54,653 bases of DNA from a virus. Positions 1 through 54,653 of the stretch are shown here, piece by piece (the stretch's first letter is position 1; the number at the start of each line of letters is the position of its first letter). The position numbers and the translations under genes are program-made. Below the pieces are notes generated by a model, which made no database searches, was not told where the DNA came from, and was given only the letters and a program-made list of their open reading frames with translations. The stretch is from IMG/VR virus record IMGVR_UViG_3300021368_000936, positions 1 to 54,653 of that record; one strand, 5' to 3'.

Positions 1-132
1 AGAAAAAAATCTAAAGAAGCTAACTACTACGACGCCGAAAGCGAAGGCAAAGACTTCAAAGACAACTTCTACGCGCCAGAAGAGTACGGCACGTGGGACT
101 GTTACCACAAAGACAACACCGACGCGCCGTAG
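1..132 (+). CDS. C-terminal end of a charged protein, truncated by the window edge
   Basis: The frame is open from the first base to a TAG at 130-132 and gives 43 residues rich in Lys, Asp, Glu and Tyr. No start is visible, so the gene begins outside the window. The composition is that of a soluble acidic/basic tail. I do not recognise a family. The next gene starts 28 bases later. Confidence 0.5.
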   Translation, partial: RKKSKEANYYDAESEGKDFKDNFYAPEEYGTWDCYHKDNTDAP

Positions 133-160
133 TAAGAGTAAAGAAGCGGAGATTAAGGTC

Positions 161-334
161 ATGAACTCACGGAAACTTGAATTGTTTCCATGGGTAGGCA
201 CATTTCCATACTTCATGAAGGATGAAACAGAGAACAAAAAGTGTTGGTTTACCTGTGAAGAACATGCCACAAAGTACATCAGACGATACAACTGTAAGTA
301 CAAGCTTTACCACTACACTGGAGGAGGACGGTGA
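161..334 (+). CDS. small hypothetical protein (57 aa)
   Basis: The ATG at 161 follows an AAGG Shine-Dalgarno core at a good distance, and the frame runs to TGA at 332-334. The product is aromatic and basic in its second half (WFTCEEHATKYIRRYNCKYK) with three Cys. No family is recognised. It overlaps the start of the AbrB-like gene by about 70 bases in another frame, so either the overlap is real or one start is misplaced. The ribosome-binding site favours this gene being translated. Confidence 0.5.
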   Translation: MNSRKLELFPWVGTFPYFMKDETENKKCWFTCEEHATKYIRRYNCKYKLYHYTGGGR

Positions 335-614
335 TGATCTAATCCTCCCACTTCCTGAAGAGATTCTTAAGACACTATCGTGGAATGAGGGTGATATGTT
401 AAAATGGAGTGTAAATAAGGGGAGTATCACATTGGAGAAAGCAATGACAGATCCAGAGAAGTGGAATAGAGGACTAGACATCTTTATTGAGTCAGTAATC
501 GAACCTGATTCTAACCTTAGAGCACATGCTCATGAGCAAGAATGTTTCCATGAATTGATGTGGGTACGTGAGAATGTTCTGGCATATTTGAAAACTCTCA
601 GGTGGCGTGAATGA
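264..614 (+). CDS. AbrB/MazE-like small protein
   Basis: Residues about 18-53 read as a SpoVT/AbrB-type swapped-hairpin fold: TTTLEEDGDDLILPLPEE, then the LSWNEGDMLKW turn and a final strand GSITLEK. This is the arrangement of MazE-like antitoxins and AbrB DNA-binding regulators, and it is frequent among small phage proteins. About 65 further residues, rich in Glu and Trp, are unassigned. No toxin partner is seen nearby, so a role as free-standing regulator is only inference. The ATG at 264 has a GAAG just upstream; an in-frame ATG at 222 would add 14 residues but has its AAGG directly abutting the start codon. Confidence 0.6.
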   Translation: MPQSTSDDTTVSTSFTTTLEEDGDDLILPLPEEILKTLSWNEGDMLKWSVNKGSITLEKAMTDPEKWNRGLDIFIESVIEPDSNLRAHAHEQECFHELMWVRENVLAYLKTLRWRE

Positions 615-754
615 CACCAGAACCACAGAATCCTACCGTGCCACTAGTATTATCACTGGTGGCATGTTTTGTATTTGCCATTGGTATCATCATCGCTGGA
701 TACTTTCATGGTAACATGCACTTAATCACCACACTAAAGAATGCTCACTCATGA
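611..754 (+). CDS. small single-pass membrane protein (47 aa)
   Basis: The start overlaps the previous stop and the stop overlaps the next start, both as ATGA, so it is translationally coupled on each side. Residues about 10-30 form one uninterrupted hydrophobic segment (VPLVLSLVACFVFAIGIIIA) followed by a short polar tail with two His. This predicts one transmembrane helix. No family is recognised; tiny membrane peptides of this kind are common in cyanophage accessory regions and none of this sort has an assigned role that I can name. Confidence 0.6.
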   Translation: MTPEPQNPTVPLVLSLVACFVFAIGIIIAGYFHGNMHLITTLKNAHS

Positions 755-1245
755 AAGAATTTGATTATGACCTGGATTACAAACAACTTGACTTCAAAGA
801 TCCAGACACTCGTAGACTTTATCGTATTGGAAGGGGAGAGCAAGGAGTTCTATTGGTACGCCCTTATACAGACATTATTTGTGCTCATTGGCGATTTAGA
901 ACCCCTCACATAGCAATACAATCTGCTACACACATTTACTCAATGTTCTTACGTTATCTTGACCAAGAAGATTTCATTGGTATGGATATGTGTCGTAAGT
1001 TTCTTGAGATGGGGTTCACACGGTCTAGAAGGTATGCTAACCATCGTTCAGGTAGGAAGTATGCCACGAAACCGCCATACTACCATACAGGCGATCGTGG
1101 AGGGGTGCCAGTGTTACCACAAGAATTAGATTGTTTGACCAATGAGAAGGCACAATGTGCTAAGATCTTTAAAATCTATCGTGATCGTGCTGCCAAACAC
1201 CCAGAGTATGTTAGAATGAGAAAAACATGGAGATCCAATGAATAA
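751..1245 (+). CDS. DUF4385-like protein
   Basis: The 164-residue product contains a compact series of conserved-looking blocks: LYRIGRGEQGVLLVRPYT near residues 23-40, HWRFRTPHIA near 46-55, and GMDMCRKFLEMGFTRSRRYA near 76-95 followed by NHRSGRKY. These blocks match my recollection of the DUF4385 family found in bacteria and phages. The biochemical role is unknown. The length fits a single-domain family member. It starts in an ATGA overlap with the membrane peptide upstream, and the next gene begins before its stop. Confidence 0.7.
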   Translation: MKEFDYDLDYKQLDFKDPDTRRLYRIGRGEQGVLLVRPYTDIICAHWRFRTPHIAIQSATHIYSMFLRYLDQEDFIGMDMCRKFLEMGFTRSRRYANHRSGRKYATKPPYYHTGDRGGVPVLPQELDCLTNEKAQCAKIFKIYRDRAAKHPEYVRMRKTWRSNE

Positions 1246-1411
1246 CCATTATGATCGTGATCACCCACATATCACACTAGATGAACAACTAGAGATTGAC
1301 ACTGAACTCACTCAGTTACACAATCGTTATGATAGACTAATCGAAAAAGTATACCTAATGGGGTATAAGAAAGGACTACTACATAATCAAAACACATCAG
1401 ACGAACAATGA
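1238..1411 (+). CDS. small hypothetical protein (57 aa)
   Basis: The ATG lies 8 bases before the end of the DUF4385-like gene in another frame, and the stop overlaps the next start as ATGA. The product has a His-rich N-terminus (MNNHYDRDHPHITL) and then an amphipathic helix rich in Leu and Glu that could form a coiled coil. No family is recognised. Confidence 0.55.
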   Translation: MNNHYDRDHPHITLDEQLEIDTELTQLHNRYDRLIEKVYLMGYKKGLLHNQNTSDEQ

Positions 1412-1566
1412 ATCTAACTCTACAAGAGATTGATCATATCATCAAAGCACTTGAATCAATGTCATCTCATGATGTAGCAAGAGCAAGAGAACTCATCGCC
1501 CCAGGAGTAACAGATCATCGAGCACTAGTTAATAAACTACAAAACTACAAATATCGCTTACAATAA
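1408..1566 (+). CDS. small helical hypothetical protein (52 aa)
   Basis: Coupled to the previous gene by an ATGA overlap. The sequence is mostly predicted helix (LQEIDHIIKALESMSSHDVA, then ARELIAPGV and a basic C-terminus). No family is recognised. Confidence 0.55.
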   Translation: MNLTLQEIDHIIKALESMSSHDVARARELIAPGVTDHRALVNKLQNYKYRLQ

Positions 1567-1568
1567 TC

Positions 1569-1748
1569 ATGTACGAAGAACTAAACTGTTTTGAAGAAGC
1601 ACTAAAACACTTCGGCACTAGAGTAGAGATCATTACTGCTATGGAAATGTCTCGCCGTATCACCCCTGAAGATGCTTACCAAATGATCAAGGATGAACTG
1701 AAAGAAGTAAAAAAGTGTCGTAAACTCTTCAAATCAGAAGAATGCTAA
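1569..1748 (+). CDS. small hypothetical protein (59 aa)
   Basis: It starts two bases after the previous stop, as expected in this packed chain. Helical, with an acidic N-terminus (MYEELNCFEEALKHF) and a Lys-rich C-terminus containing a lone Cys. Residues SRRITPEDAYQMIKDEL look like a short helix-turn-helix-like segment, but this is too short to claim. No family is recognised. Confidence 0.5.
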   Translation: MYEELNCFEEALKHFGTRVEIITAMEMSRRITPEDAYQMIKDELKEVKKCRKLFKSEEC

Positions 1749-1828
1749 GCACACTATTCATTCTATTCTTCATCATACTACTAACAATCACAATGGAGAT
1801 GACATGGGGTGTCAAACGACCACGCTAA
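1742..1828 (+). CDS. tiny membrane peptide (28 aa)
   Basis: A 28-residue reading frame starts inside the end of the previous gene. Residues 2-18 are almost wholly hydrophobic (LSTLFILFFIILLTITM) and are followed by EMTWGVKRPR, a positively charged end. It fits a one-helix peptide with the basic side in the cytoplasm. The hydrophobicity could be coincidental in so short a frame, so confidence is limited. Confidence 0.4.
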   Translation: MLSTLFILFFIILLTITMEMTWGVKRPR

Positions 1829-2018
1829 ATGGACACATGGTGGACTAGAACCAACATCAGTTAACATACTACGATTAATATCAGAACTAGAAGGAGCATA
1901 CCAACTAACAAAGTATATGGCATTTGATGATGATAATGCTATACTAGATCAGATGAAGCAACGATACTACAAACTGTACTTCAAACTATCCAAGGAGGAG
2001 AAACAATGTTCACAGTAA
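1809..2018 (+). CDS. small hypothetical protein (69 aa), GTG start
   Basis: The only reasonable in-frame start near the 5' end is the GTG at 1809, preceded by GGAG about ten bases upstream. It overlaps the membrane peptide by 20 bases. The product has a GGLEPTSVNILRLISELEGA segment, a short acidic DDDN patch and a Lys/Tyr-rich helix. No family is recognised. Confidence 0.5.
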   Translation: MSNDHAKWTHGGLEPTSVNILRLISELEGAYQLTKYMAFDDDNAILDQMKQRYYKLYFKLSKEEKQCSQ

Positions 2019-2176
2019 TTACATACGATAATGAACATAAATGTACTCATTACCATGAGGTAGCAGATGCTATAGATTATGATGATGCTGAACAAGTAGT
2101 CAAAGATTCTCACCCTAATGAAAGACTACTCGGTATTACCTATTCTCCCCAGGGTAACTCACAAGCTACTACATAG
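2006..2176 (+). CDS. small hypothetical protein (56 aa)
   Basis: An excellent Shine-Dalgarno (AAGGAGG) sits eight bases before the ATG at 2006, inside the end of the previous gene. The product (MFTVITYDNEHKCTHYHEVA at the N-terminus) is acidic with alternating strands and ends with LLGITYSPQG. No family is recognised. It is the last gene of the packed chain before the gene-free stretch. Confidence 0.6.
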   Translation: MFTVITYDNEHKCTHYHEVADAIDYDDAEQVVKDSHPNERLLGITYSPQGNSQATT

Positions 2177-2224
2177 GCACTCTCTAGTATACATCAGCAT
2201 TCCTTAACGTAATTATACTCCCCC

Positions 2225-2257
2225 TGTGGAAAAGGTTGTGGAAAAACCTGTGGAAAA
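2225..2257 (+). repeat. three TGTGGAAAA boxes at exact 12-bp spacing
   Basis: TGTGGAAAA occurs at 2225-2233, 2237-2245 and 2249-2257. Its complement TTTTCCACA matches, as I recall it, the DnaA-box form reported for cyanobacteria. AGGTT and AACCT around the middle copy could also pair into a small hairpin. Identity as DnaA sites is inference. Confidence 0.6.
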
Positions 2258-2415
2258 CTAAATGTATTAAAAAACATAGGTAGTGTGCTTTAATGTGCTC
2301 TGGTGTTGTTGGCTTAGCGCCCCTGCTATGGAACGTCAAGTGCCTCAGTGACACCCCTCAAAGTGGCACACAGACCCCTCTCAGGGCATCCTAGTGGCTG
2401 TACAATGACTATGTT

Positions 2416-2505
2416 CTGAAAAACACGAAAAACTCAAAAAAATCAAAAAACCAGAAAGTTTAAATTCTTAAAAAGTGAGAATTTTGAGTTTTTTCGATTT
2501 TTCAG
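2416..2505. repeat. long AT-rich inverted repeat with a nested alternative hairpin
   Basis: The left arm (2416-2439, CTGAAAAACACGAAAAACTC...) is nearly the reverse complement of the right arm (2481-2505, ...GAGTTTTTTCGATTTTTCAG). Inside it AAATTCT (2462-2468) pairs with AGAATTT (2478-2484), so two partly exclusive structures are possible. There is no GC-rich stem of the kind typical for an intrinsic terminator. Confidence 0.55.
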
Positions 2506-2536
2506 AATTTAAAATAGTTAAACTTTAACAATTTCA

Positions 2537-2767
2537 ATGTTTTTCGAGAAATTTGAGTCTTCAGCAGTTAAATCTATTGAAGTAGAAGATAATGTTGTTA
2601 CTATTGTGTTTAATTCTTCAGATAAAGAATACAAATACAATATTATGAATGAAGAGTTTGTAAATACTCTTCAAGATAGTATTATGAATAACAAATCAAT
2701 TGGTAGTTTGATTAATAAATCAATCAAAGATAAATTGATTGTTGAACTAAATACCACTACTATTTGA
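2537..2767 (+). CDS. KTSC-domain-like small protein
   Basis: The 76-residue product follows the KTSC pattern: FESSAVKSIEVEDNVVTIVF, then a KEYKYNIMNEEFVNTL stretch and a final INKSIKDKL. KTSC domains are short beta-rich modules found in bacteria and phages, often beside nucleic-acid enzymes; their role is unsettled. It lies immediately after the AT-rich inverted repeat, with no strong Shine-Dalgarno visible. Confidence 0.6.
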   Translation: MFFEKFESSAVKSIEVEDNVVTIVFNSSDKEYKYNIMNEEFVNTLQDSIMNNKSIGSLINKSIKDKLIVELNTTTI

Positions 2768-2789
2768 TAGTAATAACTAACAACTAATA

Positions 2790-2945
2790 ATGGCAAAGAC
2801 TAATAGAACTTCCTCTCACAAACAACAGTTTGAAGATGAGTATGAAGATTTCGGGTACGATGTTAAGAACGCCCGAAGATATCAGTCCAAATCTAAACGT
2901 ACACCAAAGTTTAAAGATTACAATGACTTCGAGGACAGTAATTGA
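2790..2945 (+). CDS. small highly charged hypothetical protein (51 aa)
   Basis: The frame runs from the ATG at 2790 to TGA at 2943-2945. Basic termini flank an acidic centre (QQFEDEYEDFGYDVKN), and the second half is Lys/Arg-rich (RRYQSKSKRTPKFKDY). It looks intrinsically disordered, and nucleic-acid or protein binding is only a guess. Confidence 0.5.
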   Translation: MAKTNRTSSHKQQFEDEYEDFGYDVKNARRYQSKSKRTPKFKDYNDFEDSN

Positions 2946-2980
2946 ACTGTCCACTACCACTTGATTTCTGATGTGGTTGA

Positions 2981-3000
2981 TGTATTGTATGTAAGTCAAA
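2981..3000 (+). promoter_or_regulatory. host-type promoter, TGTATTGTAT box with AAGTCAA leader
   Basis: TGTATTGTAT (2981-2990) followed by AAGTCAAACAAA lies just before the gene at 3013. Nearly the same block recurs at 3308 before the next gene, which supports a functional -10 and start region. Confidence 0.5.
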
Positions 3001-3012
3001 CAAATTCATCCA

Positions 3013-3261
3013 ATGAAAGAGAACATCATCGACAGAGAAAAACTCCAAGATGCACTCATTGAATCGATCATTGATGGTATGGATCACAAGACGATGTATG
3101 CCTACGTTTATGATAGTTTGAATGGCAACTTTGATGATTACACAATGAACGAACTTATTCAGGAGACTGAAGAGTATTACCCTGAATTGTTGGAAGATTG
3201 TAATGTAGTACAGGTGACCTACACTGACACCCCCATGGCAGAAGAAGTCTACGGCGGGTGA
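3013..3261 (+). CDS. small acidic hypothetical protein (82 aa)
   Basis: Begins at ATG 3013 behind a host-like promoter. The sequence is helical and strongly acidic (EKLQDALIESIIDGMDHKTM, then NELIQETEEYYPELLEDC), with a short disordered C-terminus. No family is recognised. It is followed by a GC hairpin (3282-3302) that could end its transcript. Confidence 0.6.
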   Translation: MKENIIDREKLQDALIESIIDGMDHKTMYAYVYDSLNGNFDDYTMNELIQETEEYYPELLEDCNVVQVTYTDTPMAEEVYGG

Positions 3262-3281
3262 CAGTCGGACTAGTGGCACAC

Positions 3282-3302
3282 AGGGGGTTGTAAGTGCCCC
3301 CT
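3282..3302 (+). terminator. GC hairpin, possible weak terminator
   Basis: AGGGGG (3282-3287) pairs with CCCCCT (3297-3302) over a nine-base loop. Only a short pyrimidine run follows, so it may be a weak terminator, or it may belong to the promoter region of the next gene. Confidence 0.45.
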
Positions 3303-3307
3303 TCTCC

Positions 3308-3330
3308 TGTATTGTATAGAAGTCAACCAA
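3308..3330 (+). promoter_or_regulatory. host-type promoter before the gene at 3343
   Basis: TGTATTGTATAGAAGTCAAC is a near copy of the block at 2981. An AGTGGCACA box lies upstream at 3272-3280. The hexamers TATTGT or TATAGA could act as the -10 element. Confidence 0.5.
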
Positions 3331-3342
3331 ACGACACCAAAC

Positions 3343-3666
3343 ATGCGTAAGATCGAACGACTGATGAATGCTGCTGTTCACAACAACAGCAACTGGAGCA
3401 ATTCCAACACCAGTGTTACTTTCTGCCCTGAATCTGAAGAGTCCAAAGTATACCTTCACGGCAACCACATTGCCACTGTGGGTGACAACTTCCTTCAAAT
3501 ATTTGATGGTGGATGGCAATCCAACACCACCAAATCTCGTCTGAATGCTCTCATTAATGAGTTCTGTAATGCCATGACCGATGGTGTACATCAGAAGGAT
3601 TTTGCTTGGTTCATTCGTGACAACAACGTCACACGTGAATTCGAGAATGGGTACATCTTCGCCTGA
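3343..3666 (+). CDS. hypothetical protein of a cyanophage small-protein type (107 aa)
   Basis: Recognisable blocks are KVYLHGNHIATVGDN near residues 45-59 and LQIFDGGWQSNTTKSRLNAL near 61-80. I recall this LHGN...DGGW...TTKSRLNAL layout from other cyanophage and plasmid small proteins, without an assigned function. The fold looks like a beta sheet followed by helices. It has its own promoter upstream and is followed by an intrinsic terminator at 3713, so it is probably a single-gene unit. Confidence 0.65.
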   Translation: MRKIERLMNAAVHNNSNWSNSNTSVTFCPESEESKVYLHGNHIATVGDNFLQIFDGGWQSNTTKSRLNALINEFCNAMTDGVHQKDFAWFIRDNNVTREFENGYIFA

Positions 3667-3712
3667 TAGATGCACTACCACTTGCCAGCACTTCCTAATG
3701 GTGTAGAGTATC

Positions 3713-3738
3713 AACCCCGTCGAAAGATGGGGTTTTTT
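3713..3738 (+). terminator. intrinsic terminator
   Basis: AACCCC (3713-3718) pairs with GGGGTT (3729-3734) around a ten-base loop, and a T run continues to 3738. This is the clearest classical terminator in the window. Confidence 0.7.
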
Positions 3739-3744
3739 ATTGTA

Positions 3745-3767
3745 TACAACATCACAAAAATGTTGTA
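3745..3767. promoter_or_regulatory. operator-like palindrome
   Basis: TACAACAT (3745-3752) and ATGTTGTA (3760-3767) are perfect inverted copies with a seven-base spacer. They lie just upstream of the small gene at 3810, overlapping a TTGTAC/TTAAAT promoter-like pair, a location suited to a dimeric repressor. Formally it could be an RNA hairpin. Confidence 0.4.
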
Positions 3768-3809
3768 CAATGCTGTTAAATAGCAACGACACTTTCAAGG
3801 GGGTTTCTA

Positions 3810-3941
3810 ATGACAGTTCAGGAAATGTACGATGAAATGATTGAACAGTCTTTGGAAGATTATTTTGTAGGGTATACAGAGACATCACAATATGATGATA
3901 GAGGTGAATACGTAGACATTGAATATACCACTGCTAATTAA
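3810..3941 (+). CDS. small acidic hypothetical protein (43 aa)
   Basis: AAGGGGG precedes the ATG at 3810 by about eight bases. The product is acidic throughout (MTVQEMYDEMIEQSLEDYFV, then YDDRGEYVDIEY). No family is recognised. The upstream palindrome suggests regulated expression. Confidence 0.5.
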   Translation: MTVQEMYDEMIEQSLEDYFVGYTETSQYDDRGEYVDIEYTTAN

Positions 3942-4015
3942 CACAAACTGGTCAGCCGCGCCAACCACCTGACTAAGTGGCACAGCACCCCCAGCAAACC
4001 GTCCGACCCCGTGCT

Positions 4016-4021
4016 TATAAT
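4016..4021 (+). promoter_or_regulatory. consensus TATAAT -10 element
   Basis: TATAAT ends only seven bases before the ATG at 4028, so the transcript would be nearly leaderless. An AGTGGCACA box lies 40 bases upstream at 3976. No good -35 hexamer is visible, which fits activator-dependent use. Confidence 0.5.
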
Positions 4022-4027
4022 AGGCAC

Positions 4028-4204
4028 ATGAGAAACAAACTGATCAACGACGACAACTTGCTTGAACTCCAAGGGTTCATGTTTGACACCATGGCATCTG
4101 CTGAAATGGCAGTCGATTGGTTTTGTGATCGCTTCGAATGTTCTGCCACTGATGAAGTGATCGACTTTGTAATTGATGCCCACTTTGCTTTCTTCGGTGA
4201 ATGA
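4028..4204 (+). CDS. small hypothetical protein (58 aa)
   Basis: I chose the ATG at 4028 rather than the in-frame GTG at 3977, because a consensus -10 lies between them. The product is helical and acidic (LINDDNLLELQGFMFDTMAS, then DWFCDRFECSATDEVIDFVI). The stop overlaps the next start as ATGA. No family is recognised. Confidence 0.55.
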   Translation: MRNKLINDDNLLELQGFMFDTMASAEMAVDWFCDRFECSATDEVIDFVIDAHFAFFGE

Positions 4205-4449
4205 ACAAAATGTCAACCAAAGGCAACTTTTCTTTCTACAAGGTAGAGATTGACCTCCACGAATCTCCCTGCCATCCTATTGTTTTCTTTAGGAAAGAAC
4301 GTAAGTGCAAAACATCTAAGGGGATGGATAGGCAACACAATCGAGTTGTGAATGAGACGGTTGATCAATGGCGTCCATACTCTCAAAGGATCAGGCGTTA
4401 CACCATCTCACGTGTGCCAGCAGATCAAGTGGACTATGTGGTGAACTGA
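4201..4449 (+). CDS. small basic hypothetical protein (82 aa)
   Basis: Coupled to the preceding gene through ATGA. The product is basic, with strands at the N-terminus (GNFSFYKVEIDLHESPCHPI), a Lys-rich centre (FRKERKCKTSKG) and an Arg-rich end. It could bind nucleic acid, but no motif proves this. Confidence 0.55.
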   Translation: MNKMSTKGNFSFYKVEIDLHESPCHPIVFFRKERKCKTSKGMDRQHNRVVNETVDQWRPYSQRIRRYTISRVPADQVDYVVN

Positions 4450-4465
4450 TCGCCCTCCCATCCTC

Positions 4466-4471
4466 TATACT
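4466..4471 (+). promoter_or_regulatory. TATACT -10 element
   Basis: TATACT lies seven bases before the ATG at 4478, again a nearly leaderless layout. AGTGG occurs 38 bases upstream at 4428, inside the previous gene. Confidence 0.4.
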
Positions 4472-4477
4472 AAGGAC

Positions 4478-4675
4478 ATGACAAACAAAGCAATGAAACC
4501 ATCCGACTTCCCCATGGCACAGTCCCTCACCTTTGCTGACCTGACGGGTCGTGCTGGTCGCCCCATGGACTTCGATGGTGACTTCGATGATCACTTCACC
4601 GCTGAGGATTATGATCGCCGCCGTGCTCAGCGTGACGGTTGGGGAACTGACTCCTGGGACCGCTACTGCCGCTGA
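4478..4675 (+). CDS. small hypothetical protein (65 aa), GC-rich gene
   Basis: The product is Asp/Arg-rich and probably disordered, with blocks such as FADLTGRAGRPMDFDGDFDD and YDRRRAQRDGWG. Base composition rises to about 60% GC here, above the phage structural genes. No family is recognised. Confidence 0.5.
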   Translation: MTNKAMKPSDFPMAQSLTFADLTGRAGRPMDFDGDFDDHFTAEDYDRRRAQRDGWGTDSWDRYCR

Positions 4676-4681
4676 GCAGGG

Positions 4682-4699
4682 TCTACAATACACACAACA
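4682..4699 (+). promoter_or_regulatory. promoter with CA-rich leader, copy 1
   Basis: TCTACAATACACACAACA includes a TACAAT -10 and is repeated exactly at 5010. The leader that follows is CA-rich and has no Shine-Dalgarno before the ATG at 4715. Confidence 0.5.
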
Positions 4700-4714
4700 A
4701 ACAAACCAAACCAC

Positions 4715-4972
4715 ATGACCATCGCCACTGCTCCTGAGACCTTCAACGGTTGGGCAAACTACGAGACCTGGAACGTGTCCCTGTGGATCAACAACGATGA
4801 GGCGATGTACCGTCTCGCTCGAATCAAGGGGCACAGTGGATACGATCACCTGATCCCTGCCCTAGAGGTGAACTTCGGGCAGATGACCCCTGATGGTGTC
4901 CGTTGGATGGATGGACGGATCGACACCGACGAGATGGACGAGATGCTCGAAGAACTGTGTGACAACGGGTGA
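4715..4972 (+). CDS. ETWN-motif protein (DUF7249-like)
   Basis: The N-terminal block FNGWANYETWNVSLWINNDE is a signature I recall from small cyanophage and plasmid proteins grouped as DUF7249; their function is unknown. The 85-residue length is usual for them. The rest is helical and ends acidic (TDEMDEMLEELCDNG). Its promoter block is shared with the next gene, and its GC content is high like its neighbours. Confidence 0.65.
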   Translation: MTIATAPETFNGWANYETWNVSLWINNDEAMYRLARIKGHSGYDHLIPALEVNFGQMTPDGVRWMDGRIDTDEMDEMLEELCDNG

Positions 4973-5009
4973 ACTGTACCCCATAGGGCAGGCAACCCCT
5001 GCCCTGGGC

Positions 5010-5027
5010 TCTACAATACACACAACA
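5010..5027 (+). promoter_or_regulatory. promoter with CA-rich leader, copy 2
   Basis: Exact second copy of the 18-base block at 4682, again followed by a short CA-rich leader without Shine-Dalgarno, 12 bases before the ATG at 5039. Confidence 0.5.
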
Positions 5028-5038
5028 GAGAAACACAG

Positions 5039-5245
5039 ATGCCCACCGCTTGCTTCGCCGTCCAACCTGCCTCATTCGCCAACTTCGATGAGTGGGGTTG
5101 TGATTGGGCAACCGATATCAACCATGCCTACCGTCTCGCTGCTACCTATGGAGAAGATGCAATCATTTGGCGCTGCCCCCACCAAGGCAACCCCATCCGC
5201 TGGGTTCGTGTTGAGCACCAAGGCGACAGCATCCAAGCGTGCTAA
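5039..5245 (+). CDS. small hypothetical protein (68 aa)
   Basis: The product has Cys and aromatic residues scattered through it (MPTACFAVQPASFANFDEWG, then EDAIIWRCPHQGNPIRWVRV). The end, with IIWR, WVRVE and QAC, looks like a small beta sheet. No family is recognised. The promoter placement favours this frame over the other long frame crossing the region. Confidence 0.5.
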   Translation: MPTACFAVQPASFANFDEWGCDWATDINHAYRLAATYGEDAIIWRCPHQGNPIRWVRVEHQGDSIQAC

Positions 5246-5318
5246 GATTGCCAAGGCAGGCGCTCGCCTCCTGAATCGTTTCCTCCCACACCATAAGATC
5301 GTCGTCTTCACCAAATGA
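5157..5318 (+). CDS. possible small basic protein overlapping its neighbours (53 aa)
   Basis: An ATG at 5157 closely follows GGAG, and the frame ends at 5318 in an ATGA overlap with the next gene. The C-terminal half is strongly basic (SKRAKIAKAGARLLNRF). It overlaps the previous gene by 89 bases in another frame. The coupling to the next gene is the main reason to list it; it may equally be a chance frame in GC-rich sequence. Confidence 0.35.
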   Translation: MQSFGAAPTKATPSAGFVLSTKATASKRAKIAKAGARLLNRFLPHHKIVVFTK

Positions 5319-5515
5319 ACTTCGGAACAGCAACCAAAGCAGAACTCATGGCAGCAGGGTTCACCATGAAGACCATCCGCCCACGTCGCCCACGTAAGGG
5401 TGAACTCATCTGCCAGCGAGTCGGATTTAAAACCAAGCGAGGCAGTCAGCAATGGCGACAGCGTGAGCACATCAGCAGTCCATCTGCCTATGCCGTGGTG
5501 ATGGGCAACGGGTGA
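5315..5515 (+). CDS. small basic hypothetical protein (66 aa)
   Basis: Starts in an ATGA overlap. The N-terminal TKAELMAAGFTMKTIRPRRP is followed by a Lys/Arg-rich centre (RKGELICQRVGFKTKRG). The net charge suggests nucleic-acid contact, unproven. It is the last gene before the large GC hairpin. Confidence 0.5.
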   Translation: MNFGTATKAELMAAGFTMKTIRPRRPRKGELICQRVGFKTKRGSQQWRQREHISSPSAYAVVMGNG

Positions 5516-5526
5516 CAGTATAGCAC

Positions 5527-5563
5527 AGGGGCGGGGGGACAGTTAATGCCCCCTTGCCCCCCT
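5527..5563 (+). terminator. very GC-rich hairpin at the end of the small-gene block
   Basis: AGGGGCGGGGGG (5527-5538) can pair with C-rich runs at 5549-5553 or 5557-5563. No T run follows, so it may act as a transcript end or an RNA-stability structure rather than a classical intrinsic terminator. Confidence 0.5.
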
Positions 5564-5632
5564 AGCGCCCCCGCGCCGAGCGATCCCAAAAAAGTACCTT
5601 CTTTCTAACCTACAAACGTTTCCAGACGAGCG

Positions 5633-5639
5633 ATAAATA
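5633..5639 (+). promoter_or_regulatory. late promoter element ATAAATA
   Basis: GATAAATATT matches the T4-type late -10. The leader that follows can fold: GGGAAA (5646-5651) with TTTCCC (5684-5689), and TCGAG (5652-5656) with CTCGA (5669-5673). Confidence 0.6.
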
Positions 5640-5717
5640 TTAAGAGGGAAATCGAGAAATCAAAACAACTCGAAAATAAAAAATTTCCCAGGTATCAAAC
5701 GCCCTCAAAAGTCGATC

Positions 5718-5957
5718 ATGAAACACAAAGTAACTTACAGAACGCCTAACGGCGTATTGCAGGAAACCATGTTTGATCAATTTGATGAATTTTGTGACAA
5801 CATGGAGGACGTAGCAGCACAATATTACCAGGGACTGAAAGAACCTGGAGATGTCAACATTGAATCAGTATTAGACGATGGAACAACAAGAGGAGAGAAA
5901 GTTTCATTCGATGGAAGAACTGAATTCCTATCTGAGCAACATGAAGCTGATGTATAG
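5718..5957 (+). CDS. hypothetical late protein (79 aa)
   Basis: First gene after a late promoter. The product is acidic (VLQETMFDQFDEFCDNMEDV) with beta-like ends and no membrane segment. No family is recognised. It shares its late unit with the PAAR-like gene, so a virion or assembly role is possible but not shown. Confidence 0.55.
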   Translation: MKHKVTYRTPNGVLQETMFDQFDEFCDNMEDVAAQYYQGLKEPGDVNIESVLDDGTTRGEKVSFDGRTEFLSEQHEADV

Positions 5958-6063
5958 ACCTCCTGGTGGGGACTATATGCTTCTGACAGACTATCTGAAC
6001 ACCATAGAAGAACGCTTAAGGAGGTTGGAAGGTGGCACAACTAGTAATACCGACAACGGTTGA
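5911..6063 (+). CDS. small coiled-coil hypothetical protein (about 50 aa)
   Basis: The C-terminal part, GDYMLLTDYLNTIEERLRRL, is a clear amphipathic helix suited to oligomerisation. The start is uncertain: ATGs at 5878, 5911, 5941 and 5950 are in frame and none has a strong Shine-Dalgarno; 5911 limits the overlap with the previous gene. The end overlaps the PAAR-like gene. Confidence 0.45.
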   Translation: MEELNSYLSNMKLMYRPPGGDYMLLTDYLNTIEERLRRLEGGTTSNTDNG

Positions 6064-6397
6064 TACAACGTCAACAGACGGCAATTGTACGTATCCTGCT
6101 AAGCCTCTCGAAGGACAACCGATTGTCTCACCGAACATTACGATTGGTGGACAACAGGTAAAGTTCTATACTGCTTCGACACCTCCTGCCACTGTAGAGG
6201 GTGTGAAGGTAAATCCACTTATTCCAGCACCATGCCAACCAGGGGTGAGAGTTATTCAAGCAACAGTAAATACTACTGTGTTCTTTAATAATCAATTGCC
6301 AGCGGTAGCAGGGGACCAAGCATCAATGGCAGGTAGTCCTAGACCACTAGTTGGTCCATACGGTCCAGCAACAGTGTTAATTGGCAGTTCTGGATGA
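6032..6397 (+). CDS. PAAR-like tail spike tip protein
   Basis: PAAR proteins cap the central spike of contractile tails (gp5.4 in T4). The 121-residue product has their layout: short beta repeats with SPNITIGGQQVKFYTAS, an NTTVFFNNQLPAVAGD strand pair, and a Gly/Pro-rich end with GSPRPLVGPYGPATVLIGSS. Metal-binding Cys or His are less obvious than in canonical members; two Cys are present (near residues 19 and 69). The GTG start is well supported by AAGGAGG upstream. Being in the first late unit before gp25 suits a baseplate component. Confidence 0.7.
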   Translation: MAQLVIPTTVDTTSTDGNCTYPAKPLEGQPIVSPNITIGGQQVKFYTASTPPATVEGVKVNPLIPAPCQPGVRVIQATVNTTVFFNNQLPAVAGDQASMAGSPRPLVGPYGPATVLIGSSG

Positions 6398-6403
6398 TTA
6401 TGG

Positions 6404-6409
6404 TATAAT
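6404..6409 (+). promoter_or_regulatory. TATAAT -10 with AAGTCAA leader
   Basis: GTATAATATGAAAGTCAACT resembles the host-type promoter blocks at 2981 and 3308, including AAGTCAA a few bases after the -10. It precedes the gene at 6432. Confidence 0.45.
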
Positions 6410-6431
6410 ATGAAAGTCAACTGAGGTTATT

Positions 6432-6578
6432 ATGGCAAGAGCAAAAGTCGGACTGAGTGGTCAGAAACTGATCGAGGCTACTCCCAAATCTACCCGTCAG
6501 GGTATGGGGAAGAACACGAAGTATGCTGCCACTAGCAGAAACAAAGCAAAGAAGAAGTATCGTGGACAAGGTAAGTGA
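6432..6578 (+). CDS. small basic protein conserved in cyanophages (48 aa)
   Basis: The product starts MARAKVGLSGQKLIEATPKS and ends in a Lys-rich KAKKKYRGQGK. I recall short basic proteins of this exact style (KVGLSG...ESTPK...RGQG) from other cyanophage genomes, without a function. Its charge suggests DNA or RNA contact. It overlaps the next gene. Confidence 0.6.
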   Translation: MARAKVGLSGQKLIEATPKSTRQGMGKNTKYAATSRNKAKKKYRGQGK

Positions 6579-7080
6579 AGTAAGAGAATGGATTAAGCAT
6601 GTTTCTATGAAGCGTGGGGAACTTGGTGGGTATGCCATATGTCCCTACGCTTTTTCTGCGTCTGTTCGTATAGAGGAACGCGCTCTGAGCGAGGTGACTC
6701 TGATAGAAGGCGCGGATGTAACCGTTTTTATTGTTGGAGACTGTAGCGTTGCTGCTATGATGGCAACCGTTGATACTCTTAATATGATGTATAGAGATCA
6801 TATATGGTTAGACGACCATAAAGACGAACCAACGTTTATAAACGGCGTTCAAAGTAATTTTGGTAAAGATAATCTTATTTTGTGTCAGCGCCGAGATAAA
6901 TTACTAGAGGCGAGACAAAAGCTTCATAAAACCGACTATTATAGTCATTGGCACCAAGAAATGTACGAGAGGATCATCCATGGCAAATTCACCAGTAGAC
7001 AAGAGCAAACAGTTCGTCGAATCTGGAATGACACTCATAACGGATCAAGCAGCGGACAAATGGTTGAAGATGTATTGTGA
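6523..7080 (+). CDS. hypothetical protein (up to 185 aa)
   Basis: A coherent sequence with motifs RGELGGYAICPYAFSASVRI and a strand DVTVFIVGDCSVAAMMATVD. The GYAICPYA block has a CPYA/CPFA look seen in DUF1415-like proteins, a weak hint only. The start is uncertain: ATG 6523 overlaps the previous gene by 56 bases, GTG 6562 would reduce that to 17. The last 101 bases overlap the next gene in another frame. Confidence 0.55.
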   Translation: MLPLAETKQRRSIVDKVSEVREWIKHVSMKRGELGGYAICPYAFSASVRIEERALSEVTLIEGADVTVFIVGDCSVAAMMATVDTLNMMYRDHIWLDDHKDEPTFINGVQSNFGKDNLILCQRRDKLLEARQKLHKTDYYSHWHQEMYERIIHGKFTSRQEQTVRRIWNDTHNGSSSGQMVEDVL

Positions 7081-7153
7081 ACGTAATGATAGAAAGAAGT
7101 TAGCGAACTTCCTTAGTCAAGCAGAATGGGACGATGGTTTTGTTGGGAAGTAA
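6980..7153 (+). CDS. small hypothetical protein (57 aa)
   Basis: The frame from ATG 6980 (MANSPVDKSKQFVESGMTLI, then a DKWLKMYCERNDRKKLANFL helix) looks like a genuine small phage protein, with its stop just before the gp25 late promoter. It overlaps the end of the previous gene by 101 bases. No family is recognised. Confidence 0.55.
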   Translation: MANSPVDKSKQFVESGMTLITDQAADKWLKMYCERNDRKKLANFLSQAEWDDGFVGK

Positions 7154-7154
7154 G

Positions 7155-7161
7155 ATAAATA
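7155..7161 (+). promoter_or_regulatory. late promoter element ATAAATA before gp25
   Basis: GATAAATAG lies 19 bases before the gp25 ATG and directly after the previous stop. It probably drives the whole gp25-gp6-giant unit. Confidence 0.65.
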
Positions 7162-7179
7162 GTCAATAAAACTGTCTTC

Positions 7180-7572
7180 ATGCCTGAATTCCAGACATTT
7201 AAGGATTTCAACATCAACTTTAAGCCTCATCCTGTAACAGATGACTTACAAGTTGTAAAAGATAGTGCAGACATCAAACAGTCTATTAAGAGTCTCTTAT
7301 TGACCCGAAAGGGTGAGAGACTCTTTAATTCTGATTTGGGAACTGCTCTAGCGGATTTATTGTTCGAACCTTTGGATTTTGGTACGGCAGCGATCATACG
7401 AGATGAGATTTATGAAGTCATCAATAAGTATGAACAGAGAATTGAAATTCGTGAACTGAATGTTGATACTAACTTTGATGATAATGGTTATGACATTAAT
7501 TTAGAATACTCGATTCGTGGTAGAGCGGATCTACAAACAAACATCGAATTCTTCCTAGAGAGCACTAGATAA
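7180..7572 (+). CDS. 25: baseplate wedge protein gp25
   Basis: gp25 is the small lysozyme-fold wedge subunit that joins gp6 at the base of the sheath and starts sheath polymerisation. The 130 residues match the family in length (T4 132) and in its central signature: LLTRKGERLFNSDLGTALAD followed by LLFEP near residues 46-70, then an NKYEQRIEI strand. It acts in the virion baseplate and has no enzymatic activity. It is directly followed by gp6, as expected. Confidence 0.93.
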   Translation: MPEFQTFKDFNINFKPHPVTDDLQVVKDSADIKQSIKSLLLTRKGERLFNSDLGTALADLLFEPLDFGTAAIIRDEIYEVINKYEQRIEIRELNVDTNFDDNGYDINLEYSIRGRADLQTNIEFFLESTR

Positions 7573-7574
7573 CC

Positions 7575-9380
7575 ATGGCGTCATACGTACAAGTATCAAA
7601 CTTAGACTTTCAAGACATTAAGACTGCTCTCAAGGAATATTTGAGAGCACAGTCTGACTTTACGTCGTATGACTTCGAAGGATCGTCAATGAGTGTCCTA
7701 TTGGACATTCTTGCTTATAATACGTATTATACAGCGTTCAACGCCAACATGGTGGTGAACGAACTGTTCCTGGACTCAGCAACCCTCAGGGACAACGTTA
7801 TTGCCCTTGCCAAGCAGTTAGGGTATAGACCCAAGTCAAAGGTCGCTCCAGAGGCACGGGTGACCTTCTCTGTGACCTATCCTGGTGCTTCTCCAAAAGT
7901 ATCTGTACTACAGAAGGGAACAGGTTTCACAACTGTATTCAATGATACACTATATTCTTATGTAACAGTTGATGACCAGTCGGTGCCTGTGGAAAACGGC
8001 GTTGCTTACTTTGATGGCATCCCTATCTATGAAGGAACCCTGATTACCAGCACTTATGTTGTCAATACCTCTCTACCCTCCCAGAGGTTCATTATTCAGA
8101 ACCCAGGCGTCGATACTAGTTCTGTAAGGGTAAAGGTATACGAGAGTGCTCAATCGACCTCCTACGCCGTTTACGACTATGCTGAGAACATTCTCAATGT
8201 AGACTCCCAGTCCAAAGCATTCTTCCTTGATGAAGTAGAGGATGAGCGTTATGAATTGTTCTTTGGTGATGGAGTTCTAGGCAGCAAACTCGACAATGGT
8301 AACAAGATCGAGATTACATACCTAGTTACTAATGGTGCTGACACCAATGGAGCGAAGAGCTTTACCTTTAATGGTGTCATTACTGATAAGTTTAGCAACA
8401 CTGGATTCGTCTATAACGTTTCTGTCAACTCTTCAGCAACCGTAGCAGCAAATGGTGGTGCTGGTATCGAGTCGATCTCCAAGATCAAATACAACGCTCC
8501 AAAGTATTTCAGCACTCAAGACCGTGCTGTTACTGCTAATGACTATGGCAGCATTGTAAGAAACATCTATCCTGCTATCTCGGACATCATCACGTTTGGT
8601 GGTGAAGAGGATGATCCACCAGAATACGGCAAAGTAAAGATTGTCATCAAACCAGAAAACGCCAGTTTCTTGTCTTCTACTACAAAGAAGAACATTGTAG
8701 ACAAGATGAGAGAGTATATGGTTGCTTCTGTCACTCCAGAGATCATTGACCCCTCTATTCTCTATATTGAGGCAACTAGTGCCATCTATTACAACACTTC
8801 AGTAACTACAGAGAAACCCGAAGAGATTAGAAACAAAGTTATCTCAGGAATCAATTCTTACCTGGCACAATCTACGGTAGAGAAGTTCAACGGCAAGTTC
8901 CGTTATAGTAAGTTTGTATCAACTATTGACAATAGTGATCGCTCTATTTCCTCTAATGCCACGACGATTATGATGAGGAAGGATTTCTATCCTCAGATCA
9001 ATTCTACGTCATTCTATGAGGTTTGTTATCAGAATGAATTTGATGAACCTTGTGATGGTCCAACCCTGATGTCTACAGGGTTTAAAGTCACTGAGTTCCC
9101 TTCATACACAGTGTATTTTGAAGATAGGGATGGCATAATCGTCCTATATAGATTAGACAGTTTGACTGGCGAAAAAATCACATTGAACGATTCTATTGGA
9201 ACCGTTGATTATGTGAAAGGTGAGATCAAATTGTATGATGTAACTATCATCCAAGGTAGTTTCAGTGATAATAAAATTGAAATTCGTGTCAAACCCAAGT
9301 CGAATGATATTAATGCTTCTAGAGAACTATATCTAGATGTTGATGTAACTAAGAGTAAATTCACGGTATACCCAGAGTAA
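7575..9380 (+). CDS. 6: baseplate wedge protein gp6
   Basis: gp6 is the backbone of the baseplate wedge and forms the inner ring (baseplate J-like family). The N-terminus YLRAQSDFTSYDFEGSSMSV is followed by LLDILAYNTYYTAFNANMVV and a LRDNVIALAKQLGYRP helix, all hallmark gp6 segments. Residues about 300-430 carry the J-like core (TANDYGSIVRNIYPAISDII). The 601 residues are near T4's 660. The start lies two bases after the gp25 stop. Confidence 0.93.
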   Translation: MASYVQVSNLDFQDIKTALKEYLRAQSDFTSYDFEGSSMSVLLDILAYNTYYTAFNANMVVNELFLDSATLRDNVIALAKQLGYRPKSKVAPEARVTFSVTYPGASPKVSVLQKGTGFTTVFNDTLYSYVTVDDQSVPVENGVAYFDGIPIYEGTLITSTYVVNTSLPSQRFIIQNPGVDTSSVRVKVYESAQSTSYAVYDYAENILNVDSQSKAFFLDEVEDERYELFFGDGVLGSKLDNGNKIEITYLVTNGADTNGAKSFTFNGVITDKFSNTGFVYNVSVNSSATVAANGGAGIESISKIKYNAPKYFSTQDRAVTANDYGSIVRNIYPAISDIITFGGEEDDPPEYGKVKIVIKPENASFLSSTTKKNIVDKMREYMVASVTPEIIDPSILYIEATSAIYYNTSVTTEKPEEIRNKVISGINSYLAQSTVEKFNGKFRYSKFVSTIDNSDRSISSNATTIMMRKDFYPQINSTSFYEVCYQNEFDEPCDGPTLMSTGFKVTEFPSYTVYFEDRDGIIVLYRLDSLTGEKITLNDSIGTVDYVKGEIKLYDVTIIQGSFSDNKIEIRVKPKSNDINASRELYLDVDVTKSKFTVYPE

Positions 9381-9386
9381 GATTAG

Positions 9387-12300
9387 ATGGCAGCCAAGAA
9401 GAGAAGGTTATCGTCCCTGATCGAGTCACAACTCCCAGGGTTTATCCAGTATGAGTACGAAAATTTCTCGAAGTTCGTAGAAAAGTATTACGAACAGCAG
9501 GAGTCTGCTGGTCAACCGTTGGATATTGTCTCTAATCTAAATCAGTATAGAGATATCAATTTTTATGAAAAGAACCTACTAAATCAACAATCTACACTAT
9601 CTGGTTCTATTGCTGCTGACGCTAGTTCTTTTGAGGTGGCACGTGATGGGGATTCCTTCCCTGAAGAGAACGGTTATGTTCAAATTGGTGACGAGATTCT
9701 ATTTTATCAGACTAGAAGCGGCAATGTTTTTAGTGAAGTCTCTAGAGGTGTAAGTGGTAACACCACCCTAGGAGATTTGTATACCAAGTCAGCATTCGTT
9801 ACAACTGCTGCTGTCCCACATTATCAAGGTGATGTTGTAAGAAACATCAGTAATCTATTTCTATATGCTCTAGTTAAGGAATTTGAGAAGACATATCTGT
9901 CTGAATTCCCAGAAGCATATCTCAAAGAGGGTGTCGATAAAAGATCCCTAATTAAAAATATTTCTTCGTTCTACAAGGCAAAGGGCACCGACAAGTCGAT
10001 CAAGTTCTTGTTTAACGCTATCATTACTGATGATCCACTAGATGTACCTGAGGTTGTCAAACCAAAGAACTACACACTTAAGGCATCTGTATCAGATTGG
10101 ACTAAAAACTATTCACTAAAGGTAAAAGTAAACACTGGTGATGTATTCAGTCTAATTGGTGAGCGTATCACCCAAGAGATTGATGGTTACGATAAAGGCA
10201 TTGAGTTTGCTCAGGCAGTTGTTGATAATGTCATCTCTATTGGTAGTGATGGTCAAGAAGACTTGTACGAGGTTATTCTAGAACCATCTACAGTCAATGG
10301 TCAGTTCCAAGTTTCTGGTAGAACTGAAACTACTGTCATATTGTCTGCCACTGCTACTAGTAATGATACAATCACTGTCAAGTCTACAATGGGATTTCCC
10401 AAGACGGGCAAGATTCTAGTTGGTGATGAAGTTATTACATATAAGGACAAAACTGTTAATCAGTTTATTATCGATCAACGTCTTGGTCCTATCAGAAACC
10501 ACAATATCGGTAAGAGCGTATTCCGTTATTCTACTATCACTGGTGGTGATGTAAAGATCACTACACTAGGTTTGTTGTACAACCTATTGCCATCCGAGCA
10601 AGCACCATATTCTGTTCGTGGTGATATGGTCCAAGTTGGAGACGCTGGTTTCCAAACTAATGATCCTATTATCTTCGATACTATTCTAGGAAGGAATAGA
10701 TGGAGAATCAATGAATCTCCATCGACTCAAACTGTTCAGATCAAAGGAGTCACTAAACAGTTCGTCGGTGATGTAGGAGCAGTGTTTGAGGATGACCAAT
10801 ACTATTATATTGCCTCTTCTTCATATCCTTCTGGAAATATTCTTGTAGATACTCAGTATGGCGAGAATCTACTAGACCAAAAGCACCTAAAACTAATTCG
10901 TAAGCAACCTGTAACCACCACAGAAGTATATGAAACTTCTAATAGAGATGTTGGTATTTTCATTGATGGTGTTCCTGCTTTGGGATACAAATCTGATGAA
11001 TTCGTCAAGCAAGGTGCTATTGAGTCGGTAACTGTTGAGAACAGAGGATTCTCTTACGCTAACCCACCATTTATTCTTGTCAATGAGCAACCTGGCAAAG
11101 CAAGGTGTACACTCAATGGTAATGTTCTAAATGAAATTGAAATTCTAACTACAGAAAACTTTGATGACGATCCTGCTATCAGAATCACTTCTGGTGAAGG
11201 GGCAGTTCTAGAACCAGTAATTACTGCTGGTGCTATTACTAGCATGAATGTCATTAATGCTGGTAGATACTATTCTACACCACCAGTCATTCGTATCGTA
11301 GACCAACTTGGTAAAGGTAACTTTGCTGAGTTTGAAGCAATTCTTGATTCTGATGGTAGTATTAGTGAAGTCAAAAAGATTTCTAAAGGTAGATTCTACA
11401 CTAGAGGATATACTAACGTTTTTGTTGAATCAGTTGGCAAGGGTGCTGTTGCTTCGGCAAAAATCAAGCGTTGGGTATATAACCGCTACGAGCAGATCAA
11501 AAATAATGTAGATAGCAGCAATGGCACAGTATTTGCTAACTACAACCCATTGAGAGATTATGGTTATGCTTATGTTGCTAATCCAGTTAATGCTAGAAAG
11601 AAAGCATATTCTAGTGACAGTGCTTATAATGCCAACTTGATCAATGAGAATATCCACTCTCCTATTATTGGTTATGCCTATGATGGCAATCCAATCTATG
11701 GACCAATTGGATACAGCGATCCTGTAGATACTGGTTCTTCTCTAACAAAACTTGCTAGTGGTTATGATCTTAAAGGTTCGAGACCAAATGGTCCTGATAC
11801 TGGTAAGTATCCACTCGGTACATTTATTGATGACTATCAGTGGGTTCCTAGTGTAAACTCTGGCAAAACTGAACTAGATCAGAACAATGGTAGATTCTGT
11901 GTAACACCAGAATATCCAAATGGTACATACGCTTACTTCATTACTGTAGACTCTAATGAAGTTCCTCAGTTCCCATATCTTCTTGGTAAGAACTACTATT
12001 CACTGCCAGTAGATTCTAACTACAATTCTAATATTTCTCAGGATGATATTCCTGTAGGGTTGAAAGCACTCAGATCTAGTCTATCTGAAAGTAATGGTAG
12101 TGAGTTCGGTGCTTTGATTCAAGATGTCAAAAAAGGTAATATCTCTTCTGGTTACGTAGAATCTTCTACTGATAACTTCTCTCCTGGTAACACTGTATAC
12201 TTAAACAATACCAAAACTGATGGTGGCGGTGCTGTTGTCAATGTAGATCGTGTTACAGGTGTTGATGTTTCGTCGATTGAATGTACTCAGACAAAAGCAA

Positions 12301-15300
12301 CACAAATTAAAATTCAAGAAAGTGGATATTTGTTCGCTGGAGATGAAATTAGTCAGACAGGAGAAGATGGTGGCATCATTGCTACTGGAGATCTTATTGG
12401 TGATGTATTCAATGCCAGTGAATTAGTTCTCAGGAATGTTAATGGAACATTTAACACAACTAGACCTATTGATTCCGAAACTATTGTTGTAACTCTAGTT
12501 TTGGATTCTGACGCCAACTTTACTGCTGGCGCTACGATGAGATTGACTAATGATGACAATGAAGATCAAGCGACTGGCGAAATCTTAGAAAGTACAAGCA
12601 GACAGAACTCTGTTAAGGTAAAGGTAACTAGTAATGCCAATTTCTTTGTTACATCTAATTATTACCTAAGAAGTTCTAACCTCAGTGATAGCAACCGTGT
12701 AGAGATTATTTCTATCAACTCACTAAGCACAGGTCTAAATCCATTCTCTGTAAATGAGAACATTGCTATTGCTACTACCACAACCAATCACAATCTAGGA
12801 GCAGGCGATCAAGTAGTTGTAGATATTCTACCAGATGACGCTTCTACCGAAACCGAGTATTATGTAAGAAAGCGTTTGTATCAAACTGCTACTGCTTTAC
12901 AACCACAGCACAACTCTACTATTACTGATCCTGGTATTGGTAGTGCTGATGTTTTGAATAGTGGTCTTGGTTATACTGCCGACACTTATTATGAGGTTGA
13001 ACTAATTTTTGTGGATTCTACCCAAGCAAGGCCTGGTGTGGGTCTACCTGGGGATGCTGGTAATGCTTTGGCAACTATTGATGTATCCAATCCACAAGGT
13101 CTAGGATCTGGTGGTGTTGGATCTATTTTGATTACTACTAAGGGTAAAGGATATCGGAAAGGCGATCGTCTAACAGTTTCTGATGCTGCCCTACAAAGGT
13201 CTGTTGGTGAATCTAGACCAGATAGATTGATTCTGGAAGTAGATCATGTTGGATTTGCTTATAGCAATACTGTTCTTAAACTAACTAACGTAAACAATCT
13301 ATCTCAGGAAGATTTCATTCAGATTGGTCCAGAAGTTCTTAAGGTTACTGCTGTTGATACTACTACTGATGAAGTTACTGTTGAAAGAGGACAGCAAGGT
13401 ACAACTCCAACCAATCATTACGATGGTGCTACCGTAACACTAAAAGATGGATTCTATAGATTTAGTGATGACTTTAGACCATTCGGTGATGATATCACTA
13501 AACCATATCTCAATCAGTACAATTCTGAAACTCATGTAATTGATGTTTCATATGATTACAATGCCAATCAACCACAGGTATTGTCTAACAGTTCATCGTT
13601 CTTCGATAGCTCTATTCCACAGAAACTAGTTCAGTTTAAAACTGTTGAGGAAGAAGCATTCAAACTTGAGTTTTCCACAGACAATACAAATTTCCAAATC
13701 AATCCTGTTCTTGATGTTCAGAAGTATTACAAATATACTTTTGATGTTAGTCACTTCTCGATGCTTGACACATATCTAGATTTTTCATCTAGTGCTAACT
13801 ATAATATCTTTACTGAAGAAAAAGAGACTAGTGGTATTGCTCCTGGTAATGCTGGTGCTTTTGTGTCCATTAAATTGGGATTTGGACCTGCTATCTCTAC
13901 GAATACTTATCAAGAAAGAAGAGCAATTAATTTCCAGAACTACTTCTACTTTATTAAGGTATCTCCTAATGTAGACACTAGTGGTTCTTATCTAAGGATT
14001 ATTGACGATCCATTGACAGGAATCAAGAATGTCTTGTACAGCACAGAAACCAAGTTTGTTTATGGGGTCAATGAAACTCCAGCATACGATGGTAGTGGTA
14101 CAATGTCGTATATTACTAGCGCCAGACTTGCTGAAGGTAACATCCACTCTGTCAAAGTAGTCAACACTGGTGAGGGATATGCTAAGATTCCTACTGTATA
14201 TGGTGTCCAACCAACTGCTGTAAACGAAGCATTTGTTGATCCTGTATGGGATCCTGTTCTACAGGTTGTTACTGGTTTTAATATCACGGATCAAGGTGGT
14301 GGTTATTCTAAACCAGTTGTCTTGTTAACAGACACTGATGGCATCAAATATGAGTATGAGTGTAGTCATCTAAACGGTAAACTCAGTCAAGTTGCTGTAT
14401 TGAAGCAAGGCAGTGGATTTACATATAAACCAACAGCAAAAATCATTGAATCTGATGTAAAGATCTATCTAGAGTCTAACAACATTGGTTTGCCACAAAA
14501 TGTCAAGATCAATAATCCTGGTCGTGGTTTTAATGCTGACAAATCTCAGTTGGGTTCTTACGAATCTCCAACAACATTTGTTCTAAGAAACATTAGTGAT
14601 CGATTCTTCTCTGGTGAGAAAATTAGACAGTTGACAACAAATGCTACTGCTGTTGTTGCTCAAGATGGTTTTAGAGAGGGAAGCAACCTGCTGAAAGTCG
14701 TTGCTATCACTGGGGTTTTCGATAGTGGTAGTGAGATTACTTCTGTTCTTGGTGGCAGAACCGCTACACTGTATGCTCAGTTGTCTACAGAGTTTGAACC
14801 TGATATCAGGTCTTATGTAGACAATTTTGGATACTATACTTCTGATAGAGGTAAACTTAGTAATGCTAACCAGCGTCTACAAGACTCTTTCTTCTATCAA
14901 GACTATTCTTATGTAATTAAGTCGAAGACTTCTATTACTGAGTGGAGAGACCTAATTAAGAAGACTACTCACCCAGCTGGATTCCAGATGTTTGGTGAGA
15001 TGGTTGTTGAGAGTCAAGGTGAGGCACCAATGCCTACCACTCAACCATCGCTTAATTATGTTAGCACGATTGAACTACCACCTGTACAGATTACATCTCT
15101 AACTTCATCCAAACTTGTTACTGTTATTCAACAGAAATTAGAGCAACTCAAAGTAGAAGAGGGTCGTGGTTCTATTTCTATCGATACGTTTGATGCTACT
15201 GAGACGGTTACTTACAATGTAAGTCTTTCTCCTGCTTTTGATGGTACGTTCGATCTATCTACAGGCAACTTGGTTGGTAACACCGAGTTTACTCTAATTG

Positions 15301-18300
15301 ATAAGAAGAACAATCTACCACTACAACTTACCAAAAATGAGCAACTCATCTGTACTCTAGATGGTATTTTCCAAGAACCAGGCGAAGCATTTACTATTAG
15401 TGGCAACAGAATCACTTTTGCCGAACCTCCTCTTGGTGCCCGTGTTGTAGAGGGTCAAGATGTTGACCCTGTTAAGTTCTATGGTAGAGCAATCAAATTC
15501 AAGGAATCTGCTCTTAATGACAGATACTTTAGAAAGATTAAATCAATTGCTGATCAGTTTGATGGCAACACCACAGACTTCTCTCTATATTGGGAAGATG
15601 GTACTATCGTCAAGACAGAAGATACCGAGAATCTAATTGTTGGTTTGAATGGTGTTATTCAGAAAGCAAGAACTACCGAAACCGAACCATTTGGCAATTC
15701 TTACTCTATCATTAGAGATGAAGATGATACTGTAGCAGATATCATTCGTTTTACAAAACCACCTATTGATAATGAAGATCTTTATGGACCCCCTGAAGAA
15801 CTTCCAGAAATTCTTAAGAATTATGAGAAGTGCTTTATTTACAGCATTGGTAGTTATGAGCGTTTGAAGATTAACTCCGATTTGTATGAATATAGATTTG
15901 GTGGACCATATCTGATCCAAGATGAAGTAACTAATTCTGTAAGAAAAATTGATGATCCGAAGTATGCTTTGGTCTTTATTGATGGTGTTCTACAGAGAGA
16001 TACTGATTCTTACACTATCGTCGGTCCAAATATTACCTTTACCAAACCACTTCAGTTCTCCGAGAACTCTGCTGGTAATAGAGCGGTACAAGATGTTAAC
16101 ATCATTTTGATGTATGGTAGAGATGTAGCAAAGACTCTTACTTTCTACGATTTCGAACCATTTTCTTACAGAAATACTATTAGTGTAACACTACGTGGTG
16201 CTGGTATTGGCACTAGAATTAGACCTCAACTTGATCAATTCGCTGGTCAAAACTTCCACCTCAAGCAAGGTGGAACTATCGTTGGTAAAGTACAGAATGT
16301 ATCTAACGAGTTTCCTGACGAAGCTATTCTTACACTACAGCATAATGTAAACGTTGAGTTTGATGAAAATACAGGTCTAGACATCTGTCTAGCAGAAGAC
16401 ACATATACGGTATATCCTATTACTGGACCATATACTGTAGAAGCGACCTATAAGACAGATGACGAAGGTGAAAGAGTTCTAGAGAAGAACGTTCCTTCTT
16501 GGTTGTTTGGTGTTGAAGCTGGTCTCGAAGCATGGAATAACAAGAATTCTATGTTTGCCAACTTGCTACCTGGAGACAAGATTCTCATTGATGGCGAGAG
16601 CGAGTATCGTGAGATTATAAGAACTCCTGATCAAGTATACACCAAGTCATATGTTAATGAGTATTATATTGAAAATGAGCACTATGCTAAGGTTCAGGCA
16701 ACTAACTATGAAGGTGATACTGAAGGCGAAGGTTTAAGTATTACTGCTAGTGTAAACCAGTTTGGTGCTATCACTACTCTCAATGTTGCTGACGTTGAGT
16801 TTAACCAGAGAGACCTGTCACTATACTTCGACGAAGGTATTCTTCTACAACCAACTGCTTACGAATACTTCACTACCCCTGAAGTTCACTTCATTCCTGT
16901 TGACGGCAATGGTGGTGGAGCAAAAGCAGAAGTTATCGCTTATGGTGGTCAGATTCTTGATGTTGTTCTAACTAATGGTGGTGCTGGATACACCCAACCA
17001 CCAAGAGTTGTAGTAGCAAGAAGATATAAGAGAATTAAGGAACAGACCCGTAAGATTGATACTCTAACAGAAATCAGAATCCAAACGGAAATTGATTCTG
17101 TCTTCTCTATGATCGGTAATACCGAGATTAGAATTGAGGGTGGTCCATTCAGTCCTCAGGCTATTGCTTCTATTGTCAGTTTTGGTGGATTTGATCCAGA
17201 ACTGAACACTAATAGACAGATTATTGCTGGCATTAATACTCTCTTTGGTGAAGAACGTGACGCTAGAATGACTGATGAGAAGTTCCCAACTTCTATCGAT
17301 ATTAAGACCCCAGCATTCATTACTCCAGTAGTTATTGAACTCAATACCGAAAGAGTTCTTACCCAAGTCATTGGTGGTGTTGTTGGATTCGAAGCACTTG
17401 CTACTCTGGAGACTATTACTACAGAGGAAATCAATAAGATCATTCAGATCAAGGCAAACAAAGCATTTGAACCAAAAGGCATTCCAACATCTGGTGGTCT
17501 TGGAACATTTGTTGATGCTCCTATCTCCGATACCTCTACTATCATCTATGCTGCCAATACTCAAGGATTCCCAGATACTCCTGCCAGAATCCTTATTGGT
17601 GGTGAATACATTTACTATAGAAGAAAAGAAGACGACAGATTCCTTGACGTTGTTAGAGGATATCAGGGAACTACCGCTATTGCTCACAACCCTGGCGATC
17701 TAATTCTATCTCAACCTGAATTCACTGTTCTTCTCTCTGGTGGTGTTAATACTATCCTCAGTGAGGGTAGCGTTGCTCAATCTTCTGTAACTAATATAGA
17801 GAAGACAGCACAAATTCAGTCTATCAGTGAAGTTATTGATACTTTCACAAATATCAATGAAATAAAGCAATCTATTGATCTAGAAGAAGAAGTTATTCTA
17901 GAGCGTGTAGATAAGCAGATCACCATTATCCCACCAACATCATATAATATTGTTACTGAGACACATGCTACTCATTCTAGAGTCTTCAAAGCATCTGCTG
18001 GTCTTGCTGATGTATTTGGTGTAAGTGGTGAAGTTCTAACTGCTGGTCCAGAAGTAACTGAAATTCAGTTGACTCAAGAACAGCAAATTGAAGTTGATAA
18101 CCTTTCAACTGTTTCTTCTGTTTCTATTGGTAGTGTTGCTGCCACAGCAACCTCTACTTCTAAGGTAGTAACTACTTCACATGAGTCTACACTTATTACC
18201 AACACAGTTGCATTTGATGTTCTGTCTACTGTAACTAGTGTATCCACACAGATTATAGAGAATCCACAAACTCGTATTGATTCTCTATCGTCTAACATTG

Positions 18301-19115
18301 TAACATTTACTAACCTCAACCTAAACAGAACTGCCCTGAGAGAAATTCAAACTTCTACTCAACCATTCATTATGCACCACAGGGTGACTGATGTTGTAAA
18401 TTCTGTACAGGATGTTAATACCGAGTTTACCACCATTTCTATGGTTCTTGGTGGTGTGAATGCTACTGCTTCTGGTGGTACAGAAATTGATTATCGTTAT
18501 GCTATTGTTGACTTTATCATTGAAGAATATGTACTAGAAGAGTATATCTTCCAGAGAAATGGTAATCAAGTATTCCTGCTTGATCCATATAATGAAGTAA
18601 TTCGTAGAGATGGTTCTTCCTTTATCGTAGAAAACAGATCCCAGAATGCTCCTCCAGGATTTGAGGATTACAACCTTGGTAATGTTGGTTTGACACTGGG
18701 TGCTTTCGAAACTAATGCTAAGGTTGATAGTGGTATTGCTTCTGGTCTAACTATTGCTGACGTAGATGCTATCTACCCAACTTTGAACATTCGTGATTTT
18801 GACTTTAGAGCAGAATCTGCTCTGCTTGGTAATGGTGATAGATTCAACCTTGGTATTCCTACCTATCAACAACCAATGTCTGAGGTTGTTAGTGGTATCG
18901 ATATCAATGGTGAAATGACACTAGATTCTAACGAATATTTCCCAACTTCGGGACATATTATAATTAGAAACAATAGTGGACTATATATTGATACCTTGTC
19001 TGTAATCTCTTATACTGGCAAGAGCGGCACCAACAAACTGACTGGATGCCAGCTAGAGAGAGGAGATAGTCTCCCATTAGGCGGAGACTTAGCAACTCCC
19101 TTCTCTATCGTATAA
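9387..19115 (+). CDS. giant baseplate protein in the gp7 position (3242 aa)
   Basis: The N-terminus (SQLPGFIQYEYENFSKFVEK) is a conserved tail-protein start in cyanophages. Position between gp6 and gp8 corresponds to T4 gp7 (1032 aa), so it is probably the wedge protein, three times enlarged; homology to gp7 is inference. Five copies of a module with pattern FP..G.I.IG.E.I.Y...RG..GT...H..G occur near residues 72-131, 324-381, 1297-1355, 2713-2773 and 3174-3236. A YHYH-like domain lies at about 719-875 (HSPIIGYAYDGNPIYGPIGY). GxGYTxPP-type repeats occur near 551, 615 and 2530. Residues about 2775-3000 are Ser/Thr/Val-rich and fibrous. It follows gp6 by six bases. Confidence 0.8.
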   Translation: MAAKKRRLSSLIESQLPGFIQYEYENFSKFVEKYYEQQESAGQPLDIVSNLNQYRDINFYEKNLLNQQSTLSGSIAADASSFEVARDGDSFPEENGYVQIGDEILFYQTRSGNVFSEVSRGVSGNTTLGDLYTKSAFVTTAAVPHYQGDVVRNISNLFLYALVKEFEKTYLSEFPEAYLKEGVDKRSLIKNISSFYKAKGTDKSIKFLFNAIITDDPLDVPEVVKPKNYTLKASVSDWTKNYSLKVKVNTGDVFSLIGERITQEIDGYDKGIEFAQAVVDNVISIGSDGQEDLYEVILEPSTVNGQFQVSGRTETTVILSATATSNDTITVKSTMGFPKTGKILVGDEVITYKDKTVNQFIIDQRLGPIRNHNIGKSVFRYSTITGGDVKITTLGLLYNLLPSEQAPYSVRGDMVQVGDAGFQTNDPIIFDTILGRNRWRINESPSTQTVQIKGVTKQFVGDVGAVFEDDQYYYIASSSYPSGNILVDTQYGENLLDQKHLKLIRKQPVTTTEVYETSNRDVGIFIDGVPALGYKSDEFVKQGAIESVTVENRGFSYANPPFILVNEQPGKARCTLNGNVLNEIEILTTENFDDDPAIRITSGEGAVLEPVITAGAITSMNVINAGRYYSTPPVIRIVDQLGKGNFAEFEAILDSDGSISEVKKISKGRFYTRGYTNVFVESVGKGAVASAKIKRWVYNRYEQIKNNVDSSNGTVFANYNPLRDYGYAYVANPVNARKKAYSSDSAYNANLINENIHSPIIGYAYDGNPIYGPIGYSDPVDTGSSLTKLASGYDLKGSRPNGPDTGKYPLGTFIDDYQWVPSVNSGKTELDQNNGRFCVTPEYPNGTYAYFITVDSNEVPQFPYLLGKNYYSLPVDSNYNSNISQDDIPVGLKALRSSLSESNGSEFGALIQDVKKGNISSGYVESSTDNFSPGNTVYLNNTKTDGGGAVVNVDRVTGVDVSSIECTQTKATQIKIQESGYLFAGDEISQTGEDGGIIATGDLIGDVFNASELVLRNVNGTFNTTRPIDSETIVVTLVLDSDANFTAGATMRLTNDDNEDQATGEILESTSRQNSVKVKVTSNANFFVTSNYYLRSSNLSDSNRVEIISINSLSTGLNPFSVNENIAIATTTTNHNLGAGDQVVVDILPDDASTETEYYVRKRLYQTATALQPQHNSTITDPGIGSADVLNSGLGYTADTYYEVELIFVDSTQARPGVGLPGDAGNALATIDVSNPQGLGSGGVGSILITTKGKGYRKGDRLTVSDAALQRSVGESRPDRLILEVDHVGFAYSNTVLKLTNVNNLSQEDFIQIGPEVLKVTAVDTTTDEVTVERGQQGTTPTNHYDGATVTLKDGFYRFSDDFRPFGDDITKPYLNQYNSETHVIDVSYDYNANQPQVLSNSSSFFDSSIPQKLVQFKTVEEEAFKLEFSTDNTNFQINPVLDVQKYYKYTFDVSHFSMLDTYLDFSSSANYNIFTEEKETSGIAPGNAGAFVSIKLGFGPAISTNTYQERRAINFQNYFYFIKVSPNVDTSGSYLRIIDDPLTGIKNVLYSTETKFVYGVNETPAYDGSGTMSYITSARLAEGNIHSVKVVNTGEGYAKIPTVYGVQPTAVNEAFVDPVWDPVLQVVTGFNITDQGGGYSKPVVLLTDTDGIKYEYECSHLNGKLSQVAVLKQGSGFTYKPTAKIIESDVKIYLESNNIGLPQNVKINNPGRGFNADKSQLGSYESPTTFVLRNISDRFFSGEKIRQLTTNATAVVAQDGFREGSNLLKVVAITGVFDSGSEITSVLGGRTATLYAQLSTEFEPDIRSYVDNFGYYTSDRGKLSNANQRLQDSFFYQDYSYVIKSKTSITEWRDLIKKTTHPAGFQMFGEMVVESQGEAPMPTTQPSLNYVSTIELPPVQITSLTSSKLVTVIQQKLEQLKVEEGRGSISIDTFDATETVTYNVSLSPAFDGTFDLSTGNLVGNTEFTLIDKKNNLPLQLTKNEQLICTLDGIFQEPGEAFTISGNRITFAEPPLGARVVEGQDVDPVKFYGRAIKFKESALNDRYFRKIKSIADQFDGNTTDFSLYWEDGTIVKTEDTENLIVGLNGVIQKARTTETEPFGNSYSIIRDEDDTVADIIRFTKPPIDNEDLYGPPEELPEILKNYEKCFIYSIGSYERLKINSDLYEYRFGGPYLIQDEVTNSVRKIDDPKYALVFIDGVLQRDTDSYTIVGPNITFTKPLQFSENSAGNRAVQDVNIILMYGRDVAKTLTFYDFEPFSYRNTISVTLRGAGIGTRIRPQLDQFAGQNFHLKQGGTIVGKVQNVSNEFPDEAILTLQHNVNVEFDENTGLDICLAEDTYTVYPITGPYTVEATYKTDDEGERVLEKNVPSWLFGVEAGLEAWNNKNSMFANLLPGDKILIDGESEYREIIRTPDQVYTKSYVNEYYIENEHYAKVQATNYEGDTEGEGLSITASVNQFGAITTLNVADVEFNQRDLSLYFDEGILLQPTAYEYFTTPEVHFIPVDGNGGGAKAEVIAYGGQILDVVLTNGGAGYTQPPRVVVARRYKRIKEQTRKIDTLTEIRIQTEIDSVFSMIGNTEIRIEGGPFSPQAIASIVSFGGFDPELNTNRQIIAGINTLFGEERDARMTDEKFPTSIDIKTPAFITPVVIELNTERVLTQVIGGVVGFEALATLETITTEEINKIIQIKANKAFEPKGIPTSGGLGTFVDAPISDTSTIIYAANTQGFPDTPARILIGGEYIYYRRKEDDRFLDVVRGYQGTTAIAHNPGDLILSQPEFTVLLSGGVNTILSEGSVAQSSVTNIEKTAQIQSISEVIDTFTNINEIKQSIDLEEEVILERVDKQITIIPPTSYNIVTETHATHSRVFKASAGLADVFGVSGEVLTAGPEVTEIQLTQEQQIEVDNLSTVSSVSIGSVAATATSTSKVVTTSHESTLITNTVAFDVLSTVTSVSTQIIENPQTRIDSLSSNIVTFTNLNLNRTALREIQTSTQPFIMHHRVTDVVNSVQDVNTEFTTISMVLGGVNATASGGTEIDYRYAIVDFIIEEYVLEEYIFQRNGNQVFLLDPYNEVIRRDGSSFIVENRSQNAPPGFEDYNLGNVGLTLGAFETNAKVDSGIASGLTIADVDAIYPTLNIRDFDFRAESALLGNGDRFNLGIPTYQQPMSEVVSGIDINGEMTLDSNEYFPTSGHIIIRNNSGLYIDTLSVISYTGKSGTNKLTGCQLERGDSLPLGGDLATPFSIV

Positions 19116-19118
19116 ATA
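19112..19118 (+). promoter_or_regulatory. late promoter element ATAAATA before gp8
   Basis: TATAAATATAAATAAAT overlaps the stop of the giant gene, 49 bases before the gp8 ATG; two overlapping copies of the element are possible. Confidence 0.6.
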
Positions 19119-19160
19119 TAAATAAATCAGACAAAACGTTCACACATCGAGAGATTATCA

Positions 19161-21032
19161 ATGGCTGCTATTATCTCAGACAAGTTTAGAATTTTTAACG
19201 CCACCCAATTCCTTGAGTCGTTGTCTGAGCCCACTGGCGGCGCAGACACCTCTACCGAGAGAACAAGGATGTATTTCTTTGTGGGTCGCCCCCAAAGATG
19301 GGATGCCTACCTTGAAATCTTCAATGCTAATGCTACTCCTTTTGTAGCAGGTAATGAAGTTTACATTGGCGCTAACTATGCTTCCGCCACTTTTAAGGCG
19401 ACAATTAGAGAAGTATACGAGAACTCGCTCCTTCTCCACACTGTTGGTCCTCAGACCAATTCTGTTCCTACACCAGGGCAAGCACTTAAAGGTTGGAACG
19501 GTACTGCCGACACCAATGCTGAAGCATTGACTGGTGTGTATCGTTATGCTACAGAGGATGTTCCTCCTGTACCACTCGACAACCAAACCGAAAAGTATGA
19601 TGTTTATGATGACATCATTGCTGCTAAGCGTATTACTACCGACTTTGCTCGTAGCGTAATCCGTCGTTTCAACTGGGATACCGCTGCTAACCCATTCTTC
19701 GACATGTGGAAGCCTGACTACTCCACAACTCCTGGTTCTGGTGGTCAGATTGGTAAAGCTGGTGCTACTGGCGCTACCAATATTGCTGATGCTAAGTTCT
19801 ACTTGATCAACTCTCAGTATGAAGTATTCAAGTGTCTCTATAATGGTCAGAATCCTGCTAACCCAGCTGGTCAAACTGTAACCAACGAACCAAAGACCAC
19901 TCCTTCTGCTGGTCAGGGTACTTATGCTAACGGCATCTTCACCGAAGATCCTGCTGCTAATGGTTATATTTGGAAGTATATGTACACCATCCCAACCGAT
20001 GACGTACTACGTTTCCTCTCCACCGACTTCATGCCAATCGTCCTCACATCGGACACTACTCGTCAGGCAACTGAAGCACTTGCTACTGCTAATCCTGACG
20101 CTATCAACGTTGTGTTGATCGAAGATGGTGGCACTGGTCTAACCAACGGCACATACTATGCTCCTATCGTCGGTGATGGTACTGGTGGTAAGGTTGAGAT
20201 CACCGTTTCTGGTGGTTCTCTTTCTGCTGTCGTCGTAACCGATTCTGGTTCTGGTTATACATATGCTTCTGTTCCTCTCCAAGATGGTCTAGTCAATGGC
20301 GATCCAGGTTGGACAGGTTCTGCTATCGGTCTTTATACCGACGCTGGTCTAACAACTTCTGCTACTGGTGCTGTTCCTTCTAACGCTACTGGTGCTCTTG
20401 AAGTTATTCTTCCTCCTCAGGGTGGACATGGTGCCAACATGGAAGAAGAACTCAACGCTAAGCGTGTTATGACGAACATCCGTCTAACCTACGCTGAAGG
20501 TTCTGGTGACTTCCCTGTTGACAACGACTTCCGTCGTATCGGCATCATCCGTGACCCATATGCTGCTGGTGGTACTACTTTCGCTACCGCTCCTACTCTA
20601 AGTGGTGTATATGCTGTCAAGGTCACTGGTGCTACTGCTGACTATGTTGCTGACGAAACCATTTCTCAGACAACTGCTTCTGGTGGTACTGCTTATGGTA
20701 CAGTCGTATCTTGGGAAAGAGATTCTGGCAATGCTGGTCCTGGTGGCGCTGGTGTTCTTAAGTACATCCAGTCTCCTTCTCTCCACACCGATGCTGGTGT
20801 TGTAAGAGAGTTTGAGAACAGCGGTCAAGCAATTGCTGGTGCTCAGTCTCTTGCTTCTGGTACTGTTGATGGTGGTAACAACGACACACTCGTAGGTGTT
20901 ACTTTTGCTTCGGGTCTTGCCTCTCCTGAGATTGGCAACAACTCTGGTGAAATCATCTATGTTGAGAACCGTCGTCTCATCACTCGTGCTGCTGACCAGA
21001 TTGAAGACATCAAACTCGTAATCGAGTTCTGA
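19161..21032 (+). CDS. 8: baseplate wedge protein gp8
   Basis: gp8 is a dimeric outer-wedge protein of the T4 baseplate. The N-terminus (SDKFRIFNATQFLESL, then RMYFFVGRPQRWD) and the blocks YEVFKCLYNGQNPANPAG and GYIWKYMYTIPTDDVLRFLS are recognisable gp8 features. At 623 residues it is nearly twice T4 gp8 (334). Much of the excess lies around residues 310-480, with a GSGYT-type repeat (TDSGSGYTYASVPL near 360-375) shared with the giant neighbours. It has its own late promoter and is followed by the regulatory hairpin at 21044. Confidence 0.88.
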   Translation: MAAIISDKFRIFNATQFLESLSEPTGGADTSTERTRMYFFVGRPQRWDAYLEIFNANATPFVAGNEVYIGANYASATFKATIREVYENSLLLHTVGPQTNSVPTPGQALKGWNGTADTNAEALTGVYRYATEDVPPVPLDNQTEKYDVYDDIIAAKRITTDFARSVIRRFNWDTAANPFFDMWKPDYSTTPGSGGQIGKAGATGATNIADAKFYLINSQYEVFKCLYNGQNPANPAGQTVTNEPKTTPSAGQGTYANGIFTEDPAANGYIWKYMYTIPTDDVLRFLSTDFMPIVLTSDTTRQATEALATANPDAINVVLIEDGGTGLTNGTYYAPIVGDGTGGKVEITVSGGSLSAVVVTDSGSGYTYASVPLQDGLVNGDPGWTGSAIGLYTDAGLTTSATGAVPSNATGALEVILPPQGGHGANMEEELNAKRVMTNIRLTYAEGSGDFPVDNDFRRIGIIRDPYAAGGTTFATAPTLSGVYAVKVTGATADYVADETISQTTASGGTAYGTVVSWERDSGNAGPGGAGVLKYIQSPSLHTDAGVVREFENSGQAIAGAQSLASGTVDGGNNDTLVGVTFASGLASPEIGNNSGEIIYVENRRLITRAADQIEDIKLVIEF

Positions 21033-21043
21033 TTTACTTTTTA

Positions 21044-21087
21044 CTCCGCTAAATACTTCAACGAACAATGTAGAGTATTTGGCGGAG
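21044..21087 (+). promoter_or_regulatory. hairpin over the ribosome-binding site, with late promoter in its left arm
   Basis: CTCCGCTAAATACT (21044-21057) pairs with AGTATTTGGCGGAG (21074-21087): 14 base pairs including one G-U in RNA, with a 16-base loop. The right arm contains the GGAG Shine-Dalgarno of the ATG at 21092. The left arm contains the late element CTAAATA, so a transcript started there should lack the left arm and leave the site free. Confidence 0.75.
21049..21055 (+). promoter_or_regulatory. late promoter element CTAAATA before the DUF4815 gene
   Basis: GCTAAATAC lies 37 bases before the ATG. With T4-like spacing, transcription would start near 21061, inside the hairpin loop. 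Confidence 0.65.
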
Positions 21088-21091
21088 TAAC

Positions 21092-24000
21092 ATGCCACAG
21101 AAGACTAACCTTAATGTAGCACCTTATTATGATGACTATGATGCTGGCAAAAACTTTTATAAGGTTTTGTTCAGACCTGGATACTCGATCCAGACTAGGG
21201 AATTAACTTCTCTACAATCGATTCTTCAGAATCAAATCGAGAGTTTTGGTAAGTTCAACTTCAAGCAGGGACAGCAAGTCATCCCTGGTGAGGTTGGACT
21301 TAACACCAAGCTTGATTACGTCAAGTTATCTTCTGTATCTGAAGTCGCCGTAAATGAAGGCGGACAGATTGTTTATAAGAAATACGACATTAAAAAACTT
21401 GTCGGAACACAACTCTCGGGTCTAAACTCGGGAGTTGTTGGGCGCGTACTGAGTGCTGAGTACGGGTCTGACATCGAAGCAGATACATTGTTCGTCAAAT
21501 ATACCACAAGTGGTAGTGCTAGCAACGAAACCACCTTCAGACAAGGTGAAACGCTAGAAGTCATTGGTGGTATCAATACTCCCCTACTTGTCGTTGGTAC
21601 AGATGGTAGCGTACTCCCTACCAGTATTAATATAGAAGATCCCATTTCTGGTCAGATTTCAACTCTTACCAGTCCTGCTATGGGATTTGCTACTGCTGTT
21701 GATGTACAGGAAGGTGTCTACTTTGTCAACGGTTTCTTTGTAAGAAACGAGAAGCAACTCCTAGTAGTTAACAAATATTATAATAAACCATCAGCAAAGG
21801 TAGGTTTTACTGTAAGTGAAGACGTTGTAACTCCAGAAGAGGACGCTTCCCTAACAGATAACGCCAGAGGTTTCTCAAATTCCTCTGCTCCTGGTGCTCA
21901 TCGTCTTAGCATCAATCTAACCCTCACTAAGTTTGATTATACTGCTAATACTGATAAAAACTTTATCCAACTAGTTCAGATTAAGAACGGAACTGTAGAG
22001 AAGCAAGTAAAACCAGCAGACTATACTCTTCTAGAAGAAACTCTAGCAAGAAGAACTTACGACGAGTCTGGTGATTACGTTGTAGAAGATTTTGACTATG
22101 ATGTTAGAGAATATTACCAGAGAAGTGGTAACAATGGTGTGTATGCTCTCAATACCGAAACTGGTCTAATCAATAAGACTTACACCGAGACAGAAGCAGA
22201 AGGCAAGATGGTCTTGCATGTAAGTTCTGGTAAGGCATATGTCAAAGGATATGAAATCATCAACAAAGAGTCTAAGACTCTAGAAGTTAGTAAAGGTAGA
22301 GATACCCTACAACGTGATAATGTAACAATTAAATCTAAGGGTCTATCCGAGTTTAATGTAACCAATGTATTTGGTGGTGTTCCTCTAAACAGTGTTGGTG
22401 ACATCAGCACAGGTTACCCATCTGTTTCTCTAAACAGTGTATTTAATGATGGTACTATTGGTTTCTCTGGTCTAGAACCTGATGGATATTTTAGAGATAC
22501 CGTAAGTAGAAGGTCACAGGTCTTTAATCTAAAAGATGGTATCATGACCATCTATGTTCAGTCTCTAGTAGATCAACCTGTAGCGACATCCGACCTTCCT
22601 GATGAAATATTCTTTGTCACTACTAGAGGTACAGGAACAGTTCAAGGTAAGCGTGCTACAGTTATTGGTAAGGCAATTGTCAATCGCCCCGAAGTTAACC
22701 CTGCTAGTAATGCTGTATTTGGTGAACTAACCATTCTTGGTGACAAGAGTGTTCTCGATAACTTCATGAAAGAATATGATGATGGTGAGACTGATTACAG
22801 AAGATACATTTATACTTCTGAAACATTGATGGAGACTTCTTCCAACCCATATGGTGTCGTTGTTGATTACAACCCAAGTTTCACTCCTATTGTTGGTGTA
22901 TCGAAACCTAAGAATTTTAGAATGATCAGCAGAGGTTCTGGTTTTAATCCAGATTCTGATATTATTCTTTCTAAAGGTAGATCTGCTTCTACCACTCCAT
23001 ATAATGCTACATTTGGTTTCTCGTATTTTAATCCAGTGTTCTTCACTAGACTAAAACTAGAGAAGAAAATTATTGCCGATACATTCAAGAAAGGTAAGTA
23101 TATTTACGGTAAAGAGAGTAAAGCATATGGTGTCATTGAGAATGATACTACAGGTAACTTCAGTGGTATCTCTACTCTATTCGTAACTACTCTTTCTGGT
23201 CAGTTCATTCCTGGCGAAACAATCATTGATGAAGAACAAAACGCCATCAAGATTGCTAAAGAGAATACTATTTCTCACTTTGTTGTCAATAAGAGAGGCA
23301 GCAACTACAATGATGCTTCTAGTGTAGTCATCAATGGTGAAATTTTTGACCAGTCTAAAGTTGATGTTGTTCTGTATGGTGGTGCCGTAGTTCAGGTTCT
23401 AGTTGAAGATAGATCTGCTCTACAACAAACATATGCTACTCCACCTGACATTCTATTCACAAGTGATGACTCCAATTCGGACAAAGCAGTTGTAACACCT
23501 GTCTTGTTTAAGGACACGGTACTGACATTTACACCACAGAATGTAAAATCACTATCTTCTACATTCAACAACTACACATTTACAGCAGACGTTGATTTCT
23601 CTTCTACGACTTATGCTAATTACAAGCAAATTAGTGACTTCACCTTCTTTGGAACTAAAGGTAAGAAGTTCATCGAGTGTAATGGTTTTGGTGCTGATCT
23701 AACTGGAGACCTAATCCAAGGCGATATCATTCAGTTCACTGATGCTAATAATAACGTAATCAAGAACATTGTTCAATACGTAACTCTACCACAGAACACT
23801 GAGAAGTCTAGAATCTATTTTGATTATGCTCTACCTGATAATGTAACTAACGCCACTATCGTAAGACTACGCCCTGTACTAGCAAACAGTTCTGCTACTC
23901 TAGTATTCCCAACTGGTAGTAAGCAAGTAGCATCTCTGGTTAATGATGATGCCAACACCAAGTTCAAGTATCACGTAAGAAAAGACTTTGTTACCGATCT

Positions 24001-27000
24001 ATCTGCTAGTGGTGGTAACCTAACGTTTACTGCTCAACTACCAGTTGGCACACAGAAGTTTGTTCCTTTCACCGAGAATAATTTCTTGATTACTGTTCTC
24101 AGTAAAGGATCTTCTACTGTTGTAGAAAACGGTGATATCATTTACATCGATCCTAGATATATCGTTGTCGAGGATTCTGTCATTACTGCTAGTAGCGTAA
24201 CTGCTGGTGCTTTGAGAATCCAGAATCTACCATCCGATTACTTTGGTGTTATTACCGATAGTAACTTCCCTGTACTAAAACTAACTGCTACTGTCGAGAT
24301 TGATAAAGCACGTCCCAGACTCAAAACTGCTATCAGAAACAAGCGTGTCATCGTTGTATCCTCTGGTGACCGTGTAATTCCTATTAGAGGTCAAGACTAT
24401 GATTCTGATGTCATTGAGACCTTCTCTTATTCTGACGTATTTAAACTCAAGTATGTCTATGAAGGTACAGCAACTAACCCACCTGTAGTTGATCCAGCTG
24501 GCAACTTGGTTAGTGGTACTGATGTAACTTACAAATATAAGTTTGACAATGGACAAAGAGACACATACTATGATGTTTCTAGAATTGTATTGAAGCCTGG
24601 TTTTGATGCTCCTACTGGTCAACTAGTCGTAGCGTTCGATTTCTTCGAGCATTCTCAAGGTGACTTCTGTACTGTTGACTCGTATCTCCATGAGGCAGGT
24701 GTTCTACCTGACGAGATTCCTCTATTCAACTCTGCTGTCAATGGTGTCATCTCTCTTAGAGATTCCATCGACTTCAGACCTAAGGTTGATGGTAATACTA
24801 CCATCACTGGTTTCCAGGATCAATCTATTGTTGAAGCATTTGACACCACAGACTACATCACTTTCCTAGGCACTGGTGGCATCCCAACAGCAACACCTGC
24901 TAATGATGCTGGTCTACCATACACAGTCTCCTTCAGTGAGAAGCAATATCTAGATCGTATCGACGGTCTGTTCCTCACCAAGAAAGGTGACTTCATTATT
25001 AAAGAAGGTAATGCTTCCCTCAACCCATCCAAACCAGAACCAGTAGATGATGCTGTTTCTCTCTGCTATCTCCATATCCCTGCTTATACTAATAACAGTA
25101 AGGATGTAAGAATTGTTCCTGTGGATAACAAGCGTTATACCATGAAGGATATTGGTAAACTAGAGAAGCGTATTGAGCGTCTTGAGTATTATACTACTCT
25201 AAGCATCCTTGAGCAGCAAGCACTAAACATGCAAGTCAAGGATGAAATTGGTCTAGACAGATTCAAGTCTGGTTTCCTTGTGGATAACTTTGAAGCACAT
25301 AGAACTGGTAACCTCAAGTCTGACGATTACAGATGTGCTATCGATACTCAGCAGTCTGTCCTAAGAGCACAGACCAAAGAAGATAGTTTTGTTCTCAAAG
25401 AAATCAACACTAGAGATGACCAAAGAGTAGTCAATGGTTATGTCATTAACAATGGTGTTGTTACACTACCATATGAAAACGTTGAACTACTAGGTAATGC
25501 TAATGCTACTAACACCATTAATCCTAATCCTTTTGTTGTTATCCAGTATGTTGGTGAGGGTGTTATTTCTCCACAACAGGATTCTTGGTATGATCAAAGC
25601 ATTGCTCCTCTAGTTGTTGATACTAACACTAAACTAAATACTATCTTCCTAGCAAAAGATGTTGTAGCAGATGCTTATTCCAGTCTCTATAACTCCTTTA
25701 TTGTAAACTGGTGTGGTACTGATGCTGGATTGCTACCTATTGAATCTCTTGCTGGTATTAATAGTGAAGATATTGAATCTACCGTAGAACCTGCTTCTAT
25801 TGCCAGTTCTTCTAATGTAAGTCCACAGAACAATGAAGTAGGCAAGGGTGTTGGTACAAGAACTATCAACAACAGGAAAGTTTCCACTGCTCTACAGTTC
25901 TTCGCTAGATCTATTCCTGTCAAATTTGTCATGAACAGACTGAAGCCTGATACTAAGGTTTATGTCTTCATGGAAGGTCGTAACATTGATCGTTGGGTTG
26001 TACCCGATAGTCGTTTCAGTGGTCAGGCAGGTAACTCCCTTTCCACTTTTGGTGCTCCTCTCGTCACAGATAGTAATGGTAATCTTTCTGGTATCATTCT
26101 AGTTCCTGCTGGTCTACCTCCCGTATCCAACACTAGATGGACTGGTAATGTAGATACTGTCAACTACGACGAAACTGGCGAAGAGATCAGATTCTCTACT
26201 GGCACTAAGACTATTAGATTCACTTCTGCTTCTGATGATGCTGACAAGTCTGGGGTGGATACTTATGCTGAAGTCAAGTTCTATGCTGCTGGCATCACAC
26301 CAGAGAATCCTGCTAGCATTACTTCTACTGCTACATCATTCTTCAAAGCAAATGAAGGTGTTCAGTTGGTTGATAGCAATACTGATGATCCAGTCAAACC
26401 AAATCCACTTGCTCAAACATTCAAGATTGAGAACTTTGATGGTGGCGTTATGACCACTGGTGTTGATCTTTTCTTCAGCAAGAAGAGTAAAAGCATTCCA
26501 CTTAGAGCATATCTAACTGATATTGCTGCTGGCAAACCAGGCAAGAATATTATTCCTGGTACACAAGTATCACTAACTCCTGAAACATACCTAAGAGTTT
26601 ATGTCACAGGCGAAAGCGAAACTGTTACTATCAATCTAGATGAGATTGTAACTGGTAAGTCATCGAATGCTGCTGGTCCTATCGCTAAAGTATTCGACTC
26701 GAACCTAGTAAGAGTTGGTGATGATACCAGCACTTCCTTCCAGTTGAATAAGGAACAGGTCTATACTCTTGTTCTTAATAACCACAATGGAACTTCGTTT
26801 ATAGCAAACGAGTCGCTATCTATTCCTTCGGTTACTACTTACAACAACCTGAACAATACCACTCTTGGTGTATTCATTGCCAAAGATTCTGGTAAAGTAA
26901 CTGATCTAAAAGTTAGTGCCGTTGGTGACAACTACGAGACTGCTTCCATCACTATTGAGAGTCCTCAGTTGCCTGGAGGATCTTCAGCAACAGGTTCGAT

Positions 27001-29164
27001 TTCTGTTTCTGATGGCAAGGTATACAACTGTGAGGTTTCTCTCTCAGGAAGGGGATATACCGAACCACCATCTGTTGTTGTAAAGGGTGTTGGTCTTGGT
27101 GCTGCTGGTGCTGTTATCGAATCTGTTATTGAGATTGATACACCTGCTGTAAGAATGGGTATTGCTATTGATTCTGACGGTGTTACCGAATCTACAACCC
27201 CAACCAGATTTAACTTCAAGCACCCTGTATTCCTACAAAATGATACTGAGTATGCTCTTGCTATTGAGACAGACTCGATTGAATATGAACTATGGGCATC
27301 CAAACTAGGCGAGGTTGAAATTGCTACCAGTAACATTGTTACTACACAACCTTCACTAGGTTCTGTTTATAAGTCTCAGAACACTGACACTTGGACCGAA
27401 GATCTATTTGAAGATATTAAGTTTACTCTATACCGTGCTGAGTTTAGCACCACAGATGGCGAAATTGAAGTTACCAACGAAAATCTAGGTTATGAGAAAC
27501 TACAGGTTTCTCCTTTTGAGACTAGTGTGAGATCTGCTACTAATGCTACATCCACCCTGTTCAAAAATAACAACTCTGTTGTCAAGGTTTATCATAGAGA
27601 TAATGGTTTCGAAACTACTGGCGACTCTTATGTATTCTTCCAAGAAGCAGAAGACGTTGGTGGTATCTCTGGCGTTACCTTGAACCAGAGACTGTATAAA
27701 GTTTCTAACTCTGGTATTGATAGTTACAACATTACAAGTCCAAATGGAGCTGGTTCTAGCATCATTGGTGGTGGTAAGTCTGTTCTTGCTTCTTACAATA
27801 GAAAGTTCGAGCGTCTCTATGCTCAAGTTCCTTATCTACAACTAGATGGCACAAAGATTGAGTCGTTTGTTGCTACTACTGATGTAGTTCCTGTTGACTC
27901 ACCAACTAAGAACTATGTTTCTTATTCCTTTGTTGACTATGAGAAGACATTCCTTGGTGAAGAACACTTCTTTACTAATCAGAAAGTAGTTGCTTCTAGA
28001 ATTAATCAGACTATGAATGGTTTGGCACATTCACTGAAGTATAAGTTTAGACTGTCCACATCAAACTCTGCTCTGTCTCCTGTTATTGATCTACGTACTG
28101 CTACGGTCAAGACAGCATCTAATAGAATTGAAAATGCTACTGGTTATGAAGACAGATATGGCAAGAGAGATCAGATCGTCAAGTTCCAACCTCTCTACAC
28201 TTTGTCTATTGCTGTTACTGGAACAAATGCTGGTCAAGTAGATGCTAATCTAACTTTGGTTGGTCAGACTTCTAAGGCAGAAGGATTTATCACTAACTAT
28301 GATAGTGGTGATGCTACAATTAGATTGAGAACTTTCACTCCATTCCAACAGGGCGAACCACTAGACCTCATTGGTACTGATGGTGTTCAAATTCAAAACG
28401 TTGGTATTACTATCACCAATATTTCTGAAATTGATTTCAACTTCAGTGTAGGTTCTAATGTGATTGCTTATTCTCAAACAGACTCTACTGTTAGTTACGC
28501 TAATAAGATTAATGGTAAGGTTATTCTTTGGGATGCTGAAGATAAGATCCTAATTGTGGAAAACTCTTATCAACCAATCAACAACAACTATACTGCTAAG
28601 GTTGCTGATGGTGAAGCATACAATAGAGCAACAACAACATCTGCTCAACAACCTGATATCTTTAGAGTTGGTGATGTGGTTCAATCAACTGGTGATGACA
28701 TCCCTGTGTTTGTAGAACTCAACACAATTGACTACACTACAGGTGTTGATTATGTTCCAGAAACAGATGCCGTCAATAGTTCTTCGGTTGCTAAGTATGT
28801 AACCAAGGAAGTATTCATCGACAATCCTGGTTCTTCTATTGATGTAAGATCTACTATGAATCTTACCGATATTGAGAATGTTAAGATTTACTATAAGATT
28901 AGAGAGTCTTCCAGTTCGGCAAACTTTGACGATATTAACTGGACTCCATTCAATGTTAATGGCAACCCAGATGTAGAAAACCTTGCTACTCCAACCAACT
29001 CCATTTCTGGTCAGTTTGAGAAGCAAGTAGATTACCAAGAACTAGTTTATAGTGCTTCGAATCTACCCGAATTTACATCATTCGCTATTAAGATTATCAT
29101 GAAGACTGATAATCCTTCTTATGTACCTAAGATCCAAGACCTAAGAGCTGTAGCTTCATACTGA
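21092..29164 (+). CDS. giant DUF4815-type tail/baseplate protein (2690 aa)
   Basis: The N-terminus matches the DUF4815 pattern of phage tail proteins: YKVLFRPGYSIQTRELTSLQ followed by SILQNQIESFG near residues 24-53, a VYFVNGFFVRNEKQLLV block near 209, and GKAYVKGYEIINKESKTLEV near 380. A coiled-coil segment (DIGKLEKRIERLEYYTTLSI) lies near 1353. A GRGYTEPPSVVVKG repeat occurs near 1985. The C-terminus is a beta-rich tail with PEFTSFAIKIIMKTDNPSYV. It occupies the gp9/gp10 position after gp8, so a peripheral wedge or fibre-attachment role is likely but inferred. It has its own late promoter and an SD-masking hairpin. The stop overlaps the next start. Confidence 0.8.
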   Translation: MPQKTNLNVAPYYDDYDAGKNFYKVLFRPGYSIQTRELTSLQSILQNQIESFGKFNFKQGQQVIPGEVGLNTKLDYVKLSSVSEVAVNEGGQIVYKKYDIKKLVGTQLSGLNSGVVGRVLSAEYGSDIEADTLFVKYTTSGSASNETTFRQGETLEVIGGINTPLLVVGTDGSVLPTSINIEDPISGQISTLTSPAMGFATAVDVQEGVYFVNGFFVRNEKQLLVVNKYYNKPSAKVGFTVSEDVVTPEEDASLTDNARGFSNSSAPGAHRLSINLTLTKFDYTANTDKNFIQLVQIKNGTVEKQVKPADYTLLEETLARRTYDESGDYVVEDFDYDVREYYQRSGNNGVYALNTETGLINKTYTETEAEGKMVLHVSSGKAYVKGYEIINKESKTLEVSKGRDTLQRDNVTIKSKGLSEFNVTNVFGGVPLNSVGDISTGYPSVSLNSVFNDGTIGFSGLEPDGYFRDTVSRRSQVFNLKDGIMTIYVQSLVDQPVATSDLPDEIFFVTTRGTGTVQGKRATVIGKAIVNRPEVNPASNAVFGELTILGDKSVLDNFMKEYDDGETDYRRYIYTSETLMETSSNPYGVVVDYNPSFTPIVGVSKPKNFRMISRGSGFNPDSDIILSKGRSASTTPYNATFGFSYFNPVFFTRLKLEKKIIADTFKKGKYIYGKESKAYGVIENDTTGNFSGISTLFVTTLSGQFIPGETIIDEEQNAIKIAKENTISHFVVNKRGSNYNDASSVVINGEIFDQSKVDVVLYGGAVVQVLVEDRSALQQTYATPPDILFTSDDSNSDKAVVTPVLFKDTVLTFTPQNVKSLSSTFNNYTFTADVDFSSTTYANYKQISDFTFFGTKGKKFIECNGFGADLTGDLIQGDIIQFTDANNNVIKNIVQYVTLPQNTEKSRIYFDYALPDNVTNATIVRLRPVLANSSATLVFPTGSKQVASLVNDDANTKFKYHVRKDFVTDLSASGGNLTFTAQLPVGTQKFVPFTENNFLITVLSKGSSTVVENGDIIYIDPRYIVVEDSVITASSVTAGALRIQNLPSDYFGVITDSNFPVLKLTATVEIDKARPRLKTAIRNKRVIVVSSGDRVIPIRGQDYDSDVIETFSYSDVFKLKYVYEGTATNPPVVDPAGNLVSGTDVTYKYKFDNGQRDTYYDVSRIVLKPGFDAPTGQLVVAFDFFEHSQGDFCTVDSYLHEAGVLPDEIPLFNSAVNGVISLRDSIDFRPKVDGNTTITGFQDQSIVEAFDTTDYITFLGTGGIPTATPANDAGLPYTVSFSEKQYLDRIDGLFLTKKGDFIIKEGNASLNPSKPEPVDDAVSLCYLHIPAYTNNSKDVRIVPVDNKRYTMKDIGKLEKRIERLEYYTTLSILEQQALNMQVKDEIGLDRFKSGFLVDNFEAHRTGNLKSDDYRCAIDTQQSVLRAQTKEDSFVLKEINTRDDQRVVNGYVINNGVVTLPYENVELLGNANATNTINPNPFVVIQYVGEGVISPQQDSWYDQSIAPLVVDTNTKLNTIFLAKDVVADAYSSLYNSFIVNWCGTDAGLLPIESLAGINSEDIESTVEPASIASSSNVSPQNNEVGKGVGTRTINNRKVSTALQFFARSIPVKFVMNRLKPDTKVYVFMEGRNIDRWVVPDSRFSGQAGNSLSTFGAPLVTDSNGNLSGIILVPAGLPPVSNTRWTGNVDTVNYDETGEEIRFSTGTKTIRFTSASDDADKSGVDTYAEVKFYAAGITPENPASITSTATSFFKANEGVQLVDSNTDDPVKPNPLAQTFKIENFDGGVMTTGVDLFFSKKSKSIPLRAYLTDIAAGKPGKNIIPGTQVSLTPETYLRVYVTGESETVTINLDEIVTGKSSNAAGPIAKVFDSNLVRVGDDTSTSFQLNKEQVYTLVLNNHNGTSFIANESLSIPSVTTYNNLNNTTLGVFIAKDSGKVTDLKVSAVGDNYETASITIESPQLPGGSSATGSISVSDGKVYNCEVSLSGRGYTEPPSVVVKGVGLGAAGAVIESVIEIDTPAVRMGIAIDSDGVTESTTPTRFNFKHPVFLQNDTEYALAIETDSIEYELWASKLGEVEIATSNIVTTQPSLGSVYKSQNTDTWTEDLFEDIKFTLYRAEFSTTDGEIEVTNENLGYEKLQVSPFETSVRSATNATSTLFKNNNSVVKVYHRDNGFETTGDSYVFFQEAEDVGGISGVTLNQRLYKVSNSGIDSYNITSPNGAGSSIIGGGKSVLASYNRKFERLYAQVPYLQLDGTKIESFVATTDVVPVDSPTKNYVSYSFVDYEKTFLGEEHFFTNQKVVASRINQTMNGLAHSLKYKFRLSTSNSALSPVIDLRTATVKTASNRIENATGYEDRYGKRDQIVKFQPLYTLSIAVTGTNAGQVDANLTLVGQTSKAEGFITNYDSGDATIRLRTFTPFQQGEPLDLIGTDGVQIQNVGITITNISEIDFNFSVGSNVIAYSQTDSTVSYANKINGKVILWDAEDKILIVENSYQPINNNYTAKVADGEAYNRATTTSAQQPDIFRVGDVVQSTGDDIPVFVELNTIDYTTGVDYVPETDAVNSSSVAKYVTKEVFIDNPGSSIDVRSTMNLTDIENVKIYYKIRESSSSANFDDINWTPFNVNGNPDVENLATPTNSISGQFEKQVDYQELVYSASNLPEFTSFAIKIIMKTDNPSYVPKIQDLRAVASY

Positions 29165-29364
29165 TGAGATATTTAAAAGTTGAAGGTCACGAAAATCTTT
29201 ATCGTGATGTCACCACGGGAGCGATTGTCAACACTGACAAACCCGCTCCCAGAAACTTTTCTCGTACATTTAACAATGCACTAGAAGACATAAATACTTT
29301 GAAGGAAGAACTATCTGAAATCAAACTACTTCTTAGAGAGATCGTAAGAAATGCCAGCAATTAA
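29164..29364 (+). CDS. small coiled-coil protein between giant tail genes (66 aa)
   Basis: MRYLKVEGHENLYRDVTTGA is a start I recall from other cyanophage structural clusters. The second half is a heptad-like helix (LEDINTLKEELSEIKLLLRE) that should oligomerise. It overlaps both neighbouring giant genes by a few bases, and a late promoter element lies inside it. A trimerising adaptor or fibre chaperone role is a guess. Confidence 0.65.
   Translation: MRYLKVEGHENLYRDVTTGAIVNTDKPAPRNFSRTFNNALEDINTLKEELSEIKLLLREIVRNASN
29290..29296 (+). promoter_or_regulatory. late promoter element ATAAATA inside the small coiled-coil gene
   Basis: CATAAATAC lies 61 bases before the ATG at 29351 and could serve the 1413-residue protein. 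It is inside coding sequence, so it may be chance. Confidence 0.4.
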
Positions 29365-32300
29365 CGTCGCCAGAACAGATACCTTTGAAACTCAAAGGCA
29401 AAAAATCAACCAGATTGGAGACATCCTATCGAACATTTCCGCTGGCGGAAGTGACCTACAGACAGGTAACCTGAAATTAGGTGACGGAACGAAAGCTGTT
29501 CCTTCTCTTTCGTTTATTAGTGATTCTACCCTAGGTTTATACAGACCAGATAATTCACAAATTGGTTTTGTATCGGACGGAAAAGACCTAGTAAGATTCG
29601 AAACAGAAAAGTTCTATACATTTCAAGATCTCTTTGTTAGAAAGAAAACTCTTGTAACTGCTGGTCTATCTATTACCAATGAAGGTCAGAATTATGATAC
29701 TGGTTCTTATGATGCTATTAATGTAATTGGTGGTTCTGGTACTGGTGGTTCTCTTAATATTTCTGTAGAAGCATTTGGTGGTAGTATTTCTAGTAATGGT
29801 TCTAATTACCTGACAGGTGTCTATTCTGACATCCCAATGGTCAGCACTGGTTCTGGTACTGGTGTGACAGCAACCTTTGCTACATCAACACCTCAGTTTG
29901 TAATTCAGTCTGGTGGATCTGGTTACACTGATGGAGTATACTCTAGTATCAATGTAGTATCGTCTGGAGTCGGTATTGATACTCAGATCACTCTAGAATT
30001 TACTGGTGGTGCCCTAACAGATATTACAATTGAGAATGTGGGTAGTAAGCACCTTGCTGGTGACACATTCTCTATCCCAAATAGTGAACTACTATACTTT
30101 GATGAAGTACAGCAACTAGAAGTACAGAGTGGTGGTTCTGGTGCTACTATTGCCATCAGTGGTAATCCCAATGTAATTGATGCTGCCACGTTCGAGTTTC
30201 TAACTAAGGGTGAAGGTCACGCTGTTGGTGATGATCTAACCACTCCTGGATCTCAGACTCAAACAGGTAACTTGCCAGGAAGTGTTTCTGGTCTTTCCGC
30301 TACTCTAGGAACTGGTACTACCCTGACCTTGACTTCTACCGCTGGCATTATTGCTGGCATGAATGTTATTCAACTCAGCGGTGATGGAGCAATTGCTAGT
30401 GATACTACTGTTGCCAGTGTTACTAACGGCACTACTCTTGTTCTATCTGCTGCCCCAGAAGTTGCTGGTTCTGCTGTCCTAGATTTTGCCTCTCAGTCAG
30501 TATCTTCTATTGTTCTGCCTAACGTATCATCTATTGTTCTAGGATCTCTTATTAGTGGTGGTGGATATAGTGGAGAGATCACTGGTATTGATCTAGATCT
30601 AGGAGAGGTTAGCATTACTCCCGATAGCACTAATGCTCAAAATAATGTAACTTTCACTATCAATCCTCCATATGGCACTGGTTCTGGATTCAATTTTGAT
30701 ATTAATGCTGTTGGTGTTGTAAGCGAACTTAGTGTAAATGCTGAAGGTAATGGTTATGCTGTAGGAGATACACTAGCAGTAAACCCTGCTGATTTGACTC
30801 AACCAATTTCTGTTTATGTATCAGTATTTGCTGGTCAAGAAGTTTCTATTGGATCAGCAATTCCTCTGTCTGTTGGAGACAACGTAAACACATACACTCC
30901 ACCAGATGCTGAAGCAGGAACCCCAGCACAATATGGTCCAGACCTAGAAGTTATTGCTATTACTGGTGGTAGTAATAATGCTGTCACAGCATTTGTATGT
31001 TCTGCTGCCGAAGATCTCGGTGTAGATGCTGAGTTTGTAATTAATGGTGGTGGTACGGTATATACTTCTACTGGATCTGTTACTAAAAATCTATACTACG
31101 CTGGGTTTGATGAAGCTAATCAAACTCTACAACCAGACCTGACTCTTTATGTTGGTAGCAAGTATCGTTTCATCCAATCTGACGGATCTTCTGGCGAACA
31201 TCCTATTGCTTTCTCTCAGCATCCCAACGGAACACAGAACAACATTACTGGTGTAACAGCAGATCTAGATTCTACTTCCACATCAATTACCGTGTCTGAT
31301 GCTACAGGTATTCTTCCTGGAATGGGAATATCTGTTGCTAGTGGAGATGGTGCTATTGATATTGGAACAACCGTTGAGTCGGTTGTTGGAACTACAGTAA
31401 CTCTATCAGAAGCACCTGCTACATCTGGTGTAGGAACAGAACTATCATTCGTCGGTGTTGAACTCACTGCTGGTGTTACTAATAATGATGATGGTAAGAC
31501 TATTGAAATTACCGAACTAACTCCAGATCCTCTCTATTATTATTGTCCAAACCACGCTGATATGGGTGGTGAACATAGTCTAGATTCAAACAACCCAAAA
31601 GTTTTTGGTTCGGACTTCGAGGTTACACTAACGGAAGTTGGTATTGCTGATGTTATCAAGTTTGAAGTAAGCACAGGTAACACGACAACAACAGCAATTA
31701 CATCTACTACAGGTGCTATTGATGAATTGACTTCTGCCACTTCTGTTACATCACCTCTAGTTAATGCCACCGATGTGGTAGCAGATAAACTGTCTGCTAC
31801 TGCTGGTCAAAATTTAGATATTGAAACTGCTGCTGATATTGTAGCAGTTGGTCAGACTCTAACGTTTAACAATATTGTTTTGAACTACACCAATAGCAGC
31901 ATCACTGCTGCTGGTGACATCAAGACAAATACTGTTTTGAATGTTAATGATGTTCTGACTATCAACCAAAATGTTATTGGAACTAATGCTAGCAGCAACC
32001 TAGAACTTACTCCTGGACTTGGTAAGACAGCAAGAGTTGATACTAACACTGCTTTCCGTTTGCCTGTAGGTAATACTGCTGAAAGACCAACTATCGAGGA
32101 AAGTGGTCAAATCAGATTTAACAACGAGACTAATCAATACGAGGGTTATAGTTCTGCCAACAGTTCGTGGTCTTCTCTAGGTGGTGTACGTGACTTGGAT
32201 GGTGATACTACTATCCTTGCTGAAGAATCTGTAGGCACAGACGATGATACTCTATGGTTTCTCAATGATAATAATATCACTCTAAAACTAGACAGAAATT

Positions 32301-33592
32301 ATCTTGACTTCTTCTTTGTAAAAGAGATTAAATCTACAAAGCAAGGCATTCCTTCTTTCAATAAGTGGGTTGCTAATGTCTCTGTAACCACTGGTCAGTA
32401 TTTGAAGTATGGTCTCAATCTATTTGAAGTTACTGGTGATGGTGTAACAGGAGGTCCTGGATCTCCTCCGTTGGATAATAGTGGTACTGCCTTCACTAAT
32501 GGTACTGCTACACTTCAGTGGTCTCAACTAGCAGTTGCTCCATTAACAATTGCTGAGGTAGAAGAATTTAGAATTGGACCTACAGAACCAATTCCTTTGG
32601 TTGTTAACGGTGATCTTAGACTTGCTGGAAACAAAATTTCTACGGATATTAGTGATATAGTAATCCAACCCAATGGACTACAGAAAGTTGTCATTGATTC
32701 TCCAACATCTCTTGTACTGCCTGTTGGTGATAACAACTCCAAGGGCAATCCAATCCAAGGTTCTGTCAGATATAATACTGACGACAGTCAGTTTGAAGGA
32801 TTTAACGGTGCTCAGTGGGGTGGTCTTGGTGGTGTTAAAGATATTGACCAAGATACATTCATCCAGGCAGAAACTGCTCCTGGTGCTGACGAAGACACTT
32901 TGTTCTTCAAGAATGCCAATAACGAAACTCTAAGACTCAATGATCAGAAACTAGTATTCAATTATATCGATACTCTAGAATCTGAAACTAGTAACATCTT
33001 TAATTTTGTTGCTGATACGATTACGTTTGGTACACAAGATGTTACGTTAGACAACACTGCTGCTGGAGAAACTCTACTATTCAGTTCTAAGAATAACTTT
33101 GATATTGGTCTATCTTCTGGTCTCAATACCGATCCACTACTCAGACTTACAAACACAGGTAAGATCTACTATAATACATCGTTTGGTCTAGGCAATTTCC
33201 AAGGTCTAGAACTTCTCAACGAAGATCTATCCAAGTTTGAGTTGTCTCATATTAAGACTCATACTTCCAAGATCACTCTTGTCAAAGGTACGGTTGATTC
33301 TAGTTCCACCATTCTTTATGATCCTGCTGTTGCTGTATCTGCTCAGGTAGAACTGGTTGCTCATAACCAACAGACTGGTCATAAGGAATTTATCCAGTTT
33401 ACTGTTATTGACGATGGAACAGATATATATCGTACAGAGATTGGTAATGTCAAGACAGGCGAGGAAATAGTCAATTCCACATTTGACTTTGATGCTTCTA
33501 ATAGGGTACGTGTTACCTACACTGTAGATAGCAATTTGATCAATGGCAACAATGTTGAGATCACTGTAGTAACTACCGTAATTAAGAGGTAA
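29351..33592 (+). CDS. modular virion protein with a cupredoxin-like domain (1413 aa)
   Basis: Fibre-like protein with Gly/Ser-rich beta repeats in the first 300 residues (GGSGYTDGVYSSINVVSSG). A module with a GII.GM core occurs at about 313-380 and again at 634-700. A cupredoxin-like domain surrounds the second copy: LTLYVGSKYRFIQSDGSSGE then HPIAFS (His617), and after the insert PLYYYCPNHADMGG (Cys732, His735, Met738), ligands typical of type 1 copper sites. Two fibre modules near 912-975 (SGQIRFNNETNQYEGYSS) and 1136-1195 (GSVRYNTDDSQFEGFNGAQW) repeat each other. Copper binding is inference. It starts inside the previous gene's end. Confidence 0.75.
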   Translation: MPAINVARTDTFETQRQKINQIGDILSNISAGGSDLQTGNLKLGDGTKAVPSLSFISDSTLGLYRPDNSQIGFVSDGKDLVRFETEKFYTFQDLFVRKKTLVTAGLSITNEGQNYDTGSYDAINVIGGSGTGGSLNISVEAFGGSISSNGSNYLTGVYSDIPMVSTGSGTGVTATFATSTPQFVIQSGGSGYTDGVYSSINVVSSGVGIDTQITLEFTGGALTDITIENVGSKHLAGDTFSIPNSELLYFDEVQQLEVQSGGSGATIAISGNPNVIDAATFEFLTKGEGHAVGDDLTTPGSQTQTGNLPGSVSGLSATLGTGTTLTLTSTAGIIAGMNVIQLSGDGAIASDTTVASVTNGTTLVLSAAPEVAGSAVLDFASQSVSSIVLPNVSSIVLGSLISGGGYSGEITGIDLDLGEVSITPDSTNAQNNVTFTINPPYGTGSGFNFDINAVGVVSELSVNAEGNGYAVGDTLAVNPADLTQPISVYVSVFAGQEVSIGSAIPLSVGDNVNTYTPPDAEAGTPAQYGPDLEVIAITGGSNNAVTAFVCSAAEDLGVDAEFVINGGGTVYTSTGSVTKNLYYAGFDEANQTLQPDLTLYVGSKYRFIQSDGSSGEHPIAFSQHPNGTQNNITGVTADLDSTSTSITVSDATGILPGMGISVASGDGAIDIGTTVESVVGTTVTLSEAPATSGVGTELSFVGVELTAGVTNNDDGKTIEITELTPDPLYYYCPNHADMGGEHSLDSNNPKVFGSDFEVTLTEVGIADVIKFEVSTGNTTTTAITSTTGAIDELTSATSVTSPLVNATDVVADKLSATAGQNLDIETAADIVAVGQTLTFNNIVLNYTNSSITAAGDIKTNTVLNVNDVLTINQNVIGTNASSNLELTPGLGKTARVDTNTAFRLPVGNTAERPTIEESGQIRFNNETNQYEGYSSANSSWSSLGGVRDLDGDTTILAEESVGTDDDTLWFLNDNNITLKLDRNYLDFFFVKEIKSTKQGIPSFNKWVANVSVTTGQYLKYGLNLFEVTGDGVTGGPGSPPLDNSGTAFTNGTATLQWSQLAVAPLTIAEVEEFRIGPTEPIPLVVNGDLRLAGNKISTDISDIVIQPNGLQKVVIDSPTSLVLPVGDNNSKGNPIQGSVRYNTDDSQFEGFNGAQWGGLGGVKDIDQDTFIQAETAPGADEDTLFFKNANNETLRLNDQKLVFNYIDTLESETSNIFNFVADTITFGTQDVTLDNTAAGETLLFSSKNNFDIGLSSGLNTDPLLRLTNTGKIYYNTSFGLGNFQGLELLNEDLSKFELSHIKTHTSKITLVKGTVDSSSTILYDPAVAVSAQVELVAHNQQTGHKEFIQFTVIDDGTDIYRTEIGNVKTGEEIVNSTFDFDASNRVRVTYTVDSNLINGNNVEITVVTTVIKR

Positions 33593-33601
33593 TAAAAACC
33601 A

Positions 33602-34111
33602 ATGGCAGGAAATTTAAATACACTAGATTCGGTTGGTGGATTTTCAGTATCTAATAAAGTTATTGTAAATCACACATATGATGCTACGAATCTAAACTCA
33701 CTAGAAGTCAAGAATGCTTTTTATGATGATTCATTTGCTCAGCATTATATCCTGAGAGGAACTAACACGTCTACACTCTCTGTAGATAATGTTAATGGTA
33801 TTCTTTCTATCCCCTCCAACACTATGAATTTTGTTGAGTCAATTGTTGTTGCTGTCAACGATGACAACACGGCTAGCATCACTCAGAAATTGGAAAGTGC
33901 TCTTCAGTGTGATAATTCTGGAGTAGTAACCGAGTTGTCTACTATGACAACTATCATTAAAGATAGCATCCCAGATGGACAAACTTGGGAGATCGAACTC
34001 TTCACTGGTGGTGGAGCAAATAAGTTCAGTTATGCCACAACAAGGATTGGTACAACTAAAACTGTCAAGTGGGCAGTATATACCAAAGTAGTAAGTATCG
34101 ACTGGACATGA
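33602..34111 (+). CDS. small virion or fibre-associated protein (169 aa)
   Basis: The product (MAGNLNTLDSVGGFSVSNKV at the N-terminus) is beta-rich with low charge and few Cys, as expected for a structural subunit. The end carries WEIELFTGGGANKFSYATTR and a final WAVYTKVVSIDWT. It sits between two fibre-like giants and starts nine bases after the first. No family is named with confidence. Confidence 0.6.
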   Translation: MAGNLNTLDSVGGFSVSNKVIVNHTYDATNLNSLEVKNAFYDDSFAQHYILRGTNTSTLSVDNVNGILSIPSNTMNFVESIVVAVNDDNTASITQKLESALQCDNSGVVTELSTMTTIIKDSIPDGQTWEIELFTGGGANKFSYATTRIGTTKTVKWAVYTKVVSIDWT

Positions 34112-34113
34112 TG

Positions 34114-34120
34114 CTAAATA
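34114..34120 (+). promoter_or_regulatory. late promoter element CTAAATA
   Basis: GCTAAATAG directly follows the previous stop and lies 39 bases before the ATG at 34159. Confidence 0.6.
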
Positions 34121-34158
34121 GATAGAGGAAATAAAATCATCAGCGGGCTGGATAGAAG

Positions 34159-37100
34159 ATGAGCTTTAAGTTTAATTCTGACAGGGAACAATTAAGAGCT
34201 ATTGCTCCATCTTTAATTGGAGATGAGGTACTTTCAATTAGGTCTGGCACAGGCGCTGATGAGAAAGAGGTACTTAGGACTCTGCTTGACCCCGACACGA
34301 AACTGCCACGTGTTGGTATCAACAGAACTGGTAGCAGAATTGACAGATATGTAATCACCAACCAAGGTAGTGGGTATACTCAATTACCTAGTGTTACTGT
34401 AGCTGCTCCTCCTCCTGGTCCTAATGCTCGTCAAGCATTTGCTTCTGCCTCTGTATCCGCTGAAGGTAGAGTTACTGGTCTTCTAATCGATGATCCTGGC
34501 GATGGTTACACTTCTGCTCCCGCCGTATCAATTACTGGTGGTAACGGAGCTGGGGCTGATGCTGAAGCATTCCTAGACACTGTTGACTTCGAACTTGATA
34601 TCAACGGTGCTATTAGAACTTCTACGTCTATCATTTCTGACACGGCGAGAATTCTAAACCTAGATATCGACAACCTCGTTACTCCAGATGCTCAGCTAAG
34701 AGCACCAAATCTCAAAACATTTATTAACAACACAGGTACACAATGGGTAGCAGATAAGTTCTACCAAAAAGATTCCTTTGTTGTTCGTGGTCCTAACGTA
34801 TACCAGGCACTAACTACTGGTTATTCTTCTGCCAATCCTCTAGATCCTCCTCTACATATTGACGGTATCCAGACCAATGGTAATTCTCTAGACGATCTTA
34901 CTAGACCTGGCGTATCATTTAAACACATCGGTTTCCGTGTAGCTGACGAGAACGAAGTATACTATAACGAAACTGGTGAAGCAGGTATCTACCCAAGATC
35001 TATCACTCCTCTGCTCGGTGATAAATCTGATAAGATTGCTACCACAGAATACGTCCTCAACCTAGCAACGAATGACGTTGGTGGTCGTATTTACGTTTCA
35101 CAGCAGATTGGTTCTGACCTAAACGACGGTCGTTCTGCTGTTAACCCAGTTAGAACTATTAAGAAAGCATGTCAGTTGGCATGGCAGACTCCTGGTGTTA
35201 AAGAATCGATTATTATCTCTGGTGGTGACTACACAGAAGATAACCCAATCTCAATTCCACCAGACGCTTCTATTGTTGGTGACAACCTACGTCTGGTTAT
35301 CATTCGTCCTTCTAACCCAAGAAAGCACATCTTCAAGTTCGGTGACAAGAACTACGTCATCGGTGTTACATATCGTGACCAAGAAGGTGCTGATACCTTT
35401 ACTTGGGACTTTGCTATGGTCTTTGACGACAAGCAAAGAATCACATATGCTGCCGACACAAATGGTGACTTCGGCACATCATTCCCTGTAGGTACACAAG
35501 TCTTTGGTGAAGATGCTTTCCGAGCAGACTTCCAGGATAATGGTGGTCTATCTTCTCTCGTCGCTGGCGTTGAGATGAGAGGTGTTAATGGTGGTGTCAT
35601 TGAATCTACTAGAGTAGAGTTTGATGCCATCACAGGAGCATCTGCTTACATTACTGGTGAGTTTGATTATAGGAATATTTCTGGTGGTATCACTGCTGGT
35701 GAAACACTATCTTATGGTGGTGCCAATACTTTAAGATTTGCTCCAAACACAGCATACACAGTAGGTCAAATTGTTTGGACTTCTGATCATACATACAGCG
35801 TTTCTGCCGCTGGTACTTCTGGAGAAACCAACCCAACACACGATGCTGGTGCTGCTGGTAATGGTCCAGACACTCTGGAGTTTACATATATTAGAGACAC
35901 TTATACTCTAGTTACTACAGATGTTATCTCGATTAGACCTGAAGGTGAGGTCGTATTCGAGGATATTCCAAACCCAGAAGCTCCTGCTCTACCTATTTAC
36001 AGAATTGACTTTTCTCAGCAGGGTCAAGATGCAATTGCTACTGGTGGTTATCAGGATCCTGGAACACCAGAAGATCTTGGTGGTATTATTTTCTACACCA
36101 ACGCTCTACAAGGTGCCGACAACATTCACGACTTCAAAGAAGGTCAAGAAATCTTCATCGAAGGTCTATCGACATCAGCACCTGACCTCTCGATGCTTAA
36201 TGGTATCCAGAGAATCTACAAGGTCATTGAAGACCCTGATGGTAGATCAAGACGTTTCGTCATTCCAAAGAAACTACCACTACTAACAAATGACAACTAC
36301 GATCCTGGTCAGTTTGCTGCCGTAAGATCAGTTGCCAAGTCGGTCACTCTATCTCTACTCAACTCTCCATTTAAGTTCAACCAAGCAAATCCTGTTGCTA
36401 GAAGATATCAGGATGCTTGTCTACAAATTAAGAACAATAGAGAGTTCATCGCTGATGAAGTTGTAGGTCGTATTAATGATGAGTTCAAAAAAGAATATTT
36501 CTCGATCTATGATATCGGTGGTTCTGCTGCCCAGCAATTCACTCCAACTAACGTAACCTATGATCCTGCTACAGGTATCTCTACGTTTACTGTAGCAAAC
36601 CATGGTCTAGTAGCTGGTGATGGTGTATCCATTGCTGACAACTCCTTGGTGTTCACTTGTGCCATGGATGGCAATAAGACTGAGCACAGTTCTCCACAGT
36701 CTGACTACTACTCCAGTGGCAAGGCATTGCCAGTTTTGAGCAGTGGTTTAACTACAAATACATTCCAGTTGAATGTAGGTGTTTCTGGTCCTGATCAACA
36801 GTTCACTCCATCAGATGCTGTATACAATCCAGCTACTGGTGATTTGACAATCAACCTCAATACTACCCACGGACTAGACGTTGGCGAAGGTATTGTAATC
36901 GATGATAACTCCTTGTCATTCACATGTGACATGGATAATAACCAGTCTACTAAGACTTATCCACGTCCTGGCATCGACCCATACGCTGGCAGATCTATCA
37001 ACATCACTGCTGTTCCTTCGGACACAGAGATTACAGTTAATGTAGGTGCCTCTGCTGCTAACAAGTATTTCACACCTTCTGCTGCTGACTATAACCCCGT

Positions 37101-40100
37101 AACTGGTGACATGACGGTTACTGTCGGTCAGCATGGTCTAGGTGTTGGTCGTAGTGTTGTCCTAGCAGATGAGTCTTTCACCTTCACCTGTGATCAGGAT
37201 AATAACCAGACTCAGCATCAATATCCACGTCCTGGTGTTGACCCATATGCTGGTCAGTCTATCGCTATCACAGCAGTTGGTACAACTTCCCACACCCCAA
37301 CAGACGCTCCTTATGATGCCGCCACTGGTATTGTTGAGTTCACTATTGCTGGTCATGGATTTACTCAAGGCGACTACATCAAGATTGCTGACGATTCTCT
37401 AGATTACACATGTGTTCTAGATGGTAATACCGTAACCAAGTCTTATCCACGTGCTGGTTATGACTATCCATCTGGTCGTTGGTTGGAGATCTCCAACGTA
37501 ACTGGCGATACGTTTGAAGTTAACATTGGTCCATCTTCTTACACTGGAGCACACACTTTTGTAAGTGCTGATCCAAATGCTATCGAGAGACAAGACGGCA
37601 CCTTCACTATCAATGTTGGTACATCTTCCAATACCACAACCCATACATTTATCAGTGCTACTACCAACGCTATTAAGCACGAACCTCAGTCTACACATAC
37701 TTTCGTTGGTACAACTGCTAACTCTATCAAGCACCTACCACAGTCTGCTCACACGTTTGTAAGATCAGCAACCAATTCTCTATCTGTTGGTGGTGATGAA
37801 TTCAAGGTCTATCTTGGAACATCCAGATTCATCCACACGTATGTAAGTGGTGGTACGATTACATTTGGTGGATCTTCTTATAACGTCACTAATTTCGTAT
37901 ATGATAACTTCATTACTGGTACAGCAACTATCACGATTGATACCTCTATTCCTGGTATCTCGGAAGATAATATCGTTCAACTTGCTGGACTTATAGTCGA
38001 GTGTGATATTGATGGCGTTACTACTCAGAAGACTTATCCAAGCTTCAACATTCCAGTCAGTGACGACAAGTGCCGTAGAGATGTTAAACACTTCCTCAAT
38101 GCTCTAACACAAGACCTTGAGTTTGGAAGCAATAACAATATTCTCGATTCTGCTAAGAAGTATATTGATGGTACGAATACTGAAATCACATTCGTAGAGA
38201 ATGAGATGATTCAGACTGTCCGTGCTATTGAGTACGCCAGAGAACTAGCAATCTTCGCTATGAGAAAGTGGAGAACTGGTAATGGCATGGCAGGCGATCC
38301 AATTTATACACCACAGTATTCAACTCTACCAAGATACTTTGACGATACCATTATTGATGACGGCAACAACCCTGCTTGTGACAACGTAAGATCTGCTATC
38401 GATACTCTATCGTATCTCTTCGTTGACGTTCTTGCTAATAACGCTTCTGGTACATATCTAGACGCCGCTTGGTTGATTGCTAGAAACAGACATCACATTG
38501 CTGATGAAGCATACAACGCTGCTATTGTTCAGTTCCCAAATCTAGCACTAGTTAACATTGATGAGAGAAAGTGTCGTAGAGATATTAACTTCATCCTCTC
38601 TGCTGTAATTAGAGACCTTATCCTAGGTGGTAACGCTGGTATTGTAGAAGCTGCCGAGTCTTACTTCACTGGAACTCAACTAACTGGTGTCCCACAATCT
38701 GAGTTGGGTGCTACGATCTACGCCTTCAATGAGGTAAGAGATCTTGCTATCCAAGCAATGAGAAACTGGAAGGATGCTTCTGGTAATAATATTGGTGCTG
38801 CTTTGTACACACCAATCCCAAGATTTACTGACAGCAGTATTCTTCCCGATCCTAATGGCAACCCATTGTGTGCCAACGTCGAATCTTCTATCACAACAGC
38901 ATTCGCTTTCCTAGAAGATGTTCTAGATGGCACCATTCTAAAGGGTGCTACCACAGTTGAAACTGGAACACTCTTCGATACTGTTGGAATCTACACATAT
39001 CCTAGCAGTGTAATTAGAGATGCTGCTGGCAATTACATTACCGTAAGATCTACTTACGATGACCTACCAATTATTGAAGCATCTCCATATACTCAAAACG
39101 CTTCTATCATCTCTAAACTAGGTGGTAGTGGTGCTCTAATTGATGGTTCTAAAGTCAAGAATCCTAACTGCCCATTCCCTGGTCTAGAACTAGACGGAAC
39201 AGCATCCTTCCCCAACCAGGGTAAGTCGATGGTTGCTTCTGCCTTCACGATCGTTTCTGAAGGTGGTACTGGTTATAAGATTATCGAAGATGGTTATGTA
39301 CAGTTGGTTTCGGTCTTCTGTATCTTCACCACTGATGGTATTCTTGCTGAGTCTGGTGGTTACGCTTCTGTTACTAACTCCGCTTCTAACTTCGGTCAGT
39401 TTGCTCTAAGATCTACTGGTTTCAGAAGAGAGGCATATGAGTTTGACGTTGCTCAGATCACTAACGTTTCTTCTACTCCAACTGGCAGAACAATCTTGTC
39501 TGTTAGTGGACTTGGAAGAGAACCACTTGAGCACTATGTTGCCAAGATTGATGGTTTCGAGAATGTCAACCCTGATATTGAATACTTTATTGACGTTGTA
39601 GAAGGCGTCACAGTTGGTCCTCCTTTCTCTGCTCAGATTACTCTTGAGTCTGGTTCTGGTGGTCCTGCTGAATTTAAAAATATTTCTACAGGTAACGTTA
39701 TTGCTCTGTCAGCTCTGGTTGGTGAAACCGTCAGACTACACAGACCATCTATCGTTAACTCCTCTTCCCACACCTGGGAATACGCTGGTTCTGGTACTAG
39801 CTACCTTGCTCTACCTGAAAACGGTGGTGTTAAGATCGAAGCAAACGAGCAAGTCTCCGAGAACTATGGTAGAACATACGTCTCTGGTACTGACGAACTA
39901 GGTGACTTCAAGGTTGGTACATTCGCTAGAATTGAGAACAGAACTGGTAACATCACCTTCACGGGTACGGTTACGATCTCGGAAGTTGAATTCTTGAAAC
40001 TGAAAGGTGGTGACGTTGTTGTTACTGGTTTCGACAACAGCAACACACTGGGTGGTGCTAACGCTACCGACTCCAAACTACCAACACAGAAGGCGGTTAA

Positions 40101-43100
40101 GGACTTCATTACAAACAACCTTGGTCCCTTCATCAACAAACCATATTCTACGAACCCAGTTCCTAGAGCACTGGTTGAACTTACTGACTCTGGTAAGATC
40201 TCCGAAGATCAGATTCCACCTCTACGTCCTTTCCAGGTCTTCACTGTTGCTGACCAGGCAGAAAGAGTTGCTATCGAAGGAGCACTTGCTGGTGACATCG
40301 CTATCCAACAGGATACATCAACGTCATTCATTCTAAACAATGATAACGATAGTTTGTTCGTATCGTTCCCAGTAGACACCACTCTACAATTTACTATCGG
40401 TGATGTCTTTACTGGCGATGTATCTGGTGGTAAGATTCAGGCAACTGAATACAGACAAGGTGTTGTATATCAGATTAACATCACTGATGGTGGTTCTGGT
40501 TACATCACACCTCCTGTTGTTACTGTATCTGGTGGTAATCCACAAGCAGGTGCTGTCACAGCAAATATCACAACCGAGATTGCTAACGGTCAGGTTGTTA
40601 TCATGAACATTGAGTTGTTCAATGGTTTCGTTGGTGGTAAAGGATACACTACACCACCTACCATCACTATTGCTGCTCCTGCTGGTTCTGGTACACAAGC
40701 AACCGCTAATGCTTTGATTGAAAGCAGACTCTATGGTGATATCGTTAACAACGTTAAGATTGTTGATACTGACACTATCGAATCTAGTGATCTCCCAGCA
40801 GAGACAATTAACATTACTAGAGTTATCAATACTTCTGCTTCTGATATCAACAACTGGGTATCTCTATCATCTAATCAGATCGCTGCTAGTGACATTACTT
40901 CTGGAACTATTTCAACTGCTCGTCTAGCAACTAACGCTGCTGGTTCGGAATCTGCTGCTAACTCCTTCACCTTCCTAAGAGGTGACCAAGCATATGCTCC
41001 TGCCGTACAAACAATCAAGGGTCCTGAGACTAGATACTTTGCTAAACTCAAGACTCAAGCAAACAGCGGCGCTTCTCAGCTGATCTTTGATTCTAACTCG
41101 AACTTTATTAAGGGTCATGAAGTTATACAAATTACTGGTATTCAGTCTGACACTAACATTGATGGTGTTCTAACTGAAGCAGGTGAGACCACTGTTACTC
41201 TAGACAAGTTCTTAACAGCAACTCTATCTGCTGGAACAGTTCTAGAATTCAACAGAGGATCTTCCCCACTAACCTTCGAATCTTCTCAGACTCAAGGTGA
41301 ATTCGTTGAACAGATTGTTATTCAGAATGGTGGTCAGGGCTTCGATGCTGGTCCATTCTTCAACGTTCCTCTCGCTGGTGGTAACGGAACAGGTCTGAGA
41401 GTTAACATCATCACAACTGGTGGTGTAGTTACCGACGTTACTATCGTCAATGGTGGCGAAGGATATGGTCAGAATACCAGTCAACAGAACGTTGACTTTA
41501 TCGTATCTTCCGCTCCTTCTGAGATTGGACCTGGAACGGGTCTAGTCCTACTAGCAAAAGTAACTACAGTTCTAAGACAGTATGCTAACGTTGCTGTTGA
41601 TATCAACAGAGTTACTGATCTAACTACATCTGGTGATGCCTACGGTACACTTGGTGTTGCTAGATTCCTCAAGCAACAGTTCTTGATTGGCGAAGCAGGT
41701 AACGGTTCTGTTGCTATCAACACTGGTCCTGACTCTGGTCTTGACGCTGACACCCTGGACGGTGCTCAAGGTTCGTTCTACCTGAACGCAGGTAACATGA
41801 ATGCTGGTACTTTGCCTGTTGATAGACTATCTGGTACGTACAACATTAACATTTCCAACCAGTCTGGTAGTACCCTCAGATTGAGAACTGCTACCAGCAC
41901 TCCAACAGGTAACCCAACACCAGACCAGTTTGCTGCTGGTATCATCGCTGATACCAAGAACAATAACGCCGACAACCTCTTTGACGGTGGCACCAGACAT
42001 ATGGTGATGACCCTAAGAAATGGTGGTACTGACTTTGACGCTACCTTCGGTGGTGTTAGACAACTCGCCTTCACCGATGGTACTGCCAGCAATGGTGGTA
42101 ACATGTGGATTCGTGGTTCGTTCAACAGTCCAGCAAACCAGTTTGGTGACTGGTATAAGATTTGGAGTTCTGGTAACCACGGTGAACTCAGCGGACTAGA
42201 CGCTGACAAGATGGATGGTCGCCAAGGTAAGTGGTATCAGACTGCCACTCACATTAACTACGGATACTTCAGTGACAACCGTCTACCAAAACTTCAAACT
42301 GAGAAGGACATCCTCAAGACATTCAGACTCCTTGATTGGACTGGTACTCCTAGATACAATGTTCTTGTTCGTGACGAGCTTCTTAACGCCGCTCCATTCC
42401 AAGTTGGTACACCAGTCAACTTGTATGACAATGGTGGTAACGGTGTAGGTGAAATCACCCTAACCAAGGTAACACCTGTACAAGACGTTAACGACGCTGC
42501 CAACAACTACACAATGTTGACTGGTAGTTTGACATCGGGTGATTTTACTGATGCCAACGGTAACCAGGACGCCTTCTTTATTGGTACTGGTGGTGTTGCC
42601 AACGCTTTTGCTTTCCAAGACTGGGGAGTTTCTCCAGTTGATCAAGATGCTGATGGTAGAGCAGATGGTACATTCGAAGTTGCTGAACTAATCAGTGACG
42701 GTGGTGCTGCTCAATTGAAACTAGGCAGAGTTGATGGTCAAGTATCCACTTCTCCATCGATCTACTTCAGATCTTCTCAGCAAGCATCTAGCACTTACAA
42801 CACAGCAATTATTGCTTCTGGTGGTTCTGGTGGTCAGGGTGATGGTGCCCTAGAACTCAAGGTTGGCACTGCCAACTCCTTGACTGTAAATGGCAACATC
42901 ATCTGGAATGCTGCTAACGTATCACCCACCGTACAAAACATTGGTTCTGTTTATACAGGAACCAATAGTTCTGACTTTGATCCTGCTAACCCAGAAGACA
43001 ACGTAACTCTAAGAAACGTTGTCATGAGAGATCTCAATGGCAACTTTACTGCTGGAACAATTACTGCTTCTTTGACTGGTGCTGCTTCGGACAACGTTCT

Positions 43101-44337
43101 GAAGGCAGGCGATACAATGACTGGGGCTCTAACCATCACCAACGTTGTTGCTGCTAACCAAGCACTGAGCGTATCTGGTAGAGCAGACTTCTTGAGCAAT
43201 ATCACAGTTTCTGAAGATCTAACAGTTGATACAAATACATTCCACGTAGATGCCACAGACAACTCAGTCTGTATTGGTACTACTTCTTCTGATTCTTCTC
43301 TCAAACTACTGATCACCGAGACTGGTGCTCAAGATGCCATCATGAGAATGTATGGTCAATCAGTTAGCGGTACTCAGTATGACCCAGTAATTCAAATGCT
43401 AGGTCAGGGTAATAATCCTACTGAAGAAGGTTTTGAACTAAGATATGATAATTCTACTGGTGAAGTATTCTTCAAGCAACTGTTTAGTGGTATTACTACC
43501 ACATCAGCATTTGTGTTCAGCACTGCTAACTTCAGCAATGCCCTAGAAATTACTGGTAACGGTAATTTGGGTATTCAGATGACGCCAGCTGATGCCTATG
43601 AACTGGATGTCAACGGTAACATTAGAACCGAGACATCATTGACTGTTGGTTATGCCAACGCCAACGCTGGTGCTACTATGGTATTCGGTGGTGCCACTGG
43701 TGCTGCTCTATCTACCCCAACTGCTGCTCAGTCTCAGATCTCTAACTTCAGAATTGGTAACCAACTATCTACCAGTGACGTATTTGAGATTACTGCTAAC
43801 GATGGAGCATCTGGTTCTCTAGTTTGGAAAGCGACTCCAGCACTTGCTGTTCAAGGTTCTTACAACAGAGTTGCTATTAACACTGATCAGTTTGGTGGAG
43901 TTGACCCTGAGGATAATACCCAGAGATATTACAGTCTGAATATCCAGGGTGACATGAATATCAACGGTCTTGTCTACCAGAACAACAGTGAGTTTGTTAC
44001 CTCACGTTGGACCGAGGCAGATAATGAAGCCGATATCTACAGAGACTCTAAAGTTTGGATCAACCCAGACATTAATGTCAATGGATTCACTGGAAACCCA
44101 ACATACGATCTACAAATCGGTGGTGGAACTGAAAATGGTGACCTAGGCATGACTGGCATCTTGTATGTCAACGATGCTGCTCAGTGGATTGATACCTTGG
44201 GTATCATTAAGACTAACCCAGACACGATTGCTGAAGATGTCACAATCCCAGCAAACACCAACGCCACCTCCGCTGGTCCAATCACCATTCCAAACGGCGT
44301 AACCATTGATGTTATTGGACAATGGTCCATCGTCTGA
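34159..44337 (+). CDS. giant tail-fibre-like protein (3392 aa)
   Basis: The longest gene of the window. Residues about 60-145 hold two GxGYT repeats. A parallel beta-helix-like segment begins near 309 (YVSQQIGSDLNDGRSAVNPV, then RTIKKACQLA), the pectate-lyase-like start found in many fibres. A helical unit (YQDACLQIKNNREFIADEVV at about 748) is split from its partner (KCRRDVKHFLNAL at 1304) by tandem repeats. A second intact unit lies at about 1435-1500. The last third is classic fibre: NATDSKLPTQKAVKDFI, DADTLDGAQGSFYLN, AGDTMTGALTI, and the C-terminal GPITIPNGVTIDVIGQWSIV. It probably forms a trimeric host-contact fibre. No enzymatic residues are assigned. Confidence 0.82.
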   Translation: MSFKFNSDREQLRAIAPSLIGDEVLSIRSGTGADEKEVLRTLLDPDTKLPRVGINRTGSRIDRYVITNQGSGYTQLPSVTVAAPPPGPNARQAFASASVSAEGRVTGLLIDDPGDGYTSAPAVSITGGNGAGADAEAFLDTVDFELDINGAIRTSTSIISDTARILNLDIDNLVTPDAQLRAPNLKTFINNTGTQWVADKFYQKDSFVVRGPNVYQALTTGYSSANPLDPPLHIDGIQTNGNSLDDLTRPGVSFKHIGFRVADENEVYYNETGEAGIYPRSITPLLGDKSDKIATTEYVLNLATNDVGGRIYVSQQIGSDLNDGRSAVNPVRTIKKACQLAWQTPGVKESIIISGGDYTEDNPISIPPDASIVGDNLRLVIIRPSNPRKHIFKFGDKNYVIGVTYRDQEGADTFTWDFAMVFDDKQRITYAADTNGDFGTSFPVGTQVFGEDAFRADFQDNGGLSSLVAGVEMRGVNGGVIESTRVEFDAITGASAYITGEFDYRNISGGITAGETLSYGGANTLRFAPNTAYTVGQIVWTSDHTYSVSAAGTSGETNPTHDAGAAGNGPDTLEFTYIRDTYTLVTTDVISIRPEGEVVFEDIPNPEAPALPIYRIDFSQQGQDAIATGGYQDPGTPEDLGGIIFYTNALQGADNIHDFKEGQEIFIEGLSTSAPDLSMLNGIQRIYKVIEDPDGRSRRFVIPKKLPLLTNDNYDPGQFAAVRSVAKSVTLSLLNSPFKFNQANPVARRYQDACLQIKNNREFIADEVVGRINDEFKKEYFSIYDIGGSAAQQFTPTNVTYDPATGISTFTVANHGLVAGDGVSIADNSLVFTCAMDGNKTEHSSPQSDYYSSGKALPVLSSGLTTNTFQLNVGVSGPDQQFTPSDAVYNPATGDLTINLNTTHGLDVGEGIVIDDNSLSFTCDMDNNQSTKTYPRPGIDPYAGRSINITAVPSDTEITVNVGASAANKYFTPSAADYNPVTGDMTVTVGQHGLGVGRSVVLADESFTFTCDQDNNQTQHQYPRPGVDPYAGQSIAITAVGTTSHTPTDAPYDAATGIVEFTIAGHGFTQGDYIKIADDSLDYTCVLDGNTVTKSYPRAGYDYPSGRWLEISNVTGDTFEVNIGPSSYTGAHTFVSADPNAIERQDGTFTINVGTSSNTTTHTFISATTNAIKHEPQSTHTFVGTTANSIKHLPQSAHTFVRSATNSLSVGGDEFKVYLGTSRFIHTYVSGGTITFGGSSYNVTNFVYDNFITGTATITIDTSIPGISEDNIVQLAGLIVECDIDGVTTQKTYPSFNIPVSDDKCRRDVKHFLNALTQDLEFGSNNNILDSAKKYIDGTNTEITFVENEMIQTVRAIEYARELAIFAMRKWRTGNGMAGDPIYTPQYSTLPRYFDDTIIDDGNNPACDNVRSAIDTLSYLFVDVLANNASGTYLDAAWLIARNRHHIADEAYNAAIVQFPNLALVNIDERKCRRDINFILSAVIRDLILGGNAGIVEAAESYFTGTQLTGVPQSELGATIYAFNEVRDLAIQAMRNWKDASGNNIGAALYTPIPRFTDSSILPDPNGNPLCANVESSITTAFAFLEDVLDGTILKGATTVETGTLFDTVGIYTYPSSVIRDAAGNYITVRSTYDDLPIIEASPYTQNASIISKLGGSGALIDGSKVKNPNCPFPGLELDGTASFPNQGKSMVASAFTIVSEGGTGYKIIEDGYVQLVSVFCIFTTDGILAESGGYASVTNSASNFGQFALRSTGFRREAYEFDVAQITNVSSTPTGRTILSVSGLGREPLEHYVAKIDGFENVNPDIEYFIDVVEGVTVGPPFSAQITLESGSGGPAEFKNISTGNVIALSALVGETVRLHRPSIVNSSSHTWEYAGSGTSYLALPENGGVKIEANEQVSENYGRTYVSGTDELGDFKVGTFARIENRTGNITFTGTVTISEVEFLKLKGGDVVVTGFDNSNTLGGANATDSKLPTQKAVKDFITNNLGPFINKPYSTNPVPRALVELTDSGKISEDQIPPLRPFQVFTVADQAERVAIEGALAGDIAIQQDTSTSFILNNDNDSLFVSFPVDTTLQFTIGDVFTGDVSGGKIQATEYRQGVVYQINITDGGSGYITPPVVTVSGGNPQAGAVTANITTEIANGQVVIMNIELFNGFVGGKGYTTPPTITIAAPAGSGTQATANALIESRLYGDIVNNVKIVDTDTIESSDLPAETINITRVINTSASDINNWVSLSSNQIAASDITSGTISTARLATNAAGSESAANSFTFLRGDQAYAPAVQTIKGPETRYFAKLKTQANSGASQLIFDSNSNFIKGHEVIQITGIQSDTNIDGVLTEAGETTVTLDKFLTATLSAGTVLEFNRGSSPLTFESSQTQGEFVEQIVIQNGGQGFDAGPFFNVPLAGGNGTGLRVNIITTGGVVTDVTIVNGGEGYGQNTSQQNVDFIVSSAPSEIGPGTGLVLLAKVTTVLRQYANVAVDINRVTDLTTSGDAYGTLGVARFLKQQFLIGEAGNGSVAINTGPDSGLDADTLDGAQGSFYLNAGNMNAGTLPVDRLSGTYNINISNQSGSTLRLRTATSTPTGNPTPDQFAAGIIADTKNNNADNLFDGGTRHMVMTLRNGGTDFDATFGGVRQLAFTDGTASNGGNMWIRGSFNSPANQFGDWYKIWSSGNHGELSGLDADKMDGRQGKWYQTATHINYGYFSDNRLPKLQTEKDILKTFRLLDWTGTPRYNVLVRDELLNAAPFQVGTPVNLYDNGGNGVGEITLTKVTPVQDVNDAANNYTMLTGSLTSGDFTDANGNQDAFFIGTGGVANAFAFQDWGVSPVDQDADGRADGTFEVAELISDGGAAQLKLGRVDGQVSTSPSIYFRSSQQASSTYNTAIIASGGSGGQGDGALELKVGTANSLTVNGNIIWNAANVSPTVQNIGSVYTGTNSSDFDPANPEDNVTLRNVVMRDLNGNFTAGTITASLTGAASDNVLKAGDTMTGALTITNVVAANQALSVSGRADFLSNITVSEDLTVDTNTFHVDATDNSVCIGTTSSDSSLKLLITETGAQDAIMRMYGQSVSGTQYDPVIQMLGQGNNPTEEGFELRYDNSTGEVFFKQLFSGITTTSAFVFSTANFSNALEITGNGNLGIQMTPADAYELDVNGNIRTETSLTVGYANANAGATMVFGGATGAALSTPTAAQSQISNFRIGNQLSTSDVFEITANDGASGSLVWKATPALAVQGSYNRVAINTDQFGGVDPEDNTQRYYSLNIQGDMNINGLVYQNNSEFVTSRWTEADNEADIYRDSKVWINPDINVNGFTGNPTYDLQIGGGTENGDLGMTGILYVNDAAQWIDTLGIIKTNPDTIAEDVTIPANTNATSAGPITIPNGVTIDVIGQWSIV
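36532..37590 (+). repeat. tandem protein repeats of about 80-100 residues in the giant fibre gene
   Basis: Four units (about 36532, 36792, 37057 and 37288) share FTPS...YNPATGD, a GL..G..V.I.D.SL.FTC.MD.N core and YPRPG.DPYAG. A degenerate fifth lies near 37900-38050. Between the fourth and fifth, an 18-residue THTF...N.IKH.PQS motif repeats three times (about 37636-37790). Confidence 0.75.
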
Positions 44338-44347
44338 TAAATAAATA
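44337..44347 (+). promoter_or_regulatory. double late promoter element ATAAATAAATA
   Basis: Two overlapping ATAAATA copies (44337 and 44341) lie at the stop of the giant fibre gene, about 32-42 bases before the glycine-rich gene. Confidence 0.6.
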
Positions 44348-44378
44348 ATAGTACCAGGATAACCACGAACTTACTGCT

Positions 44379-45434
44379 ATGTCAACTCTTAATGTAGGGA
44401 CTATCACGCTGTCTTCAGGATTGACGCTCCCAACCTATACTTCAAACCCTGATAACAGACCAGGACACTCTGCTGGTAGAACCATTTTTGATACCGTCAC
44501 AAACACTATTCAAGTGTCAGATGGCAGTCAATGGATTTCTGCTGGTGCTAGTGGTAGTGGTTTGATTTCTGCTACAGGTGGTGAGATTACATTCTCTGGA
44601 TCGTATAAAGTACACACTTTTACTCAAGTAGGACAATATAACTTCGCTGTTTCTAGTGCCGCTGGCGGTGCTACTGCTGAAGTTCTTGTCGTTGCTGGTG
44701 GTGGTGCTGGTGGCACCATTGGTGGTGGCGGTGGTGGAGGCGGTGTTTGCCACCACTCGGCATATCCTATCTCTGCTGGTTCATATCAAGTTACTGTTGG
44801 TGCTGGTGCTATTTGTCCTCTAGCTGGTTATCCTTCACCCAAGGGCGTTCAAGCAGGTCCTAGTAAGTTCGGATCTCACGAAGCATATGGTGGTGGTCCT
44901 GGTGGATCTTGGAGTGGTCAAACTAATGAGTATGGCACCGATGGTGGTTCGGGTGGTGGCGGAACTGGTCCTGGTCCTGATGCTTTCGGTGGAAGTGCTA
45001 CTCAAGGCATTGCTCCTGGTGGTGGACAAGTTTATGGAAACCCTGGTTACAATGGTGGCAACAAAACTAGTGGCACACACTCTGGAACCCACACAGGTGG
45101 CGGTGGCGGTGGAGCTAACCCCAACAACACTCGTAACGGAAGAGTCGGTGGTGATGGTGTAAACATTATGGGATATGTCGTCGGTGGCGGCGGCGGTGGC
45201 GGTTCCCACGAAAACTATGCTAACTCTCCTATTTCTACACCTGCTGCTCCTGGTGGTGGCGGTCGTGGCGCTGGAAGAGCTTCCCAGTTTGCTGGTGGTG
45301 GTGGTCTAGGGTTCGGTGAGCCTGGTGTCACAAACACTGGTGGCGGCGGCGGAGGCGGCTGGTATAATGGAGGTGGCACTGGACAAGGTGGTGCTGGCGC
45401 TCCTGGTATCGTCGTTGTCAGACACTCCGTATGA
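44379..45434 (+). CDS. glycine-rich adhesin-like tail protein, copy 1 (351 aa)
   Basis: An N-terminal segment of about 55 residues (MSTLNVGTITLSSGLTLPTY, ending near DGSQWISAG) is shared with the protein at 49368 and probably anchors it to the fibre. After a short linker the protein becomes extremely Gly-rich from about residue 105 (VLVVAGGGAGG) to the C-terminus, with GGGGGGGG runs alternating with short variable, aromatic or His-containing loops. This resembles polyglycine-helix adhesins such as T-even gp38, where loops between Gly runs define receptor specificity; the analogy is inference. The C-terminus PGIVVVRHSV closes the domain as in other Gly-rich phage proteins. Confidence 0.75.
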   Translation: MSTLNVGTITLSSGLTLPTYTSNPDNRPGHSAGRTIFDTVTNTIQVSDGSQWISAGASGSGLISATGGEITFSGSYKVHTFTQVGQYNFAVSSAAGGATAEVLVVAGGGAGGTIGGGGGGGGVCHHSAYPISAGSYQVTVGAGAICPLAGYPSPKGVQAGPSKFGSHEAYGGGPGGSWSGQTNEYGTDGGSGGGGTGPGPDAFGGSATQGIAPGGGQVYGNPGYNGGNKTSGTHSGTHTGGGGGGANPNNTRNGRVGGDGVNIMGYVVGGGGGGGSHENYANSPISTPAAPGGGGRGAGRASQFAGGGGLGFGEPGVTNTGGGGGGGWYNGGGTGQGGAGAPGIVVVRHSV

Positions 45435-45442
45435 GGTAATTA

Positions 45443-45940
45443 ATGCTTTATGATGTAATTGAAAATTTTCTCGAAGAAGAAGATTTTAGTGAACTTGTAA
45501 AACAAACTTTAAATAACCCATATTTCCCATTGTTTCTGAAGCAGCGTGTTGCTGCTTCCTGGACGGACGATGGGATTTATTTTACCCATTGCTTTTGGCA
45601 GGGAGATCGGATAAGTAGTGATTTCTTTCAACCGATTGAGCCTGTAATCAAAAAGTTAGACGCTGAAAAACTTATAAGAATTCAGTTTAATCTATACCCA
45701 CCGACCGCTGAAACAGTAAGGCACGACTGGCATATTGATCAACCAGACGATCACAAGGGTTGTATTTTGTATCTAAATACTAATGACGGACAAACGTTGT
45801 TGAGAGAATCCGAAACCAGTGCTATAGGTATTAACTCTATTGCTAACCGAGCACTGTTCTTCAATCCAGCAAAACCTCACTGTAGTACAACTTGTACTGA
45901 TCAAAAATTTAGATCTAATATTATCTTCAACTATGAGTGA
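45443..45940 (+). CDS. putative Fe(II)/2-oxoglutarate oxygenase
   Basis: The 165-residue product has the minimal double-stranded beta-helix signature: HDWHID (H97-x-D99), followed by a GCILYLNTNDGQTLL strand pair, and then NPAKPHCSTTCTDQKFRSNI with the distal His146 and an Arg157 that would bind 2-oxoglutarate. Such enzymes hydroxylate proteins or small molecules; the substrate here is unknown. It follows the first glycine-rich gene by eight bases and is coupled to the next gene by overlap. Short length suggests just the catalytic core. Confidence 0.72.
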   Translation: MLYDVIENFLEEEDFSELVKQTLNNPYFPLFLKQRVAASWTDDGIYFTHCFWQGDRISSDFFQPIEPVIKKLDAEKLIRIQFNLYPPTAETVRHDWHIDQPDDHKGCILYLNTNDGQTLLRESETSAIGINSIANRALFFNPAKPHCSTTCTDQKFRSNIIFNYE

Positions 45941-46601
45941 ACTACATAATGTGTTTTCCATACCTGTGTGGAAAACAAAAATTACTGAATCTGATTACAA
46001 CAAAAAATTAATTCTCAACGAAATGCTGGACAACTTTAAAGTTGATCCAAAGAGAAACACTTGGGATAAGGTGATGCCCACTACTATGAAAAGTGTGTGG
46101 CATCATTCTAATAATGATGAAGATGATAAAAGATTCACAAATATCAGTTACGAAGAGTCTGGACTTACTAAAGTAATAGATTCTAGAATTAGAGAATTCT
46201 TTTCTCATTGTAGATTCATATCTGATGTAAACTACTTCTTCCAGATTACAAACTACACTGTATCTACAGAGGGTTATTTCTTGACTAGTCATGGGCACGG
46301 ACAGGACTCATTTAGTTCTGTGTTGTTCTTACAATATGATAAGTTCAATCATCCATCGACGTATTTTAATAATCCATATTCAGCAGCAGATCAAACACGC
46401 TGGTTACAAAAAGATCTGTATGATTCTATTGATCACAGCGATCCATTCTTTAGTTACTTCCAAGATGTATGGTCTATTGAAACTGAAGAAGATGACTACA
46501 TGATCTTTCCTGGTCATGTCAAACATGAAGTTCCTACTGTAGGAAAATCAGACAAAGAACGTGTTACTATTTCCTGTAATATTAAAGTGTACAAATCATG
46601 A
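45933..46601 (+). CDS. putative 2OG-Fe(II) oxygenase, PF13759-like
   Basis: The ATG at 45933 overlaps the previous stop and was preferred to an upstream in-frame ATG lying inside the preceding gene. Of 222 residues, the key blocks are YFLTSHGHGQDSFSSVLFLQ (H120, H122, D125), IFPGHVKHEVPTVG (distal H198) and ERVTISCNIKV (R210). The HxH...SS/SG...FP.H..H layout matches the PF13759 family of putative oxygenases, common in marine phages. Substrate unknown. It ends in an ATGA overlap with the halogenase gene. Confidence 0.72.
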   Translation: MSELHNVFSIPVWKTKITESDYNKKLILNEMLDNFKVDPKRNTWDKVMPTTMKSVWHHSNNDEDDKRFTNISYEESGLTKVIDSRIREFFSHCRFISDVNYFFQITNYTVSTEGYFLTSHGHGQDSFSSVLFLQYDKFNHPSTYFNNPYSAADQTRWLQKDLYDSIDHSDPFFSYFQDVWSIETEEDDYMIFPGHVKHEVPTVGKSDKERVTISCNIKVYKS

Positions 46602-48157
46602 GCAAGATCATTAACGAGATAACTGTTGTCGGCGGTGGTAGTGCTGGGTGGATGACTGCTTCAACTCTTGCTAGGTTTTTTCCTAACAGAAAAATTACAG
46701 TTATTGAGAGTCCTGATATACCTATTGTCGGTGTAGGAGAAAGCACCTTAGGTCAAATCAATCATTGGTTGTATGCTTTGGGAATCAATGATGATGATTT
46801 CATGAAAGAATGTGATGCTTCGTATAAGTTGAGCATCAAATTTACAAACTTTTATAAGAAGGATGATGGTGGATTCCATTATCCTTTTGGTGCTCCATTT
46901 ATGAAGGACACTGAACTGGGGTATAACGACTGGGGTCTTGTAAAACTATTGTATCCAGCAGTCCCTAATATTGATTTTGCTCGGTGTTACAATCCTGCCA
47001 CTACTCTGGCAGAAAACAACAAAATCTCTATGAACACCAGAGGTGAGTTTGACAATTTCAATTTCAAGAAAGATACTGCTTATCACTTTGATGCCGTAAA
47101 GTTTGGTCAGTGGTTGAAGAATAATTATTGCCTTCCTAGAGGTGTAGTTCTAATCAACAAAAATGTTGAGAATGTAATTACAAATGATGATGGTATTGAG
47201 AAGTTGATTCTTGATGATGGTTCAGAACATACATCAGATCTATTTGTAGATTGTACAGGATTCAAGAGTCTTCTCTTACAGCAAGCAATGGATGAGGAGT
47301 TCATTTCTTATGAAGACATTCTGCCGAACAACAAAGCATGGGCAACTAAACTTCCATACACAAATAAGGACGAACAACTAGAACCATTCACAAACTCAAC
47401 TGCTCTATCTAATGGATGGGTTTGGAATATTCCTCTTTGGAGTAGGATTGGTACGGGATATGTTTATAGTGATAAGTTTACAACCAAGGAAGATGCCCTA
47501 GAGGAATTCAAGCAATACCTCGGTAGAGACGATTTAGATTTCAAAGAAATCTCTATGAGGATTGGTATCCATAAGAGAACCTGGGTAAAGAATGTAGTTG
47601 CTATTGGTCTGTCAGCAGGGTTTATTGAACCACTAGAAAGTAATGGTCTATTTACTGTCCATGAATTCTTACTTAAACTAGTCAAGTCTCTGTCCAAAGA
47701 ATCAATCAATCAGTTTGATAGAGACACATACAATCTGGTCACCAGAGATATGTTTGATGTCTTTGCTACCTTTGTATCTCTCCACTACAAATTGAGTGCC
47801 AGAGATGACACAGAATACTGGAGGTATGTTACAGAGAAGAGTGTGGAGAGAGAAGAGATCAATCGTATTCCTCAACTACAATCAGACTTCAGGAATCTTG
47901 CTCAAGCAAAGATGTACAACGAAGAGTTTGTATTGAATAGTGGTACACCTTATATTGCTATGGGCATGAACTATAGTATAATTAATGACCAGACTCTACT
48001 ATCATGGGAGTATTATCAAAATAAAAATTACAAAGAGATTGCTGACAGAGCGTACACTATGTTTAACAAACGAAAGTATTTGTGGCAACAGGCAGCATAC
48101 ATCTGCCCAACATTGAACCAATTTTTGGAAAATAAATATAACAGTGAGGTCGTTTAA
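46598..48157 (+). CDS. flavin-dependent tryptophan halogenase-like enzyme
   Basis: The 519 residues carry the family's hallmarks: the FAD-binding VVGGGSAGW near the N-terminus, GVGESTLGQINHWL, the lysine in ECDASYKLSIKF (K77, equivalent to PrnA K79), WVWNIP (WxWxIP, residues 274-279) and EPLESNGLF with E347 equivalent to PrnA E346. All catalytic residues known for PrnA/RebH are therefore present, and the length is typical. The enzyme uses reduced FAD, oxygen and halide to halogenate an aromatic substrate. Cyanophage Syn10 VirX1 is a characterised viral relative that favours iodide, and this gene is a candidate homologue. No flavin reductase is seen in the window, so host FADH2 would be needed. 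It is coupled to oxygenase genes on both sides. Confidence 0.9.
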   Translation: MSKIINEITVVGGGSAGWMTASTLARFFPNRKITVIESPDIPIVGVGESTLGQINHWLYALGINDDDFMKECDASYKLSIKFTNFYKKDDGGFHYPFGAPFMKDTELGYNDWGLVKLLYPAVPNIDFARCYNPATTLAENNKISMNTRGEFDNFNFKKDTAYHFDAVKFGQWLKNNYCLPRGVVLINKNVENVITNDDGIEKLILDDGSEHTSDLFVDCTGFKSLLLQQAMDEEFISYEDILPNNKAWATKLPYTNKDEQLEPFTNSTALSNGWVWNIPLWSRIGTGYVYSDKFTTKEDALEEFKQYLGRDDLDFKEISMRIGIHKRTWVKNVVAIGLSAGFIEPLESNGLFTVHEFLLKLVKSLSKESINQFDRDTYNLVTRDMFDVFATFVSLHYKLSARDDTEYWRYVTEKSVEREEINRIPQLQSDFRNLAQAKMYNEEFVLNSGTPYIAMGMNYSIINDQTLLSWEYYQNKNYKEIADRAYTMFNKRKYLWQQAAYICPTLNQFLENKYNSEVV

Positions 48158-48159
48158 TC

Positions 48160-48762
48160 ATGGCATATGAAGCTATCTGGTATCACACCAGAATTCCCGA
48201 TAAAGTAATTGATCTGTTGACAGAAGACTTAGAGCAAGCAACTGAAGACACTCAGTTTTCGGAGTCGATGACTAAATCAGGTTCTGACTTTAAGATGAGA
48301 GACAGTTCCAATCTATGGGTTCCAGAAACTCATTGGGTATGTGGAATGCTTTGGCACTACATCCAGTTGGCAAATAGAAATAACTTTAGATATGATATTG
48401 ATGGGTTTGATAATGGATCTATTCAATACACTAGATATCAAGAAGGTAATTACTACAACTGGCATAAAGATGATGGTGTGTCAAATGCTTACACTCCTGT
48501 AGATGATCCTGAAGAAGACTTCATCAAAGGTAGTACACAAAAAATCAGGAAACTTTCTGTTACTGTTCAACTATCTTCTCACGAAGATTATACTGGAGGT
48601 GAAGTTCAGTTTCTGGAAAACAACAATAAAACTTTCTTTGCTCCGAAGAAGAAAGGAACTGTGATTGTATTTGACAGTCGTCTTCCACACCGAGCAAAAA
48701 AAGTGTTGACTGGAGAAAGACGTTCTCTAGTTGGTTGGGTTGTTGGTCCTCAGTGGAGATGA
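48160..48762 (+). CDS. PKHD/prolyl-hydroxylase-type 2OG-Fe(II) oxygenase
   Basis: A full-length hydroxylase of 200 residues. Key blocks: YQEGNYYNWHKDDG (H102-x-D104), IRKLSVTVQLSSHEDYTGGE, and GTVIVFDSRLPHRAKKVLTG with distal H177 and 2OG-binding R187/R188 before SLVGWVVGP. This is the prolyl-4-hydroxylase/PKHD pattern, common in T4-like cyanophages. The substrate may be a prolyl residue, or another one, in a virion or host protein; unproven. It begins two bases after the halogenase stop. Confidence 0.85.
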   Translation: MAYEAIWYHTRIPDKVIDLLTEDLEQATEDTQFSESMTKSGSDFKMRDSSNLWVPETHWVCGMLWHYIQLANRNNFRYDIDGFDNGSIQYTRYQEGNYYNWHKDDGVSNAYTPVDDPEEDFIKGSTQKIRKLSVTVQLSSHEDYTGGEVQFLENNNKTFFAPKKKGTVIVFDSRLPHRAKKVLTGERRSLVGWVVGPQWR

Positions 48763-48763
48763 T

Positions 48764-49336
48764 ATGAGAAAGTGGGATGACTGGTCTGTCATTCTAGTGC
48801 CCAATATGATAGACCCAATGTTTCTTTTCCAACCTATTCCTTGGGAAAGAGGGCAGTATACATATCATTATCCTGGACATGTTGTCATGGATAAAGATGA
48901 GAGGCAAGTCCCTGGTAGTATTTCTAGATACAACCACCCTCACTACCATGATATTTACTATCAAGTAAAAAAGAGAGTGGAACAATCTATCAATGAAGTT
49001 TTATATCCAACCTATTATTATGATAGGTTTTACTTCAAGAACCAGGAATTAGTTCCTCATAAAGATAGACCATCTTGTGAAGTTAGTGTTTCTCTACACT
49101 GTTCTAATAATCTAGATTATGGTTGGCCTATCTGGTTCGACACACCAGATGGAGATAAGATTCCTCTAGTTACGAATCCTGGTGATGCTGTCATATATAA
49201 AGGATGTGAGCGTGAACATTGGCGTGAACCAATGAAAGGTGATCATAAATCCTACTACCACCAAATCTTCTTCCATTATGTAAGAAGAGATGGACCGCAC
49301 ATTGAACATGCTTTCGACGCTCCTAATCGAAGATAA
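48764..49336 (+). CDS. 2OG-Fe(II)-oxygenase-like protein
   Basis: ATG 48764 follows GGAG by five bases. The 190 residues include QELVPHKDRPSCEVSVSLHC (H99-x-D101), then WPIWFDTPDGDKIPL and GDAVIYKGCEREHWREP with a distal His152. The C-terminal YYHQIFFHYV completes the beta helix. The HxD...H arrangement and LVTNPGDAVIYKG resemble phage oxygenases; an Arg for 2-oxoglutarate is less clear than in the neighbours. Last gene before the second glycine-rich protein. Confidence 0.65.
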   Translation: MRKWDDWSVILVPNMIDPMFLFQPIPWERGQYTYHYPGHVVMDKDERQVPGSISRYNHPHYHDIYYQVKKRVEQSINEVLYPTYYYDRFYFKNQELVPHKDRPSCEVSVSLHCSNNLDYGWPIWFDTPDGDKIPLVTNPGDAVIYKGCEREHWREPMKGDHKSYYHQIFFHYVRRDGPHIEHAFDAPNRR

Positions 49337-49339
49337 ATA
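49333..49339 (+). promoter_or_regulatory. late promoter element ATAAATA before the second glycine-rich gene
   Basis: GATAAATAC overlaps the previous stop and lies 35 bases before the ATG. Confidence 0.6.
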
Positions 49340-49367
49340 CTTAAGAGACTAATACCGCCAGATAAAG

Positions 49368-50564
49368 ATGTCGAATTTAAATGTAGGTGAAGCTGTTGTA
49401 GGATCGGAGTTAAATCTACCGATCCATACAAACGGGTCTAGACCAGTTGCTCCCCCTGACGGTCATATGATCTTTAATCAGGAAGAGGGAAAAATTCAAG
49501 TTTATGATGGTGCCAACTGGTTGTCAATTGGTTCCACTAATTATGCTATGACTGCTAGTGGTCAGGTCACTACAACTGACTTGACTGGAGCAAATGCTGG
49601 TGACAGAGTTATCAAGTTTACTGGTAACGGTACATTGAATGTAACTGAGTCTTCTCCTGATAAAGGTGTTGATCTATTGATCATCGGCGGTGGCGGTGGC
49701 GGTGGTGGTGTTATCGGCGGTGGTGGCGGCGCTGGTGGCACTTTGTATAAGAGAAATGTTGTTCTACCTGCAGGTACTTACTCGATTACTATTGGTAGTG
49801 GCGGCATTGGTGGTAAAGGATGGAACCAACCAGACCAAGAAGGAAGAGCAGGAAACCCAACTACATTTATTGGTGGAGACATTATCTACGAAGCAGTAGG
49901 TGGTGGTGGCGGCGAAGCTCATGGTGGTTCTTCTAACCCTGGTTTTGCTGGTGCTGGTGGTTGTGGCGGTGGATCTGCTAACAGATCTAGACGTGGTGGT
50001 TCTGCTGTAGGCAATGCTTTCGGTTACATCGAAACTCTACAAACTCCACCTAGAGCTCCTACCAGTGATGCCTATGCTTCTGGTGCTGGTGTCCTAGGAA
50101 CTCACACGGGAAACACTGGTGGTAACGCTAGAGGTATTGTCAGAAGAGGTATCCAAGGTTGGCCTGGTGGAAACTGGGGTGGTGGTGACACAGGTGCTGG
50201 TGGTGGCGGTTGTGGTTACTGTGGTATCAACGGTGGAGCACCTAGAGACGTTGGTGGTCCTGGCGGATCTGGTTGCTACATGGAAATTGAAGGAACTCTA
50301 CAAGCATATGCTGGTGGTGGAGGCGGCGGTGTTCGTGGAACAGGTCGCCCTAGATCCACTGGTGGTGCTGGTGGAGGTGGTAAAGGAGGTAGAAATAGTT
50401 TGCTTCCTGGACCATATGGTTCGAACGTCGGTGAAGGTGCTGAAAATGGTCAGGCAAACACTGGCGGCGGTGGTGGCGGCGGTGGTTACAATGGTGGTAA
50501 CTCAAACATCATTGGTGCTACTGGTGGTCCTGGCGTAGTAATCGTCAGATATAGATACGTATAA
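49368..50564 (+). CDS. glycine-rich adhesin-like tail protein, copy 2 (398 aa)
   Basis: Paralogue of the gene at 44379: MSNLNVGEAVVGSELNLPIH aligns with its N-terminus, and IQVYDGANWLSIG with IQVSDGSQWISAG. The Gly-rich part starts near residue 104 (LLIIGGGGGGGGVIGGGGGA) and holds many GGGGG runs with loops containing Trp, Tyr, Cys and Arg. The C-terminus PGVVIVRYRYV matches copy 1 (PGIVVVRHSV). The loops differ strongly between copies, as expected for receptor-binding tips under diversifying selection. Confidence 0.75.
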   Translation: MSNLNVGEAVVGSELNLPIHTNGSRPVAPPDGHMIFNQEEGKIQVYDGANWLSIGSTNYAMTASGQVTTTDLTGANAGDRVIKFTGNGTLNVTESSPDKGVDLLIIGGGGGGGGVIGGGGGAGGTLYKRNVVLPAGTYSITIGSGGIGGKGWNQPDQEGRAGNPTTFIGGDIIYEAVGGGGGEAHGGSSNPGFAGAGGCGGGSANRSRRGGSAVGNAFGYIETLQTPPRAPTSDAYASGAGVLGTHTGNTGGNARGIVRRGIQGWPGGNWGGGDTGAGGGGCGYCGINGGAPRDVGGPGGSGCYMEIEGTLQAYAGGGGGGVRGTGRPRSTGGAGGGGKGGRNSLLPGPYGSNVGEGAENGQANTGGGGGGGGYNGGNSNIIGATGGPGVVIVRYRYV

Positions 50565-50580
50565 TTAAGGAGTTTTTAAA

Positions 50581-50895
50581 ATGGATTTGACTTACGCTGC
50601 TTCTTTGACAAGTGATCAAAAGCAAGCAATCATTGATCTACTGAATCACATTACTGATGAAGAACCCTTCGGTCCTGGAGTCAGTTCCGATTGGGTAAAA
50701 GAAATGAGAGAAGTTCTACGATTGTCTACACCCAAAGATGCAGACATTCAGCAATGTAGAATGCTTCAACTCATCAACAGATCTGACAGTGGTGTTGGGT
50801 ATACTATCGATGACCTGACTTCACCAGAAGGTCTTCCTGTTGTTAGACTAGTAGGAACTACAGCACAACTCGACAAGTTGCTTGATAGTAAGTAA
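50581..50895 (+). CDS. hypothetical protein (104 aa)
   Basis: AAGGAG precedes the ATG by seven bases. The helical N-terminus (SLTSDQKQAIIDLLNHITDE) is followed by a mixed domain ending VVRLVGTTAQLDKLLDSK. It lies between the glycine-rich adhesin and an oxygenase, with its stop overlapping the next start as TAATG. No family is recognised. A chaperone or modification partner of the adhesin is possible only by position. Confidence 0.5.
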   Translation: MDLTYAASLTSDQKQAIIDLLNHITDEEPFGPGVSSDWVKEMREVLRLSTPKDADIQQCRMLQLINRSDSGVGYTIDDLTSPEGLPVVRLVGTTAQLDKLLDSK

Positions 50896-51503
50896 TGCAA
50901 TTTGACATTTTGCCATTGTTCTCAAGTCCTCTTACACTAACTAAATTAAATCAAGATACTGATTCAATCTTAGAACAACTGAAAGAGACTGAGTATATTG
51001 ATACTTTAGATTCTACAAATCAACAAACAAATATTCAATCCAAGATATCTAAATCTAAAAACATTCTAGAATCTTTTCCTGCCTTACAAAAGGAAATTGT
51101 AGAACACTTATCTTCTTACATAAAAGATGTAATGAGATATGAGGATTTAGATTTCAAGATTACTAGTTCGTGGTCAACACTGACTCCACCAGGACATAGT
51201 GGAGAATCACACTGTCATAAAAATAGTTGGTTAAGTGGAGTTTTCTATCCTCAAGACGGTAGTAATATACTATTCTCAGATGGATATCAATTCTTCTATC
51301 ACGAACCATCAGAATATAATCTATGGAACTCATCTAAGTGGGCAATACCAGCAGAGAAAAATCTACTGATCTTTTTCCCAAGTCATTTGAACCATCAGAT
51401 TACTAGTAACACATCATCAAACAACCGTCATTCTATTGCTTTCAACGTGTTCCCACGTGGAGTATGGGGTGAAGGAGATTCAATAAATAGTACCGTATCG
51501 TAA
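50895..51503 (+). CDS. putative 2OG-Fe(II) oxygenase, PF13759-like
   Basis: The 202 residues follow the PF13759 pattern closely: SSWSTLTPPGHSGESHCHKN with H106, H108 and N110, the SWLSGVFYPQ strand, NLLIFFPSHLNHQITSN with distal H167, and RHSIAFNVFP with R178. The same layout is found in the gene at 45933, so the island has two members of this family. The substrate is unknown. It is coupled to the previous gene, and a late promoter element lies near its 3' end. Confidence 0.8.
   Translation: MQFDILPLFSSPLTLTKLNQDTDSILEQLKETEYIDTLDSTNQQTNIQSKISKSKNILESFPALQKEIVEHLSSYIKDVMRYEDLDFKITSSWSTLTPPGHSGESHCHKNSWLSGVFYPQDGSNILFSDGYQFFYHEPSEYNLWNSSKWAIPAEKNLLIFFPSHLNHQITSNTSSNNRHSIAFNVFPRGVWGEGDSINSTVS
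51483..51489 (+). promoter_or_regulatory. late promoter element ATAAATA near the end of an oxygenase gene
   Basis: AATAAATAG lies 36 bases before the ATG at 51519, inside the coding end of the previous gene. Confidence 0.45.
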
Positions 51504-51518
51504 TTATTACTGATTATC

Positions 51519-51707
51519 ATGGACACAGCAGAACTCAGAAAGAATTTTGAAGAGCAACTTGCTAGCACCGACAAGCAAATTGCCGAACTAGAAGCGAACC
51601 TTGCTAAAGCAAGAGAGTATAAACTGAAACTAGCAGGTGGTCTAGAGACATTAGATCTTCTCAACCCACCCGAAGAAACTCCTGCTGAAGAACCAGCAGC
51701 AGAATGA
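51519..51707 (+). CDS. small coiled-coil protein (62 aa)
   Basis: The first 40 residues form a heptad-like charged helix (AELRKNFEEQLASTDKQIAE, then LEANLAKAREYKLKLAGG), and the end is acidic and Pro/Ala-rich (PPEETPAEEPAAE). Short coiled-coil proteins of this type occur next to cyanophage tail genes, with unknown function. It shares an ATGA overlap with the DUF6445-like gene. Confidence 0.6.
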   Translation: MDTAELRKNFEEQLASTDKQIAELEANLAKAREYKLKLAGGLETLDLLNPPEETPAEEPAAE

Positions 51708-52402
51708 TAGATGCTAAAGAGTTTGATATCGACCTCTCTTCTTGGGAGGTCGATATTCTTCATGTTGGGCGGTGTCAAAACAGATTAATTAAAATTAAAA
51801 ACTTTTTTTCTAACCCAGACAAAGTTAGAGAGACTGCTTTAAATGCAGATCTTAAAAATACTATCATGGGAGAAGTCTCTTCTGTTCCTGGGTATGTGTC
51901 TAGGATAGGTGGAATTGATATGAAATTCTTTTCCCCATTTAGAGACATTATATATGATAAGATGAAGACTACTAATTTAGTTTTACACAATCCAAAGTCT
52001 TCTATGTTTACATTTCAAAAATACAAACCAGGAGAATTGTGTAGAACTTCTAGTTTGTATCCACACGTAGATTGGCAACACTATGCTTGTGTTTTATCAC
52101 TGAATACAAATGAAGAGCTAGAGGGCACTGAGAGTGGGACTGCTTTTTGTAGACACGTTCCTACTAACATGGAACATATATGTTCTGATGTAAACTATCG
52201 CTATGATCGAGTATCTAATAGAGATCAAACAATGGTTCCTCTAGATCCATCTACTTTTGATAGATGTGGTTGGTTAACCTATCACATAGAACCACATGAA
52301 TACAATACTTTACTAATGTATGAAGGTAAAGTATGTCACACACCATACTTCAATACTAACTGGAACTGTGATCGTATTACCTTCAATGGGTTTCTAAAAT
52401 AA
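51704..52402 (+). CDS. DUF6445-like putative Fe(II)/2OG-type protein
   Basis: The 232 residues match my recollection of DUF6445: an N-terminal LIKIKNFFSNPDKVRETALN segment, YPHVDWQHYACVLSLN (H121-x-D123), GTAFCRHVP, and EGKVCHTPYFNTNWNCDRIT with distal H212 and R224. The HxD...H...R spacing is that of 2-oxoglutarate oxygenases. In bacteria I recall DUF6445 genes being found near tryptophan-halogenase-like genes, which agrees with this island. Activity and substrate are unproven. It is the last island gene before gp13. Confidence 0.65.
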   Translation: MIDAKEFDIDLSSWEVDILHVGRCQNRLIKIKNFFSNPDKVRETALNADLKNTIMGEVSSVPGYVSRIGGIDMKFFSPFRDIIYDKMKTTNLVLHNPKSSMFTFQKYKPGELCRTSSLYPHVDWQHYACVLSLNTNEELEGTESGTAFCRHVPTNMEHICSDVNYRYDRVSNRDQTMVPLDPSTFDRCGWLTYHIEPHEYNTLLMYEGKVCHTPYFNTNWNCDRITFNGFLK

Positions 52403-52408
52403 CCCGTC

Positions 52409-52415
52409 CTAAATA
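52409..52415 (+). promoter_or_regulatory. late promoter element CTAAATA before gp13
   Basis: CCTAAATAG lies 32 bases before the gp13 ATG. CCTAA (52408-52412) could pair with TTAGG (52419-52423), again placing the element in a left arm, but the stem is short. Confidence 0.6.
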
Positions 52416-52440
52416 GTATTAGGGAATTTGTGTAAGATAC

Positions 52441-53271
52441 ATGGCATCGCCAAGCACTAGGCAGGAACTAATTGATTACTGTAAACGTCAGTTGGGTGCT
52501 CCTGTATTACAAATCAATATTGCTGATGAGCAAACTAGTGACATCATTGACGATGCCATTCAGTTCTACCATGAACATCATTTTGATGGACTTGAGCAAA
52601 TGTATCTCAAGCATAACATCACTGATAGTGATATTTCTAGGTTCACTACACAGAATGAAGTTACACAGACTTCTGGTACAGACGCCACTGGTTGGGAACA
52701 CAGAAAGAACTTCCTAGAGATCCCCGATCATGTGATGGGTATCAGTAAAGTATTTGGTGTGTCATCAAACTTCGTTCGTAACGAACTGTTTGGTATGACT
52801 AACCAGTTCTTCCTGATGGATATGTTCTCCTTCTCGAATGGATTCAAGATGGGGAACTTTGACTTGACCAACTTCTATATGGTCAAACAGTATTTTGAAA
52901 CTCTAGATCAAGTTATTAACACTGGTTCTTTCGTACAGTACAGATTCACCAAGAGGCAGGACAGACTGTACATTGATATTGATACAAGCAGACTAGTGGA
53001 AGGTAACTGGATCTTAATTGATTGCTGGGGTGCTATTGATCCAGATACTTACACCCAAGTATATAATGATTCATTTGTTAAAAGGTATGCTACTGCCCTG
53101 ATGAAGCGACAGTGGGGAGCAAACCTCATCAAGTTTAATAATGTACAACTTCCTGGTGGCATCACTCTCAACGGTCGTCAGATCTGGGAGGATGGAAACA
53201 GAGAAGTTCAGCAACTTGAGTCAGAAATGCTGACCAAGTATTCCCTTCCACCTATGGATATGATCGGATAA
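52441..53271 (+). CDS. 13: neck protein gp13
   Basis: gp13 with gp14 forms the neck joining head and tail and closes the packaged head. The product (276 aa; T4 309) begins RQELIDYCKRQLGAPVLQIN and contains the gp13-like segments IIDDAIQFYHEHHFDGLEQM, NFLEIPDHVMGISKVFGVSS and SFVKRYATALMKRQWGANLI. The last, a helix followed by KFNNVQLPGG, is especially diagnostic in cyanophages. A late promoter lies just upstream; gp14 begins one base after the stop. Confidence 0.92.
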   Translation: MASPSTRQELIDYCKRQLGAPVLQINIADEQTSDIIDDAIQFYHEHHFDGLEQMYLKHNITDSDISRFTTQNEVTQTSGTDATGWEHRKNFLEIPDHVMGISKVFGVSSNFVRNELFGMTNQFFLMDMFSFSNGFKMGNFDLTNFYMVKQYFETLDQVINTGSFVQYRFTKRQDRLYIDIDTSRLVEGNWILIDCWGAIDPDTYTQVYNDSFVKRYATALMKRQWGANLIKFNNVQLPGGITLNGRQIWEDGNREVQQLESEMLTKYSLPPMDMIG

Positions 53272-53272
53272 G

Positions 53273-54394
53273 ATGCCAACATCACCCTATTTTCCTACTT
53301 ATTACAGCGGTTATTCTGGCGAGCAAAATCTCGTACAGGATCTCGTTGACGAACAGATCAAACTGTTTGGATCAGATATCTACTACATGCCAAGGACAAT
53401 CCTAAAGGATAATACTTTGGATGATATCATCTATTCAAAGTATGAGTCTCAGTTTCAAATTGAGATGCTACTAGAGAATGTTACTGGATTTGGAGAGACA
53501 TCTGAGTTCATCAGTAAGTTCGGTCTACGTATTACAGATGAAGTAAAGTTCCGAGTATCCACAAGACGCTGGGACGAAGCTTCGGATGGATATGATCTGA
53601 CTGTAGATGGTAGACCTAATGAAGGGGATCTTCTATACTTCCCTCTCACAAAAGACTTGTATGAGATCAAGTTTGTAGAAAGAGAGCAACCTTTCTATCA
53701 GATGGGTAAGCTCCAGTTCTATACAATGACTGCCGAGATCTATGAGGTTGGTAGTGATAGCATCGAAACTGGCGTTGCCGAGATAGATGTTATTGAAACA
53801 ACTCAATCTAGTTCTATTAAACTCTTCATGGATCCTGGTGGCACAGGAGACTTCGTTGTTGGCGAAGAAATCGTTGGAGATGAGTTTCTTGCTAAGGCAA
53901 CAGCAAGCATTGATAGTGGTGCCGTAGATAATGTGACTGTGACAGACACAGGTCTGTACTACAACCAGGCATTACCACCAACAGTCACATTCTCTGGAGG
54001 AGGAGCAACTACAGATGCTACGGGTACTGCTACGGTCTCTGCTACTGGGCTTATTACTGGTGTTGTCATATCAGATGGTGGCGCTGGGTATACTTCTGAA
54101 CCTACTGTCACAATTGACTACTCACCCAAAGACAATAGAGCAGATGTCAAGTCCTGGGATAGTGCTACAAGAGCACTCGAAGTCATCAACAGAACAGGAA
54201 CGTTCACTACAGCTGAACTAGTTACTGGTCTAACCTCTGGTGCCAAGTGGAGTCCTGAGTCGTTTAACACTCTAAATAATACCAACAGCAACTACGATCA
54301 GAACTTCGAGATCGAACAAGAGGCTGATGAATTAGTCGATTGGGGTGAAGTTAATCCCTTCGGTGAATACGGTAACTTTATGGATTCATTCTAA
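53273..54394 (+). CDS. 14: neck protein gp14 with an inserted repeat domain
   Basis: The first half is clearly gp14 (QIKLFGSDIYYMPRTILKDN, then RVSTRRWDE and GDLLYFPLTKDLYEIKFVER), a neck subunit partner of gp13. At 373 residues it exceeds T4 gp14 (256). The excess is largely residues about 207-281, two GxGYT-type repeats (TDTGLYYNQALPPTVTFSGG and SDGGAGYTSEPTVTIDYS) shared with the giant tail proteins and followed by another module (TGTFTTAELVTGLTSGAKW). The C-terminal acidic tail (ADELVDWGEVNPFGEYGNFM) returns to a gp14-like end. The stop overlaps the gp15 start as TAATG. Confidence 0.88.
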   Translation: MPTSPYFPTYYSGYSGEQNLVQDLVDEQIKLFGSDIYYMPRTILKDNTLDDIIYSKYESQFQIEMLLENVTGFGETSEFISKFGLRITDEVKFRVSTRRWDEASDGYDLTVDGRPNEGDLLYFPLTKDLYEIKFVEREQPFYQMGKLQFYTMTAEIYEVGSDSIETGVAEIDVIETTQSSSIKLFMDPGGTGDFVVGEEIVGDEFLAKATASIDSGAVDNVTVTDTGLYYNQALPPTVTFSGGGATTDATGTATVSATGLITGVVISDGGAGYTSEPTVTIDYSPKDNRADVKSWDSATRALEVINRTGTFTTAELVTGLTSGAKWSPESFNTLNNTNSNYDQNFEIEQEADELVDWGEVNPFGEYGNFMDSF

Positions 54395-54653
54395 TGCTTG
54401 GGGCACACTTTTATAACGAAGCTACCCGTAAGACGGTTATTGGTTTCGGTACACTATTCAACAATATTGAACTCAAGAAAGTAGATCCCAACACAGGTGA
54501 TGTGTTGGAGGTTGAAAAGGTTCCTCTTGCTTATGGACCTAAGCAGAAGTTCTTGACACGTCTGGAGCAGAACCCAGATGTATCAAATAAAGTTGCTATC
54601 ACACTACCACGTCTCTACTTTGAGATGACTGGTATTACATATGACTCTGCTCG
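54394..54653 (+). CDS. 15: tail sheath stabiliser gp15, 3'-truncated by the window
   Basis: gp15 caps the top of the tail and stabilises the sheath for joining to the head. The 86 visible residues (MLGAHFYNEATRKTVIGFGT, LFNNIELKK, VPLAYGPKQKFLTRLEQNP, ITLPRLYFEMTGITYDSA) follow T4 gp15 closely (FYN...L.SNI.IKR...PI.YA.K..F...L...ILPRI). It continues the T4 order 13-14-15, and the rest lies beyond the window. Confidence 0.9.
   Translation, partial: MLGAHFYNEATRKTVIGFGTLFNNIELKKVDPNTGDVLEVEKVPLAYGPKQKFLTRLEQNPDVSNKVAITLPRLYFEMTGITYDSA

Follow-up and report, generated by a model that had tools for sequence, protein, structure and literature searches.

Why would a T4-like cyanophage carry seven predicted oxygenase and halogenase genes next to its tail-fiber gene? 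The locus lies in IMG/VR record IMGVR_UViG_3300021368_000936, whose 54,653 nucleotides (referred to here as the window) are a fragment of a T4-like cyanophage of marine origin. Between a 10-kb tail-fiber gene and the neck genes, an island holds two glycine-rich (PF21722) genes, six genes of 2-oxoglutarate (2OG)-Fe(II)-type oxygenases, and one gene of a VirX1-like flavin halogenase. Such oxygenases and halogenases are already known from cyanophages and have so far been explained as host-metabolism, DNA-repair, or antibiotic genes; to our knowledge, they have been filed under host metabolism for about 15 years with no demonstrated role. No description of this arrangement of enzyme and glycine-rich genes was found in the literature searched. 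We give slightly better than even chances to the reading that the island is a late cassette for posttranslational modification of the phage's receptor-binding proteins, in which the halogenase is optional.

Gene content of the island

The island follows a tail-fiber-like structural gene of 3392 aa (positions 34159 to 44337; this and all features below are on the + strand), homologous to the gene annotated as "structural protein / tail fiber protein" that occupies the corresponding position in S-RIM44, Syn1, and Sf-CH11. Its right border is the gene for neck protein gp13 (head-tail adaptor Ad2; phrog_211; 52441 to 53271), and all seven enzyme genes are open between the fiber gene and gp13/gp14. 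The earlier note had described six oxygenases and one halogenase around the glycine-rich genes, and ORFs, motifs, Pfam matches, and position agree with it. Two small genes of unknown function are also present: one at 50581 to 50895, matched in place by a similar-sized gene in Sf-CH11, and a 62-aa phrog_580 gene at 51519 to 51707, a usual neighbor of gp13.

Glycine-rich gene 1 (44379 to 45434; 351 aa; PF21722, E = 1.4e-5; phrog_2295) and glycine-rich gene 2 (49368 to 50564; 398 aa; PF21722, E = 1.6e-14; phrog_863 "tail fiber assembly," 2e-9) each encode 30% Gly, match PF21722 above its cutoff, and lie behind the tail-fiber gene, as is the mark of gp38/gp24-type proteins. In the literature consulted, gp24 of Pam3 and gp38 of S16, T2, and PP01 are receptor-binding proteins with -GGGGxGG- stems and variable loops at the fiber tip. 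The window genes are likewise glycine rich and adjoin a fiber gene, and we regard both as probable receptor-binding fiber tips of this kind, with a fold that is not confidently predicted. A PDB sequence search with the glycine-rich genes returned no match. The AF2 model of gene 2 (pLDDT 55) was too poor to place loops and gives no basis for pointing to a substrate site. The literature consulted reports no modifying enzymes in the gp24 and gp38 phages.

All six oxygenase genes encode an HxD/E...H metal triad followed by an Arg or Lys, with the HxH form of the metal motif in ox2 and ox5. Upstream of the halogenase lie ox1 (45443 to 45940; HID...H...R; phrog_274) and ox2 (45933 to 46601; HGHG...H...R; PF13759, E = 2.9e-7; phrog_81); downstream lie ox3 (48160 to 48762; HKD...H...R; PF13640) and ox4 (48764 to 49336; phrog_2954). 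Two accessory genes follow glycine-rich gene 2, namely, ox5 (50895 to 51503; PF13759, E = 5.9e-14), whose annotated counterpart is absent at the matching place in Sf-CH11, and ox6 (51704 to 52402; HVD...H...R; DUF6445, PF20043), which carries the PHROG label "minor coat protein." Pfam searches of ox1 and ox4 gave no match. Iterated profiles seeded with ox1, ox2, ox3, ox5, and ox6 converge on one superfamily; for ox6, drift is possible and DUF6445 is a Pfam family without a stated function. The PHROGs label of ox1, "DNA endonuclease V" (DenV), looks wrong because its profile merges with those of 2OG oxygenases. Among 592 collected oxygenase ORFs, ox4 family included, 581 carry the pattern H-x-[DEH]...H...[RK]. 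On motif combined with profile or fold, the six island genes are assigned to the 2OG-Fe(II) oxygenase superfamily, and their Fe(II)/2OG-dependent turnover of a substrate is predicted.

Pairwise profile comparison of ox4 with the remaining oxygenases yielded probabilities no higher than 26%, and its membership was settled by fold. The family keeps H99, D101, H152, and R154 invariant (HxD, H, R), and its structure model, built from window and IMG/VR rows only, is confident (pLDDT 92). The best structural matches are prolyl-4-hydroxylases (P4Hs), headed by one crystallized with its protein partner EF-Tu; the viral collagen hydroxylase vCPH is also among the matches, as are AlkB proteins, which rank below P4H. 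A Pfam scan of 27 family members found no match at all. A separate scan used the single ox4 protein, the family alignment being too diverse for the purpose. With these residues and this predicted fold, the "ferrochelatase" label given to ox4 in PHROGs looks wrong. The family is modeled as P4H-like and is a nearly virus-restricted group of oxygenases absent from Pfam.

The halogenase gene (46598 to 48157; PF04820, E = 8.8e-109) has the GxGxxG FAD motif (GGGSAGWMT), the GWxWxIP motif (GWVWNIP), and the catalytic Lys and Glu ("syKlsikf" and "EPLESnGlf"), all of which align with solved halogenases; we take the catalytic positions to be those of the two residues in this alignment. Its best PDB match and closest solved relative is VirX1 (6qgm; 5e-114), aligned over residues 5 to 453, the flavin-dependent halogenase of cyanophage Syn10, which was reportedly studied on small aromatic substrates. 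Alignments to Trp halogenases end near query residues 414 to 419; the lid that binds free tryptophan presumably lies C-terminal to this stop, a point that is suggestive only. In the near relative Syn9, the halogenases likewise sit within an island of this type.

Coupling and late promoter motifs

That the island genes are tightly coupled, as previously noted, is borne out by the ORF coordinates: ox1 begins 8 nt after glycine-rich gene 1, ox1 and ox2 overlap by 8 nt, ox2 and the halogenase gene overlap by 4 nt, and gaps of 2 and 1 nt separate the halogenase gene from ox3 and ox3 from ox4. Glycine-rich gene 2 follows ox4 after 31 nt, and TAATG and ATGA junctions precede ox5 and ox6, respectively. 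All 17 [AC]TAAATA motifs of the window are on the + strand, and 12 precede a gene start by 15 to 70 nt. A pair of overlapping T4-type late promoter motifs (ATAAATA; 44337 to 44347) lies 5' of glycine-rich gene 1, one late-promoter-like motif (48132 to 48138) sits inside the halogenase gene at its end, 28 nt 5' of ox3, and a late promoter motif (49333 to 49339) lies 5' of glycine-rich gene 2. These motifs support late expression of the island and its predicted cotranscription with the adhesin genes, both of which had been proposed earlier. Simple sigma-70 promoter scans gave nothing above chance.

Linkage across phages

The test set beforehand was a neighborhood survey asking whether these families are linked among themselves and with adhesin genes; it found strong linkage, with related packages recurring in hundreds of other phage sequences. 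Of the 230 oxygenases in 16 complete genomes, 92 lie within 10 kb of a glycine-rich gene, compared to 42 ± 10 under rotation, and none of 5,000 rotations reached the observed count; for halogenases within 5 kb, the count is 9 of 20 against 2.0 expected (p = 0.0004). A glycine-rich gene occurs in 74/80 ox4 neighborhoods, in 57/57 loci of at least 12 kb, in 39/39 of at least 16 kb, and in 25/26 after dereplication at 70% identity, against a background of ∼18% of genome positions. An oxygenase of the ox3 family stands directly upstream in 73 of 81 ox4 genes. Loci retrieved with the halogenase that had full flanks contained oxygenases in every case (15/15) and a glycine-rich gene in all but one (14/15), and the negative control, 80 gp6 baseplate loci, contained no glycine-rich gene, ox4, or halogenase.

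The earlier idea that the halogenase is a core part of the system was not supported: only 13 of 80 loci carrying the ox3-ox4 pair have one, and as most lack it, the halogenase is considered optional. Many oxygenases are located elsewhere in the genomes, outside glycine-rich neighborhoods; no linkage was seen in P-SSM2, and the lone halogenases of Syn1, S-PM2, P-SSM2, and S-B64 are not near glycine-rich genes. A T4-like capsid gene was present in just 4 of 22 large contigs, which are fragments in which its absence proves nothing, and we therefore do not claim that the system extends to phages other than T4-like ones.

The enzymes and glycine-rich genes also vary together. Between the fiber gene and gp13, S-RIM44 isolate Np_42_0711 carries ox4 and additional oxygenases together with three glycine-rich genes and two halogenases, and isolate Np_05_0604 has one oxygenase and no glycine-rich gene, halogenase, or ox4; across these two isolates, the glycine-rich genes, the halogenases, and almost every oxygenase are thus jointly present or absent. 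In Syn9, S-CREM1, S-WAM1, P-TIM40, and S-SM1, the same layout is found elsewhere in the genome.

Proposed function and alternatives

Gene neighborhood is no proof of an enzyme-substrate relation, and the adhesin as substrate, the residues modified, and the benefit are matters we infer. In the proposed system, the core would be a glycine-rich fiber-tip gene followed by the coupled oxygenases ox3 and ox4, to which more oxygenases may be added, as may between one and four halogenases of the VirX1-like type. Enzymes and adhesin would be produced together late in infection; before or during assembly, side chains of the glycine-rich tip, probably in exposed loops, would be hydroxylated and, where a halogenase is present, halogenated. 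Receptor binding or stability might thereby be tuned, and varied enzyme sets would yield chemically varied tips.

An unlikely but not negligible alternative is a host-range island in which the enzymes share a hypervariable receptor-binding locus because their target is the host surface (e.g., the receptor, modified to block superinfection); the adhesin would then be a fellow passenger and not their substrate. The island is indeed variable and swaps as a unit, and hypervariable hot spots are known in cyanophage genomes; however, the ox3-ox4 pair keeps its glycine-rich gene across divergent contigs while other neighbors differ, and late rather than early expression fits virion assembly better. 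It is improbable that the enzymes make a halogenated small molecule or decorate sugars, as Iyer et al. (2021) proposed for jumbo cyanophage S-SSM6a. The S-SSM6a cluster resembles the island in combining a halogenase with 2OG and cupin enzymes but differs in its carbamoyl-, methyl-, and sugar-modifying genes, and it was read as secondary metabolism; in S-SSM7, a close relative of S-SSM6a, genes for a carbamoyltransferase, a nucleotidyltransferase, and sugar functions likewise adjoin a halogenase and 2OG enzymes. In contrast, the window and Sf-CH11 islands consist only of oxygenases, a halogenase, glycine-rich genes, and two small unknowns, with no scaffold-making, carbamoyl-transfer, or sugar-transfer gene. 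Least probable is the published view for cyanophages, in which the oxygenases serve to tune 2-oxoglutarate and nitrogen signaling in the host or to repair DNA (to which the lower-ranked AlkB matches of ox4 would correspond) and chlorotryptophan made by the halogenase protects against antibiotics, since this predicts earlier expression and no linkage to fiber-tip genes, where the observed linkage is extreme, and since the nearest characterized halogenase is VirX1 rather than PrnA.

Adhesin modification, the preferred reading, has partial parallels. vCPH of PBCV-1 (5c5t) is a virus-encoded 2OG protein hydroxylase, and mimivirus has collagens and collagen-modifying enzymes in common with humans (PMC9546862); these enzymes differ from the island in serving eukaryotic viruses and collagen repeats, with no halogenase and no tail-fiber tip. 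SrpI, a flavin-dependent RiPP brominase, brominates Trp in ribosomally made peptides and proteins, but it acts on proteusin precursors that bear a leader and are encoded in RiPP clusters rather than on virion proteins.

The recurrent packages suggest that these phages add chemical decorations to the protein tips used for gripping the host. The broader claim, that many aquatic phages have a dedicated system to hydroxylate and, in some lineages, also halogenate glycine-rich receptor-binding tips after translation, with a core that pairs ox3 with ox4 as a new oxygenase family and an enzyme set that varies to diversify adhesin chemistry, is held tentatively, at just under an even chance. Should it be right, adhesin chemistry would extend beyond the 20 amino acids and adhesin diversity would have a chemical layer invisible in sequence alone, with bearing on host range, coevolution, and the search for protein-halogenating biocatalysts. 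An association this close with receptor-binding genes could account for an entire class of what are called auxiliary metabolic genes, and the widely copied labels "ferrochelatase" and "DNA endonuclease V" would be corrected.

Composition of the glycine-rich proteins

The window adhesins had been described as rich in Trp and Tyr, which they are not: Trp accounts for 0.9 to 1.0% and Tyr for 3.5 to 3.7% of residues, values that are not unusual. Glycine-rich proteins near halogenases showed no aromatic enrichment (Trp, 1.13% versus 1.30%; Tyr, 4.1% versus 3.35%), and aromatic content was dropped as a sign of halogenase substrates. The glycine-rich product of S-SM1 corresponds to T4-GC 1430, on whose presence in the virion the main text of the proteome study is silent. 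Glycine-rich proteins near halogenases have higher His and lower Asp contents.

Gene content of the island

The window derives from a T4-like cyanophage and, within its 54,653 bases, carries the baseplate genes gp25, gp6, and gp8, large fiber genes, and then gp13 and gp14. Between a 10-kb fiber gene (34159-44337) and gp13 (from 52441), both on the plus strand, lies an island with the following order: glycine-rich gene 1 (44379-45434), ox1 (45443-45940), ox2 (45933-46601), a flavin-dependent halogenase (46598-48157), ox3 (48160-48762), ox4 (48764-49336), glycine-rich gene 2 (49368-50564), a small gene, ox5 (50895-51503), a 62-aa gene, and ox6 (51704-52402). All island genes are on the plus strand, and at most junctions the neighbors overlap by, or are separated by, a few bases. 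The ox genes encode 2-oxoglutarate (2OG)-Fe(II)-type oxygenases, and the glycine-rich genes probably encode receptor-binding fiber tips (adhesins). Pfam matches were obtained for the halogenase (PF04820), ox2 and ox5 (PF13759), ox3 (PF13640), and ox6 (DUF6445); the nearest solved structure to the halogenase is VirX1.

The PHROG labels of ox1 ("DNA endonuclease V," phrog_274) and ox4 ("ferrochelatase," phrog_2954) do not stand. The first is ruled out because ox1 converges with the other oxygenases in iterated profiles. The second is ruled out by the invariant HxD, H, and R of the ox4 family, by the fact that none of 27 members matches Pfam, and by the predicted fold (pLDDT 92, pTM 0.88), whose top structural matches are 2OG enzymes, among them a viral collagen prolyl hydroxylase and the Pseudomonas putida prolyl hydroxylase (P4H) in its complex with EF-Tu. 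Together, ORFs, Pfam, profiles, and the ox4 motifs and fold confirm the oxygenase/halogenase cluster beside glycine-rich genes described in the earlier note. Both labels have propagated to many phage records, and a third, phrog_1644 ("minor coat protein"), likewise sits on proteins resembling 2OG oxygenases.

The same arrangement in other phages

Synechococcus phage Sf-CH11, an isolate, repeats the order of the window (fiber, glycine-rich, two oxygenases, halogenase, oxygenase, "ferrochelatase," glycine-rich, two small genes, gp13) and lacks ox5 and ox6; its island halogenase is 66% identical to that of the window. S-RSM4 has fiber, glycine-rich, about nine oxygenases, glycine-rich, and gp13, with no halogenase. 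In S-SM1, Syn9, S-CREM1, S-WAM1, and P-TIM40, glycine-rich genes are followed by oxygenase runs, accompanied by at least one halogenase in each phage except S-SM1; these islands occupy a different genome position, likewise directly behind fiber genes. The island also precedes gp13 in Pelagibacter phages HTVC008M and Mosig. Two S-RIM44 isolates differ in the fiber-gp13 interval: Np_42_0711 carries three glycine-rich genes, two halogenases, ox4, and more oxygenases, and Np_05_0604 carries one oxygenase, with glycine-rich gene, halogenase, and ox4 all absent. Adhesin and enzymes are therefore gained and lost jointly.

Other gene contents were seen as well. In Mosig (10828-12064 of collected locus L436), whose host is non-cyanobacterial, heme oxygenase and phycocyanobilin:ferredoxin oxidoreductase are annotated within the oxygenase island. 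IMG/VR loci L260 to L265, one of them on a 270-kb contig, hold four consecutive halogenases and about nine oxygenases at about 1 to 17 kb, with three glycine-rich genes on the opposite strand. P-SSM2 (NC_006883) provides a counter-example to linkage at 18.9-36 kb, where several glycine- and proline-rich collagen-like genes (up to 23% Pro) have hardly any oxygenase within 10 kb.

Linkage statistics

In 16 complete genomes, ORFs were called, oxygenases and halogenases were detected with iterated profiles, and ORFs with ≥28% Gly in any 120-aa stretch were considered glycine-rich. Of 230 oxygenases, 92 lay within 10 kb of a glycine-rich gene, versus 42.2 ± 10.0 under a null in which positions were rotated around each genome (0 of 5,000 rotations reached 92). 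Similarly, 9 of 20 halogenases lay within 5 kb, versus 2.0 by rotation (p = 0.0004). Single genomes were mostly not significant alone, and the 16 are not independent trials because they are related.

Querying IMG/VR with ox4 gave 267 relatives, of which 80 were kept; a collection of genomes from 84,980 species gave one, on a 5.8-kb contig with a glycine-rich gene. Judged from these sequences, the ox4 family appears nearly restricted to viruses. The loci examined numbered 80, made up of 79 new ones from IMG/VR plus the 5.8-kb contig; 74 contained a glycine-rich gene, including all 57 of at least 12 kb, and 79 contained another oxygenase. After dereplication at 70% identity, 25/26 retained a glycine-rich gene. 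For 73 of 81 ox4 genes, the gene immediately upstream belonged to the ox3 family; most of these pairs overlap. None of 80 control loci around the baseplate gene gp6 contained a glycine-rich gene, ox4, or halogenase; these were shorter on average, and the subset of at least 12 kb also gave 0/33. Halogenase loci with full flanks contained oxygenases in 15/15 cases and a glycine-rich gene in 14/15, some with four halogenases and nine oxygenases; several are near-identical, so their effective number is smaller. The rotations, the ox4 loci, and the gp6 control thus give strong support to linkage of these families to each other and to adhesin genes.

Late expression

The motif [AC]TAAATA, established as the T4-type late promoter, occurs 17 times in the window, always on the plus strand (17/17). 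Twelve copies, located at 7155, 19112, 19118, 21049, 29290, 34114, 44337 and 44341 (before glycine-rich gene 1), 48132 (before ox3, within the halogenase gene), 49333 (before glycine-rich gene 2), 51483, and 52409 (before gp13), lie 15 to 70 nt 5' of ten gene starts. The count by itself is not above chance in the window; strand and position stand out, with a binomial P of about 1e-19 for uniform placement on both strands. Because no copy falls between glycine-rich gene 1 and ox1, ox1 and ox2, or ox2 and the halogenase, one late transcript would be the simplest reading for these four genes. A perfect 14-pair hairpin (GATATCGACCTCTC...GGGAGGTCGATATT) occupies the first codons of ox6 (51725-51757); it may terminate the unit before it or act in control of translation.

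Possible function

Cyanophage halogenases and 2OG oxygenases have been reported many times, and the enzyme families themselves are already known. Proposed roles include 2OG/nitrogen control or DNA repair (PMC3037559), antibiotic protection (PMC2984593; PMC9964418), reprogramming of host metabolism (PMC9602691), and, in a jumbo cyanophage, halogenated metabolites or polysaccharide decoration (PMC7824862). Protein modification is one of the possible functions named in the S-CREM1 paper. A 2026 structural survey found EGLN3-like prolyl hydroxylases to be widespread in marine phages, and its accessible portion draws no connection to fibers (PMC12774648). We found no literature linking the oxygenases or halogenases to receptor-binding proteins; because most subscription literature lay outside the search, this is not proof of priority. 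No earlier description seems to exist of the phage-wide module, the nearly virus-restricted ox4 family, or the fixed pairing of ox4 with ox3 and a glycine-rich tip gene.

In the myocyanophage Pam3 (gp24) and in S16, T2, and PP01 (gp38), glycine-rich domains with GGGGxGG motifs are located at fiber tips and use variable loops to bind receptors (PMC9608196, PMC12892980). On the simplest reading, the late-made ox3-ox4 pair (ox4 being P4H-like), fixed to glycine-rich tip genes, would be a hydroxylase pair for the tip, and the additional oxygenases and halogenase would add further chemistry. The tip as substrate, the residues modified, and any benefit are inferred. Precedents exist in SrpI, a flavin halogenase active on ribosomal peptides and proteins, and in virus-encoded collagen hydroxylases. 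The earlier proposal of a late system modifying virion adhesins or a host surface target is partly supported, its linkage part strongly. It had also invoked aromatic-rich adhesins; glycine-rich proteins near halogenases are unremarkable in their Trp and Tyr contents, which removes that argument. Compared with glycine-rich proteins near oxygenases only, those near halogenases have 2.0% versus 1.0% His and 2.4% versus 4.6% Asp, in sets that are not phylogenetically balanced.

A second class of halogenase lies away from the island in Syn1 (165.6 kb), S-PM2 (121.3 kb), P-SSM2 (175.2 kb), Sf-CH11 (170.0 kb), and S-RIM44 (172.2 kb). Those of Syn1, S-PM2, and P-SSM2 share about 28 to 30% identity with that of the window. 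Given this second class, two or more roles for halogenases in cyanophages are probable.
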